DNA of 64,000 nt from Gracilariopsis chorda (lineage: Eukaryota > Rhodophyta > Florideophyceae > Gracilariales > Gracilariaceae). The notes under the pieces were generated by a model, which had not been told where the DNA came from, did not search any database, and saw only the letters and a program-made list of their open reading frames with translations. The DNA is taken from contig NBIV01000126.1 in NCBI GenBank assembly GCA_003194525.1, forward strand, positions 124,001-188,000, in the 5' to 3' direction. The translations under genes were made by a program, and so were the position numbers. Numbering within the stretch: the first letter of the stretch is position 1; each line of letters opens with the position of its first letter. Positions 1 through 64,000 of the stretch are shown here, piece by piece.

Positions 1-1887
1 GTCTTAAAGAGAGGTTCGCTACCTACAACTATGCCGTTTGCGCGACCATAAGGATGCTATTCTACTGCGCTTGGGCACATGATTGGGAAAATTGTGTATA
101 ATACAGGCTGCATTGAAGCACATTGATGTGCACCGTGGCAATGTCAATTGGGTTTCTTTGGAAAAGATTTGTGCTCCATTGGCCCGAAGATTGACACCGC
201 CTACACGAATTTGGAAGACTACCGCCTGATTGGACGCAGCAAGGGTTTGCCTGTTCGCTTGCCGTCAGATATATCCACGTTTGAGACGTGTTCAACGGGG
301 CTGATAGAAGTTGAGGGTGTCGAGAGTGACAGACCGTACACGTGCTCGGCCGATTCGCGCCACTAGGCTAAATCCTTTGATTACCATTGGCTAGTCGTTC
401 GGAGGGGAAAAAATGTGCGTTTATTGATGTGTTCTAAGGGGTCAACTTGCTCATTGTCAGAGCAACTGTTAGGTAGGTTAGACAAGTAGAAACGGCCTTC
501 GGCCTTATGCGGCGCTGCGCGCTCCGTAGTTTTTGTAGCTTTTTTGTTTTAGTAGAGCTCGGAGGCTCTCCGAGTACTTTGCTGGCTTGCACTCACAATA
601 GTGCTCGTACAACCCCGGGGCGCAGCGGCGCCTAGAGTATGTGGAAGCGTAGAAATTTGTGTGTAGGTGGCTAAATTGACTGCAGTGTCAGCCAATGAGG
701 GGAAAGCGCCACACTTAGCTTTCTGTAACTGGCTGGCACTGCAGTCATTATCGGTGTGCCAGCCATTAAAGAGCCAGATTTGCTGCTGCTGCTGCTGCTG
801 AATGTTTTTAATGGCAGGGAGGCGTTGCGCCAAATGGTAGTTTTGCGTGCGCAAACGGGGGCATGCAAAGTGATTTTGTTGCGCAATGCCTCCCATCAGT
901 CAACAACACCCCCTTCATACATGAGCAAATCATTAAGAGTGGGGTGTTGAGATACTCAAGTTCATAACTTATACGTTTTGAAATCCCTCTGGAGTTTTAA
1001 ACTAATTTGACCTGCAACGGCCGAGAAAGAACCAGAGCAACCAAACTCAGTATTTGAAAGAAAGTTTTAAGTGCCAAGAATTTCATTCAAACATAGTAAG
1101 TTTGGCAGTCTATTATAGTTACACGAAATTAGAAAAACGGTGTCGATCAATCCAGTTAATGAACTTGGCATATCAATGTTGATTAAATTCATTTTTTCTC
1201 TACTCTAAATATCTCGTAGTATACCTGGTGATTTTGCTAACCATATTTCGCCTTTTTTTAATCAGGTGTCTAATCATATGTATTTACAACTATAGAAATT
1301 TTGCGTTGCATTAAAAAGTGATTATGGGTCTGTTCGTGAACAATATTTTACAAATAACCACGTCATACAAAATCACAAAATATTGTGGCTCGGATACAGT
1401 TTTTAGTGAGTCATTGTAGTGTCCATAGCAGTAATTAGGAGTCGCAAAATTGTTGAAAAGTGCTTCAAAGCGATGTGGTTAAAAACATTGGAAAGCAATA
1501 TATAAAATAGAGATAAAAGGTTATTTAGGTATCTGGTGATGGGTCATTTAGTTTATTTTTATCGAAAGCTTCAACTGGTTTGATTTTATTTTACGTCCTT
1601 AATCATTTACATGACATGAGATATTGTCATATGGTTCCGCTCTTTAAACCATTCCACACTTTCAGCGGTGTTTTGAATGATTTGTATTAGCACCTGTTAC
1701 ATTTAGTTACTGTTTACCTTTGTTTGAGTAGAATCTCCAAAATCAGTATTAACGTGTTGGTTTCATTCCGTTTTATTTTAGTCAGTATGCTGAAAAGATT
1801 GGCTATCTATTTGACGTTTTGACGGGTTTCAAAGCCGAGTTGACTTCGTTTGGGACACACTGGCAATATGACATGACAATATGCTTT
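1..1887. other. no recognisable gene
   Basis: Short ORFs occur on both strands (for example 148-366 +, 549-896 -), but none shows a known domain, signal peptide or sustained coding character. The only distinct structure is a (CTG)6 trinucleotide run at about 781-800, flanked by an imperfect inverted repeat (GCCATTAAA near 762 and TTTAATGGC near 807). The remainder is AT-rich. Confidence 0.5.
781..800. repeat. CTG trinucleotide microsatellite (6 units)
   Basis: Six perfect CTG units are visible. On the minus strand they read as a run of glutamines in an otherwise unrecognised ORF. Confidence 0.8.
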
Positions 1888-2826
1888 TGTGGGGCAACGC
1901 CAAAGGCGTAGAAATCGCGGTCATGCTACTCATTGAAGTGTGACGTGGTTAACGTGACAGCTCTACCGTAAATGAGTTGGACCTGTACGAGTTGATGCCA
2001 ATGGGATGGTTTACTGTGCTAAGTTTCACCTAGGAAGGTAGGAATCTAGAATGGATTGCAGAATGAATGGACGCGGGTGCGCGTGTGTGACAGCACCATG
2101 CTGTAGTGTCATTTTTTACTTCGGTTGACCCCTCAGAATGCCTGACACTGGCCTGGCCACGTGATTGGAGCTAAAAAGGTGTGCACTATTGTATTTAGTT
2201 ATAATAATTTATTTTGTAGTGTACCTACTTAGGTGAACGCAACTTCCTCGTCGCGAGCACTAAGTAAAGGTAATCCGAGACTTCGCTCATTCACGATCGT
2301 TCAGTTTGATGTGAGGTATCCGGCTCTGAATTGTGACGTCGTTGCGCCGTGTAATACCCATCGTGGAGGGTCATTGCATTTGGTTCGCTCAATTCAACCG
2401 CTCGGTAAGAAAACAGATACTTCTTGTTATAATTGTCGTGTAACATTTACTTACTGTAGGGTACTGGTATTGTCCCTGTATTGGTATTGGGTACTTTTCC
2501 TGCTACATCCCGTGCATGGGAATCCTCGGTTGGGTCGGTTTCCGCTTTTTGCACTACCCACCGGGTGGTTTTTCTCCGTCCTCGAAATAAACCCTTCACC
2601 GGGTATATTGTAAACCGCTGCATCGCGTGGCACACCGGTTTCTCGCTTTACCGTCTTTCTGGATGCGGTTCACCTTTCTTTATCTATCTCTGTGGTCAAT
2701 CCGAAAAACTTACGGAGCTACACCCGTAATACAGGTATACAGAAGACTCTGTCACTGGGTCTGTCTTCACAGGTAGCAAGGCCCTGAGCACCAGTTTGAT
2801 ACACAACCTACGGGTATTGCGAAACA
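1888..2826 (+). repeat. probable decayed solo LTR, gypsy-B family
   Basis: It starts TGTGGGGCAACGCC, like the start of the gypsy-B LTR (TGTAGTGCAACGCC, minus strand at 59,342) and of the solo LTR at 51,813. It ends GGGTATTGCGAAACA, like their GCATTGCACCACA and TTTTGCACCACA ends. An internal AT-rich block followed by CTACTTAGG occurs at the equivalent place in the solo LTR at 51.8 kb. An AATAAA lies at about 2,586. The flanking duplication is not clean (CTTT against CTTA), so the limits are approximate. Confidence 0.45.
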
Positions 2827-3993
2827 CTTATGTCAGAGAAGTCGTGGCCGACCACATGGACAACGTAAACTCCAAAATAAAATACACATACTAATTAAAA
2901 AGTTAGAAGACACCTCACACGGTAGAGCAGTTATCAAATGGTCATGAAACACTCCAGAGAGATCTTTGCAAAGGCATCAAGGTACCCTGGTTTTATGCCA
3001 CATCATCGTGACCACACCTGTAACTGATCTTTGTCAAGTCATATAAAACTCCATCAGCGTTGGGAAATTCGCACGTCATCACACGACTAGATCTGGCACT
3101 GAAGTCAGGACACCGTCTAAATACGGAGGCCGATGAGAATACCGTGCATAATGCCCTTAAACTCGAAAGATTTCTTATCGACTAGTAGCAATGATCGAAC
3201 TAGGCTACACTCTTTATATAAACCGCGAATGATCCACCAAGCCTCAACTCGGATCCTAACCATCGACTCCAAACCAGTTCAACCATTGGACTTTTGTTTC
3301 TAACAGTACTTTAAGAACAAAATCTATCCGAGATGGTACATTTTCATTCAAACTGTATCTTAACTAATATATCGGAAGGATGAGTTCTTTTAAAGTAAAT
3401 ACGAGGTTTGAAAGGTAGGAAAAGAGATTCTTGGTGTATTTTAAAGGCGATTTAGAGGCATGGTTTTGAAGAGGCGGAATTTAACATTGACAAAATACGA
3501 AGTATAAACCACATCTGCGTCTATCATGTACAAAATTATAGTACAACATCTAGGAAGCTGCTACATCAGTTATGGTGCTAGAAGCGTCTCAACGCGTTTT
3601 AAAAAAGACGACAACTGCACAGAAATAGTCGTAAAACAGCTCAGAAAAGCAATTTGGACAGTTTATTTCGATTTCTGACACACTGAAAATAACATGAAAC
3701 GCTCGGCATTTCTTGATAGTTCTCAAAACGATCTGCAGCAAAATATATAGAACATATTAGGCGGAAGAAGATCTAAAAACTGTTCAAGGAAAAAAAGATC
3801 ACGACCGGCTCTTAGGGTCGTTTTTTCTGCTTCCTTGAGAGGCGACGCCGAGTTACAAAAGCTCTTGTCCAGCACAAAATCTGGCAGAACCTCTCCGGTC
3901 CCTGTTTTGCCCTTCCGTTAAGGTTAGGATAACTTTCAATCTCATAAGGTAGAGATGCACTCTCGATCACTCTCAGATTGATCTCTCTAAGAT
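2827..3993. other. no gene seen
   Basis: AT-rich sequence with no long ORF and no recognisable repeat ends. The ORF at 3,812-4,012 (-) has no known domain and overlaps the start of the copia LTR repeat. Confidence 0.5.
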
Positions 3994-4107
3994 TGTGGCG
4001 ACGCGCACACACCTGGGCTCATTCCAGGAGCTCATCCGCCCATAAAGACACCCAGCGTCACCACTTTGACCGCGGCCGTTCATGGACATCTGTTCTGTCA
4101 CCATAGG
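3994..4107 (+). repeat. left LTR remnant of copia-A
   Basis: Matches about 12,719-12,830 over the run from GTGGCGACGCGCACACACC through the CATCTGTTCT stretch. The 12,642-12,718 part of the right LTR has no clear counterpart on this side. Confidence 0.6.
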
Positions 4108-6201
4108 TTATGGACCCAGGAGACGCTCAGATCACCGCCAGACTCTCAAGATTCCCTCAACGAAAGAGCAGATCTAATAAACACTCTTATCATCAGGATT
4201 TCCTTCACAACTGCCAAATTCTTCACGAAGAATCATTCTTCTCCAGGCTCTGAGTCTTTGCCATTTCCCCCAGCTCTACTCCATCTATTATGGACACTCT
4301 CTCTCAGAGTTCTTAGCCCACTATCTCAAACACCAACTTCGAAATCTTTAAAGACGCTTTAGTTATCAACGCCGCCTTGCTAGATGGTGAATCTCTTCTC
4401 CAATATGACATCGCAGCTCCAGTGGACCCTCCTGCTGCTGCCTCTCATACTAAGAAAGTCTATAAGGTGAAAGTGTTGACTATGCAAAGCCTTCCAAACA
4501 GTATCATGGAAAAAATTCCCACTGACATTCTCGCAAAGTCTCACGTGCACCCTAACCATCCCAGAACAACAGATCATTTCTCAACACTATCTCAACACTG
4601 TTAGAGCCTCTCTCGTTCATAGCCATGCCCCGCTAACATATTGGCACGAAGGCTCCACTGACGCTGGCTTTAAGTACAACATCATATACCACTCCTCTAT
4701 TCAAAACCTGCCTTACACCATATAGTTCGGTCAACATCCTCAAATCCAACACATCTTTCCCTCTGGCCAGCTTTGTACTATTCTTCGCCTGCAGTCCCAT
4801 AGAAAGAAACTGCAACGCCGTGCAGACCCTGTGCGGTACCTTCACCCGGTAATTAGAATCCACGTCAAAGTCTGGAACATACTACTTAATCGAGAACAAT
4901 CCTGCCATGCAATTCTTCTTCTTTTTTTTCTTCTTCTTTTTTATGGGCACACATTACCTGATTACGGCATTGTGGTAGAATCTAACTCTACAGGGGAGCT
5001 TTTCTTCGTCTAGCATGCTAAACTCTATATACGTAAAGCTCCTCGGAAAGAAAGATTTTCTCTGTCCCGTAGTACCAATCTCTATTCATGTCCCCGGAAT
5101 GTAGCCGATGACTGCTGCTTGCTCTCACCTTGCAGCAGCCGTGTTGCGCTCACTAGCTACTATCTCGGAACATGGAAAGATTAGTACCAAGCTTCTACGG
5201 GAAGACCCGAGATCGGATCCATTTCGTTCTGACGCGACTCGCCTTTTCCATTCTTTTCTCTGCTATTCCTTCCCTTTACACCAGAGGACGTCAGCTAAGG
5301 GGCACACCACGACAAGGCGGATTCCAATTTGCCTCGTTTTCGTCGTCTAGAAGCACTAATGACGTTCTACCCACCCTTTCCTCTTTACCCTTGGCGATTT
5401 CGGGTAGTTGAACCGACCTAACACACGTGCTTTTCTTCAATCCTGGCGCAAGTTCCGTAAAAACCCTGTAAAACCATTCAGATCCTTGTACGGGCGGGCC
5501 TGTTTTCTTCCATTATCCATGCAATTGACTTTCAACCCTACCACCCCACCGAGTATCCATGCACCAACCTCTTTCGCTCATTCCACGCTCTCCCCTTGAA
5601 ATTAACCCATACATCTCAACACCCACGATTAAGACAGGAAGCCTGTCGCTATCCTGATGCACACTATTGGGCCATTGCTCACGACGCCGAACTCGATGAG
5701 CTTGACGACATGTGTGCCATACACTGGATGTCCGACCTTCCACCCCACACCAAAACCATTCCCACTACAACGCAATACCGGTACAAAATCTCTCCCACCA
5801 ATGACATCACCGCTCGGAAGGCCCGCTGTGCGGTTCGTGGAGATTTCATGATCCACAATGAGCACTTCGATCCACAATCTCCTGCATCATACAATGTCGA
5901 CAAAAACTGCTAATCGCACTCTCTTGTCACTTGCTGCAAAGCTCAACCTCCACCTTGAACACATATACATGTAGCTTGTCTGCCTCCACGAAAAGTATGA
6001 GAACGACAAACCTGTCTTCATAGGCCACCACCCTGCATTGATGGCTTCTTCAAGCATAAGAAGCGTTCGGGTAAACTGATTGGCAACCTCTATGGCACAC
6101 TCCCATCCTCCTTCATTTATACCAAAGGACCCTATCAATATCATACTGCCAATAACTACACAACCTTGAAATCGAACTCCAACCTTTTTCACCGTCAGTA
6201 C
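4108..6201 (+). pseudogene. copia-A 5' coding remnant (gag start, integrase, start of reverse transcriptase)
   Basis: Reading across frames gives a start ATG at 4,111, within the primer site, then copia-like integrase text near 4,600-4,900 (LTYWHE, FPSGQLC, HRKKLQRRADPVRYLHP). The beginning of a copia reverse transcriptase follows at 5,650-5,975 (ARKARCAVRGDFM, FDPQSPASYNVDKN, LNLHLEHIYM). Stops and frameshifts are frequent. A pyrimidine-rich (TTC)n tract at about 4,915-4,943 sits in the middle. The chain resumes after the gypsy insertion at 11,642. Confidence 0.7.
6197..6201 (+). repeat. target-site duplication AGTAC (left copy)
   Basis: AGTAC directly precedes the left gypsy-A LTR and directly follows the right LTR at 11,637-11,641. 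Five bases is the usual duplication for Ty3/gypsy integrases. Confidence 0.9.
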
Positions 6202-6572
6202 TGTTGATGATCTAAGCAATTCTCCGAGATGCATTCTTACGTTCCGATAAGAGGAACGCGATTCAAGGTGAATCGCAGCGTATTGCATGGCAAGTCGCGC
6301 AGCGCACACGCAACCCGCGGAACAGGACTGAAGTTGATTCGCATAGAATTGCGCGGCACACCGCGCAATGTACACGCAATGCCGAAAACGTTCAAGCCTC
6401 CCAGCATAGGAGAGAGCACATTAGAAATAGAATATAAAAGCCGACTCTTAGAGGAAGAACTCTAAGGGAAGGAGGCAGCCTCAGTAGGACTTCTGAGGTC
6501 TTTGTGCCTGTCAACTTTGCCCGACAAGCCTACGCACCGTCGGCTCTCTCTTCGTAGCGTATCCGATCAACA
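6202..6572 (+). repeat. gypsy-A 5' LTR
   Basis: TG...CA ends with the 8-bp terminal inverted repeat TGTTGATC-like/GATCAACA. Internal perfect stems include CGTTCC/GGAACG (6,240-6,258), GCGATTC/GAATCGC (6,258-6,276), ATTGCGCGG/CCGCGCAAT (6,348-6,369) and CTTAGAG/CTCTAAG (6,447-6,466). Confidence 0.95.
6432..6440 (+). promoter_or_regulatory. candidate TATA box of gypsy-A LTR
   Basis: ATATAAAAG lies in the left LTR (and its copy in the right LTR), about 10 bases before a perfect 7-bp stem-loop at 6,447-6,466 that would fall at or near the start of the transcript. Confidence 0.6.
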
Positions 6573-6618
6573 AAGCGCTTTGAGACGTCAAATCGTACCG
6601 AGACGTTACAAGGAGAGC

Positions 6619-9600
6619 ATGTCGAACTACGGATTAGTGAACACGATTCAACCGCCATCCCTGGCAAAAGCAACCCAACCGGAGTTAATTCGATTTGAGA
6701 CTAACTACTCTGCATATGTTCAACGTGTGGAAGAAATCAACGCCAGTAGACCGGCTAATCAACGAATCAAGGCAGCTACGATTCGCCAGTGCATCACGCC
6801 AAAACTAGTGCACAGCTTGTGTATCCTAGGAAGAATAGAAGGGGCCTGCAAAGCGGAGGAGGCGACAGATGAAGCGGTGAAAAGTTGGTTTGAATCACGT
6901 CTGGCCCACAGCTCAAGAGACTTGAACGATCGCGTCGAAGAAGCCATATCGAGGGTCACGTATACGCTCACGCCTAGAGACCCAGCTGGGACAGCAGAAC
7001 AGTTCGTATTGGACGTGATCACCGCACTAGACGAACATAACTCTTCGGAAGTGATAACCGAAACAGATCGTTGTAAGCAACTTGTGACGAAACTGGTTTA
7101 CAAAGTGGAGCCCCCTGAGCTAAAGCAGCTATTGAAAGACCAAATGGGTATGTATACCGCCGAGCAGAAGGGCAATCTGACTTTCTTCGCAAACACACTA
7201 TCCACACTTGCAGATCAAGTGCACGCCGTCCAGACAGCGACCTTCAAGCTCAAGCGAAAGCAAAGCAGTAGCCAGCATAGAAATGCGAACAACAAGTCAA
7301 ACCAGGAGCCGCCAACAAAGGCCGCGAAAAACGGTCGCACCGTACGCGAACGCCTTGGAAGACGGGAAGAGGAACCAAGCCACGCCAAGAGAGGCGAGAA
7401 ATGGAACAAACCTTGTTTGAACAAAGAAGAATGCGACGGAATCCACACTATCAGTAAGTGCCCTGTGACTTCTAAGGAGAAAAGGCGAGAACTTTTGGAC
7501 GAACTGTTCGGGAACAAGAAGCAGCGCGGGAAGAGCGCAAAGATCTCGTCCGTTCGTTCGACACCGCGAACGATTCCGAACGAAGAAGAAGGGCGATACG
7601 CAATTATGCTCAATGGAATCGAGGAAGTCGGACTAGGAGATTCAGGTGCAGACTTCTCGACGATTTCATCGAATGTCCTCGCCGCAATCCGGGAGAAGCA
7701 TCCCGAAACTCCATACCAGCGACTCGCATCTCCAATGGTCTTAGAACCTGCGGTAAAAGGGAATAACGAAACTTGTACCTCGACGGCTATCGCAAAGACC
7801 CAGCTGTGCCTGACGATCATCCTCCCAAACACCGGGCTCCCTGTACGCATCCGAGATGTCGAGTTCCTAGTCGCAGACGAAGACATGGCCGAAGTGCTGC
7901 TGGGAAGACCACTCCTCAAGGCAATAGGATTCGATTTCGGGAAACATCTGCAGCAGGTAGGCGCAACAATCAGCGGTATGTCGGAAAAAGAACTTATGGA
8001 GAAGACCGCGCGGCTATCTGCAACTGCGTTTAGAGGCCTAAGCTACCAGGAAGCCGATGACGATCCAGTAGAGCTCCCGGAATGTCTGCATGCAGGTTTC
8101 GGGATCGACTCCGACGAATCCATCCAGAAAGCGATCGACCAGGCGGTCAAGGAAGCCGCAAGCAACGGAATGTCTCGAGAAGGAGTGCAGTCCCTCAGGA
8201 AGCTGTTACAGGAACATCGGGATTGTCTTGGCATCAAACTCGGAGTACATCCACCGGCAAAGGTACGACCACTGTCAGTGAAGCTCAAGCCCAACGCAAA
8301 GCCTTTCCGATGCGCACAGCGTCGATACGCACCCAACCAGAGGAAGTTCATCCGACACACGGTGCAACAGCTGGAAAAGATAGGAGCAGTATACAAGAAC
8401 CCTACTGCGCGTTGGGCCAGCTCAGCACTGGCCGTCCCAAAACCAGGATCGGAAAAGCTCCGCTTCACAGTGGACCTGCGAGGAACTAACGCACGAACGC
8501 TCCCGCTCCAATCAGCCATGCCGCACTTGGAATCTCTCTTGCAGAACTGCAGCGAAAGCGAGTGCTTCGCAAACATCGACTTCACCCATGGCTACTGGCA
8601 AATACCCCTTGACCAGGCCTCACAGGAGATAATGTCCATACAGACGCCAGACGGAGTGTACTCACCGACAAGAATGCTGCAAGGCGGGACGGATTCTGGA
8701 AACCACTTTCAATCTGTCACAAGCGAACACTTCGCACAGAAGGTGAAACGCATGCTACAGTGGCTCGACGATTTCCTGATGTACGCTAAGACCGAGAAGG
8801 AACTGCTATCGGACATAGAAATGTTCTTGATTGTGTGCAAAAACATTGGTTTCAAAGTCAACCCTGCGAAATCTTGTTTCTTTTGTAACGAAGTGAAGTT
8901 TTGCGGAAGGATCATATCTCGGGAAGGAGTTCGATTCCACCCACGCAACCTCGAAGCACTATTGACAATGCGAATGCCGCAGATGGGCGGCGAGTTGCAA
9001 CAGCTAATGTGTGCCACCAACTGGATGCGCACCTCTATCCCCAACTACTCTCAGACAGTACAACCTCTGCACGATCTACTAGAACTCGCGTACAAGAAGG
9101 CTGGGAAACGAACGAAGAAAAGCGTGGAGAAGGTTCGTGTAAGCGACTCTTGGGGGACGACACACACAGATGCTTTTAACAGAATAATATCCCAGCTGGC
9201 GGCCGCGACGAAGCTCTCCCTCCCGAAAGAAGGGTACCGAACGTGCCTCTTTACGGACGCTTCTGACGAGCACTGGGCCGCCATTCTGACGCAGTCACCC
9301 GAAGCTGAAGATCACATACCAGTTCACACTCAAACACACGAGCCGCTGTGCTTCCTATCCGGCGCGTTCAGGGGTTCAGCTGAGAGATGGAGCGTCCCAG
9401 AAAAGGAAGGATACGCCATCGTAGAAGCAATGTGCAGGATGGACTATCTTACCGCTGGAAGGGAAACCTCGATCTATACGGACCACGCCAACCTCGTGTA
9501 CATCTATGATCCCTACGGGCAGAATCCTGGAGTCGCTCGTCATACCGCGAATAAACTCATGCGATGGGCTCTAAAACTGAGTGCATTCCGCTACGTCATC

Positions 9601-11238
9601 GAACATGTTCCCGGAGAAAAGAACGTCTGGGCCGACATGCTGACTAGATGGGCTGTTGAGCCGAAGAAGACCGTCCACCCATCCAATGTGGGAAGAATAA
9701 GCGCACTTATGGTAGCACCAATCAACCCTGGTCTCAACGAAGCCTTTGACTGGCCTTCAAGGCAGGAAATCTCGGTATCACAGCACAACCACGCCGCCGA
9801 AGCTCCGAGATCACTCTCCAAGAAAAAAAAGCCGTGGGAACTGAAGTCTGGTCAAGTATGGATACCCCAATCAGATAATCAGCTACGCCTCAGACTGCTT
9901 ATCGCAGCACATACTGGAAGGGGAGGCCATAGAGCTTCTCAGACCACGCTGGAATCATTACTTGAACACTTCTGGTGGAAGGATCTTCGACAAGACACCC
10001 AACAGTTCGTACGGTCCTGTTTTCATTGCATCGCAACCGAGCCCGGTTGCACCGTGCCAAGGCCTTTGGGACACACAATGCACGCAAGCAAACCGAACGA
10101 AATAATTCACTTCGACTACTGCTACATGAAGAAAGGCGAAGGGGATTTGGTTTACGTATTGATCGTCAAGGACGACCTCTCGGGCTATGTTTGGCTGAAA
10201 CCTACAGCCGAAGCCGACGCAGAAGCAACAGCAACAATCCTACTGAACTGGTTTGCCTCATTCGGAGTGTCAAAATGTTGGATATCGGACAAAGGCAGCC
10301 ACTTCAAGAACAAGCTGGTCGAACGTATCTCCGACGCATTGAAGGCCAAGCACCATTTCACGCTCCCGTACTGCCCGTGGAGCAACGGTTCGGTGGAAGT
10401 TGTATGCCGGGAACTTCTCAGAATGTCTAGAGCAATACTCTCCGAGTTCCAGCTACCGCAAACCGCCTGGCCGTCTGTTATCACACTCATTCAGTCCGCC
10501 CTCAACAACTCACCAACACGCAGACTAAACGGGAAATGCCCTCTAACGGTTTTCACAGGCCTTCCAAGAGATTCGCCACTTTCTGCCATCATTAAGAACC
10601 ACAACTTCAGAAAGGTAGAGTGCGTTAAGACGGAAACGGTAAAAGCACTAGGAAACATCGAGAAGTTTCACGATTCACTTTCAAAGATACACCGTGAGTG
10701 TGCTGATCGTTCAAAGAGGCAGCGAAAAAACGCCGTCGACTCACACAATCGCCGAACCGGAGTACGTCCAATTAACTTCTGCGAAGGGGATTACGTTCTT
10801 CGAGGCGTACTGCAGAAGCACGCTGGATCTAAAATGAATCTAAAATGGTTGGGACCATCTAGAGTAACGAATTGCAGAGATAACTACGTCTTCGAAGTAG
10901 AGAATCTGCTAAACGGAAACAAAGAATGGGTACACGGTCGTCGTTCAAAGTTTTTCCGTAACAAGGACTTTGAAGTTACGCAAGAAATCAAAGATCATCT
11001 AGCCTACCAAGCGAACGAACTGCTGACGATCGAGGAGTTTAGGGATATCAGAAGACTTTCAGGCAGGATACAACTACTCGTCAAATGGAACGGATTCAGT
11101 GACGAAGAAACCGACTGGGTATCTTTTGATTCTCTCGAACAGGACGTGCCTGTACTACTGAAAGAATACATCGAAGATCTGCGAACGTCAGGAACACAGC
11201 GCCAGCGCCGAATTGCTCGTGACATCGATCTGCAATAA
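6619..11238 (+). CDS. Gag-Pol polyprotein of chromovirus gypsy-A (1,539 aa)
   Basis: Single ORF holding all retrotransposon functions in chromovirus order. A capsid-like N-terminal ~250 residues is followed by a zinc-knuckle-like C-X5-C-X3-H-X4-C from residue ~266. The aspartic protease has DSGAD (D341), and the reverse transcriptase has WLDD (D717/D718) instead of the usual YxDD. RNase H has TDAS (D880). The integrase has an HHCC finger near 1,097-1,137 and a D1166-D1224-E1260 triad with the canonical 35-residue D-E spacing. A C-terminal chromodomain lies at ~1,466-1,525. The frame is open upstream to 6,502, inside the LTR; I prefer the ATG at 6,619 because it is the first downstream of the LTR, but a start at 6,502 cannot be excluded. 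Function: reverse transcription and integration, with the chromodomain probably steering integration to chromatin marks (known for chromoviruses). Confidence 0.95.
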   Translation: MSNYGLVNTIQPPSLAKATQPELIRFETNYSAYVQRVEEINASRPANQRIKAATIRQCITPKLVHSLCILGRIEGACKAEEATDEAVKSWFESRLAHSSRDLNDRVEEAISRVTYTLTPRDPAGTAEQFVLDVITALDEHNSSEVITETDRCKQLVTKLVYKVEPPELKQLLKDQMGMYTAEQKGNLTFFANTLSTLADQVHAVQTATFKLKRKQSSSQHRNANNKSNQEPPTKAAKNGRTVRERLGRREEEPSHAKRGEKWNKPCLNKEECDGIHTISKCPVTSKEKRRELLDELFGNKKQRGKSAKISSVRSTPRTIPNEEEGRYAIMLNGIEEVGLGDSGADFSTISSNVLAAIREKHPETPYQRLASPMVLEPAVKGNNETCTSTAIAKTQLCLTIILPNTGLPVRIRDVEFLVADEDMAEVLLGRPLLKAIGFDFGKHLQQVGATISGMSEKELMEKTARLSATAFRGLSYQEADDDPVELPECLHAGFGIDSDESIQKAIDQAVKEAASNGMSREGVQSLRKLLQEHRDCLGIKLGVHPPAKVRPLSVKLKPNAKPFRCAQRRYAPNQRKFIRHTVQQLEKIGAVYKNPTARWASSALAVPKPGSEKLRFTVDLRGTNARTLPLQSAMPHLESLLQNCSESECFANIDFTHGYWQIPLDQASQEIMSIQTPDGVYSPTRMLQGGTDSGNHFQSVTSEHFAQKVKRMLQWLDDFLMYAKTEKELLSDIEMFLIVCKNIGFKVNPAKSCFFCNEVKFCGRIISREGVRFHPRNLEALLTMRMPQMGGELQQLMCATNWMRTSIPNYSQTVQPLHDLLELAYKKAGKRTKKSVEKVRVSDSWGTTHTDAFNRIISQLAAATKLSLPKEGYRTCLFTDASDEHWAAILTQSPEAEDHIPVHTQTHEPLCFLSGAFRGSAERWSVPEKEGYAIVEAMCRMDYLTAGRETSIYTDHANLVYIYDPYGQNPGVARHTANKLMRWALKLSAFRYVIEHVPGEKNVWADMLTRWAVEPKKTVHPSNVGRISALMVAPINPGLNEAFDWPSRQEISVSQHNHAAEAPRSLSKKKKPWELKSGQVWIPQSDNQLRLRLLIAAHTGRGGHRASQTTLESLLEHFWWKDLRQDTQQFVRSCFHCIATEPGCTVPRPLGHTMHASKPNEIIHFDYCYMKKGEGDLVYVLIVKDDLSGYVWLKPTAEADAEATATILLNWFASFGVSKCWISDKGSHFKNKLVERISDALKAKHHFTLPYCPWSNGSVEVVCRELLRMSRAILSEFQLPQTAWPSVITLIQSALNNSPTRRLNGKCPLTVFTGLPRDSPLSAIIKNHNFRKVECVKTETVKALGNIEKFHDSLSKIHRECADRSKRQRKNAVDSHNRRTGVRPINFCEGDYVLRGVLQKHAGSKMNLKWLGPSRVTNCRDNYVFEVENLLNGNKEWVHGRRSKFFRNKDFEVTQEIKDHLAYQANELLTIEEFRDIRRLSGRIQLLVKWNGFSDEETDWVSFDSLEQDVPVLLKEYIEDLRTSGTQRQRRIARDIDLQ

Positions 11239-11256
11239 CCAAACTATCGCTTGATT

Positions 11257-11265
11257 ATGGGGGAC
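11257..11265 (+). promoter_or_regulatory. polypurine tract of gypsy-A
   Basis: TATGGGGGAC lies immediately before the 3' LTR and is the expected plus-strand priming site. Confidence 0.7.
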
Positions 11266-11636
11266 TGTTGATGATCTAAGCAATTCTCCGAGATGCATTC
11301 TTACGTTCCGATAAGAGGAACGCGATTCAAGGTAAATCGCAGCGTATTGCATGGCAAGTCGCGCAGCGCACACGCAACCCGCGGAACAGGACTGAAGTTG
11401 ATTCGCATAGAATTGCGCGGCACACCGCGCAATGTACACGCAATGCCGAAAACGTTCAAGCCTCCCAGCATAGGAGAGAGCACATTAGAAATAGAATATA
11501 AAAGCCGACTCTTAGAGGAAGAACTCTAAGGGAAGGAGGCAGCCTCAGTAGGACTTCTGAGGTCTTTGTGCCTGTCAACTTTGCCCGACAAGCCTACGCA
11601 CCGTCGGCTCTCTCTTCGTAGCGTATCCGATCAACA
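11266..11636 (+). repeat. gypsy-A 3' LTR
   Basis: Same length as the 5' LTR and the same sequence except A at 11,334, which breaks the first pair of the GCGATTC/GAATCGC stem. Confidence 0.95.
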
Positions 11637-11641
11637 AGTAC

Positions 11642-12641
11642 CCCGACGGATACATCCTCGTAGCTAAAACAACCGACGAATTTCTTGTCGCGTTGTCGCA
11701 TCTCACGCTTCTCCAAGATCTCTCTGCAAACCATCGCTAGAAGTACACCATCAAAAATCTTGGCCACCCAACGAAATGCATTGGCTGGAATTTCGAGTAC
11801 TCCAAACATGGCTTTCGCCTTTATCAGAATCACCTCATAGACGAAGTTGCCTCTCTGCTCCGCCTCACTAACTGCAATTCCATCACTTCACCCTTCACAG
11901 ACGGGCTTCAACTTGCAAATTCCGTATTCTCACCATCGCTCTCCCCTGATGTTCAACAACTGTATCGAGCCGCCCTCGGCACCATCCGCTATATCCCAGA
12001 CTCCACACGCACTGCCATTGCCTTTCTGAGCAGTGCTTTTACTCTCACTCAATGAGAGCCTACTCAACACGACTAAATAATCTTCAAATGCCTCGTTCAT
12101 TGCCTTTATACCACCAACACCTACGGATTATTCTTTTCCTACAGTCACCATCACCCGCTTGAGTGCTTCACCGGCGCTGACTATGCTGATAATCGCTCGA
12201 ATGGCCGGTCCATATCTGGTGAGATTATGTTTCTGAACATCTTGCTCATACTTTGGCACGGCTCTCTCCAATCTACCGTCAGCTTTTCAACATGTGAAGC
12301 CGAGTCTATTGCAGCGGCCCAAGCAGGGTAAGAGATTCTATGCATTCGTGGTTGGCTAGGCGAGCTTCAGTTCTTCCCTTGCGCTTTCACTGTGATGAAT
12401 GTTGATAAGCCAGCAGCAGTTCTGCTTTCTAACTCAAATGCTCGAACGTGACGGCGCAAACTATAGACACTTGTCATCCCTTTTTTCTCGACGCTTTCGC
12501 TGCAAACATATCCATTTCAAGCATCTCCCATCTTCACTCATGCTTGCAGACGTTCTAACAAAACTTTTGGGCCACCCGCTTTCAAATTCTTACTCGTCAG
12601 ATTTGCCTCAATGACCCCTCGTCTCACGCGGTGGGGGGGAG
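11642..12641 (+). pseudogene. copia-A 3' coding remnant (reverse transcriptase end, RNase H)
   Basis: Continuation of copia-A after the gypsy-A insertion. Translating around the breaks shows YPDGYILVAKTTDEF at the start and IRYIPDSTRTAIAFLS near 11,990. The RNase H hallmarks ADYADNRSNGRSISG and CEAESIAAAQAG follow between 12,170 and 12,330. It ends at the polypurine run before 12,642. Several stops and frameshifts make it non-functional. Confidence 0.7.
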
Positions 12642-12835
12642 TGTGGCGACGTGCGAAGACACTTGATTTCACCGGCACCGCGTGTTCTCTATCTCTTTAT
12701 GCTATACATACTTTCTTCGTGGCGACGCGCACACACCTGGCCACATTCCTGGAGCTCATCCACCCATAAAGACACCCAGGGTCACCAACATGACCGGCGC
12801 TGTCCCTGAGCATCTGTTCTAACCACAAAGGTTCC
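12642..12835 (+). repeat. right LTR of copia-A
   Basis: Begins TGTGGCGACG after a GTGGGGGGGAG purine tract and contains the ~110-bp repeat shared with 3,994-4,107. A TATA-like CTTTATGCTATACATAC lies at about 12,695-12,711. The right end is approximate. Confidence 0.6.
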
Positions 12836-14211
12836 AAAATATATGAAAACCACTACGATTATTGGCCGGTCCCAACGCAGATATTGAGCACTGCCGTAAA
12901 GCTAGTGCAGAAAATGGCGACCATAATATGGATCCAAGCGATCATGAGCAGATTGCGGATCGCCGGCGTTTGACAGATTGAGTGACGGAGAGCCCTTTGA
13001 GTCGGAAACAGGTGAGTTCTGAAACTCGACAGGGTTTGAGCTCTCTGGTTCCATGAAAGAAGAACTGATTTGATTGGTCCAAGATCGGAACCAGATTCTT
13101 TCACGCTTTTACTTTCCACGGCCATGGACGCCTCTATCTCAGCGATAGAACTATTCGCCATTGCATTGAGTTATTTCTGTTGCAAATTTGCGTTGATTTC
13201 TGGAAGACAAACCACCGTAAGCAACTAATTTTGCTTTTCAATAGCAAGGAATTGCTCCGCTACTACGTTTTGCTTCCTTACGGCCCTTGCCATCTCCCCT
13301 ATTCTCTTTACACCCCTCTCTGGGTGCCTTCAACTGATTGGCCGTAAATTGTACCCACTTGCTTCGAATGACTGTTTTGTGACTAGTACATTTGCACATT
13401 CTTTTGGATGCTCAATTGAATGGTTTTTTCAAAACAAGTGTCTATAACATAGAGAACTGGTAGAATTGCTCTAAGCTAGGCGTAGATCGCGGCAGCAACT
13501 GCTTTTTGGAGATGATCACTGTCGCTGTCGACGTTTCTCTTATCAACTACGCCTTACACGGCTCCGGATTTAAACGTTTTATTAGTGAAATGTAGCAGGC
13601 AAATGCAGGTCTTTTTACTTCGGGATAACGGCGGTGAACGTAGTACCACTGCGTTCTCTGCAAACTGCACCTGCAGTCTGCGGTCAGCGCGCCTTACCAA
13701 GGCGTAGCTGTCGCCTAAGGGTGGGCGGAGTGGGAATAGGGCAGCCGCAAAGGGTCCAGAGGAGCGGAGCGGATCGAAGCTTGTTGGAGCCGACTGAGAG
13801 CACGGACACGGCGCCAGTGCTCTATATTGTTTACTCCGTGCTCACACTGGCTCCAAACTGTTTCTCAGATCCATTTCGACCGCTCCGCTCCGTTAAATCT
13901 TCTTCCATAGAAATACTAGAAAATGAAGGCATTGTTCGTGCCTCAGATCTGAACACGATTTTATCCAAATGCGCTGATTTCTAGATACTTTCGGTACAGT
14001 TCATGGATCTGAGTGCAGAAGAACTGGGGCTGGAGATAAGATTAAATTACGGATTTTATACTGTAGTAGATACCTGCAATTAGCTTAACATCAGATTGTT
14101 TGCAAATGTGTTGGCGTAACAGCGAATTGACAACCCCAATGCCCGTGAACATTAATTAGCCTACGGTATGGCTGCTGGTATGAAACGTCACACACAGCAC
14201 GCCTACCAATG
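12836..14211. other. no confident gene; contains a foldback repeat
   Basis: ORFs at 12,859-13,161 (-) and 13,634-13,984 (+) lack recognisable domains. The second overlaps the palindrome at 13,761-13,891, so it is probably not a gene. Confidence 0.5.
13761..13891. repeat. foldback (nested inverted) repeat, 131 bp
   Basis: Three nested perfect stems share one centre: GGAGCGGAGCGG 13,761-13,772 with CCGCTCCGCTCC 13,880-13,891; TTGGAGCC 13,784-13,791 with GGCTCCAA 13,849-13,856; GAGCACGGA 13,798-13,806 with TCCGTGCTC 13,835-13,843. This could be a small foldback/MITE-type element or a large structured site. No flanking duplication was identified. Confidence 0.75.
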
Positions 14212-14673
14212 TTATTTTTCAGTTGGCAAAACATACGACTTAGCAACCAACACCTCATACTCCGATTTTCGGTATACCTTCCATCCAGTGCCAACGTAAA
14301 TGCATTTATCCAACGGGAAGACCCTGCCAGGGAGCATTTCTGATTCATGTTTGGCATGGCCGACGTAGAACGGAAGCCCATCCTGACGATGGCCACCGTC
14401 AATAGCGCCGTTCGGCACTTCGCCGTTGCTTGCCGGGATCCACAGAAGCTCATCCGGCTTGTCGCACACCAGCAGCTCGCAGGGCGACACGTTGTTCTCC
14501 TTGCCGTTCCATGGGATATACGAGGTGCCATTCTGGAACTTGCCGATCGCCAATTCGCCCCCGATTTCTCCGCGTGCGACGTACGTCTTGCTGCCATTCC
14601 CGCGATAACCAGCCTCGACGAGGTTTGCAGGCTGCGGGCCGCCAGAGTACGTTACCCATTTTAGAGAGGCCAT
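14212..14673 (-). CDS. DM9-domain protein (DUF3421), 153 aa
   Basis: Two tandem DM9 repeats are visible. The first runs from about residue 3 to 75 (W near the N-terminus, YVARGEIGGELAIGKF, then CELLVCD). The second covers about residues 76-150, with LLWIPASNGEVPNGAIDGG, FYVGHAKHES, PGRVFP and YEVLVAK. These match the DM9 signature (W-x-x-x-x-G-x-(V/I)-P-x-(G/N)-A, YV-(G/A)-(R/H), PG-(K/R)-V, YEVL). I chose the ATG at 14,673 because the first repeat starts right after it; an in-frame ATG at 14,757 would add a proline/serine-rich stretch unlike the family. There is no clear signal peptide from the internal start. Known members include mannose-binding lectin-like proteins of animals; a sugar-binding or defence role here is inference. 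The copia-B element sits 294 bp upstream of the start. Confidence 0.85.
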   Translation of the reverse strand: MASLKWVTYSGGPQPANLVEAGYRGNGSKTYVARGEIGGELAIGKFQNGTSYIPWNGKENNVSPCELLVCDKPDELLWIPASNGEVPNGAIDGGHRQDGLPFYVGHAKHESEMLPGRVFPLDKCIYVGTGWKVYRKSEYEVLVAKSYVLPTEK

Positions 14674-14961
14674 GTTGATCTTCGGGATGAGTGATGTGGA
14701 TGATGAGACTTCGGCTGGGTGCGGGATACCAGGTGTGATCAGGTGAAGGTGGGGCATGTGGGAGGCAGAAGCGGGCTTTTATACTGTCGCCAAACGGGTT
14801 ATGTTGAGACTGGATTCTGAAGAAGTATCTCTCTTGCCGAGATGTGAATACTCCTGCTCTGAATTTGCTCTGGATGCAAACAGTAAGGACGATGCACAGA
14901 ACAGTAAAGCACGACAGTACGCTAAGCAAGACGCTCACGTGTGCAACTGCTCCCCTGATGT

Positions 14962-14966
14962 ACTGT
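14962..14966 (+). repeat. target-site duplication ACTGT (left copy)
   Basis: ACTGT lies directly before the left copia-B LTR and again at 20,985-20,989 directly after the right LTR. Confidence 0.9.
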
Positions 14967-15542
14967 TGTGACAATGTTTAAAATAGCTTAAGCGATGCTA
15001 ATAAGCAGATAATAGCGAATACGCGAACTAAGTAAAGAAAGGCGATTCAGCAATTGACATTCAGCCATAGCAAAGCAAACACAGCGAAAACACGTCCGCA
15101 ACCATCGGCACAACGCAACCATCAGCACACCGCGAACATCAGCAAGCCGCAACCATAAACACGTCGCAATGATAAGCAACTCGCAAACATCAGCACGCCA
15201 CAACCACCAGCACGTCGCAACCACCAGTCGTTATCAGCGACAAGCTCCATGACGACCTAATGTGAGGCATAGCTACGCTGCGACATCCGCCTATCCACGA
15301 TACCAAATCGGGATAGACGGAACCCCGAACCAAAGATGCAATACAATAGCTTGTTGAATCCATACCGGCCAAGGACGCGTAGTTAGATGCGATAGGTATA
15401 AATAGTTGAGGAGCTAGAGCAAAAAAAGAGGTCAGAGAAGAAGTGACCTCTGCGAGCACCTGTGTTCTTTATTTTGCCTGTAGAGTAGATTCCTGCCAAC
15501 TGTATCCAGTCCTACCAAATGGCTAATTACGATCTCTTCACA
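14967..15542 (+). repeat. copia-B 5' LTR
   Basis: Matches 20,408-20,984 nearly base for base. It is rich in CAGCACGCC/CGCAACCA-like tandem variants at about 15,090-15,230. A TATA-like GGTATAAATAG lies near 15,395. The last 24 bases already encode the first eight residues of Gag. Confidence 0.95.
15394..15403 (+). promoter_or_regulatory. candidate TATA box of copia-B LTR
   Basis: GGTATAAATAG occurs about 125 bp before the Gag start in the 5' LTR and at the same place in the 3' LTR (about 20,836). Confidence 0.55.
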
Positions 15543-16835
15543 TTTATGGGCCCAGGCAGGGCACCTACTCCAGGCTTCGACATGCTTCTACCGCCAAGGC
15601 TTAGCACAACGACCGACAAATATAAGTGGCGCAAGCAAGTTTCGCTATGGGTTACAACCGTTAAAAGATTCGCTAAAGGCGGTGATAAGAAAGCAAAGGG
15701 CATTCTAAGTGCACTTGGACTCACTCTATTCAACTCACTCGACTTAATTTTCTCGTCCCAAGTAGAACAAGCCATCACCGCCGGTATTATCAACTTGGAG
15801 GAAGAAGAGGATACCAATGACGAACAACCTGACAAGCAGGTCGGCATCGTTAACAAGATCATAGATCTGGTTGCTAAAGACTCTCCTACCGACGGAATAC
15901 GCCGGTTAGTGCAAATGATGCGGAATGTCTTCAACTGTACACGCAAGAACGGTGAGTCACCCGCCACCTTCGCGAGAATGTACCAAGCTGCCGCACTTGA
16001 CTACCTCAACCACTGTGATACGGCCACCATACAACATGACAGCCAAAATCTTGCCATGATGCTTCTGGAAAACGCAAAGATTCCGGCATCAGTCTACAGC
16101 TCGGTCATAACAAGGCTCGTCTCAACGATCACATCACGATCTGAGGCTACAAACAAGATTTTCGTCATAAGCAAGGACCGACTGACCGAGATCCGCGACA
16201 AAGCAAACGCCCTCCAATCCACTGACTCGACGGGTGACCGCGAAGCTACCGCGAAGTCTATCATCGACGCCGTAACAGCTATTGTAGACGCGAATGAACT
16301 CCATGTCAGACAAGATAGGACCTTTTTTCGCATCTCTCTTGACGATGCTGTAGAAGTTCTCAAGGATCTTAAAGTAGAAGATGAGGAAAAGCCTGATGGT
16401 GGATACGGACAAAGGGAGAAGCGCATCGGCAGCATGCTAGGCAAGCGCGACTTCAATCACGGCGAGCGGCATCCCAATCATCAGCGATACAATCAAGGAA
16501 GAAGGCAGAAGTCGTACATCCCATCAGGACAGGGTCCCAAAGCTGCTTCACGATGCCGCAACTGTAAAGAATTCAACCGCTGGTACAAAGACCCTGAATG
16601 TATCTATAACGTGGTTAAAGGACTTATGGAAGGAAAAGATATCGCTCCCGACGTTGTGCAGAAGCTATCACCTCAAGTGAGAAACATGTTTAAAGACGAA
16701 AACGGAAACTTCAAGTCAAGAGTGTCTGTAAATCAGATAATAGGAGTAATGGAAGACAGCCGAAGTAATGGAGACAACAAAGACGTTAATACTCCCAGCG
16801 GAAGCGGCGCGCAGAGCAACTCGTATTTTCGATAA
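15519..16835 (+). CDS. copia-B Gag-like protein (438 aa), start codon inside the LTR
   Basis: Open ORF whose ATG lies in the last 24 bases of the LTR, so the frame runs across the LTR end and through the primer site. The next in-frame ATG (15,546) is inside that primer site. The protein is hydrophilic and rich in helix-forming residues. From about residue 346 it has CRNC followed by CIYNVVKG, a possible degenerate zinc knuckle. It ends at TAA 16,833. The pol frame is -1 relative to gag and overlaps the last codons; no obvious slippery heptamer was seen. Family membership is inferred from position and the downstream pol. Confidence 0.8.
   Translation: MANYDLFTFMGPGRAPTPGFDMLLPPRLSTTTDKYKWRKQVSLWVTTVKRFAKGGDKKAKGILSALGLTLFNSLDLIFSSQVEQAITAGIINLEEEEDTNDEQPDKQVGIVNKIIDLVAKDSPTDGIRRLVQMMRNVFNCTRKNGESPATFARMYQAAALDYLNHCDTATIQHDSQNLAMMLLENAKIPASVYSSVITRLVSTITSRSEATNKIFVISKDRLTEIRDKANALQSTDSTGDREATAKSIIDAVTAIVDANELHVRQDRTFFRISLDDAVEVLKDLKVEDEEKPDGGYGQREKRIGSMLGKRDFNHGERHPNHQRYNQGRRQKSYIPSGQGPKAASRCRNCKEFNRWYKDPECIYNVVKGLMEGKDIAPDVVQKLSPQVRNMFKDENGNFKSRVSVNQIIGVMEDSRSNGDNKDVNTPSGSGAQSNSYFR
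15544..15555 (+). promoter_or_regulatory. primer-binding site, tRNA-iMet anticodon arm type
   Basis: TTATGGGCCCAG begins two bases after the LTR end and is the exact complement of the conserved initiator-tRNA segment CUGGGCCCAUAA. Drosophila copia is known to use a cleaved half of this tRNA. The site necessarily contains ATG, the complement of the CAU anticodon, and it is in frame with gag. Confidence 0.8.
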
Positions 16836-19800
16836 AGGGATTAGATTGGCTCCTACCTGATCCCAATCCAATCGTTGATGAAGGAGCCCCCACCTCCACT
16901 GGAGGTCTCAACAACGCAATCACCATCTGCGACATACTTGGTATACCTTTTGACATCGAGCCTCCGCGCGAATGGTACTACCATGGATGGGGAGACAAAT
17001 GCCTCGGAGCGAAGATGACCGTTTGTTCGTGGTCCATCACTGTCCACGATAATGCCGGTAAACCAACCTCCTTCACCTTCGACCTAGTCCCCGGTGACTC
17101 ACCTCTTATTCTAGGGCAAGAGGTCCGCGCATATTGCAACACGTTTAATCTTGCAGAGCAAAGATACATTGAAATAAAGCGCCCCTTCGACGACGCCTAC
17201 CGCTATCTGTTCACATACATAGTACCATAAGACCGCACACTGCGCCTTGACCTGGCACCACACCCACTTTCTACCAAGAAGACACTCCTCGGTAACATAC
17301 ACAAAAATGCGAAACGGCAGCCACTAGCCTTTTGCAAAAGGGTACACCGCTACACACACGCGACACCCGAGGAGATGAAAACCCTTTGCAACGAAGCCGA
17401 GATGATAGACGATGAACTCGAAGCCGCAATCGAGCGCGTTTTTGCAGCATGCAAGGTATGCGTGAAGAATGGGAGACCAATACCGTCAAGAAAGGTCTCC
17501 TTCTCACATGTTAATCAGGCATTCAACGTTGAAATTCAAATTGATTTTTTCTTCCCAACTGTTCGGGGTAAGAAACACACAGTCATGAATGTGACAGACA
17601 CCGGTACAAATTTCACAGAGGTCGCGCTCTGTGAGTCTCGGTTGGCGCAGACCATGATAAACGTCATGGAAAGGGTTTGGATCTATCGCCATGGCGCACC
17701 CGCAGCCATCTCCGCTGATGACGAATACAATTGCACGACCGTTCGGCAATTTCTCCAAGTACACAACATCGAATTCAAGCCACGACCTACCCGCAGACAC
17801 AACAAGACCGGAATTGTTGAGCGAAAGAACTCGACAGTTAAGGCCATCATCAGTAAGCTCGATGACTAGCCAAGCAACGCAACAGCAGAAACCATTCTTA
17901 AGAGAGCTGCCTTTCTCTCCAACTTGTTCTCAGGCAACAAAGTGCTCAGCTCATTCGAACTCGCAAGGGGCTACCGACTATCTGTTGTCGGAATACCGCA
18001 AACCGTTGTTACACAAGAGTTTCTGGATGCTCACAAGGAGCAAACGGCTATCCAGGAACTGCAGAGACTGCTGCACTCCAAATCACATCAAGGACACCAA
18101 CCTTCACTTTTCAAGCGCGGTGATCAAGTCTGGGTGTTCTATAACACCAGCAAGCAGAACGAAGCAGTTGAATGGGTAAAGGCTACCGTTATCGCCGCGC
18201 ACCCGCACTACTTGGAAGTCAAACGCAGTTCCCGCGGTCCCCCTATGCGTGTTGCGTACGAGGACGTCCGATTCGCACCTACGGGTACTCTCACCACCGA
18301 ACTCATGTCGTGTTCTCTCGAAGAGGAACTGGCCAAACCAATGGACAATACCGACCAGACAGAAGAGCACCCTTCCATTGCTACCAACCAGCAGGATTCC
18401 GCCGTAATTGCACAGAATGCTGGTACCGCAGTACCTATCATCGAAACACCGCCTTCGCCCCCAACCGCTACCGCTGTTATCGAAGCTCCGCCGCATGCCA
18501 CTGTTGGTACCCCTGCTGCTATCCCAGATCCCACCGCTACTACAATCGTAACCGCCCTACTCGCCAACCACGAAATACGGCAGCAGCCTGCCAACAGGGA
18601 CACGCAAGAACCGTCTGCCGAAGCGACCACCAACCGTCCCGATGGGGAGGCCAGGGATATTGGCGATTACGCCACTACTGATCGGCACGGTAGTCTTCAA
18701 GATACGACAGGACAATCACTGCAAAGAGACATATCTAGAGACATGGAGAGAATCCATGAAGTAATCGGATCCAAACAGGTTACAGCTACGCAGCTGACAT
18801 TTGCTCCACGCTTCATATTGGATGAGGCACTGACGTCCGAACACGACTCTAACTGGACTGACGCCTATGAGGAAGTACTCGACCACGATGTGCCCAGGTC
18901 CGCAAACGTGATCACATTACACGTGGTGTACAAGCTCAAAACGGACGAAAGTGGCAACCGGAAATTGAAAGCGCGCATTGTTCCACACGCGAACCATGAT
19001 AAAGAAAAAGACAACATCCGGAAAGACTCGTCACACGCCCCACTCTTCGTAGTTCGACTGCTTCTATCCCTCGTCACGTTCCTCGGATTCAGGATTGGCA
19101 CAGTCGACATCAAAGGTGCCTTCCTGCAGAGCGGGCCAATTACGCGCCAGATATACGTCCGTCCTCCGCGAGAATGGCAAGGAAAGAGAGGTGTTTTATG
19201 GAAATTGAACAAGCTACCTTACGGAATTGCTGACGCCGGCAGGCAATGGCAAAAGACAATCGAGTCTTGGATGTTAGAACGTATTGGAATGGAACGAGTT
19301 ATAGGGCTCTCACAGCTGTTTCTGAAGTGCGACACAAGTGGCAACGTCATCCTCCCAGTCGCGAAAGTTACAGATGACTTCCTGTTAGGCGGTACTAAGG
19401 AAGCGATGAAGCAATTCACAGACATGCTTAAGGAACGTTTTGAAGTTGGAAAAGTCATTATCGACGATATGCTGCACTTCGACGGTTGTGAGATCGAACA
19501 AGACGGACAGGGGAACATCGTAATGTCTATGGCTCGCTACATCGAACGTCTGAGACCCATCGAACTATCAAGAACCAGACGCAAACAGAGCCTCGATGCT
19601 GTGACAGAGCACGAAATGATACAATATCGATCGCTTGCTGCAACGCTCATGTTCCTTGGAAACGCCGTCTTGCCACAAGCCTCATACGCAACCTCAGTCC
19701 TGCAGCAGATGATACCAAAGATCCGAGTGGAAGAACTGACTGTAGCAAATGACATGTTCAAGGAGCTACTGTCCCTTAAACCGCAAATCACGTTCCACCG

Positions 19801-20367
19801 CCAGCCGATGAAATCCAAGAAGTCATCCTGTCTTCCTTTTCGGATGCATCGTTTAATCATTCGGACGCAACAGGGTATGGACAGACTGGACTAATCACCG
19901 GACTCAGGATCAAAATGAAAAGCGGGCTCGATCTGTTTCACCCCCTTGACTGGACCAGCGCCAAACAGAAAAGGGTGAGCTACTCGCCGTATGGAGCGGA
20001 AGTACTAGCGTGCGCCGAGGCTGACGACCGTGGATAATACGTGAAAAACGGCCTCATGTCTATCTTCCGCAACACTAAGGTGAGAAGCGAGCTCAGCACA
20101 GACTCTAGGTGCTTATACGACACCATAACCACCTTACATGAAGCGAGGGACTACAGGCTACGCCCGACCGTGCAGCGTCTCCGCAATAGCTTTGATTCGC
20201 ACGAGCTAGACTACATGCGATGGATTGCCGGTGACACTAATCCATCTGACGCGTTGACGAAGCGTAACCAGAAGACGTGGACGCTACTCAACGAGATATT
20301 TGCGACAGGCATACTATGCATGAGCGTCGAGTCCGGTTATGCAGTTAACAGCGAGACATGGCAATAA
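16832..20367 (+). pseudogene. copia-B Pol (integrase, reverse transcriptase, RNase H), broken
   Basis: The main frame runs from 16,832 to 19,894 with in-frame stops TAA at 17,228 and TAG at 17,867. Integrase hallmarks lie at about 17,540-17,850: IQIDFFF, ISADDEYN and GIVERKNS give the D, D, E residues. A long acidic/proline-threonine-rich linker spans 18,300-18,770. Reverse transcriptase at 18,800-19,540 shows KLKARIV, DIKGAFLQ, LPYGI and VTDDFLLGG, with VTDD replacing the usual YVDD. A frameshift near 19,830 moves into the RNase H frame (SDASFNHSDATGYG), which meets TAA at about 20,036 and ends at 20,367 with TNPSDALTKRN. An equivalent tail is seen in copia-D (42.7-44.3 kb). Confidence 0.85.
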
Positions 20368-20400
20368 GCAGACTCGCATCACCTTTCCCTTGTGCGATCC

Positions 20401-20407
20401 GGGGGGA
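20401..20407 (+). promoter_or_regulatory. polypurine tract of copia-B
   Basis: GGGGGGA directly before the 3' LTR. Confidence 0.75.
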
Positions 20408-20984
20408 TGTGACAATGTTTAAAATAGCTTAAGCGATGCTAATAAGCAGATAATAGAGAATACGCAAACTAAGTAAAGAAAGGCGATTCAGCAATTGACA
20501 TTCAGCCATAGCAAAGCAAACACAGCGAAAACACGTCCGCAACCATCGGCACAACGCAACCATCAGCACACCGCGAACATCAGCAAGCCGCAACCATAAA
20601 CACGTCGCAATGATAAGCAACTCGCAAACATCAGCACGCCACAACCACCAGCACGTCGCAACCACCAGTCGTTATCAGCGACAAGCTCCATGACGACCTA
20701 ATGTGAGGCATAGCTACGCTGCGACATCCGCCTATCCACGATACCAAATCGGGATAGACGGAACCCCGAACCAAAGATGCAATACAATAGCTTGTTGAAT
20801 CCATACCGGCCAAGGACGCGTAGTTAGATGCGATAGGTATAAATAGTTGAGGAGCTAGAGCAAAAAAAAGAGGGCAGAGAAGAAGTGACCTCTGCGAGCA
20901 CCTGTGCTCTTTATTTTGCCTGTAGAGTAGATTCCTGCCAACTGTATCCAGTCCTACCAAATGGCTAATTACGATCTCTTCACA
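20408..20984 (+). repeat. copia-B 3' LTR
   Basis: Near-identical partner of 14,967-15,542, followed by ACTGT. Confidence 0.95.
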
Positions 20985-20989
20985 ACTGT

Positions 20990-22089
20990 ATCTAGCGAAC
21001 ATGGGCGAGGGGTTGGCGTCTGTTTCGAAGCTGCCCCAGTGGGAGAGGGTTCAAAGATGCCTGCAGAAATTACTGAAGAAAGTGGTTCATCGTAATCTCT
21101 TATAGGCACACTACCCTTCGTAATTCAGTTTACTGAGCTATAGATGTAACTTAAACTTCGTACTCGTCTGCTTTGTGAACCGTTTTGTTTCTCCAAATCG
21201 ACATGCCATCCTTGCTGGCAACCCTTACTCCTGTAGTCACAAGATTCAAAAATAGACGATGGATGCAAAGCAAACTCATGACCATTATCGAGCGCTATTT
21301 CCTAACGATGGATGCAAGGCAAACTCCATGATGCCGAGCTAACCAGGGTTCCCGGTATGTCTGACAACATTCGGCATTTTTCAGTACGCTTCTCCTAAAA
21401 ACCCTCGGGGCACGGTCAGATGTGACTGTGCCATCAGTTACGAAGGTACTGTACCTTCATACCGAAGGTCGCCAAAAAGATGTTTCGACCCAATTTTGGT
21501 TCCGCCGAGCCTTCGCAGCAGACACTTCGTCGTGATGCACCCATGCGGCAAACGCTTTTGAACTTCTTCTTCACGGCCCTCGCATGGCGCGTTGTGTGCT
21601 CGTACAGTATCGCTATCCTGCGCACTGTTTGTGTACATCAAACGAGTCAAATCCTTCTCACTGTCTATGCTTCAAAAGCCATTTCCACTCGCGACATGTT
21701 TCCCCTTGTCCATTCTTGTCCGGACTAGATACATGTGCTGAGAAATTAAGCATATTGCTATCGAACGCCCGAAAACTGAGGAATGTTTGACAGGAGCTAG
21801 ATTTGGCATTGATGAACCTGAACCGAGGCTTTCATTAATTGCTCATTGGGCATTGAATTTGCGCACTCACTTCACAAATCAACCATACCTATCCATGAGA
21901 GACAACTGTGTCACACACACTGAGCATTTCTTTATCACGGAGTAATACAACGTCGATGCTAGAAGTTCTCCATATGCTTTACTGATCTTGGAACCCTTCA
22001 CATAGATGTTCAATCGATGTTGATTGCAGGCAAGTAATATTTTCCTACACTTAATATCGTCTTAAGCTATGAGTCGTAACAAATCACAG
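20990..22089. other. no confident gene
   Basis: Directly after copia-B a 34-codon ORF (about 21,000-21,104) is readable but too short to judge. It could be the displaced continuation of whatever was split by the insertion. ORFs at 21,434-21,790 overlap on both strands and show no domain. Confidence 0.4.
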
Positions 22090-22899
22090 TCACAGAGACG
22101 TCAGAGGATCACGCTGTATCTTCAGCTTGTCTACATCTTCAGGTACCCACACACCACATTGGAACTTTGCATCAGATTTAGCTCTTACCCGTTTGCAACA
22201 CGACTGTGAAAGATGCAATGCTAAGAGGTCAAAATCTCCGGGAGCGTTAATGCAAACATCGTGCAGCTGCATAGAAGCCTGTGAAGTGCACTGTTCTATT
22301 TCTTTGATTTCCTCGATCGAACTGCCAGGAGATGCATTTGTAGTGAAGTTACCGCGTCCAACCACCACATCAAAGGAGAAGAGGTTTGTCTTGTTCGGTT
22401 GTTCGCATTCACAGAGCCAGATACCACCCGTTTGGAACTGCGATACGATCGGAACAAGTCTAGTGCTACACTCTTCCGTAGAAAATGTAAACGGACTAAT
22501 GTTTTGTTGTTCATCTTGCGACAGAACGGTGCGGGAGCAGTTTTCCATTATGCGCTCGGCCTCGCTTTCAAAAAGAGCTCCATTCGTGACACAAAGTCCG
22601 TACAAGTACTCGCTATTGTGTTCAGCACAGCGTAAAAACGCCTCGCTTCGCCCCTGAGTATCGTTTTCTTTGGACGGCACGGCAAATCTCGCAAATCCGG
22701 TGTTAGATGCTTCTCTCCGGTCAAGCTGGTTCAGAGGGCATTTGCAGACCCACACATACACGTTAATGCTTCCAATTTCGCGATTCATGTTCACTGGATA
22801 TCGGTCAATAGAAGCATTCACGGCTTTTGCAATATGGCAGACATTTGTACACAGAATTGCAACCTTAACGAGCAGCGGCAGATGACTGGCACTTTTCAT
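22090..22899 (-). CDS. secreted cysteine-rich protein with two domain copies (269 aa), family not recognised
   Basis: The N-terminal ~28 residues form a signal-peptide-like segment (HLPLLVKVAILC core). Two repeats follow with the same cysteine spacing. Repeat 1 has C52, C54, C91, C103 and C121; repeat 2 has C163, C165, C204, C216 and C234/C235. In both, the third and fourth cysteines are 11 residues apart and the fourth and fifth 17 apart. Residues 241-269 look like the start of a third copy (C248) that ends early. The same pattern occurs once in the protein at 55,783-56,175. Several N-glycosylation sequons are present. Secretion and disulfide bonding are inferred; I do not recognise a named family. 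It stands alone, without introns. Confidence 0.75.
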   Translation of the reverse strand: MKSASHLPLLVKVAILCTNVCHIAKAVNASIDRYPVNMNREIGSINVYVWVCKCPLNQLDRREASNTGFARFAVPSKENDTQGRSEAFLRCAEHNSEYLYGLCVTNGALFESEAERIMENCSRTVLSQDEQQNISPFTFSTEECSTRLVPIVSQFQTGGIWLCECEQPNKTNLFSFDVVVGRGNFTTNASPGSSIEEIKEIEQCTSQASMQLHDVCINAPGDFDLLALHLSQSCCKRVRAKSDAKFQCGVWVPEDVDKLKIQRDPLTSL

Positions 22900-23265
22900 T
22901 GAGAGACCGGTTCACTGGAGTGATGCAGACGTTAGATATCTTTCTTCGTTATGAGGGACAATATGGTACGGCCCGACCACTTGATGGGGACACCGTATAT
23001 TTATCCGCAACCTTTGTGCAACTTTGAGTGTGATAGAAAGGTTCCACGAGTTGTGAGTCGGTATCTAAGTCGGCGCGATGTTGCCCTTTGAACGATTTTG
23101 AGCAGGGTTGAGACTTCTGTGTTTGACACTCTTCTTTACCATTTGAACCACTCATGTTCAAGAGTTTTGAAGGAGGGGAGAAATTCTTCGATAGGAGCTC
23201 CTACAGCACCATGCTTTCGGAATTACACGCACTGAAATTGTGGCCGTAAACATACATTCATGAAT
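22900..23265. other. upstream region of the cysteine-rich gene, no gene
   Basis: No coding signal. It would contain the promoter of the minus-strand gene starting at 22,899; no clear TATA box was identified. Confidence 0.4.
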
Positions 23266-23282
23266 GGGTGCATGCAGAAATC
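23266..23282 (+). repeat. PIF-A left terminal inverted repeat
   Basis: GGGTGCATGCAGAAATC, preceded by AAT. Confidence 0.85.
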
Positions 23283-23476
23283 AACAGAACGCCAGCCCAA
23301 CAGAATTTCGGCACCTATCCTGTTGTCTTCAGAAATGGGCCGCCAAACCAACGCGCCAAATATTGGCGCCAAAGAAGCAACCCAAACCCCTTCCGTTCCA
23401 TCGCTTGGCACCATAATAACCACGTCGTAAATGATCTCAGATCAACCTTCTGCTCTCTACATCCTCTTTCCCAACC

Positions 23477-24326
23477 ATGGCACAAGCCAATACCAGCCTT
23501 TCTATTCCCTCTCTTTCCCAATCTCATAACCAAAACGAGCAAGCACAGCCTTCTCAAAACCAAACACAGAATGTAGATAACCATGCTGCAGCCGCCAAGA
23601 AGTCACCAAAAAAGCAACGAAAGGTCGTTCAGGAGCTCCAAACTACACCAGCACCGACGTTACTGCTCTTCTTGACATTGTGGAAAAGGTGGAACCTATT
23701 GGAGCAAACATGTGGGCGGTTGTCGAGCAGGAATTTGAGTTATGGAGCAAAGCCAACGTCCGACCATCTCGAGATATGGATTCACTCAAGAATAAGTTTG
23801 ATAAGCTCTGCAATGCAAAAAACACCGACAGGTGACCCATCCTGTCCACCAAATGTTCGTCGAGCAAAACATATCGCTCGCGATATACAGAGTACGATAG
23901 CAGCAAAACTGGTAGGAGACGAATAAAGCGATGTAGAAGAAACCGACACACAGAACGACAGTGGATGTGACAAGCAACCAGGCAACGAAGGAATCGGTGT
24001 TCGCGAAACAACGTAGGCCTATTGCCCAAACTGGACTACACGCGAAGAAGCCCAAAACGGAAGATATTATGACCAGTAGTATTGAGAGCATGACCAAGTT
24101 TATGGGCATAATAGCCACTTCTATGTCGGTCCCGGGCCCAATATCGAGCACAATGCAGAACCAGGAGGTTATCATTCAACAGGCAGTGCAGAAAGAAGTC
24201 GCAGATCTAAAAAAGACAGTTAATGAAACCATCACGGATACGAAAACGATGATTGTGGGACTCAATGCCGCCGTTCAGGCTTTAGTGGGAACGCTCTCTT
24301 CGACAGTGCAGAGGGAAAATTCTTAG
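23477..24326 (+). pseudogene. SANT/Myb-like (DUF6818-type) DNA-binding ORF1 of PIF-A
   Basis: Starts with a Gln/Asn/Ser-rich stretch and a KKSPKKQRK basic patch. After a frameshift near 23,625 there is a SANT-like helix domain: SGAPNYTSTDVTALLDIV, then IGANMWAVV and SLKNKFDKL. A second frameshift near 23,820 returns to PTGDPSCPPNVRRAKHI, a motif that follows this domain in related proteins. A third frame (23,961-24,326) gives a C-terminal helical, probably coiled-coil segment with many Q/E/T. In PIF/Harbinger elements the Myb-like protein partners the transposase and helps it bind ends and enter the nucleus (known). This copy has at least two frameshifts. Confidence 0.7.
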
Positions 24327-24462
24327 TAACAAAATCGTTCGTTCTATATCGAAGGTCGCCGAGCTTTCGCTCGCGCGGGGCCTTGCTTTGCTGGCAAAGT
24401 GCGCCCTAAAGCTCGCTGGCGCTCGCATTCGCGCACTTGGCTTCTCAGGCTGCGTCCCGCGC

Positions 24463-25653
24463 TCACTGATCACAAGATATATACGTGTTTGCGATTTGAT
24501 TTCTTCCCATTGTGCGCGTCCTAAAGTTAAGTAAACGTACGGCCAGTTCAATTATGATAGCTCTTCTGTTGGAATCCGTTGTTAAGGTTGCCTTAAGGCG
24601 ACCAAATGGACCTTTGATAGCACGTATACCCCACTCAGCACTCTGCCGCTCACTTGGCATAATGCGTTGCATAATAAGGTCTATGGCAGCCAGTGCTTTC
24701 GATTCAGGAATGTCGCGCGTTTCGTTCGTTTTCCTTGCTCTAATAATCTTTCCATTAGTGCATTTCATGTTGTTGACAAAAGCGGAATCACCTAGTATAG
24801 CCATCCCTGGAGGTGTCATAGTGTCTGAAAGTTTAGGGTAGTACAGACCAGAAAGTCCAGCAAGCCTTGTGTCGTGTCAGCTCCCCGGGAAGTTTATGGC
24901 GGCGTGTATTATCTCTCCATGAAACTTAAACACAAAAAGACTAGTAACCTCTACTTGTTGCGTGTATCCTTCGTAGTACGCATTCTGTAAATGACGATCT
25001 CCATATTCCTGGCACTTGAAACGGCCTCCGTCTGTCACAGCAAAAACGCCTTTAAGCAGCGGACCAAAGTGTCTGTTGTTCTCCAAAAGTGCCGCAGATT
25101 CTTTTTGTTAGTCAAAGGACGGCCAGCGCACACTAAACCGGTCTTCTTGGTCTGCTTCTGTTGCTTTAAGAAGCACATGTAGGGCGTAATCCAGCCAGAC
25201 CCCTAGAGATGATGGAACTACACCAAAGAAAGGGCAGAGTTGATATGCTTTAGATGAGGATTTCAAGTAGTACAATGCCATTCTCAATAAATATACGCTC
25301 TGTAATAAGGGCTTCCTTCCTTGCGATGAATGCGTCCTTCGATACGGACTATTGAATGTAGATTGTGTGCGCGCATTGGAGAAAAGTGGAAGCATATCAT
25401 TGAGTAAAAGACTTTTGGTAAAGTTGGTTGTTATGATATAATCTTGGTCAGTGCCATGGAGCAGAATTTGCTGCCATGGTGTTGGTTGATGAATGTATCT
25501 GGGATGTAGGAGGCCATGACGGGTGTGGTAAGCCGAATGGTGAGAACGCCTTGCCCGTTTTCGGCGTTTGGTTAATATATGTGAGCACGCAAGTATCGTT
25601 GAATAGGCGGCAACACAAGCCGAAACAGCAGCTTTGTGGATTCTCGAGACCAT
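24463..25653 (-). pseudogene. PIF/Harbinger DDE transposase of PIF-A (DDE_Tnp_4 type)
   Basis: One reading frame from 25,653 down to 24,463 with just two in-frame stops: TAA at about 25,108, and TGA at about 24,877 where the family has the W of the PGSWHD motif. Catalytic regions are clear: FAVTDGGRF (first D), PGS-stop-HDTR (second D) and ILGDSAF (third D). They are preceded by a helical N-terminal region and followed by AEWGIRAIKGPFGRL and the RLLNFRTR-x-x-G-x-NQI tail. Role when intact: cut-and-paste transposition at TWA sites. The two stops sit in an otherwise well-preserved frame, so decay looks recent. Confidence 0.85.
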
Positions 25654-25698
25654 TCGGAGCGGTCTTACGGTCGGACAAGGTTTGGCGGACGGTTTGGC

Positions 25699-25733
25699 GA
25701 TCAGAATGGACCCTCGGAGGGTCCATTCTGATC
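25699..25733. repeat. 35-bp perfect palindrome near PIF-A right end
   Basis: Arms 25,699-25,715 and 25,717-25,733 (17 bp each, from GATCAGAATGGACCCTC) around a single G. It lies about 100 bp inside the right terminal repeat and may be a subterminal protein-binding site. Confidence 0.9.
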
Positions 25734-25817
25734 TCCAAATCTGGCGTGCAGCCGACCAAATTGGTGCGGACTTGGCCTTTATTTATTGGCTTACATTTGA
25801 CCAGAAGGCCAACTGGC

Positions 25818-25834
25818 GATTTCTGCATGCACCC
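25818..25834 (-). repeat. PIF-A right terminal inverted repeat
   Basis: GATTTCTGCATGCACCC, followed by AAT. Confidence 0.85.
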
Positions 25835-26684
25835 AATAGAAGATATTTGATTAATTGAGAACATTGATTGGGAGATTATAAGTGAACTGGTGAGCTACTC
25901 GGAGGGCAGCCTGTAACCTAAACTTAGTGCTTCGTGGGGTCCTGATCATTCGCTAGAAGGTATTTCAAGGGGCCATTCCAGCGGTATGTACTCTTCTCGC
26001 ATGGGCTTACGACAGATTTGAGAAGTTCGTGTATGCGCAGTGAAGGTGACATCTCATCTGCAATCGTAATCGGTGTACGAATCTGCCGGGAGTCCGTGTA
26101 GATCTCTTGGGGGATGAGGCTTTACTTCTATAGGGATACTATATTACTTTTGGGATAGCAAAGTCTGTCAGTGACGGACCTGTTCAACGCTGCACTTCAT
26201 TCCTGTTTTCTCCGTGACGGACTTGTACGTGTTTTCACAACCGGTGGTAGAAAACGTGGCGACGATAAGAACCAGAAAGTGAAATACCAACCGCTGTAGA
26301 CCAAACAGTGGAGTGGATGACACCTATAAATCTTCAACCGCAGAGTCGGCTGGGCAGTAGATTTTCAAGGGCACCGAAGAAATGGATTTATTTGAGCCAA
26401 TTTTGGTTGTGAAGAGCAGCAGGAAGTCTGGCCGGCGCCACTTTGGCGGAGGCGATCTTCGTTGTTGTTCCCTTGATCAACTAAGGTATCGATCGTGTTC
26501 GATATATGATATCCTGTAGCACTTCAAGTTAACCGCCCACCACTGCCGGGAACAGGATGTATCCTCTGGGTCATCCTATAGGATCTCAGTCTTCTGAGAA
26601 CTTTGTGATGGTTTGTTAACCTCCATCTCACCTCTTTTCCAAAAGTAAAAGATGTGTCGCTTGGCAACAGGGTGAAGGCGAACA
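25835..26684. other. no gene seen between PIF-A and the piggyBac element
   Basis: No ORF of note and no recognised repeat. Confidence 0.5.
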
Positions 26685-26716
26685 TTAAAGCATACTACTA
26701 GTGTCTATCGGACCGG

Positions 26717-26744
26717 TGCGCTGACCTCATATGAGGTCAGCGCA
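26717..26744. repeat. 28-bp perfect palindrome in piggyBac left end
   Basis: Two perfect 14-bp arms (TGCGCTGACCTCAT) meet at 26,730/26,731 with no loop. The core GACCTCATATGAGGTC recurs twice at the other end. Confidence 0.9.
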
Positions 26745-26877
26745 ACGGCACGCAAAATTAAAAAAAATTGAAATCTGATCCGCATGGCCCCACATTTCAA
26801 ATTTTGAACTTGAAACATGGCCAACCGAATGGTCTTTCAACTAAAAGTACTTGTAGAAGACGAACACTGAGCCATAA

Positions 26878-26945
26878 CAGCAGCTCAGTGGTCGTCAGGT
26901 CACATGCGAGCAGCAGAACATGAGTTCGAACCTCGCTGAGTTTCA
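26878..26945 (+). other. tRNA-like (A-box/B-box) sequence, possibly SINE remnant
   Basis: AGCAGCTCAGTGGTCGTC resembles a tRNA A-box region and GAGTTCGAACCTC a B-box, about 40 bases apart. Acceptor and T-stem pairing is poor, so it is not a functional tRNA; a tRNA-derived SINE fragment or chance match is likelier. Confidence 0.3.
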
Positions 26946-27377
26946 TAAAACTCCAAAACTCCTTCGGGAGCTCGAGTAATTCTAAATATCTTTAAACTCT
27001 CAGAACGTTTATAACACCCACTTGAACAGCAGAAAGAATACGGTGACATCTGTTAAAGGGGCAGTTTCGTAATAGAGTTTAAAAAATCTAGCAAGTCTAA
27101 ATAACGCGGATTGAATTAGTAGGGGGCTAAAGGTAAAATGAACTTATTGTAAACTTTTGCATTCAAACATAGATTTTTAATATAAAAAAGAAGGTTGACA
27201 AGGTTGTGGACATCTTCGTCAGCTTCTGAACTTCATTATACCGTGACACTCTTCAATGTGTTTCATAAAACAATCTCTATTAGTACCAGTGTGACATAAA
27301 AACACTTCTTTTTCCTTTCTGATATAGCAGCCAGAACATAAAAACTTGGACTTTGTATTACCTTTGCAGAAACTGCA

Positions 27378-29320
27378 TCATCCTTGATATAAAGCTTTTG
27401 TAATCTTGCCATCCTTGTTTTTTCTCCTTCTATTCGTCTGCATTAAATGCAAGCCAGTGCCTGCAAACATTGGCTTCTCATGATCATTTTCACATTCTTG
27501 CTCATCTCTGCTCATTAGACCTGTGGTATCCCATGTATTCTCAATTAGTTCATCAGCCAATTGGCAATAGAAGTGGTGCGGACTTTTCACGTTTCGGGTT
27601 CCATTTGCGGCTTTGTACAACTTCCAGGCGTCCACAATACAAATCCATAAAAGAGAGCAGTTCACTCGAAATGACCACTCTTTCACTTCAATTTTCTTCT
27701 CCAGATTCAGATCATCTTGTCTGCATCTGTTATGGCGATCGACCATTGAACAGTTTTTGTAATACTCTTCACACACTTCGGGAATTGCGACCGCCATTTC
27801 CACTTTCTTAGAAATATTTCCCTCCCGTCTCCACCTTTCTCGAATAATATGACAGCCAGGACTAACCGTGCCAGAGGTTGATACGAAATACCTTCTTTCT
27901 CTGTCCATCCACATTACAGCCATTATATCATTATTGATAATGCTTCCTTTCGATAGCATAGATACAAAATCTCCCCTGTCTGATAAAGTAGTTTCGGAGA
28001 GATGTGTCATAGGATATTCACGAGTAGCATTTTTGACAACTCCAGTAAACCTTAAACCTTTTCCAGTGATGCTTTCGCTGTACTAACAGACGCAAAAAAA
28101 GGAATCCGCACATACCAACCTTTCTGAACCAAACCATGGTTGCACTAAGCGAAGTAAGACTGCCGTTCCATGGGCGTTATCAGAATCAAAAACCCCTTCC
28201 GGAATATTTGCACCAATATTGAGCTCAATGTTCAGCATTATGCCACTTCGTGCACAACATACGGCCTTCATTTCAAGACCATTTTCCGGCTTTCCGTCTA
28301 ATGCCGTATAGTGCGGAAGCCCGACATCAATCCAATTACCGCCTAATCCGTACCATCGTGACATTCCTTCGTCAACCCATAAGGCATGTGATGGCGTGAC
28401 AAAAGACCGACGATGGTCATTGATTGCCTTAACGAAAACTGTTACGAAGGACCAACGCGCGATTCCCTGCTCTTCAGTCACACCATTTCCGCTGAAGCAT
28501 ATTGAACTTCTAAGCATTTCAAATCTGTTCTGTGACATCGCAAGACCAATATTTGGCTGAGGAATAAACTTTGAAAAAGGCTCGAAGCTCCAAAGATCCC
28601 ATCTGTTAGAGAACTCAATGCGAGTCATGAGGATAAGAATTCCAAAGAATTTGAGCAATTCTCCCCCTGAAGTCCTCCGAACGTCTTTGCTTTCTAACCG
28701 AACATTTGTTCTGTTCACTATGAACTGCAAATGCTGCATAGGGAACATCCAAAGAAAGAAATCTAATGCAATCATGTTTGGAGGAACGTGACGAGGTGAG
28801 ATAAAATCTCCAGCTGGGCCAACCACTTTCCACTGATGCATTTGCATACAACCCTTCAGAGGACTCAACGTCGTACAGGTTTCTCACACACGACCATGAA
28901 TCACAGTTGATTGGACAGGTGCATTTTCGCTTAATGAACTTGTTTGCGGCTGCAAAACTTGCATCTGAGATGGTGTCACAAGAGCATCTTCCTCCACATT
29001 TTGCGTATTAATGGGTTCAACCTCGGTAGTAGGCTCTTCTGTAGCATTCACGGCTTCGTCAACACCGGTACCTAGCTTGAAACTAGATAGAGGTAGAGTT
29101 ACTTCTTTTTCTCGGTTCGGTAGACGAAACTTCACAGTCAGAAAGTGAGATTTCGATTGTTGATCTTACGAATGTCAACATTGAGGACAGAACCGTGTAC
29201 CGTTGTTGACTTCCATAGAGATCCGTAATAACGTTTGCATTCAGCGTCATTTGTAACCAGACGAGCACGGCTGTTGACAGTTGTTCCAACAGTTCTGCGA
29301 AGATCTGTGGACGGGGCCAT
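27378..29320 (-). pseudogene. piggyBac-type transposase (DDE_Tnp_1_7), broken
   Basis: The N-terminal part reads from 29,320 (MAPSTDLRRTVGT). A frameshift near 29,140 leads into the main frame, which continues to 27,378 with two in-frame stops, TGA at 28,884 and TAG at 28,083. The three catalytic aspartates are recognisable: ALWVDEGMSRWYG, VCADSFF and MVDRHNRCRQ. The order and spacing match piggyBac transposases, as does the ~640-codon total. An acidic Thr/Glu-rich stretch (28,900-29,080) separates the N-terminal region from the catalytic domain. Intact members excise and insert at TTAA without leaving a footprint (known). No C-terminal cysteine-rich finger is obvious. Confidence 0.85.
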
Positions 29321-29492
29321 TGTGTACGAATGTTGTTGACGATAGTGCCTGATGTGACAGCTACGACTGTTGGTGATGTGTTGTGGACATGGTTCAGCGC
29401 TGCCGGCGTAGAAAACATGATGAGAAGATCAAAGCTAAAAAGTTTTTGGAAAAGTTTTAAGGTTTTGATAAAGTTCTAGAGTAATTAAGATT

Positions 29493-29528
29493 GACTTCAT
29501 ATGAGGTCATTTGACCTCATATGAGGTC
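29493..29528. repeat. two tandem 16-bp palindromes in piggyBac right end
   Basis: GACTTCATATGAGGTC (one mismatch) at 29,493-29,508 and GACCTCATATGAGGTC (perfect) at 29,513-29,528. Both match the core of the left-end palindrome. Confidence 0.9.
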
Positions 29529-29568
29529 GCTGGTCAGATAGACACTAGTAGGGATGACGCCTACTTAA

Positions 29569-30360
29569 AAAAATATAATTGTTTGGATCGTCCTCAATCA
29601 ATTTAGATTTGAGAAAGCACATGTGTGCGGACGAAATCGTGAAAGAGAATACAACTCTTCTGCTATCAAGTGCAACTGCTAGTCCTTGTTGTACACTCTG
29701 ACTGAGCTGATTTTCTCGTGCAAATTGGAGATACAGCGTTTGATTGCCAGTCCGCTAAAGAACTGGGAGAACTATTGTTCGACTTCACTAGAAAAATAAA
29801 TTCTGAATAGAAACACGAAAACGTGCACACAAAAACACAAAAGGAACAGAAGGTCACGAACTCACGGAACTTACAGGACAAAGCGCAAACAACGACGTTC
29901 CGCAGCAAACGCTCGTTGCGTTGCGAAACGTGCTGAAGCAGCGTGGCACGTCCAATGGAGCTCATCACCTGGAATGGCAAGTCTTTTCGGCAACCATGAA
30001 CGTTCAAGAGCAGCTGCTTGCTATTCTTGTCAGGAGTTCAGTTCTGACCAGGGTTGCGTTCCAATTAATTGCAATCTACAGATTAAATCAGAGATTGCGA
30101 TCTCTGTGCGCGATTGCAATGTGATGGCAGTGTGAACGGCATTCTCTCGATTAGATTGCATTCCGATATTGCAACAAGTAGTCGTTACTACTCGAAACTC
30201 ACTGTTTCATAAACTTCCAAGCCGTTAAAACCATGTTTTTCAAACGGCCACATATAACTACAGTCAGCGCAAGGCTCATGTGCCCAAGCGACTTAAGATC
30301 ATGAAGCTGATACCAATATCACATTTTTTTGCTCTTCGTCTTTCTTCTCAAAGAAATCAA
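29569..30360. other. no gene; ATTGCAAT-rich stretch
   Basis: Repeated ATTGCAAT/ATTGCATT words occur at 30,065-30,170, including ATTCTCTCGATTAGATTGCATTCCGA, which resembles the hairpin at 53,906-53,942. This may be the end of a small DNA transposon. Confidence 0.4.
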
Positions 30361-30361
30361 G

Positions 30362-30712
30362 ATGAGCACCTTACTTTCACCTCCAACCCCAAAACAAGTT
30401 GTCTACGCACTAGCCAAGTACGTTCGCACAGAAAACAGGCACATTAAATGCAAAACAGGTGGGAATATCCAACGAGACCACTTAGTACTTCAATGCCCAA
30501 ATGTGTACCGCAAAGAAAAGGAGTGCGAAACTCTATGCCAAAAGAACAAAGGCTTTAACAACCTGGCAAGGCACTTCAAAGCTTGGGTTGCATTGCTAAC
30601 GTAGAGCACTTTTAGTCTATTGCGGACAAGATTCATACGGATGATCATATGCGGATGACTCCACAACTGTTTGAGTCTATTATATTCCTTCGTGTGAATG
30701 AACAATTTTTGG
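30362..30712 (+). pseudogene. N-terminal fragment of a zinc-finger transposase-like protein
   Basis: From ATG 30,362 an 80-codon frame shows paired cysteines (CKTGG, QCPNVY, ETLC) and KGFNNLARHFKA, like BED-type or transposon zinc fingers. After a frame change at about 30,590 the text continues with IADKIHTDDHMRMTPQLFES, a phrase typical of a transposase N-terminal region. The catalytic part is absent. Superfamily assignment (hAT or other) is not possible. Confidence 0.4.
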
Positions 30713-31340
30713 GACTTTTATTCAGTTCAGGAAGCTTGTGTTCTTTCTATGAATGAGCGTGAGTGTGTAGTCAATAAGATTGCAATCGGGACTGCTTATG
30801 GTAAAGAGATTTCAATAAGAATTGGGATCGCTGTGAGAAGCAGCAATCACCTTCCCATCATTTTGGTTGCATGCCTGGTTCTGACAAGTTCCATTCATTG
30901 CTGTTCTTGCATGTTTATTTGTATGCACTCGATCCAAATATCAAGAGTTTAAAGTGGCTGTAAGTTAAACAAAGCGTGCGTGGAAATCCCCATCTAGACG
31001 TTTCGGCTGGGTCTCCCTAACCCAAGCGAACGACAAACCTGTGGGCGTCGCATGTTCCTTTTTGTTGAGCTGGAGCGCTCGGATTTGCTGAATCGTTTTT
31101 TGGGAGGGAGCTGCTTTGTGCTACGAGTCCGATAACGTGATCAAATGTGACATAGCTTACAGTGCACAAGATAGTGAAAGCTGGAGCCCCAGAGGCAGTG
31201 AAACTGAATGTTTTTACGAGAAGCAGTTCCGATGAATGTTAAGTACTGGGCGTCTCCTGAAACCGCACATACACAGATTTAAAAGAATATACAGTAACAG
31301 CCTGTCCTATTACGGAGTCCTATCACTAACCTTGCGTACC
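30713..31340. other. no gene seen
   Basis: A short plus-strand ORF at 30,698-30,952 has a cysteine-rich hydrophobic tail but no recognised domain. The rest is non-coding. Confidence 0.4.
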
Positions 31341-31349
31341 CCTCAGACG
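31341..31349 (+). repeat. 9-bp target-site duplication CCTCAGACG (left copy)
   Basis: The identical 9-mer follows the right terminal repeat at 39,464-39,472. Nine bases is diagnostic of Mutator-like elements. Confidence 0.95.
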
Positions 31350-31590
31350 GGGAAAGGGCTAAACTACACGACGTAGATAGTGTAGGCGAGTCAGCGCGCA
31401 TTTGCACCAATAAAATGAGAGAGTCAGCCGGCACGTGCCACGGCGAGCTGCAAAAGTGCCCATGCCACTTCAGATCTTACTGTAGCCAATAATACGCCCC
31501 TATTTTGGATTTCAACCAGTAGATCCGCAGAGTCAGGGCATTCCCTCTATCCCCTGCTCTCTCCGGCCGCCAAGTCAGCACAACGTAAAT
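31350..31590 (+). repeat. MULE left terminal inverted repeat (~241 bp)
   Basis: Complementary to 39,224-39,463 with roughly a dozen mismatches or small indels. It probably carries the promoter of the protease gene. Confidence 0.95.
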
Positions 31591-31770
31591 GAGATGTAGA
31601 TGCAGTCGAGGTTACCGCGCGGCGTTGTCAAAATGTGTGGGAATGACAGATACGTCAGGTACTACGTCCTCCTTCACATCTTCGACGACTGTTTCAAAGA
31701 CTGCTGACTCTCTCTACGTCCCAATCTCCTTCCCGGACCGCTCTCGTGTACTGTTCTATTATTATGAGCA

Positions 31771-32591
31771 ATGGAGCAAAAAAAAGCGTCTGATTACGTA
31801 GATGTTCTCCCAGAACATGAACTTTATGAAAACTTTACGTCGTTCTGAGAGAATCTTGAAAAGCGTACGCAAATGCGCATCAGTGATGGCTCTGCGAGTT
31901 CCGAAGTCCTTTTTGCGGTTGTGAAGGACCATGTAGCCAGAATCTTGATCGCAGAAGGCAAAGAAACATCACCGGTTTCTTTGGTACACAGTTCAAAACC
32001 TGACTCGGAAATGTGTAGCGATTTGATCTCAACAGCTATTTTGAACATGGTACCTTCTGTTGGTGTGGCTTTTGCCTCATGTTCTATTGGAGTGATGCTG
32101 ACAAGGCTATCGAAGTCAATCAAGGCAAAGATGGGAAACATACCGCAAAAGGATTTGGAAGTGTTCAAGAAGTGGTTTACCTTTAAAGGTAATGGTGATA
32201 CAGAGATAAACACCGTTTTAGTCCTATTGAACATGTCTAACAGCCATTGGGGTGTTTTGGTAGGGAAGAAAATGTCAATGCGGCGCGAGGAACGCAACGA
32301 TGGACGGTTTGGTTTGGAGACAGTCTTAGAATGTCTGTTGATCGAAGGATTCTGAAACTGTTCTCTTTCTTGTTTCCTTTTTGCCTCACAGGAGATGAAG
32401 CGCTACGTGCGGTGATATCGGAGCGGAACTACATGCTACAGGTAAACGGTTTTAAGCGACAAAAGGACTCGCACAGCTGTGGTTGCTATGTTGTTTGCCT
32501 TTTCACAATGTTCAGTGTGGACCACGGCTGTATCCCGAAGCGAACCTATGCCTCTGGGTACAGCCGAGCATTGACTGAGAGGATTCGATAG
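31771..32591 (+). pseudogene. Ulp1/SENP-type (C48) cysteine protease of the MULE
   Basis: From ATG 31,771 the frame meets TGA at 31,846, then stays open to about 32,355. A frame change between 32,250 and 32,319 is needed to continue to 32,591. The C48 catalytic set is visible: His in SNSHWGVLVG (32,245), Asp in WFGDSL (32,319), Gln and Cys in QKDSHSCGCYVVCL (Cys at 32,478). A long pyrimidine tract ending in CACAG at 32,391 looks like a splice acceptor, so part of the frame change could be an intron. A further ORF at 32,624-32,812 may be the C-terminus. Intact family members cleave SUMO-type conjugates; the role in transposition is unknown. Confidence 0.75.
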
Positions 32592-32816
32592 ATTTCCATT
32601 AGAATCCGGATTCTACACATACTCATGGCGAAGGAGTTCTTTCAAACCGACATTGTTGCTGAAACAATGGTCGTACGGCTCCGGTCAGAGCATCGTTTAG
32701 AACTCCTTCGCATGAGGAAGGAAGGTAAACAACAGCAGCGTACGAAACGAAGCGTGGAGCGGAGCATTGGGATGCAGACTGGAAAGGAAGAAGCTGGAAA
32801 GTAAGAGGGAACGGAT

Positions 32817-33766
32817 GTGAATACAGTTCTGGGAGAACGAAAAGCAGGAGAAGGAAAGGTCGTGGATGTTTTCTACGACCCCTGTAGAGAGACGAATCTT
32901 CAGCCAATGCCATTGGGTTCGCACGACTCTGAGGCGCGTGCTATACGGAAAAGCCAGCGAACAAAGCGTGTTCATGAGCTGAACCAAAGTTCTGTTCAGA
33001 GCAGTGGGATGTGTCTACCCCTGAAGATTCGCATGAAGCGACTAGTGCAGTTTTCTGATTCTGCTCCGGTTGTAGCGGACATTGTGAACACATTGATTGA
33101 GATATGTGTATCACAGCAGTCCGAGATGGTGCACAAAGCGCTCCGAGATGGTGCACAAAGCGCTAGGTGAGAAAACTGGAAGAAGTTCTGAAGTAAGTGG
33201 AGTATCAGGTGTAGAACAGGAGCAGAAAAGGATTCAGACTGGAGGAGGTAGTGAAGTAGACATGGAAATTGACGGACATTCACCAGCAAAGACGATCAGT
33301 CGGACACAGGCACAGGTAGAAGTTGAAGCTGAAGAAGGAGCGAAGGATACCGCGGCGCCTTCCGAGCTGAAGGCAGAAACTGAAAAACATACTGAAGAGA
33401 AGAAGCAGGTTTCTGAGAATGGTGGTCAAGCTAAAGAGCTCAATGAAGAGCTGGCAGCCTGTTCTGACGCTCAGATACAGGAGAAGCCGCACATGGAGCT
33501 ACCATCAATGACTATGTGTGAAGGACGCACTACGAAGACCGGGTCATGCACTGAGGATCAGGCAGACGTCCAAGAGACATTTGAAAACAATGGAAGGCGT
33601 TTATGAGTTGATGTGAAACTTCAGGACGGTGGTGAATGTAAGAAAGAACTTGCGATGTCAAACGAGAGGCTTGTCTCAGCTCTGAAAGGTTTAAAGGAGG
33701 TCTTTGACCTCCCTGCACTGGTTGCCTACATTGCTAAGAACTTTGGCTACCTTTATGGTGTATAAT
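32817..33766 (+). pseudogene. Glu-rich accessory ORF of the MULE, function unknown
   Basis: Reads as a hydrophilic protein: a basic N-terminal part (AIRKSQRTKRVHEL), a short helical segment (VVADIVNTLIEICVSQ), then a long Glu/Lys/Gln-rich, probably disordered region. The frame is broken by a 22-bp tandem duplication (33,121-33,164, +1 shift) and by TGA at 33,604. It then runs to TAA 33,766 through a helical ELAMSNERLVSALKGL segment. It could be a separate gene or an extension of the protease or transposase with introns; no domain is recognised. Confidence 0.45.
33121..33164 (+). repeat. 22-bp perfect tandem duplication
   Basis: CCGAGATGGTGCACAAAGCG followed by CT occurs twice head to tail (33,121-33,142 and 33,143-33,164). 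The extra copy is not a multiple of three and shifts the surrounding frame. Confidence 0.98.
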
Positions 33767-33822
33767 ACTTCTCAGTGTTGCAGACGAGGAAGTAGAGGTC
33801 GTCTGCGCTGCTCACCGGAAAA

Positions 33823-36800
33823 TTGCGGTGTCTGCCGCACAAGTCGCAGTGCCGCTCCAACATTCGGGCAAAGTTCTATCCCATGGCGAGATGTTGGGTA
33901 ATTGAACAGGACCTCATACACACGCACACCCCCCAACAAGTTTCATACCGCGATGATGTTGTAAGAAGGAGGTTTGAGGGCATTCGCTCCTCTTTAGCCT
34001 CCCGTCTACAAGAATGGGAAGAGCACATACGGAAAAATGGAGAATATGTACGTCTGTCATGCATATTTCGAACCATACCCCCCTTCCAGGGAGCCGAGTT
34101 CTACAACAGCTCATCATGCTACCTCCTAGAGCATTCACATGGTCCTTTATCTCAAAGCGATGCAGAAACAGGAAGCGAAGACGATATGGCGTATGGCGAC
34201 TACAGTGGGGCTGAGGACTTTTATTCTTTCTATTGCGTGTTGCATAGCACGAAATGCCCTGAGAGGGGAGGTGTTTTTGATGGCCGTGCTTCGCAAAGAG
34301 CAGTTCACGAATCCAAACCCGAGCTTTGGAAGCAACACTTTTCGGTTTCACAGGAAGGAGGTAGGCCGTTTTCCAATCTACCGAAGAGGCCGCAGCAAGG
34401 ACCTATCTCAGGAGAAGGCATCGGGAAAGGTGACGTAAACGATGTAAAATGCTCGGATGGACTTCTGGATAACGCGTGTAACGTCGAGAGTGGCGTAAGA
34501 GGCGATTTTGGCATTAGCTCTTTTGTAGCTGACCCCCCTGCTGCTTCTCCGAACTCCTCAACACAAACAATGGACGCGAAATGCGAGCGTGCACGACACA
34601 GCGCTGTGGGCGCCGCATTAGGCTCAAAAATGAGTGAAGAGAGTGAAACTCTCAACGCAAACGTTGCATATGTGCAGCAGGTTTCAGATGAGCAATCCGT
34701 TGAAGAAGAAGAGGCGCTGCTCATTGATCGATTCTTAGATGACGAAGAGGAGGTTCCTTCATGCTTCTTCGCAGACTCTGAGGGTGGCATCCTGAATGAA
34801 GAAAATTCGGAATCGAAGGAGAAGGATGGCTTTGGAGAGAAGGACGAAAAGTACTGGACAGAAGATGGTGATGAAGAACTGGGCACGGAATCCGTACAGA
34901 ACACGATACCGAATGAGAGAATTGAGCAGTGTTTTAAAGCAGCAGTCTTAGCCTATCTGGAAACCCTTCCTCTCAATGCTCCTGGTGTCGCGGTTCTGAA
35001 GGAAGTTCAATTTATCGCGGACTGCGTCGGGTACAGCTATACTTTGGAGAACGAAAGCGATCTCCGGATAAGGCAAAGTCTCCCAAGAGTCGTGGTGCTG
35101 AACGTGGGAATAAAAGGGTACTGAAGAAGGGAATCTTGAAGTGCGATCAATACAATAACAAGATGAGGCGATGCCTATTCTCGATAAAGATTAAGACGGA
35201 GGATTCTGGGCAGAAGGAAGATGGTGGAATGATCTACGTGGCTAATTTAAATGGTTGTAAACATGGACATGGTCCCTCTGGGAGCTTTGGTATTAGACAT
35301 CTCAAGCCGCAAATGCGTTCTGAAGCGATACATATGACGAACGATTTGCACATGAGCTTTAGAGATACCATACGATACCTGGAAGACAAGTACAATCAAA
35401 AGATAAATCCGGTATCGGCGAGGAAGAAGTTGAGGTATGCTTCCTCCACAAGCAATCCCCGCGATTTGGAATGTGTAAGGTTGTGTAATCTGCTCTTTTC
35501 GTTGAGCCAGGAGGATGCAGTGAATAAGGGATTCTTCGCTGCGGATGATTCGGGTAGGATGAAGTACGCTTGTTGGTCGTTTCGAGAGTGGATGGAAGAC
35601 TACCAGAAGTTCGGCATTGTTCCGGGGGTATCTATTGATTGTAAAGCCATAGCCAATAGATACGGTTTCCCTCTGGTCACCATTAATGGAAGAGCCAATG
35701 ATGGTCATGTGTTGACATTTTTCATGGGGTACATGTGCTCCGAAACAGAAGAGGACTTCGTACGAATTCTGTCCTACTTCAAGTCTATAGTCGCCGTCTC
35801 ACCGGCGATGGTAGTGATGGACCAGAACACTGCGTGTATAAATGCAGCTGAGAAGGTGTTCAATTCGTCCTATATAAGCCTCGACGAATGGCATCTGAAC
35901 GAGAATCAGAAGAAGAATGTGGCCAATTGGTGTAGAAAGATTGGTAAGATGGAGTGGATGCACGATATGAAGAAAGACCTGTTCAACCTCAGAAAGTCAT
36001 ATACGTCGGAAACGTTTTTCGAAAGGAGAAGAATGCTAGAATCCAAGTACTTTGATGCTTTTGACGATCGTCTCCCTGTGTGGAATAAGTACTTGTACCA
36101 CTATAAGCCGCATATGCTGGTGTCTTGCTTCCGAAACGCGGCTATACCTACCCGTTACATGTTCCAAGGAACTGGCTACACCGATTCTTCTAACTCTGCA
36201 TACAAGAAGATCATTATATCGAAGAAGATTCCCTTGTGCAAGGTTCCTTTGGAGGTTCGGCGTATATCCCAAGAACGGGCTGATACCCGGAACTTGGAGC
36301 TTGTAAGAACCTTATCTTCTCAAAGTGGGAGATATCGGAAGACAAGAGAGCTTGAGCACTTTCTACCTGTAGAAGTTGTAGACAGCCTGGTGGCTGAGTA
36401 CACGAACTACGCCTTGGCGCACTTCGTAGATTTGAGCTTTAAGCCCTCGAAGAACTACATTCTTTCCAGCACAGAGGTTGTGGATTATTCACAGGAAGCG
36501 TGGCCGGAAGCAATCAGAAACTTGGGAAGTAGTTCAACCCCAGCAATTGGACCTGTAGCTCGCTTTAAGTTGAAATGGGGAAGCCATCTGAGTCAGAGCC
36601 AGAATTCGTCGGTGGATGAAGAGCGCTCATCACAGGAGACTGTTGTGCAATTCTCAAAAAGGTATAAGGGGTCGGGGCATGACGTTAAGGCAGAGTTTAT
36701 TGGTGTCTGTTGCTGTGGGCAGCCCTGGTCCGTTGGTTTTGCTTGTCGTCACATGGTTCGATCTGCTGTGGTTTATCAGGAAGAACGTGTGCGGTTCCCT

Positions 36801-37544
36801 GAACTACGAAACATACTAGGATACTTCATACCACTTGAAGCGCTTTTCTCTACATACTGGAGAAAAGATACTTCTGCTATGACAGTCCCGTACTTGGCGA
36901 AACTCAGGTCAGAGACCCGATACTTCAACAACGAGGAGATGGATTACCGACTACGCCGTTTTGATGAGTCGACGGAGAAAGAGTTTATCCCAATTGACTC
37001 AGATATACTTAGAACCAGTAGAGAAGACTCGGAAGTAGATGAGTACAATACGTACATGGAAGGAAAAAACCTCTACGATGCTTTACATCGACAAGCTACT
37101 GGAATTGGACGTGTTGCGGTGAGTGGAGTTCTACGTCTTTTAAGGGATGCCATCGCGGACATTTAGCAAGGAAAAGCGACACACTTCGAAGCTAGAGGTA
37201 CCTTTAAAACAAGGCTGGCTTCATTAACAGAACAAGCGGAAGAAACAGAGAACACTGTCACTTTACTGCATCCATCGTCTTCTACAAAAGATTTCAGTTC
37301 ATCAGAGATCCATCCGCCAAACAATGGACGCCACAGGGCACAACGGAGAAAGAAAAGCTCCTTGGAGCGCACGAGAAAGCGAGCGAGGACAAGCCCACAT
37401 TCATCCCAGGAAGTGTCTCAGAAAGACTGTCACCCACCTTCAACATCCTCAGAACCAGCTGTGGCACCCTCAACTTCCATAGCCCAAGACGTGCAAGACA
37501 AAGCACTTCGAATTATGTCAAAGTCTCTCGGACACATCCACTAG
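33823..37544 (+). pseudogene. MULE transposase with SWIM zinc finger
   Basis: The N-terminal ~400 codons (33,823 to about 35,060) are acidic and variable and end in a FAR1-like lead-in (VQFIADCVGYSY). A frameshift near 35,060-35,110 joins the catalytic frame (NKRVLKKGILKCD), which is open to TAG 37,164. The MULE catalytic domain shows the first D in VSIDCKAIANRYGFPLV with GRANDGHVLTFF, and the second D in VVMDQNTACINA. The SWIM finger reads CCCGQPWSVGFACRHMV (about 36,708-36,758). After the TAG the same frame continues for 126 codons with a coiled segment (LASLTEQAEETE) and a nuclear-localisation-like RRKKSSLERTRKRAR, ending at 37,544. That tail suggests the TAG is a late mutation rather than the true end. 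Confidence 0.85.
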
Positions 37545-37833
37545 CTGTAGCATTGACCACAGGCATTTGATCCCTTTCCTTCTTTCATAATTTCTTTGAG
37601 CTCTTTCTGTTCTTCATAAAAGCCTTGACGTCTTGCTTCTTTCGCCTTCTGCTTCACTTTAATTCTTTATTCAACTTCTAGATATCGTTGCGTATTCTAA
37701 AACCTCGTCCAAGAACGCGTGAACAGTCTTTCTTGCATCTGAGAACCCCTTAATGGAAGCCCAGTTGGAATTGTTCCATGCACCTCGATCACTGAAGATC
37801 CAACGTATCTTTGAAAAGAAAAAAACAATAGTA

Positions 37834-39216
37834 TCACCTGAACTCATGAACAGCAATCGGAGATGCAGTTTCTTCCGACTTAACTTCAACTGTCCCCAAC
37901 AGTACTTCAGGTCCATGCTGGTTCACGTCGGACTCGTCAATCCCAGTTACACAACTCGAATCTCTTGTTGTAGCTTCAGTCGTTGCACTGTCCACACGCA
38001 CGTTTTCTGTGAGCATACCTCCTGCGACCACAATGGGAGACTGCTCTGAGTCGACCTGTTGAATGTCACCTAATTCCTCAACGACTGCTTGACCGTATAC
38101 CTTATCCGGATCGACAACATCTTCATAGTCTTCTTCAATATATGAATGAGCATCAAGGTCAGCGGGTCTCCCTTCCGCAGTTAAGTGAAGCTCCTCCACT
38201 TCCTCCCGAACATCGAACTCAACAGGCACTTGTCCGCTCAGGCCCTCATCTTCCTCATCAGCTTCGTCGTACTCATCATCATCCTCTCCTACGACATTGA
38301 GAGTAGCAAAAGCCAGTACAGGTGGCTCTGCTTCAAAGTCCTCGTCGTCACCATACTCTTCCCTTGTGGCATCAACTTCTTCAATGTACTCCTCGTCTGC
38401 ACCCTCCGCAGCACCTCCTCCCTCTACAACAGCCGCATCTACATCAACTACGAGACTGGGAATTGATTCTTGTTCCTGCTCTTGCGATGTGTCCACATCT
38501 TCGGTAGGCATTCCAGCATCTTGCCCTCTAGCTTCGCCTTCGACATCGAAAGCAGTCGCTTCAGGTTCAACTACGCGTTATTGGCCAGTCCCAGAGCTCT
38601 CGTCATCTTCTCCTTCGACCTTTTCGAGTTCTGCGGCCAAAGCCGGCGTGTGTGCAGCACGATCTAGCGGGTTATCAGTGTCTTCATCCGCGTTCTCTTG
38701 CAAACCCTGGGTTGTGCATTCTAGGGTTTCCAAATTAGATTCCCCATACTTCGCTGTTAAATCGAGCAAGTCTGGCTTGTCCCCAGACGTTGTAGCCACA
38801 TCCTCAGACCCATCCTTAGAGATGGAAGCTGAAAAGAATCCACGGGTTGTCTCAGTGACGTCCTCGTCGGCGATTTCTTGAAATCTGACGTCGCCGCTCT
38901 CGGGAATCGCTATCTGCTCCCCGACTTTGTGGAGCTCAGTTTCCACTGGATTCTCTGTACTGCCGCCATCATCCACCTGTGTTGCGATCACCAGGGCTTC
39001 CTCCGCAACAGGTTCGATGGCCCCTAGATCCAAATTGTGCTCTCGAGGCTCATCTTCGGTAACTGGGTAGGCGTCATCCCCAGCCTTGTCCACTGGGTCC
39101 TGGGCCGTAGTGTCCTCTGTAACGCCAATAATACCCACCGCACGATCACGATTCCCTATGCCTCTTCTCCGTCGGCTACGCTCACCCGTTTGCACAAAGA
39201 TGGGGCCAAGTGGCAA
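37834..39216 (-). pseudogene. very acidic ORF of the MULE on the opposite strand, function unknown
   Basis: One frame of 461 codons from 39,216 to 37,834, interrupted by a single TAA at 38,578. It starts 8 bases inside the right terminal repeat, so that repeat is its likely promoter. The first ~30 residues are basic (GERSRRRRGIGNRDRA). The rest is extremely rich in Glu and Asp (EYIEEVDATREEYGDDEDFEAE, EDDDEYDEADEEDEG) and lacks cysteines and membrane segments, as in disordered histone-binding or activation-type proteins. No family is recognised. It is transcribed toward the transposase gene, the gap between them being about 290 bp. Confidence 0.6.
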
Positions 39217-39223
39217 TTATGAT

Positions 39224-39463
39224 ATTTACGTTGTGCTGACTTGGCGGCCAGAGAGAGCAGGGATAGAGGAAATGCCCTGACTCTGCGGATCTACTGGTTG
39301 AAATCCAACATAGGGGCGTATTATTGGCTACAGTAAGATCTGAAGTGGCACGGGCACTTGTGCAGCTCACCGTGGCACGTGCCCGCTGACTTTCTCATTT
39401 TATTGGTGCAAATGCGCGCTGACTCGCCTACACTATCTACGTCGTGTAGTTTAGCCCTTTCCC
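39224..39463 (-). repeat. MULE right terminal inverted repeat (~240 bp)
   Basis: Inverted partner of 31,350-31,590, ending GTTTAGCCCTTTCCC and followed by CCTCAGACG. Confidence 0.95.
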
Positions 39464-39472
39464 CCTCAGACG

Positions 39473-41640
39473 TAGCTCAATGAGCTCGGCGCACTGTTTG
39501 CACTGCTCGTGCTGCTGACGCAGGATACTTCAAACATTTGATTTTACTATACAATAATTGGGACAGGACCCAGGCGGCCCGGAAAAGCGAAGGGAATCAG
39601 CCGATAGAGATTCATTCACTTCTCGTTTCCCTCTCTGTGCGCTCCACAGCGAAGTCCTCCAGCGCAACCATGGGTCAACTCCACCCTAGTTATAGGCTCA
39701 GTTCCAACACTCTCAAAGTCGCTCGCTCCAAGCGAAATGCCCAAGAGACCCGCAAAACGACTTTCAAAAGTACAGGAAGGATGTCACGCAATGAGTGAAA
39801 ACCATTCAGGCGGCCGCAGATCTTAAAGAAAACAAAATGTACAAACCCGTGTACGTTACGATTGGTTGCCAATTATATGACCGCAGTTTGTCCTGAGAGA
39901 AGAAAAGAGTTCTTGATGAACAAAAAAAGTAAGGCTGTCGATTTAGAACAAGTCGATGAACAACAGGCTGTTAAGGAAATCGTTCAGCTAGTTGCAGTTG
40001 ACCACTACAGTGCAATAGTCACTAGCCTCATCACCTCTTAGACTCAAATAATGCACTACAAGCGTGGCTGCAGTGAGGATTTGAGGGCTTTTGTCGCTCT
40101 TTCGAAGACTTGCCGCCGACCATTTGATGCACGTAGATGTATCGACGTCGTCCAAGTTTAGCGAGGTACTGGCGATCACACTCCTCAACAATGCCGTGCT
40201 GAGCGAAGAAAAATTGACAAATGTGGTACTTCAGTTTGTTTTTTTGGCAAAATCTGGCAAGCAGGTGGACGCTAATGTTAAAAAATCGATAAAATCTTCA
40301 AAGCATAGGGCTCTGCTCCAAATGTTTTAACAAGCTAACTTTTCTTTTGGAGGATGACGAAAACACACCGAAGCCTACCGAAAACGCTAATACCATTCTT
40401 CTCAAAGCTACTGACATGAAAAAAGGTAAAAACCAACTCTTCGACTCGAACAGGAAGCACATCAAGCATTTTTAAACTAGTAACAATGAAATGTATACTA
40501 ATGACGATATGTTATCCACAATTCCTCTACGTTGCTTGACTCTCGATGAAAAGTAACGGTTATAAGCAATCTCGCTTGCTTGTCGAAGAAGATGAAACAA
40601 CCGTACACCAAGAACGACATAGAGAACATTCCCACTCAGCGCGTCGATAATCTGGTTGATAACCGTATTCGAAGAGCTCTCCCAGCCTTCCAAAAGCATT
40701 CTGATACCCGTCGTTCTGGCTCTGCTTGCGGAAAATCCGATCCGAGGTCTCGTAGTCGTTTGCCAAAAGTTAAACAAGTTTCAAACATGAAGCGCAAAGC
40801 GGACATCAAAGATACGTACTGTTACGATTGTGGATTTTCAGTTTTTGCACACCATTTTGAAAGCGCGAACGATCAGAAAGGCTGAGAGAGTCTAAGCAGG
40901 CATTTCACATTCAGGCAGAAACCGAAATTAAGAGGGATCACATCAGAGGTGATCCGCAATGCAAGGAACCTAAGTTTCCAAACGAAAAAACTTCGAAAGG
41001 CAAAAGAAGCTCCTTAAAAGCCATATGAAACCAATGGCAATTCTTTTCGTCCGGAGTCCAACCCCCATCAACACAGTCATCTTTAAGTGTGGGAGAAGGA
41101 GCCAAATCTTTCCGAGGGATCTAAATCCACCTATGGACCCTGGTTGTCCAAGACGTCTTGGTGGACTCAACTCCATTGCACAGGTCTGCCTGCCAATGGG
41201 GATATAAATTGTTCTAGAAGAGCTTGATTGCTTGCCCTTCCTCCATAGTTTTCGAAACGGTTGCGTAGATGCCAAACCAACGTTCGCCAACTGGACTATA
41301 CACAGCAGCTATGACGGAGAAAATTCGTTTTCCATCCATTTCCACGTCTTCGAAGGAACCTGCCCTTTGCACATTCGGCTTGACTGTCTTTCACACTGCG
41401 ACGTTTTTTGGGGAACAAAACCAGATCAAAGCCGCAACAGGAACTGTTTCGAGCTCTGTTCTGGTTGTTCTACCAACTTACCACACTGGACGTGATTTGA
41501 ATAAACGAATGCATATTCTGCTCGTTCCTTCTTGCACAACTTCCATAAGGTCGATGTTGGTTCAACACAGGACATGACGTTCTGCCAAGAAACCCATCAA
41601 AAATAAGGAACGATTCGCAAAGCGCTTTCATCTCTACATA
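39473..41640. other. unassigned region with short ORF fragments
   Basis: ORF fragments at 39,538-39,798, 40,091-40,330, 40,580-40,885 and 41,269-41,577 (+) are hydrophilic or weakly structured and show no firm domain. Their position before copia-D makes degraded gag or another element's gene possible, but this is not shown. Confidence 0.35.
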
Positions 41641-44350
41641 CACTTCAGTTCGAGGGACATGAAGATAATCCGTAGCCGTGCAGGAGTACTAACCGGAACC
41701 TTGGAATCATTGCTACATGAGGCATACTCGTGGTGCAAGACCTGTGCCATAACAGGAGGGCCACGTGCATCTCGCAAGTTTTCATTTTATTGGATGTTGG
41801 ATGAGTTTGACGAACTTCTGCAGTTGGGTTTCATTGTGAGCGCGGAACTTGGGAACCTTCCAATTCTACACGTGTAGAATGCTGCAACGGGTTTTTTTGC
41901 AGCGGCCCTGTGCTTCTCTCACACAATGAGAGAAAATTCGAATTGCTTCAATACCCACTGGAGTAGTATCAACTTACCACCCGTTGAACTATCAGCAGAC
42001 CCCGAGTTCTTCAAGGGCGTCACACAAATTCTAGTACAAACCTCGGCCTGCACGATGCCGCAGCAAGCTGGGCACTGTAGAACCATCTGATGAAGCTATT
42101 TGCCATACTTCTCAAAGGCTTATCAATGAAAGAGGCTTCGCTGCTTCTAAAGTCCTCCAGTTCATTCTGGTCAAGAGGTAGTCGCTCGAGCCATTTTCCT
42201 CAACAACAGGCTCGTAGGTTCGAGACTCATTCCAAGATTTGAACTTACGCATGGATATCGTCCCACGTTGTCCGGAATGGATCAGACCCCTATCAGCAAG
42301 CAGCTTCTCTCCGCATATTACGAGAAAACCACTCACCACGCTCTTCATCGCTTCATTAATTCGAGGAATGGGAACTGTCTCGATCGAACTCTCGTTAGGC
42401 ATACCACACCAGTGTAGTTCTTCGAAAAAGAAACCAAACGAAGACAACATTATTCCGAATTCGTAAAAGATGTGAATTAGCACTATTTAATCGTATCCCT
42501 GACAAAAAAATCTCAAAGGATACAGTCATATGGAAGCGTACGAAGACGTGCGCCTCCATACCAAGTCAAGGTGGAAGAAATAGAACTTGGATGGAATGGA
42601 GTTGTCCTTGACGAGGCCACAAAACCAACCTCAGAAGGTCCAATGTCACCGCCAGTGGACTACCCACAACACAAAATTTAGTGAGATTGTCAGATGTCCT
42701 ACCAAGTCTGTTTCCATTCGATACCGATCTCAACCAATCCGGCTTTGCTGATTGGAATAGTCACGCGTCTACTATTTCTTATCTTGCTCAAAGCGCATTG
42801 GTCACATCAGTCAACCATCCGTCAAAGGATATCGTTGAATGCGCCTCGGTGAAGAACACCGTGCCTGAGTCCGCGACCTTGAGTTCTGCGAAGCAGAAGA
42901 TACTCCGAAACCTTTATTAATGTTCGGCCAACGGACCTTATTCGGAGCTAAAACTTCAATGTGCCCTATGTTGGTTGCTAAATGAGGCTATTGAAAAGCA
43001 AAAGAAGTCATATGCCGAACTGAAGGCCTATTTTGTTTCTCATGATAACAAAAACAAACGGAAGCACGATCGATCTGCGTTCTGATTCGTCAATGGCCCA
43101 GTTTCCTACTCTTAGATTGCTTCCATCTCTTGCGACTCTTTTTCACTTCACTCTACCTGTCTTTGATGTAAAATCCGCATATTCTCAAGCATGAAAACTG
43201 AATAGGTACATTTACTTGAAACTTCCACGAGGATGGACGACGTTTGTTGATGAGGTATGAAAACTCCTATCTCCAGCCTACGTCATCGTAGATTCAAGCC
43301 AGCTTTGGCATCTCTGTGTCGAAAACTGGCTTTTTGAGCAAGGATTCGTCGATTTTCCTGGTGTTCTTCAGTTCTTTCTTCTGTCGAGGGGAAGTAAGCT
43401 CACGCTTATCCTTGCCAACATTGTCGACAATATAATCTTTGCAGGAAAGCCGGAAGCTCTCCAACAAATCCAGAATTCCATATCTGCGAAGTTTGATGTT
43501 GAAAGATTCAGCTCTGAGTCAGACATCGTGTTAAACCTTCTTTTTATTCGACAACACCCAGACTTATCCGTCTCCATTAACATGGATGAGTTTCTAAGCT
43601 TCATTACTCGTATTGGTCTCAACCCTTCGTGTAAGAAGCAAAACGACGATACTTGCACGCCACAGGAAATCAGGGAATATCAGAGACTAAATGGCAAACT
43701 GAATTTTCTGGAACCTGTCATGCTACTGCAAGCTTCCCTTGTTCCTACCAAGGTGCAGCAATACGTTTTGTAGCTCAAAGTTTCAAATATTCGCGAACTT
43801 AACGCTGCCCTGACACACAGGTTTTCCCAAAAACCTCAAATTTACTTCATATATCCGCAAAAACCACTTCCAAACAACCTGAGCTACTTCAGTACTTAGC
43901 TTGAGGGATGCACCCTCTGTAACGACTTCGTGTGGACAAACCAGTTTGCTATATGGTTTAATACTCGATTCGAAGAATGGCATGGTTTACCACCACATGG
44001 TTTGGCATAGCTCAAAGCAAAACCTTGTTTCATTCTCATCGGCTGGGACAGAACTTCTGGCTGCTGCCTACACAGCTGATAGGGCACTTTGCATGTCTGA
44101 AACCCTTGCCTGCATTATTTCAATAAATGGGGATCGTCTAATCCCCATTCTCACACTCCTTTTCGAATCAAATGGTCTTTTTACCACCATTTCGACTCTC
44201 CACGAGCAAAAGAACTTTCGATTGAGACCCGCGGTTGTTCGACTACGTGAGTCTTTGAATTAAACGAGATCAGCAAGCTGATTTGCATACCGGGACGTTT
44301 GAACCTAGCTGACATATTGACCAACACTAACCCTCACGCCTTCTAGTACT
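41640..44350 (+). pseudogene. decayed copia element (copia-D), relative of copia-B
   Basis: Heavily broken pol text in copia order. A weak integrase region lies near 41,700-42,400 (HGYRPTLSG compares with a matching phrase in copia-B). A reverse transcriptase remnant occupies 43,130-43,700 (FDVKSAYS, YLKLPRGW). The RNase H end at 43,620-44,340 has REYQRLNGKLNFL, FRLRPAVVRLRESLN and LNLADILTNTNPH, closely paralleling copia-B's DYRLRPTVQRLRNS and TNPSDALTKRN. More than ten stops or frame changes. Confidence 0.6.
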
Positions 44351-44429
44351 TGACACGGTTCAACCAGTCGGGCGGTAATGTACCAACCTGGTAGTCCGTT
44401 CGGAATACCTTTGACAGGAGCGCGATGAG

Positions 44430-44884
44430 GGCTTGACCTGAAGGTTTGAAAGTTGGGTAACCGAATGGGTGCAGCAGCACCAAACCCCTAAGGGGGCAAG
44501 ATAACCAGGCATTCTTACCGTAGCCAACTGGCAGTGTTGGTAGTATGGCGCACGTGAGATAATAAATCCTGAATAGTCTTAGCTAAATCACGAGGTTGAC
44601 TGTAGAAACCAGTTGGTTTCACATTTAGCCAAGAGATTCTTCCCTTTCCCATCTTTTGTGAGGGAGGACTGCACCCATCCTTAGGGTGAGTGAGGCTCAA
44701 CCTCAGGTGCACTCGGCTACGTGGCATACGTTGGGGCGGGCCTTAGTGGCATGAACCCATACCACAGGAACGGGGTGTCACTACCTATCTAAAAGTAATT
44801 AAGTAAATTAGTAAACTAATAACTTAGCCACTCTAACCCAGGTGGCACACTCATCAACTGGTCCAGCGCATGTTGCACTGCCCA
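44430..44884 (-). repeat. possible solo LTR of gypsy-B family
   Basis: Read on the minus strand it begins near 44,884 with TGGGCAGTGCAACATGC, similar to the gypsy-B LTR start. It then has an AT-rich block (TTATTAGTTTACTAATTTAC) like those LTRs, and it contains small CC..GG hairpins (CCCCTAAGGGGG at about 44,487). The far end and duplication are not resolved. Confidence 0.3.
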
Positions 44885-46640
44885 TATGGTCAGATCCCAC
44901 TGCTTTACACTTGAACCAGTGGATGACAGATGGATTCATTCCGGAATCATTACAAAAGCATCTCAACCCTTCCTAAATGTGGTGTCAGGTTGTCATTCGT
45001 CTACAATCCATCGCTAGCTCCCAGCTACCTTTCGCATTCGCTTTGACGAGTCATTTTTAGTCTTCCCGTGCGAGACCATTTGCTCCACTATCATGCGCAC
45101 CTCGGTTACTTTCTCGAAATTCTTAATATCTCCCGCACAAAATCTCAACTATTTTCTGCTCAGCTTAAGCGGATATTATTCCGCAGCATCCCAGATCTGT
45201 CTCGACTTCACGTCAACACAGAAAACGTGATCCAAATTCTTTCCTTACAGTCGAACAAGGAGCAATACGTCGGTTTAGTCCAACAACCAACCAATCTCGT
45301 TCACCGACCGCTGTTTGCTGAAAAATACCCTGTTCAGCGCCACCCTTTTTGCATTATTGTGGATCCGCTTGCTTGCACTGGTAAATGAAATCTGACTGGA
45401 ATTTTTCCGCTCATTATCACCTCCCAGGCGTAATCGTGACCATTTGTCTTCTCAATTCCATTAACCAATGATGCCTGCAAGCATAGTTCTCTTGTTCATC
45501 AAAACTCCACTCGCTCCTCCTACACTGCAAACCGATTAGAATCCCCAGTCACAGGTCGCGCCCCGCAACTAGATACCCGAACTGGCACAAACAGATTTCG
45601 AATGCAGTGGTACTCACAGCATGTTACAGCATCCTCACAATTGGTGGGATGTAGTCTGGTGGCGTTCGTCAAATAATCGTGCTCCGTACTGAAGGTTATA
45701 CTGCTCTTTCAAATACCTGATGTGCCAAAAAATTCTCAAGTCCAACTCCATTAAGCATATACAAGTCTACCTCATGCCACCCTTAACGGGGTTCATCATG
45801 ATTTCTCCCATAGTATCAGGGACCGAATACTCTTTGCACGCCAACTGTAGATTACAGCACCGTACTGTGTGGTATAAACATAATGGTTTTCACATCCCAC
45901 TATTCCGCGCTTTGATCCTTTTCATACAATCCCATGCACAACGCCAAATAATGGTGCAAATACATTTTCCTGGCCGCTCGAAACACCACTGGGTTATGGC
46001 GCTATCTGCAGTTTTCTTCATTCCTACTGTTCTGACTAGGCAATGGTTGCAACAAGTATGCTCCAGCATGTACCTTTCAAGTCCATTGCAGTCTTTTCTT
46101 GCAATCCTACTTACATCTTCCATGATTTTACCGTCCGAGGCTCGTGTACACGTACGCCTGGACTACTTCTTATCGTGATAGTCATATAGCACCACACTGC
46201 TGTGGTCTCTGGCAGCTGTTACCATTAATGTTCAAACACATCTCGATTCTTCAAGTACACCTAGTGGCGCATCGTGCCAGCCTTTCTGTCTCTGTATCAT
46301 GTGCTTCGTTCTCGTTCTGCTGCTTTGTATCGCTCTAAAGTCTCTCTTACTTCTGTTACGTCTTGATTGCTCTAAATCAATATGCCGCGCTCGCTTTGCT
46401 TCGGTGAGCAACCTGTTCAAGCCCCTCCTAGTTACTCAACTAGTGGGCTATTCACTGGCTACGCTACCACAACTGCTAAAATACTCGAAAGAGCCGGTGG
46501 TGGCTTCTTATATAACACTTCGGCGCCGTTTTAGTGAACACTGACCAAAATTATTTATTTCCTTATTTGGTGGACCTACAAGGAAATACTATTTTGAGAA
46601 CACCCAACCTGGTATGAACTTCGAAGAATAAGTCAGAGTT
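44885..46640. other. unassigned, probably old transposon debris
   Basis: Medium ORFs at 45,068-45,388 and 45,720-46,178 (+) have no recognised domain. The base composition resembles the flanking decayed elements. Confidence 0.35.
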
Positions 46641-49085
46641 ATGCCTCACGAATATGAAGATGATGTCAGGCAGCTTGCTGCACAGGCAGAAGTAAAACAC
46701 ATCACCATCGAAAAATTCATGAAGGACGAAGAAATCACCTCTACGGATATAGGACTTACCAAGTTGGTGGAAAGGATCAAGTTTCTTACCCCACAGGCTT
46801 CTCCAGAATTTCGTTCTAATGAGAACAAAAAGGGATTTCTCCGCAAGGCTGTTGTGACCAAGTCCTGGGTTTCAACACCCGTCAGTCAGATGACGACCGC
46901 TAGGTTCACCTTCAATCGATTTGTTACCGCCCTCCGGGAGCAGATTCAATTGACGGAAGAACTCAAGGAGACTTCAGAGATTAAGACATACTACCCGAAG
47001 TATGGAGTACCTCACCGTAGCCGAAAAGGTTGTTTCCTCCCTATAAATAGAAAGAAGAACCGTATTCGCAAAGATAGGCGCTTTGCACTATTTTTAGAGC
47101 AGACTATCATTTCGCCCGATACCATTCAGGTTCTAACCACAGGTTCAGAGATATCCGAGAGGGTGTAATGGCTTCCCTACAAAATGATCTCTCTGCCGCG
47201 CATGTACTATCGGAAGTTGTAAACTTGCTCCACGATGAGTGCTACAAGGACGCAGTTGAAGCAGAAGAACAAGTGGTAGACACGAACTATGAAGAGTTTG
47301 AAGCATTTCAGATGCTAACCACAACATCGGACACTGATATGGAGGAAATTAGACCTCAAGATGAAGCTATCTCCGTACACTTCGCCGATGAACCACAAGC
47401 TGTCACGAGAATTTTGTGAAGATTCACATCACCGCAACGGATTTAGAAAGTCTGCTTCAAGGATGAACAGGATTTTTCATTAGGTACTTGAAGCAAACGC
47501 CAAGCGTTGAGTACCCGAGACGCGGATCACTCACCCACAGGAAAGCGATTTGCTGGCGTATACCAAAACGGTATGACCACTCTGATAAAATTGAAGTCAA
47601 TTGCTCGTCGATCAACACCTCTTCGCTGGAAAAGAAACGTCAGAAAGGCCACCGTCCATGTTTTTATGTTGATATTGCAGCACGAAGCTCTGTTGTTGGC
47701 CTTAAAAAAGTACGACACGATTATAACCGAACCGTTCAAAGGTTAAAGTTGATTCCACCCAACAAGATGTTTAGATTCCCAAATACTACGTACGGGTCAC
47801 TTGGAAAAGTGATGATTCCCCTCGATACTGCACCGGAAATACCTACTATCAGGGTATAATTGGACGTGATATCAGCAGATATCCCGGCATTACTTCGCAT
47901 GGACGTACTGGACGAGTATTTGCTCTGCCCTTTACTGTCAACAATAGGTTGTTCAAACGAACAATTGTTGAAAATGCTGATGAAAATGGCAACCAGTACG
48001 TTCTAGATGATTGGGGTCTTCTTATCATCCGGTATGATGGACATTTGTCAAGTACAACATAACAATTCTCACGCTGTTCACATCCCAGCAGTTAACCCGA
48101 CTTCATCGCCAATTCGCTAACCCTTCGGCGAACAAACTGTTCAACCTTCTTAGGAAAGCCCGTCCAGAAGATAGCACTGAGAAAACCAGAAGGCAACTAG
48201 ACTTAATCTCAATTTCGTGTAACCACTGTCAAAGAATTCAACCAGCAGCATCAAGGTTTAAGGTCACCTTTGATGCGGAGAATGTTGGCTTCAATTAAAA
48301 AGTTATCATTCATATCATGTACCCCGAACGCCAACCATATCTCCATTTGGTATATGCACAAACCGAGTTTAGCACAGCAAGGTTCCTACCTAATGTATCA
48401 ACCAAATTCATGTGGGATACATTTGCCAAATGTTTGGATACAATCTAAACTGGGCTCCTCAACCGTATTAAAATTGACCAGGGTACTGCTTTAGGTGATA
48501 CTTTCATTGGAATGCCCAAAATGTCATCCATTGACATTAGCCGCACCGTATATAATCTTAAGACAGTACGGGTATCGGAGAAAGGTACAACGCATCTCTA
48601 AGGAATTTGTTTAGCAAACTCAGACTGGTCAACCCGACGGCTGTGCTCTCATTTGTTCTTGCAATGTCAGTCTATGCAATAAATAACACTATTCGACCCG
48701 AATGTATAGTCCGTTCTGTTTTGTTTTTGGTGGATATCCATCGATTTCTATGTTTGATGAACCAAAATTACCGAAGGCTACCCATGGGGAACGTGCAATA
48801 CTCGCTAACGCCACCTCTTTGGAGATGGAACACCAAATAACTCAGCTTTAGGCGTGCACTGCGGCAAAAGGTTCCGAAGTCCGCCGACTCTTCACTCAAA
48901 CCTGCCGATATGGTTCTAGTTTGAAAGAAAAAACGTGATTACTAACCGTACAGGTGAATAAAAATGTCCATACTTCGTCGTTGCCTTTAACTCTCAGGCA
49001 AAACTAGTCTATGTGAAAGAACCACCTCAGGAGAAATGGAGGTCGTATAATTTTTCACAAGTTCAGCACTACGTTTCCGAATAGT
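46641..49085 (+). pseudogene. decayed copia-type element (copia-E): gag, protease, integrase
   Basis: A Gag-like ORF lies at 46,641-47,168, followed by an acidic ORF at 47,168-47,419. A protease-like segment near 47,660-47,830 reads FYVDIAARSSVVGL, with an aspartate where a retropepsin has its D-T/S-G. An integrase zinc region follows at about 48,080-48,260 (LHRQFANPS ... CNHCQRIQ). A catalytic-core remnant at 48,300-48,560 keeps IKIDQGTALGDTFIG, and 48,600-48,850 has AINNTIRPECIV. It ends near 49,085 in a text like an integrase C-terminus (FVVAFNSQAKLVYVKEPP). Many stops; no LTRs identified. Confidence 0.55.
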
Positions 49086-49105
49086 AACAGTCAGATTCGT
49101 TCAAG

Positions 49106-52100
49106 ATGAGTCTCGTGGATGTTCTGAGACCATACCGCTCACCAGACGACGCAACATTTCCGATTGAGACTACTTGCAAAAAAGACAACATTCAAACGAA
49201 GATGAATCTTAGACGACGTCTCCACAGTCTTGCGTTCAAAGATGACGGGAGCATTCTCGAACATCTCCATGATATGGAAACAATACTCTTTGAGCTTGCT
49301 CGTCTCGGAGATCCATTAACCGACAAGAAGCTAAGAGATTGCTTATTGAGAACCTTATCAGACTCATTAATAGCGATCACATTACTACAGATGCTAATAA
49401 CAGGGCACACGACTACATGGTCTCGTTGATAAGATCTGAAATGGATCGCCGCAAACAACGTGATTCCACTAGTACCATCAAAACAGCTGGTATACAAATT
49501 GGTTCTCAATACCCCCATATGGCCAGGCGGAAGCTCAAAACCGCAATCCAAAAGCCGCCCAGGAGATCCACAACGGTATGATGCTGGCATTGTCGAAGAG
49601 TGGGCCATATTCGATCCGAGTGTCGTTGGAGAAAGTAATCCAAACCAAACGAGGATTACCGGAAACGGTCTTCAAACCGATTGCGAAATAATAACTTCAG
49701 ATCAAAGGAATGGGACTCAAACCGAAGAAATTCCTGTGAGCCCAAGCCAGATAGAGAGAAAACCGAACCTCGTGGTTTCGTTGCTATAACACAAGCAAAA
49801 CTATCTGTACACGAACATGAGGCAGTTCAATGGCTGGACTGCGGCGCCAGTCATGTTTTTGTTAACTATTGAGCCCTTTTCTGGGATTATAAAGCCGTGG
49901 AGAATCAATCAGTGCGTACATGTGACAGAGAGTCTGAGATAAAAGGGACAGGAACGATCAAGCTGCCTTTGGGAGATGGAATCTCTTTACCTGCAAAACA
50001 AACTCCCTCATTGGATTAAAATCTCCTCTCTCTATGAGTAATTGCAAATTATGTTACTGTCAGATTCAGTAATGATAATACTCTTACCCAGTTTATCATA
50101 AAGGATTTTCGAAAAAAAGCACTGCTCCACCAATGCATAGCGAAGAACGGACTTTATGCACTACCAAACCCAATCCCTTCGCTTTGTGCCCAGGCCACTT
50201 TTACAGCACCTAAAGATAGAGCAAAAAACTGGCACGAAAAGCTAGGCATGCGGGAAAATATCGACTACTCTCTACCGTCCACCAGTCCAACGGTGTACCC
50301 GATCTGTCGCAATGCGATGTTCAAAACATCCATTTCACACCGTCCTTAGAAGCAGGATTGAGACGAGCTCCACTACAACGATCCTCATCCTTAGTGACTT
50401 TCCCACTGGAGCTCACTCATATAGACCTAACTGGTCCCATCACCCCACCGTCATTAAAAGGATCAAGGTATATGCAGGTACTCCTTGATGACGCCACAAA
50501 GGCCTTGTCGATTTCCTTTATTTTGACTAAATCACAGTTCTTTGTATTTATAAAGTGATACAAGGCTCTCCCTGAAAATGAACAACCAAAGAACCGTCTA
50601 TACTGCGTTCGGCTTGAAGGAGCGGGCGAGAATAAAGCGCAAGAGTTCGTCGATTATGAATTGGACAACGAAATAATCCTTGAATACACACCACCTTATG
50701 CACACGAGTCAAACGGCGCTACTGGGATAACCATCCAGGATTTATGTAAGACGGCTCCAACATTTCTCTACTCATCCAAACTACCTCTATAGCGTTGGGA
50801 AGAAGCTATATACCATGAACATTGGATACGGAACTGCCTACCAAACTGCAGAATTGGCATGAAGGTCCCTTACACGGAATGGTTTGGTAGAAAGCCCGAG
50901 TTCTCCACTCTACTTAAGTTCGGACACGAAGGTTATGCGTATACCTATCGTTCTGATACTGCACCAAACAAAGAGATTACTACCCCAACCTTTGAAGGGT
51001 CACGTTGTTGGAATGCAAAGCACTCAAACGCTACAAAGAGTTTACATCTCTTCCACCGAGAAGGTGATCATAGTCACCCAAAACGATTCCAAGGTATCAA
51101 AGGACTATCTAACATCCATCAACACGCTACTCGACTTCTAGCCCTTGGACGGCACAGAAACCAAGCAGCGACTTGAAGGAACGAAAAGGAGTACCATGAA
51201 GTCGCTCTTGTGCATTGCTTATTTGCCGACTCTCGGTCGAAAGATTGAAAAGACTCGTTTAAGGTACCGAAGAGCTTCGAGAAAGCAAGACATATTCCAG
51301 AAAGGGCAAAAGCAATCAGTAGGGAATACGATGCTCTCGTTGAAAGAAAAACTTGGAGATCCATTGACAGGAAGGCAGGGATGAAACCCCTTTCATCTAT
51401 GTGGACTTCTAACGTGAAATATATAAGTAGAAGTCCTCCAGAAATTCTCCCCAAAGCTCGATGTGTCGTAAGATGCCACATGCAAAGACCATATTCAGAC
51501 TACGATCCTGAAAATCTGTACGCAGCTGTGGCTCGGCTCGAAACGTTCCAACTAGCTTTTGGTAAGGCAACCGCACAGATACTACTTTTGGAGACAATGG
51601 ATATAAGTAACGCTTACGTTTATGGTAATCTAGAAGAACCATTGATAATGGAGCAACGTCAGAATGCCTCTGGCTCTTCTTATGTTCTTGGTAAAGTTTG
51701 CTTACTGTTGAAATTCATTTACGGTGGAAAGCAAGCGGGAAATATTTGGGGAGCTCTGTTACACACAGAGGTACTTCGACTGGGATTTAAGCGGTCGAAG
51801 ACGGACAGTAAGTGTAGAGTAACGCCCATCGCAGTGATTAATCATGAAGCACGCTCAAACATGCCTCGTGATGAGAGATGGATTTAGCCACGTATATGAG
51901 AAGTAATTCCCGATTGGGTTGGCCATGGCACAATTGACATTGTGGTGACTGGACACTGGTGACAGGAGTACGGATAACACACTTGTAAGTGTGCAGACAC
52001 CCTTTTTTAGTGATACTGTTACCACTATAGATTATTTTATGTAGTTATCTATTTAATTATCTATCTACATAATTAGTTATTACAGTGTACGGTTGACGGC

Positions 52101-53605
52101 CGGCACGCTACTTAGGTAGGTGAGCTCGGGCCGTTCCGGTCAATAAAACTTGCACAAGCGAGTGTTCGGCTCTGACTCAAAACCACCCGGTGCACGATAT
52201 CCTGCCTCGGAGAGTCGTCGCCTTGTGTAGGACTTGTGATCCACCTCGTGGCACTTTCAACCATATTTATAGACTTGTGTTTGTCTTTTGTTGTGTGTTT
52301 TGTTTCTTTTTCTTACTCTGTAATACAGGTACCACTCATTGTGCTTACCGATGAACCGTCGCGCACTACTTGTACGGTTGACCAACCGTTCCGCACTAGC
52401 ACTGCTCTGCGTGTCTTCGATCCTTTTCTAGGCCACTCTTGCACCAGTACGCTAGTCGTGAAGTGAGCACTGGTTTACGCCCGGCTCGTGTGCTTATCAC
52501 AGGTGGTTCTGTCACCGTGCTACCCTCTAAAGAGAGGGGGACTTCGAACACCCTCGTGCTTCGCCTCTGTCTTGGGATTTTGCACCACAGTAAGCTGTAA
52601 ATGTACAGGTCAGGAAGTGGCACAATAATTATTGTCGTCTTTGTAGACGAAATTCCTACTCTGTCCCATTCAAAATCTCTCTCTGAAGACTTGTTAGCCG
52701 TAATGATGAAACTGTTTCAAGTAAAACTTCTTGGTGAGGTCAAGTCTTTTATTTGTCTGGAACTAAAAAGAGATAAGAATGGCATTCGTGCAAGCCAAGA
52801 GATGTATGTGGAAAAAAAAATTTGGACCACAATCTCTGCTGTGCGAACTCAGCAAAGACTACATTACTGTCACCTTGTCATGTTTCAGCGGGAGGTCATG
52901 GTGAAAAAGTTTTTCCATCATTGCTTCATGCAACATACCGTACACTGGTTGGTCACCTGATGTATTTGGAAGTAGCGTCGAGGCCTGATATTATTTTTGA
53001 TGCTTCAATGTTGACGAAACAGGTAACAAATCTTTGATCCTTGTCAAAGGCACTTTACGCTAGCATGACGCGTTTTAACATAATTTAAAGTCATAAAGAA
53101 CCTTTTTTTCTACTTCCTGTCGGATATTCGTGCGCACATGGAAGCAATATCTGATGCTGACTGAGCTGGCTTTCGCAAAACTAGGCATAATGCAACTGGC
53201 ACACTAGCGAAGGTGAATGATGAACCTCTATTATTGACGACAAAAGCAAGCAATCATTGCTTTGGTTTCTGAAGAAACTGAACACATTTCTCCCTCGTAC
53301 TGTGGAAAGCAGCTAACTTGGTTATGAATACTGTGCTGGGAGCTTTGAAACGGTACCGTTCTTGAAGATAAACAAAATCACATTTAAGCGGTCCGTATTA
53401 ATACCTATGGCTCTACTGTCAATTCTATTGTCAATGCGTTCAAGACTTCCGAAAGTAACAAGCACATTGCACTGACCTTTTATCATTTTGGGGAACTTGT
53501 GAAGTCTAGGGTCCTAAGTATCTCGGAAATAGGAAGCGAAGTTTAACCAGTGGACATTACGACGCAAGTTTCTTCTTAAGACCATTGGTATAAGCTTTCT
53601 ATTTT
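49106..53605 (+). pseudogene. decayed copia element (copia-C) split by a gypsy-B solo LTR
   Basis: A UBN2-type Gag begins at 49,106 (GSILEHLHDMETILFELARLGDPL). Integrase appears at 50,360-50,880 (LELTHIDLTGPI, YMQVLLDDATK, GMKVPYTEWFGRKP). The reverse transcriptase starts at 51,440 (VARLETFQLAFGKA, MDISNAYVYGNLEEPL, YGGKQAGNIWG). After the solo LTR it resumes at 52,594 with IIIVVFVDEI at the YVDD position, then GHLMYLEVASRPDIIFDAS. RNase H follows to 53,605 (ATGTLAKVNDEPLL, HIALTFYHFGELV). Stops and frameshifts occur throughout. No flanking LTRs of its own were found. Confidence 0.75.
51813..52588 (+). repeat. solo LTR of gypsy-B family (776 bp)
   Basis: Starts TGTAGAGTAACGCCC and ends TTTTGCACCACA. 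These match the start (TGTAGTGCAACGCCC) and end (CATTGCACCACA) of the gypsy-B LTR. It is flanked by GTAAG on both sides (51,808-51,812 and 52,589-52,593). It interrupts the copia-C reverse transcriptase, whose frame picks up on the far side. AATAAA lies at about 52,143. Confidence 0.85.
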
Positions 53606-55782
53606 TTGCTGTTTGAGATAATTTCTTTTTACGACATCTCTAATCTATGTTTTTCTTTTTTTGCAGTATAAATGTTTTCAAAAATTATGGAAAATAAACT
53701 GGAGGAAATCAAACTAAGCAAAGGCTATACCTTTTCCTATCGTAGAAACATTTTCTTCTACTTGGTTTTTACTGGTACAAGAGGTTTTTAACGGTAGCGG
53801 TTAAGCTACAAAACTTTAGCATAAGTATTATCTTGTATTCTCTGTTTCCAACGCCAAAACTTTAGAGTTGTTTGCGAAGGATTGTGTGAGAGGTAGAAAT
53901 AGAGAGAGTTGCATTGTAATTCTCTCGATTACAATGCAACTCCGAATTGGGATTGCATTCGGTACTCTCCCTCAATTAGGCTTACATATAATTAGAAGAT
54001 AGAGTCTATAAAGAAACGGCCGGTGGAGCAGTCTGTGCTTTCTGCCGGCCACAAACTTCGTCTCATAAGCCACACCAGTTAGCTATCCACCCGCTTTGGG
54101 CTGATAGGCACCACGATACACCCCCTGTTGTTGGCTGAACGTCGGACACGAGGCCTCAACAATCCACCAGCTGTATGCAGTATACACTACCTTTAACCTT
54201 TTGAACCAGTTTGGGGCATAATTCTGTCTACAATAATTGCACTTCAATGGGTGGCGCAGATTCAGAATTCCAAATTCTTCGGATTCTGCTCCGCTCAAAG
54301 AACTGCACATATATGATGATTGCGTATACCTAGGATATTGTGGGCGCCATCACGAGACGGTGACGCAGGGGGCCAAAAAGTTGTAATAATAAAAGCCAAA
54401 AGGGTGCTCTTCGTAGCTAAAAGCCCCAAAACAAGTTGAAAACAGTGGGATCAAAAGAACTAAACCCACTCGATGAAATAAAACAACACTAGGGAGAGCA
54501 AGAGGCTCAATCCCCAAATAAAACTTCTTAACTTCTTTGTTGAAACGGCGCGCAACCCAAGAATTATGTCAAGGATCACTAAGGGTCAGACCCTCGGCTT
54601 CCGGTCAGACACACCGGATGTGAAGTGGATTCTGCAACCTACCTACCTCTGCACTAACCAGAAGCAGGCCCATACAATCCTTACAGGGCTTCCCGAGGAG
54701 AGCTACTAACAGCGGGATATGCTTTCACTTTATACCCAAGCTGGCCCTTTGCAGGAAAGGTTGCACGGCACGTCGCCTGCGGATAGCTTCCCGTCAAGTA
54801 CTTCCGTCCGGAAATCACCAGGTCTTTCGACCGACACCATTATCCGAGCAAAGCTCCGGTGGGGCTCACAGACGACAGAAACACCTTCGGTACACACTAC
54901 CCGTCTCCCGTCCACGCCTAAGGCGCTTCAACCGGTCTTAGCGACGGTTCTTCCCCACCCTATTGGACAACTAGCGGCACACGCCTCACTAGAAGCCCTT
55001 TATCCAGTGCCGAACGCCTCACTGGTTTTTGATGATAGTTGAAGTGGCTGAAGGTTGATAGGGGGTGGGGCTTAGATGTTGGTCGATTGTTGAGGTGAGT
55101 TCAGACCGAATTTCAAAGCTCAGAACCTCTTTTTATAGTGTTTAGAGGCACTACAAACGAGCCAAATACGCATTTCTACTTGCTAGTTACTCATTTGTGC
55201 GTCTAGGTTACTCCATTGGCTTCTAGAGACCTCTGGAGCTGCACACTAACCAATAATAAAGCGACAATTTGCGCCAGCATCACTAAAATACTGTAGTCTT
55301 TGCTGGGCCAACAAAGCGTGCAATGTGCTAGACACTACTGGAACATTCTACACGTGTGTTCCAGCAATGTCTGGCACATTCCGCAACATTAGCGACCGAC
55401 AGATATCTCGTATCTTTTGTGCTCAGCTTTCATGTCACCCAAACAATACTTCAGACATGGGCCGTATTCTCATGGAATGTGGATCTGAGTTCTGCGAATT
55501 TAGGGTGCTTCCCAAGCCTCGAAATCAGGCAATCTCAAAGATTTCTCTGGAGACATTAACAAACCCCCACGGAACACGGGCATTGATATCGGCAAGCTGC
55601 GTCCTTAAATAGCGGAGAACGTTCCTCAGAGCTTCCAATTGTCAGTTAACCGGGCTGCTTCCAGGTTCGGTGGCTTCTTCTCTGAGTACAAGACGTCCAC
55701 GGCGTGTTTTACAAGTACCACTTGGACTGCTTCAATAACCCATCTATACTCTACAGCTCAAGGACTTAGGCTCCACAGAAAG
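53606..55782. other. no confident gene; contains a strong hairpin
   Basis: ORFs at 54,083-54,310 (-) and 54,719-55,042 (+) lack recognised domains. The interval 54,570-54,960 has several small GC hairpins (AGGGTCAGACCCT, CCGGTCAGACACACCGG) and may be another LTR fragment. Confidence 0.4.
53906..53942. repeat. 15-bp-arm inverted repeat with 7-base loop
   Basis: GAGTTGCATTGTAAT (53,906-53,920), loop TCTCTCG, and the exact reverse complement at 53,928-53,942. A related but imperfect sequence is near 30,140-30,170. Confidence 0.9.
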
Positions 55783-56175
55783 ATGACGCTCTCTGTTCGT
55801 ATTCTGACGCTCATGCTTGTGATGTGCACTCTTTGTACAGCCACAAAGAGTCATCGTCGTTATTTCCTACGCCCTTTTCCGAAGAAGTGTGGCCTTGATC
55901 TGTTTCGTTTCCCCACTCATCCAGATTTCATTGCCGTGGTGCGCTGCAAGTGCTTCGGCGGTATTACAAAGGTTGATTCGATTATACGGAGCACCTCTCC
56001 GCAGATTACGCGTGGGTTGCTGAAGTGTGCGAACAAGAATCTTGACGAAATTGGAAAGCTATGTGTGATAGTGGGACAGAGCAATTTCCCGTCTGCAGTG
56101 CTATCCATCGCCGAAGAGTGTTGTTCGAAGGCCGGAGGAGCTTTAACAGGCGATCGCTGTGACCCAACTCACTAA
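55783..56175 (+). CDS. small secreted cysteine-rich protein with one domain copy (130 aa)
   Basis: The N-terminal 20 residues are a typical signal peptide (SVRILTLMLVMCTLCTA, cleavage likely after ATKS). The mature part has C55, C57, C82, C94 and C113/C114. The third and fourth cysteines are 11 residues apart, exactly as in both repeats of the 269-aa protein at 22,090-22,899, and the residues around them agree (VxCKC, LxCA, LCV, E-C). The open frame extends upstream to 55,639, but the ATG at 55,783 begins the signal peptide, so I chose it. No intron is needed. Function unknown; apoplastic or defence roles are guesses. No neighbour within 1.5 kb. Confidence 0.75.
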   Translation: MTLSVRILTLMLVMCTLCTATKSHRRYFLRPFPKKCGLDLFRFPTHPDFIAVVRCKCFGGITKVDSIIRSTSPQITRGLLKCANKNLDEIGKLCVIVGQSNFPSAVLSIAEECCSKAGGALTGDRCDPTH

Positions 56176-57827
56176 AGCAATGTTGTGTTGACCATTGCCA
56201 TCAATCGTGTGCCTAGGGCATATCCGGCTGGAGGTAACGAAACGTTTGGTTCAACTGCACTGTAAATCGCTTGCGTTGGAAGCCCGGTATCAAGGGTACA
56301 ACAGTTTAGTTCTTTCCACGCCTTATAATTATAAAGGAGGTGGGGCCTAGCACCACCTGCGTCCAATTTTTTATGTGTCTTCGTTTTCACTAACGTTTCC
56401 CATTACCGTCCGAAAGGTGGACCTGACCCCTGCTTTGAGTACATTTCTACGACTAGATACAGTGTGGGTATGAGATAGGCCTCTTTTGTGCCTGGAATTA
56501 CAGGTGCTCGTCGATCGACAAGCAGACAGAAAACGGTACCATCTCAAAGCGGCCGCTGAACTCGCTGTGTGAATAAGACTTTGGTGGCACCGGTAGCGGG
56601 CAGTCGATCGTCCCTTAACCTTGCACACTCCGTTCTGAAACCACGCTTTGCTGAGATTCGGACATTGCCTGTAGCGCCAGGGCTGGAGTAGTACGCGTTT
56701 CTTTGCCTTCAGAAAGTGTGAATGCCCAGCGAAGAGCAATGCGCGCGAGAGGGATTGAGATTGACAAGGAATTATGATAAGTTATACCACAGTGTCGCAA
56801 TTAGACAATGTGCGCCTATAAAGAAGAAGAATGCGCGCGGGCAGTAGGCCATTCGAGAGAAGAAGTTATGATTTTTTTGTAAATATTTAGAAGATTCTTG
56901 GAGGAATTACACTCTCATCAGTTTGATTGAAAGAATTGTGATGCAGACTTCTTAGTGAATGACAGTGATGTTTTTGAACGATTATTTCAAGATCGAGCAG
57001 AACAAGATAGCAGCATATTGTTTGCGCATGCTGGTTTTCACGATTGAGCCTTGGGCGTTTGGTGGCCGTCAACACTAAAGGTCATGAAACCAACCACACC
57101 GTAAATGGGTTAGCTTGCATACTTAGTTCTGCTGTGCCGTTGAAAGGCTGTACTTGCGATTCTATTGCAAAGCGGGCAAGTACCAAAGGTACCCGCAGTT
57201 TCAGGGCCGTTCTAAACAAGCCTGATCTGCTCATGTTCTGATCGGGTTTTATTGAAAGTTTTTTTTTCTTCTGTAAGCGCATAATCTCACGCGCCCTATG
57301 CCCGACGCCGGTCCACTTTGAGATGACCCGGCAAACGCTAGCACCGCAGTCGAAAATCCCTGCATCCCCCCTTGCCACGACGTCGCAAAACTCTGCACCT
57401 TTCTCTTGCCACGACTCCGCAAATCCGTGTACATCTCTTGCTTCCCATCCCAAATCCCTACACCGACCCTTTGCAACACCTTCTCAAGTCTCTGCAGCCC
57501 TGCATAGCCCACAATGTCCAGGATTGCAAGCCCAAGCCTATTCTTCATGTCATATCCACGAACCACCTCAGAAAAAGACTGGAGCCAACAAACCAGATTG
57601 CAGTCAACAGATGCTCTTGCATATCGAACCTTTCTCTCCGCGCATTGAATCCATCACTATAGGTCCAACCCTTATCCTTTTTTTTTATCCTTTACATGAT
57701 GGAGTTGCAACCTCTCTTTGAGTTGCAAAACTCGCAGTCGATGATCTAAGAGTTTGCTGCTGCTTCTTGTGCGGTCGTAGTAGGAGATATTGCTACCCAC
57801 ATTAATCAGAAAAGGAAAGCTAATGTC
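56176..57827. other. no confident gene
   Basis: Minus-strand ORFs at 56,371-56,739 and 57,082-57,566 and plus-strand ones at 57,323-57,721 overlap each other without domain signal. The region may include the left part of the PIF-B transposon, whose terminal repeat I could not find. Confidence 0.4.
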
Positions 57828-58516
57828 ATGCATATGCCGTTTCCCCTACGGAAGGACATTACCTTCGATGTTATTGCTGCAATACTGAACGAGCGGTGCT
57901 TCAAACGCGCATTCCGGGTAAGTAGAGATTCTTTTTATCGTCTTCTGGATTATGTCAAACCATCAATATCTAAGGTCACTAGCATGGGGATAGGTTCTGG
58001 TAGAACTACAGTTCCGGCCGATGTTCGGCTCGGAATTACCTTACGGATGCTCGCAGGTGCTAGTTATCTTGATGTAATGATGTGCTTCAGAGTACGCGCA
58101 TCTACGGTGTAGGACATATTTCATGACACATGTATGGAGCTTATGAAGGTGATGAAGCTACCAGGACTACCAACATCATTTCAAGGGCTCCACAAGCTCT
58201 CTCAGAGTTTCAAGTACTCTCGGTCTTCACCAAGTCCTTTTTCCGGATGCATTAGAGCACTGGACGGAATTTCAGTTCGCATTAGAAAGCCCGCACGATA
58301 TCTTAACCCCGCAGCGTTTTACTGTCGAAAAGGATTTTATGCCCTTCCTGTGCAGGCTTTGGTAGATGGATCTTACCGTTTCCTCAGCTATTCAGCGCGA
58401 TGTGTGGGCTCAACACATGATGCTCTCGCTCATGCAGTGTCCAGACTTGGTAAGTTTTTGGAGAAACATGGATTACGTTCTGAGTTTTGGATCGTGGGTG
58501 ATGAGGCATGCGTATG
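57828..58516 (+). pseudogene. PIF/Harbinger transposase (PIF-B), cut by gypsy-B
   Basis: One frame from 57,828 with a single in-frame TAG at 58,110, continuing to the gypsy-B LTR at 58,517. An N-terminal helical region (FRVSRDSFYRLLDYV, TLRMLAGASYLDVMMCF) precedes a DDE core. The first D is in GCIRALDGISVRI, the second in STHDALAHA, and the third sits in WIVGDEACVC. The frame then enters LTR sequence, so the C-terminal part of the transposase is missing from the window. It is a different subfamily from PIF-A, with low similarity around the motifs. Confidence 0.8.
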
Positions 58517-59342
58517 TGTGGTGCAATGCCCTAAAGGGGAAAAACACCGAAAGACGTTCGGGATCTTCCTCTCACGAGGTGAACCCAGTTGGGTAGAGCC
58601 CTCCCAGAGGTGTCACGGCGAAGCCGGTTTGTAAGACCAGGGTCACCTGTCGCGACTCGCGCAGGGAGGTGAAGGCGTAGAATCGGTATCCGCGTGAGCG
58701 GGGTGTGATCCTCAGTAGAGGTATGTTTCCACGTAAGTGGGGGCGTGTGGGCGGATGCGCACACGAGGGCCGCGGATAGCGGGAGGTGCTACCCTAAAAA
58801 GGGAAAAAGGAAGGGCGAGGAGGAGGAAGAGAGGGCGAAATGAGTCGCGAGAGCGACGGGGACGAACGGCGATGCAGGTGGACAGGACTCCCTATACAGG
58901 GCGAAACACCAATATGACTGGAACAATTCTACTCCCAAGGATGGGCTTCTTTAGATGTGCAAGGGGGTTAGATGTCCCGTGGTTTACGGCGTTTCCCTCC
59001 AGGGAGGAGTAGAGCACGCGCGCAAGTGGCAACAACTAGAGCCAATTCCCCAGGTTGGGGTCCCTTGTTGGGGAAGGTTTACTGGTGCGACGGCAGTGCG
59101 CCGTCGCACTAAGTACTAGCTTCCCAGAAATGGGTGTGAAAATAATAAATAATATTAACTAAAATACTCCACATTTCGTGGCAACATCCACTACTGTGGC
59201 CAACCGCCAATTGACCCAAAACCATGTCCCACGTGTCCATATCCACCATAGTGGGGCGTAGTTCATATACACACTACACAACCGATAATATCGGGAAAGC
59301 GTTCCAGTACCAAGAATCCCTCCCTGAGGGCGTTGCACTACA
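58517..59342 (-). repeat. gypsy-B 3' LTR (826 bp)
   Basis: On the minus strand it starts TGTAGTGCAACGCCCT (59,342) and ends AGGGCATTGCACCACA (58,517), giving imperfect terminal inverted repeats of about 16 bp. Its left limit coincides with the point where the PIF-B frame is lost. The solo LTR at 51,813-52,588 has the same ends. Internal hairpins include CCGCGTGAGCGG (58,690-58,701), CCTCAGTAGAGG (58,710-58,721), CCACGTAAGTGG (58,729-58,740) and GTGCGACGGC/GCCGTCGCAC (59,085-59,109). Confidence 0.8.
58690..58740. repeat. cluster of three 12-nt microhairpins in the gypsy-B LTR
   Basis: CCGC-GTGA-GCGG, CCTC-AGTA-GAGG and CCAC-GTAA-GTGG, each with stem 4 and loop 4, separated by 8 and 7 bases. 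Confidence 0.95.
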
Positions 59343-59354
59343 TATCCCCCCCCT
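59343..59354 (-). promoter_or_regulatory. polypurine tract of gypsy-B
   Basis: Minus-strand AGGGGGGGGATA lies directly before the 3' LTR start. Confidence 0.8.
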
Positions 59355-59607
59355 AAGACGGGAAAACGACCGCGGACGCGGAGGGTTCCCAGACGAAAAT
59401 GGGTGATAAAAGCGCGTACGCCGTCTCCGGTTCTTCTTTCCTTGCATAGCCGGCTATTGTAGTATAGTGTTGTGGGGAGTTAGCTGCTCCCTTGAATAAA
59501 CTTTCCCGTTTAGAACGGTGCTTCTTGGTTGAGTTCCCCGTCTTCGACGGACCTTGCCTTGTTATTCTTTCCTATCGCTCTCCGCTCGCGCGGCAACGTT
59601 ACCCAAC
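59355..59607 (-). other. 3' untranslated tail of gypsy-B between chromodomain stop and polypurine tract
   Basis: About 250 bases without an ORF on the element's strand. It contains hairpins such as CCGTCTTCGACGG (about 59,538-59,550). Confidence 0.6.
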
Positions 59608-60891
59608 TTAGGCATTTACCAGCGTGGCTGGAGCTGCAGTTCCCGATTGACGGTGGTATCGCACGACCTGCGACCGTGGGAGGTGTTCGATTGGCTCCCA
59701 CGTATCCCCACTGGGGTCATACCCGTGCCAGCGGACGCGGTATTGTAGAATACCATCCTGGTCCCAGGTGTGTCCGACAAGTCGGTCTACTACAAACTCT
59801 CGTTCGTAGACCTGCCGGCCGTGCCGGGTGGTGGTTGTATTCCCTTGCGAGGGTTGTCCGCTGCGCGGTATATTACCCCCTATCCGGGTTGTCGGCGATG
59901 TCTCCGGCGTTGCCGTGCGTTGTCCTAGTGGCCACTGCTCATGCGGGAAAGTATCCCTCAAGAGGGTGTGTGGCGTCACGGTTTCCACCGGCAAGTCGTT
60001 CCCCAGAGGTGTGTCGTTGTTCCTGTCTTCACGGTAGGCCGGGCGAACCGCCAACCGGCGGGGGACTTGAACTCCGCAAGTGCGGTCTTCTTTGCGAACC
60101 GCGAGCTTGCGGGGTTTTTGCCGTGTATGCGGGAACGGCGTTTGCGACATCCCCTGCGGGGTCCCGTGCGACACGGTGATTGGTAAGCGTTCCGCCTCCC
60201 TGCCAGGTGCACGAGCGTTCTGCACCATATGTTCCGGCGACGCCGTGGTGTCCCCGGTTACTGACGGGTTGCCTGGGGCTAACTCCGGTACACCGGTATT
60301 TTGGTCAAAATTCCCCTTTGGGGGGTGCCAGGCAGGTGCTGATGACAGCCTTTTCAGGGGAATTGCCGCTAAGCGCGGTGCACCATCTCCATGAGGAGGA
60401 GCAGCGTCCGGTACGACCGGTTTCGAGCGTGCGATGGCGCGCGTTATTCCCGAGTTCCGCGGTTCTTCGCCGCAGCGTTGCGGGGGTTGGCGCAAATTAT
60501 TCCCCGTAGCGGGTGTTTCGATTCCGTCAACGACGGGAGGCGTTTCCGGTGTTTGCGAGCCAGAGCTTGAAGCTTCGACTGCGGCTTGGCTGCCTTTTTC
60601 CCCAAGAGGGGTGTGAGTATTTCCCTGTGAGGCTGGCGTATCTGGGCGACTCTTCTCCGCGGGGCGCGGGTCTGCTGGATCTAATTGAACCGCTTCCGCG
60701 GGGGCTTCCGCCAATGGCGGCCTCGATGCATCGCTCTGCCCAGAGGTTTGGGGGCAATCGTCGCCATACTCCCTTATCGGGGATCCTTCCCTGACAGGGG
60801 TGTGCGGTAGTCGCGCTTCAACTTCCCGTGTAGCACGGTATATTTCCCGCGTTTGTGGCGATGCCTCCGGGGATGGATCGGGCGATTGCAT
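59608..60891 (-). pseudogene. gypsy-B Pol, C-terminal linker and chromodomain
   Basis: Open frame of 427 codons in a different frame from the upstream pol piece, so joined to it only through a frameshift between 60,780 and 60,890. The first ~350 residues are low-complexity, rich in Pro, Arg, Thr, Glu and Gly, and are encoded by DNA made largely of small hairpins. The last ~65 residues form a chromodomain: FVVDRLVGHTWDQDGILQYR, VRWHGYDPSGDTWEPIEHL, ending with a stop at 59,608. A chromodomain at the integrase C-terminus is the mark of chromoviruses (known). Confidence 0.8.
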
Positions 60892-62897
60892 TTCCGCTGC
60901 TGCGGTATTGGGGGAGGCTTCTCGTTTTCACGTGACAAACGGTGTATTTGCCGCTTTTGCGGGGCCTGCGCGTCTGGTTCCTGTTGCACAGCACTGCCCG
61001 GGAACGGGGGATTAGTGTCGCGTGACATACTCCGTGCTCCACGGTCAGTGTTCCGTATGTTACGGTGTGTTTCCCGTTGCGACGGCGATATCGTTCCTCG
61101 AAAACGAGTGTTCTCCTCCCCCTCCTTAGACGGAGCGTCGGGATAAGGGATAACATTCCCCGCCTGGCGGGTGTAAATTCGCGCCAGGGGGGCGGGCGCT
61201 GAGAGGCCCGAATTACCCGGCTGAGCCGGTGAGTCCGACAGAGTCGGTAGGTCTGAGAGTCCCCGGCTGGGGTGTGGTAGTACCGTAGGCCTAGTACTCC
61301 CGGATGGTTCCGGTGTTGCAGAGTCCTTAGAAACGGGGTTGCCTGGATCCAGGACTTCCTCTGACGAGGGAGGAGGGGCAAGGACAACACGATCGCGAGA
61401 GATCCGGTCGTGTGCTCCACCTATCTCTACAACGACAGTGTCGGCATTAACAGAGATGACCTTGAAGGGTCCGTCCGCCACAGGCGAGAGTTTGTGACGC
61501 TTCTCCCGTTCCGGGTTGTAGTACTCCTTCCTGATGAAGACGTAGTTATTTGCCCGAATCGGGGGGGTCTTTCCTCGCAAGCGAGCGTCAAAATCCCGCT
61601 TGTAAGCGGCTTGGGCCCATGCCATAGACTTCCGCGCAGCGGGGACCAGCTTGGAAAGCCATTGCTTCCATTGCTGCCGGTAGATACCCACTGATGGGAA
61701 ATTGTCTAAGGTAGCTTGGGGTTCCAGCGCCACAGGCGGGGGTGTTCTAGATAGAACCAACTCGAATGGCGAAACTCCGGTAGTCCGGTGTACCTGCGTA
61801 TTGTACGCGTAGGTTACCGCATCAGCGTACATGTCCCAGTTCTTTGGGTGGTCTGCGACGTAGAAACGTAACGCCGCGAGTAACGTCCGGTTAAACCGTT
61901 CAACTTGCCCATTGCACTGGGGGTGGTAGGTAGTCGTGAACAAGTTCTTGACATCCAGGATGCGACAAACATCCTGGAAGAACTTGCTCACGAACTGTTT
62001 CCCGTTATCGGAGAGCGCCTCCACAGGGGGACCGTAGACGAAAATCCAGTGCGTCACCAGAGCCTGGGCCACCGTGAGAGCGGTTATCCTCCGAAGAGGG
62101 ACAGTCCGTACCAGCTTAGAAAAGCGGTCGGTAATGAAAAGTAGAAACTTGTTTCCACGTTTCGTGGTGAGTAATGGTCCGAGAATATCGATCGCGATAA
62201 ACTCGAGCGGCGCCCTTGCGGGGAATAGTTTCATCTTCTTCCCATTTTTGCGGAGTTTGACGCGATTCTTCGCGCATTTGCTACAAAACCGCACGGTTGC
62301 GTAGCAATCCACCGCCATGGCGGGCCAATAGAAATCCCTTTGCAGGGTTAGGTACAGTTTCCTCCCACCTGGGTGACCTCCAATAGGGGCGTAGTGTGAT
62401 AGATGTAACACCCGCGACTGCAGGGAATGAGGTAACACAATCTGTGGGCGGGCTTCGACCTTCCTTACGAGGTAGCCTTTGTCGTTTACCCCAAAAGGGA
62501 GACTTTCACCACCGTTGATACGGGCACGAATCCTCGTACAGAATGGGTCGCCAAATTGTTCTCGGATCATTTCTTCCGGTGATACCGGTACAAAGTTTCC
62601 CGGTAAAAGGTTCTCAGATTCATCTCGCGATGCGAGTAGTTCGTCAAAGTCAGCATCCTCGTCCCAGTTTTCTGGCCCAGCCTCCACGGCACATTCCGGA
62701 TCATCCGGGTCTATAGCCATGAAGCATGGGACTTCATCATCCTCCGTTGGGAGTGCTTCCCCACTTGTGGGTAACCGCGACAAAGCGTCGGCCTGGGTGT
62801 TCTGCGCGCCCTTTTTATAAATGACTTGAAAGTCATATTCCGCGAGGCGGAGTCTCCAGCGCATGAGGCGTCCCGACGGGTCGGAGATATTCATCAA
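60774..62897 (-). pseudogene. gypsy-B Pol, RNase H end, integrase and start of linker
   Basis: Begins with the RNase H tail (DPSGRLMRWRLRLAEYDF, KGAQNTQADALSR). The integrase follows: zinc finger H-H-C-C (LHLSHYAPIGGHPGG ... FCSKCAKNR), then the catalytic D in FIAIDILGPL, D in LSDNGKQF and E in NGQVERFNR, with the usual 35 residues between the last two. The GPY/F-like region near 61,450-61,600 reads HKLSPVADGPFKVI. The remainder (about 61,380-60,774) is a Pro/Arg/Ser-rich linker that ends at a frame-shifted stop. Confidence 0.9.
61032..61272. repeat. cluster of microhairpins in the gypsy-B linker
   Basis: Perfect hairpins at 61,032-61,044 (CCGTG ctc CACGG), 61,053-61,065 (CCGTA tgt TACGG), 61,097-61,108 (CTCG aaaa CGAG), 61,159-61,171 (CCCGC ctg GCGGG), 61,217-61,229 (CCGGC tga GCCGG), 61,235-61,247 (CCGAC aga GTCGG) and 61,261-61,272 (CCCC ggct GGGG). 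Confidence 0.95.
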
Positions 62898-63969
62898 CCA
62901 CCAATGAGGAATGATCCGTGTACACGGTGAAGTGAATTCCCATAAGGTAGGGGCGCAGAGTGGTCATCGCCCATACGACGGCGAGGCACTCTTTCTCCGA
63001 TACGGAGTAGTTCCGCTCATGAACATTGAGCGAACGTGACCAATAACCAATTGGATGTCGTTCCCCCTCGGGGGTGGTTTGAAAAAGAGCACACCCGACT
63101 TGGTAGTCGCTCGAGTCCGTATCTACGGAGTATGGCAACCCAAGTTTTGGGAGATGTAGGATTGGTGCTGATGTGACAGCCTCCTTCAAGGAGTTAAAAG
63201 CTTCCGATTGCTCGGGCGTAAATGTTCCCAGTTTTGGGGGGTTCCCCTTTCGCAACAACGCGTTTAGGGGCACCGCAGTATCCGAAAAGTTCGGGATAAA
63301 CCGTCGATAGACGTTGACCAGCCCCAAAAAGGAGCGCAGTTCCGTTTGAGTACGGGGTTCTTTCGCCTCAACGAGGGATTTGACTCGAGCTTTCTCGATC
63401 GCTAACCGTCCAGGACGGATAATGTGACCCAGATACTTCACAGTATCTGTGAAAAACTCGCATTTCCTCAACTTGAGGGTAATTCCCGCATCGCGGAGTA
63501 CGGTCAGCACGTCTCGGACGTGAGTGAGATGGTCGTCCAACGAGTTGGAGAAGATGATAATATCATCAAGGTAGACCAGACAACTCCGCCACTTAAAGCG
63601 GTTGAGTAGAATATCTACTGCACGCTGAAAGGTGGCGGGGGCGTTGGTTAACCGAAATGCCATCCGCTTGAAGCGGTACGTTCCTGCGTGGCAGGTGAAT
63701 GCAGTTTTGTCGCGATCCTCCTGTCTGACAGGTACTTGCCAATATCCCCAATTGGCATCAAGGGCCGTGAACACGGTGGCGTCTCCAAGGGAGTCAATGC
63801 ACTCGTCCATACGAGGGATAGGGTACGTGTCCCTAACAGTCACGGCATTGAGCCGGCGGTAGTCGACACAGAACCTCCAGGCTCCGTCAGCCTTTAAAGC
63901 CAGTACAACTGGGGATGCCCAGGGTGATTGAGCGGGCTCAATCACACCTGCGCGGAGCATCTTGTCCAC
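62833..63969 (-). pseudogene. gypsy-B Pol, reverse transcriptase and RNase H
   Basis: The frame is open to the window's right edge region. Reverse transcriptase motifs: RFCVDYRRLNAVT, FTALDANWGYWQVPV, FKRMAFRLTNAPATFQR and the catalytic LVYLDDIIIFS (YLDD). RNase H: YSVDTDSSDYQVG, NYSVSEKECLAVVWA, FTVYTDHSSL. Directly after TDHSSL the frame is lost (near 62,893) and the protein continues in the 60,774-62,897 frame. The coding DNA carries many perfect hairpins even across conserved motifs. Confidence 0.9.
63664..63755. repeat. cluster of microhairpins inside reverse-transcriptase codons
   Basis: CCGCT tga AGCGG 63,664-63,676; CCTGC gtg GCAGG 63,683-63,695; CCTGT ctg ACAGG 63,720-63,732; CCAAT atcccca ATTGG 63,739-63,755. 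They overlap the codons of the conserved FKRMAF region. Confidence 0.95.
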
Positions 63970-64000
63970 TTGGGACTGCTCCTCTTCCCGAGCTTTCGGA

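Follow-up and report, generated by a model that had tools for sequence, protein, structure and literature searches.

A clade of Ty3/Gypsy retroelements represented in the genome of the red alga Gracilariopsis chorda is filled from end to end with hairpins of standard size; the analysis demonstrates their excess, their geometry and, in their stems, a base-pair code that is specific to each family. The copy described here lies at the right-hand end of the window (that is, the whole 64,000-nucleotide stretch of DNA that was analysed) and runs on past it. The features of this copy, in window coordinates, are as follows.

58,517–68,603 (right end approximate), minus strand as sense: hairpin-filled Ty3/Gypsy LTR element, 10,087 bp, extending beyond the window end
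58,517–64,000, minus strand: part of the element within the window, with about one CC..GG hairpin per 50 bases
58,512–58,516, no strand assigned: GTATG, the left half of the 5-bp target-site duplication; its right-hand counterpart directly follows the element, past 68,603
58,517–59,342, minus strand: 3′ LTR, 826 bp, with TG..CA ends on the plus strand
67,777–68,603, outside the window: 5′ LTR, 827 bp
59,346–59,353, minus strand: run of eight C on the plus strand adjoining the 3′ LTR; putative polypurine tract, assigned by position only
59,611–60,927, minus strand: ORF with a chromodomain (PF00385 at about 59,671–59,796), in the hairpin-rich linker
60,777–62,963, minus strand: integrase ORF (Integrase_H2C2 at about 62,262–62,432; rve at about 61,920–62,213)
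62,836–64,000, running on to 65,355, minus strand: RT–RNase H ORF (RVT_1 at about 63,418–63,894; RNase H at about 62,899–63,222)
58,690–58,740, no strand assigned: example run in the LTR, spaced by about 20 nt (CCGC-gtga-GCGG, CCTC-agta-GAGG and CCAC-gtaa-GTGG, starting at 58,690, 58,710 and 58,729)
61,032–61,085, no strand assigned: example run in the linker, spaced by about 21 nt (CCGTG-ctc-CACGG, CCGTA-tgt-TACGG and CCGT-tgcg-ACGG, starting at 61,032, 61,053 and 61,074)

The element itself is of an ordinary kind, that is, a Ty3/Gypsy LTR retrotransposon with a chromodomain, given its domain order (RT, RNase H and then, downstream, the integrase domains H2C2 and rve), its TG..CA LTRs, its short target-site duplication and its C-terminal chromodomain (42.4 bits against a cut-off of 25.1). 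The pol domains occupy two ORFs, in differing frames in the window copy; the RT ORF in part, and the gag ORF, lie beyond the window. The 3′ and 5′ LTRs differ by 21 substitutions and 7 gap columns over 830 aligned columns, and the GC content of the element is above that of most of the window. Although it shares with chromovirus-like Ty3/Gypsy elements its LTRs, 5-bp duplication, RT–RNase H–integrase order and terminal chromodomain, it differs from them in bearing hundreds of code-bearing micro-hairpins of standard size in both coding and non-coding sequence.

Counting non-overlapping CC..GG hairpins with a stem of at least 4 bp and a loop of 3–5 nt, we found 68 between 60,001 and 64,000, against 6.1 ± 1.9 in 15 dinucleotide shuffles, and 32 between 56,001 and 60,000, against 3.9 in such shuffles, whereas the remaining fourteen 4-kb bins of the window hold 1–7 apiece. 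The dense CC..GG hairpins described in the original prediction are thus real, and the excess is larger than was stated there. Of the 17 hairpin positions cited, 16 hold perfect CC..GG hairpins if a loop of 6 is also allowed; the exception, at 63,181, is a palindrome that opens with CT. The predicted extent of 58,517–64,000 is indeed hairpin-dense, but it falls short of the feature, which continues at about 10 hairpins per 500 bp as far as approximately 68.5 kb, while the flanking sequence shown holds 0–1 in every 500 bp. The excess in pol that had been anticipated over protein-keeping shuffles was borne out in 60 shuffles that kept both protein and dinucleotides: the RT ORF (taken whole, including the part outside the window) holds 45 hairpins against 7.4 ± 2.6 and the integrase ORF 35 against 7.2 ± 2.0, and the gag ORF likewise holds 28 against 4.6 ± 1.9. 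By contrast, and as had been predicted, the other gypsy ORF of the window (6,466–11,235) shows no excess under the same control (1 hairpin against 3.2 expected), nor do the copia sequences tested. Chance, GC content or codon usage might be suspected on account of the GC richness of the element relative to most of the window, but is rejected by the dinucleotide- and codon-preserving shuffles and by a control with GG..CC stems, which leaves it a negligible probability.

The excess is specific as to closing pairs and size. CC..GG stems number 188 against 15 expected, GG..CC stems 25 against 13 and GC..GC stems 9 against 7, so that enrichment is not of the kind driven by stability irrespective of sequence. 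Nearly the whole excess consists of 4- and 5-bp stems, which are enriched in all ten loci tested, as 3-bp stems are not; stems longer than 5 bp contribute little, and pairing extended outward beyond the CC/GG is depleted (7 against 43.3 expected). Loops are mostly 3–5 nt long, family A hairpins (that is, those of the family of the window element) have unpaired flanks and recur about once per 50 nt, and stem sequences differ among hairpins. Hairpin centres in family A pieces tend towards a pitch of approximately 20.2 nt, and those of family L066 towards 20.8–20.9 nt; the pitch is not significant in families B, C, D, L065 and L070, and that of the window copy exceeds a uniform null but not a gap-permutation null.

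These properties bear on general selection for local RNA structure (for example, for stability or for protection against host nucleases or small RNAs) that would require no specific reader. Sense RNA of the element is folded somewhat more stably than its shuffles, the mean MFE z over 25 element windows being −1.87 for the sense and −1.27 for the antisense strand; for the other gypsy the mean in 12 windows was +0.44. However, the scant enrichment of GG..CC stems makes generic RNA stability a poor explanation, GC..GC stems fare no better, G-U pairs are unused and longer, stabler stems are not sought; we therefore regard this alternative as very unlikely. Some RNA viruses have ordered RNA structure on a genome scale, spread genome-wide and partly placed at synonymous sites; the array here resembles it in its genome-wide spread, but is code-specific, lacks G-U pairs and uses short stems of fixed size.

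Hairpins of similar size are also in excess in related families of this genome, but are closed by other pairs. Enrichment of CC at the base of the stem is 12.8–18.0 fold in A, L066, B, L065 and L070, and family D instead has GGA beside the loop (GGA..TCC); the CC..GG form is thus the code of family A and is not universal across the clade. Hairpin positions overlap between families within the range of a shift null (A/C, 11 against 8.1 expected; B/C, 8 against 6.2), and pol hairpins compared between families lie mostly in frame-conserved sequence without indels. Four Gag reads extend as far as the knuckle, and each has one CX2CX4HX4C motif, which differs between code groups, a correlation of knuckle and code that is based on two clades. 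Scans of viral contigs and genome contigs returned no DNA-level relatives elsewhere, and the matches from protein-level searches point to Agarophyton chilense among others.

Variation among copies was analysed for selection in family A only, in 30 pol copies and a linker alignment. Shared variants are sparse in stems, both in pol (22/636 in stems, 24/257 in loops and 183/3,039 outside) and in the linker (9/342, 26/143 and 88/979, respectively), whereas private variants are not depleted there, a difference that points to selection. Our results thus support selection that keeps family A stems paired in the replicating lineage, where stems are refreshed, followed by decay after insertion. In the linker, whole blocks differ between subfamilies. 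The family D polymorphism sample comprises 18 rows, 3 of them from a divergent subfamily, with only 7 five-bp hairpins called. Of the causes first suggested, selection for a structured genomic RNA accordingly holds as regards selection, and is weakened as regards general structure by the form of the stems described above, despite the sense MFE z.

The other two suggestions, mobile micro-palindromes gained and lost as units and snap-back copying during reverse transcription, fared less well. Among the 30 pol copies (columns 1–4000, counting gains that do not overlap a common hairpin) only four new hairpins were found, each produced by 1–2 substitutions, which, with the frame-conserved, indel-free setting of pol hairpins between families, speaks against gain and loss as units. 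The mobile double-hairpin elements found in mitochondria of chytrid fungi and the palindrome-rich organelle DNA of Volvox are like-sequence repeats that insert as units; they are similar to the present array in being dense, short, GC-ended palindromes, but here the stems differ and no unit gain or loss was seen in pol copies. Snap-back is disfavoured because none was found among the hairpin gains and because simultaneous changes in both arms are rare between copies (none in shared pol haplotypes and one clear case in the linker). A related mutational origin, in which the reverse transcriptase of the lineage repeatedly copies one arm of a near-palindrome onto the other, so that functionless hairpins accumulate and are repaired, accords with perfect Watson–Crick arms of free sequence, and repair during copying would also be expected to refresh stems in the replicating lineage and leave them to decay after insertion. 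Arm-templated repair should, however, yield many two-arm changes, the new hairpins in copies are few and arose by 1–2 changes, and such an origin leaves unexplained the CC-base and GGA-loop codes and the scarcity of stems above 5 bp; we judge it distinctly unlikely.

The pairing pattern bears on whether the hairpins are read as RNA or as DNA. G-U pairs in stems (37 against 29.8 expected) are not tolerated above other mismatches (A-C, 60 against 32.2 expected), which speaks against a role at the RNA level, and predicted pairing probability in stems is statistically indistinguishable in sense (0.396) and antisense (0.375) RNA (p = 0.51); the sense strand is favoured only by its MFE z and by its flanks, in which A follows GG in 100 of 192 hairpins. 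The hairpins could thus function in DNA, either in single-stranded cDNA or as dyads, and be recognised by integrase, by some factor of the host or by a protein that coats the cDNA, consistent with strict Watson–Crick pairing, equal folding of the two strands and A-C mismatches (that is, G-T on the opposite strand) slightly above G-U. The strand difference in the flanks argues against this, and inter-hairpin distances cluster near multiples of approximately 20 nt, with troughs near 30 and 50, rather than at multiples of 10, so that simple ten-bp helical-face phasing does not fit. We consider a DNA-level role unlikely.

We tentatively favour, as a possibility somewhat short of probable, the reading that the hairpins are recognition sites specific to each family, probably read by Gag on the genomic RNA. 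Each hairpin would then be bound by the Gag/nucleocapsid of the element that carries it, the family A pitch of about 20 nt would match a protein lattice with a regular repeat, and the stem code would enable each Gag to tell its own RNA from that of related families present in the same cell. A more specific form of this proposal, which might be called a 'rule of twenty' and which we regard as rather doubtful, holds that a nucleocapsid lattice occupies approximately 20 nt of RNA per subunit, each slot possibly one standard hairpin, and that the family base-pair code is a genome-wide self-label, written largely at synonymous sites, by which each of several families in one cell would package its own RNA alone. 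In Ty3, likewise a gypsy-type element with a genomic RNA, packaging of RNA depends critically on the Gag zinc finger (PMC4974528); the portions of PMC11381356 and PMC4974528 available to us mention no array of standard hairpins along the whole element like that found here. The dispersed packaging signals of RNA viruses, as set out in the available part of PMC6281560, are similarly many scattered stem-loops with a common recognition feature, and here too many dispersed hairpins share a feature and, in family A, are conserved by selection. Unlike in those signals, the feature shared here lies not in the loop but at the base of the stem or in the part of the stem next to the loop, the stems are of 4–5 bp without G-U, the pitch occurs in one family, and binding by a coat protein is a prediction.

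A literature search of titles and abstract openings, in which subscription papers were sparsely covered, found no comparable hairpin-filled element, and the hairpin feature is therefore without precedent in the literature searched. The question of how an LTR element singles out its own RNA from the RNAs of the cell and of near relatives is still open, and could be tested directly in related families whose hairpin codes differ naturally across the whole element. Should the hairpins instead result from the way in which the reverse transcriptase copies, this would be surprising too. In either case, the genes of these elements hold a second layer of information, which is overlooked when proteins are annotated.

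Scanning the whole window for perfect hairpins (stem of at least 4 bp, loop of 3–5 nucleotides, CC at the start and GG at the end) bore out the claim that a gypsy element here is saturated with small CC..GG hairpins: 16 of the 17 positions cited for them were confirmed, and 60,001–64,000 holds 68 hairpins against 6.1 ± 1.9 in dinucleotide shuffles. The bin 56,001–60,000 holds 32 (3.9 in dinucleotide shuffles) and the remaining fourteen 4-kb bins 1–7 each; the top bin outside the element, 12001–16000, has 7 (1.3 in shuffles). In the DNA past the window (L009 and L010), about 10 hairpins per 500 bp continue until approximately 68.5 kb, followed by 0–1. The limits of the hairpin-rich region are those of a single LTR element, flanked at both ends by GTATG; its two LTRs measure 826 and 827 bp and show, over 830 aligned columns, 21 substitutions and 7 gap columns. 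ORF stretches flanking it (58113–58634 and L010:1689–2162) gave the impression, from their translations, of halves of one transposase-like gene split by the element. The elements compared are:

58,517–68,603, minus strand: family-A element with gag, RT-RNase H, integrase and chromodomain
6466–11238: second gypsy-type element, a single 1,590-aa ORF with RT, RNase H and integrase; no hairpin excess
15489–19894: copia-type ORFs, RVT_2 in the second; no hairpin excess

No Pfam family matched the gag ORF at E 0.001, and its name comes from its location and protein relatives; its best matches are proteins of the gracilariacean red alga Agarophyton chilense (58% identical). PMC5970526 describes LTR elements as the most abundant class of repeat in the related Gracilariopsis lemaneiformis.

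Neither composition nor codons are the cause of the excess. It persisted against shuffles that kept both protein and dinucleotides, in the ORFs of RT (45 hairpins versus 7.4 ± 2.6), integrase (35 versus 7.2) and gag (28 versus 4.6). The related families B (L003, 47 versus 7.0; L001, 18 versus 4.0) and C (L007, 25 versus 5.2) also have an excess. The window’s second gypsy-type element, said to be free of such density, indeed has 1 hairpin versus 3.2 in plain codon shuffles and is a natural control; the window’s copia ORF showed no excess in the same type of shuffle (1 versus 1.4), and five copia loci have 0–1 hairpins each. A 742-aa ORF at 34938–37166 looks like a transposase, on impression only.

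CC..GG hairpins per kb range from 18.6–22.3 in family-A gag loci through 15.5, 10.4 and 9.6 in the related families L066, L065 and L070, to 6.3 (L067), 5.7 (L069), 4.5–5.0 (family D) and 4.3 (L064), and finally 2.1 in L068 and 1.5 in L071, which are near shuffles (6 versus 2.3 and 4 versus 1.9). The CC-poor families are nonetheless not poor in hairpins as such: five-bp stems with loops of 2–5 number 64 versus 17.8 in D, 40 versus 11.1 in L068 and 26 versus 9.7 in L071, and more weakly 51 versus 33.3 in L069, L067 and L064 pooled. Such stems have a mild background, given that they were 1.2- and 1.7-fold enriched in two host stretches. Each code (that is, the family-specific base pairs of the stem) differs: CC at the stem base is enriched 12.8–18.0-fold in A, L066, B, L065 and L070 and 7.5-fold in C; in D, GGA adjoins the loop (GA 22 versus 1.3, GG 18 versus 1.7); L071 has TG at the stem base (8 versus 0.7), and L068 has TC there (8 versus 0.9) with GA near the loop (9 versus 0.9). 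In a gag tree, which lacks B and C as their loci end short of gag, A, L064–L067, L069 and L070 are separated from D, L068 and L071.

Over the 10,040 bases counted in the window copy, which contain both LTRs and therefore each LTR hairpin two times, stems of four bases with loops of 3–5 number 188 versus 15.2 with outer CC, 82 versus 11.8 with outer CG, 25 versus 13.2 with outer GG and 9 versus 7.3 with outer GC; we read the CG count as coming mostly from the inner bases of longer CC stems. At ten loci, the ratio of observed to expected maximal stems is 1.9–3.4-fold for 4 bp, 1.7–4.6-fold for 5 bp, 0.9–1.3-fold for 3 bp and 0 to 3.7-fold, on counts of 0–14, for 6 bp; stems of 4–5 bp thus make up nearly all of the excess, yet this is no absolute limit. 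Directly outside CC/GG, a Watson–Crick pair occurs in 7 of 192 hairpins versus 43.3 expected from margins (about 33 once C-G, absorbed by the finder, is excluded), and A lies opposite A in 50 of 192. Loop sequences have no consensus. Family D also contains a lone perfect stem of 13 bp around a 2-nt loop (L056, approximately 1398–1425), far longer than the standard hairpins.

Hairpin centres in the window copy repeat near 20.3–20.5 nt, a pitch that was spotted in the data first and tested afterwards, exceeds the uniform null, lies inside the gap-permutation null and drifts in phase along the element. L016, a family-A copy of pol and linker, exceeds both nulls at 20.2 nt for distances of 100–300, 300–600 and 600–1,200 nt. 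Searched between 14 and 30 nt, pol pieces L016 and L032 (one region, two copies) gave 20.19, gag pieces L061 and L063 gave 20.23 and 21.04 (20.39 at 110–330 nt), and linker piece L043 gave 20.19, not above null in either distance range; L066 has 20.8–20.9, and no significant pitch was found in B, C, D, L065 or L070.

Third-position identity between A and B is 0.396. Of 44 A hairpins, 11 have identical columns in B, against 0.17 in the shift null, and 25 overlap a B hairpin, against 13.1 expected and a shift maximum of 20. A and C have 6 hairpins in common and 11 overlapping (8.1 expected), B and C 7 and 8 (6.2 expected), such that overlap beyond exact sharing is clear for A/B only. Part of this agreement is explained by conserved protein. 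At shared sites the differences fall mostly in loops, and paired stem changes occur (CCGC..GCGG to CCGA..TCGG in A/B; CCCT..AGGG to CCCG..CGGG in A/C).

Among 30 family-A pol copies including that of the window (3,932 columns), variants shared by at least two copies occupy 22 of 636 stem, 24 of 257 loop and 183 of 3,039 other sites, against 87, 18 and 345 singletons (shared versus private: stem versus outside, P = 0.003, or 0.001 without CpG sites; stem versus loop, P = 2e-5, helped by the few loop singletons). When only CpG sites are counted, shared variants show no clear deficit in stems (12/156 versus 39/454), which we attribute to recurrent mutation. In 11 linker copies, shared variants number 9/342 (stem), 26/143 (loop) and 88/979 (outside), and private variants 66, 28 and 171 (P = 1.5e-4 and 7e-6). 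Stems therefore vary freely in single copies and seldom in the lineage, which supports selection on pairing in family A, with the proviso that the copies are related and variant sites not fully independent. The window copy differs by approximately 2–4% from other sampled copies (L012–L040). One copy, L022, has a linker end quite unlike the others and hairpin-filled nonetheless, which suggests that subfamilies may have exchanged blocks.

Excess, geometry and codes are observed properties of the hairpins; their reading by a protein would be a further step, and Gag would be the natural candidate. Of seven Gag reads, four reach the knuckle, each with one CX2CX4HX4C motif; the CC clade has CHLCYAHGHTSPQC and CHTCYRHGHIAPNC, the other clade CHVCYGRHHLAAEC and CYSCYGRHHLPAEC. 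Reading at the RNA level is favoured by flank asymmetry (on the sense strand, A directly follows GG in 100 of 192 hairpins) and by the lower MFE z of sense RNA (−1.87 versus −1.27 for antisense), but stem pairing probability is equal in sense and antisense RNA (0.396 versus 0.375) and G-U tolerance is missing: in six CC-type families pooled, near-hairpins number 37 versus 29.8 with one G-U, 60 versus 32.2 with one A-C and 141 versus 131.7 with other mismatches. Given this evidence on both sides, we retain two alternatives, that the hairpins act at the DNA level, which we consider unlikely, and that they arise from copying, which seems slightly less probable still. As for reading by Gag, RNA packaging in Ty3 critically needs the zinc finger, as an excerpt of PMC4974528 describes, and the nearest precedent is the dispersed packaging signals of RNA viruses, as portrayed in part of PMC6281560.
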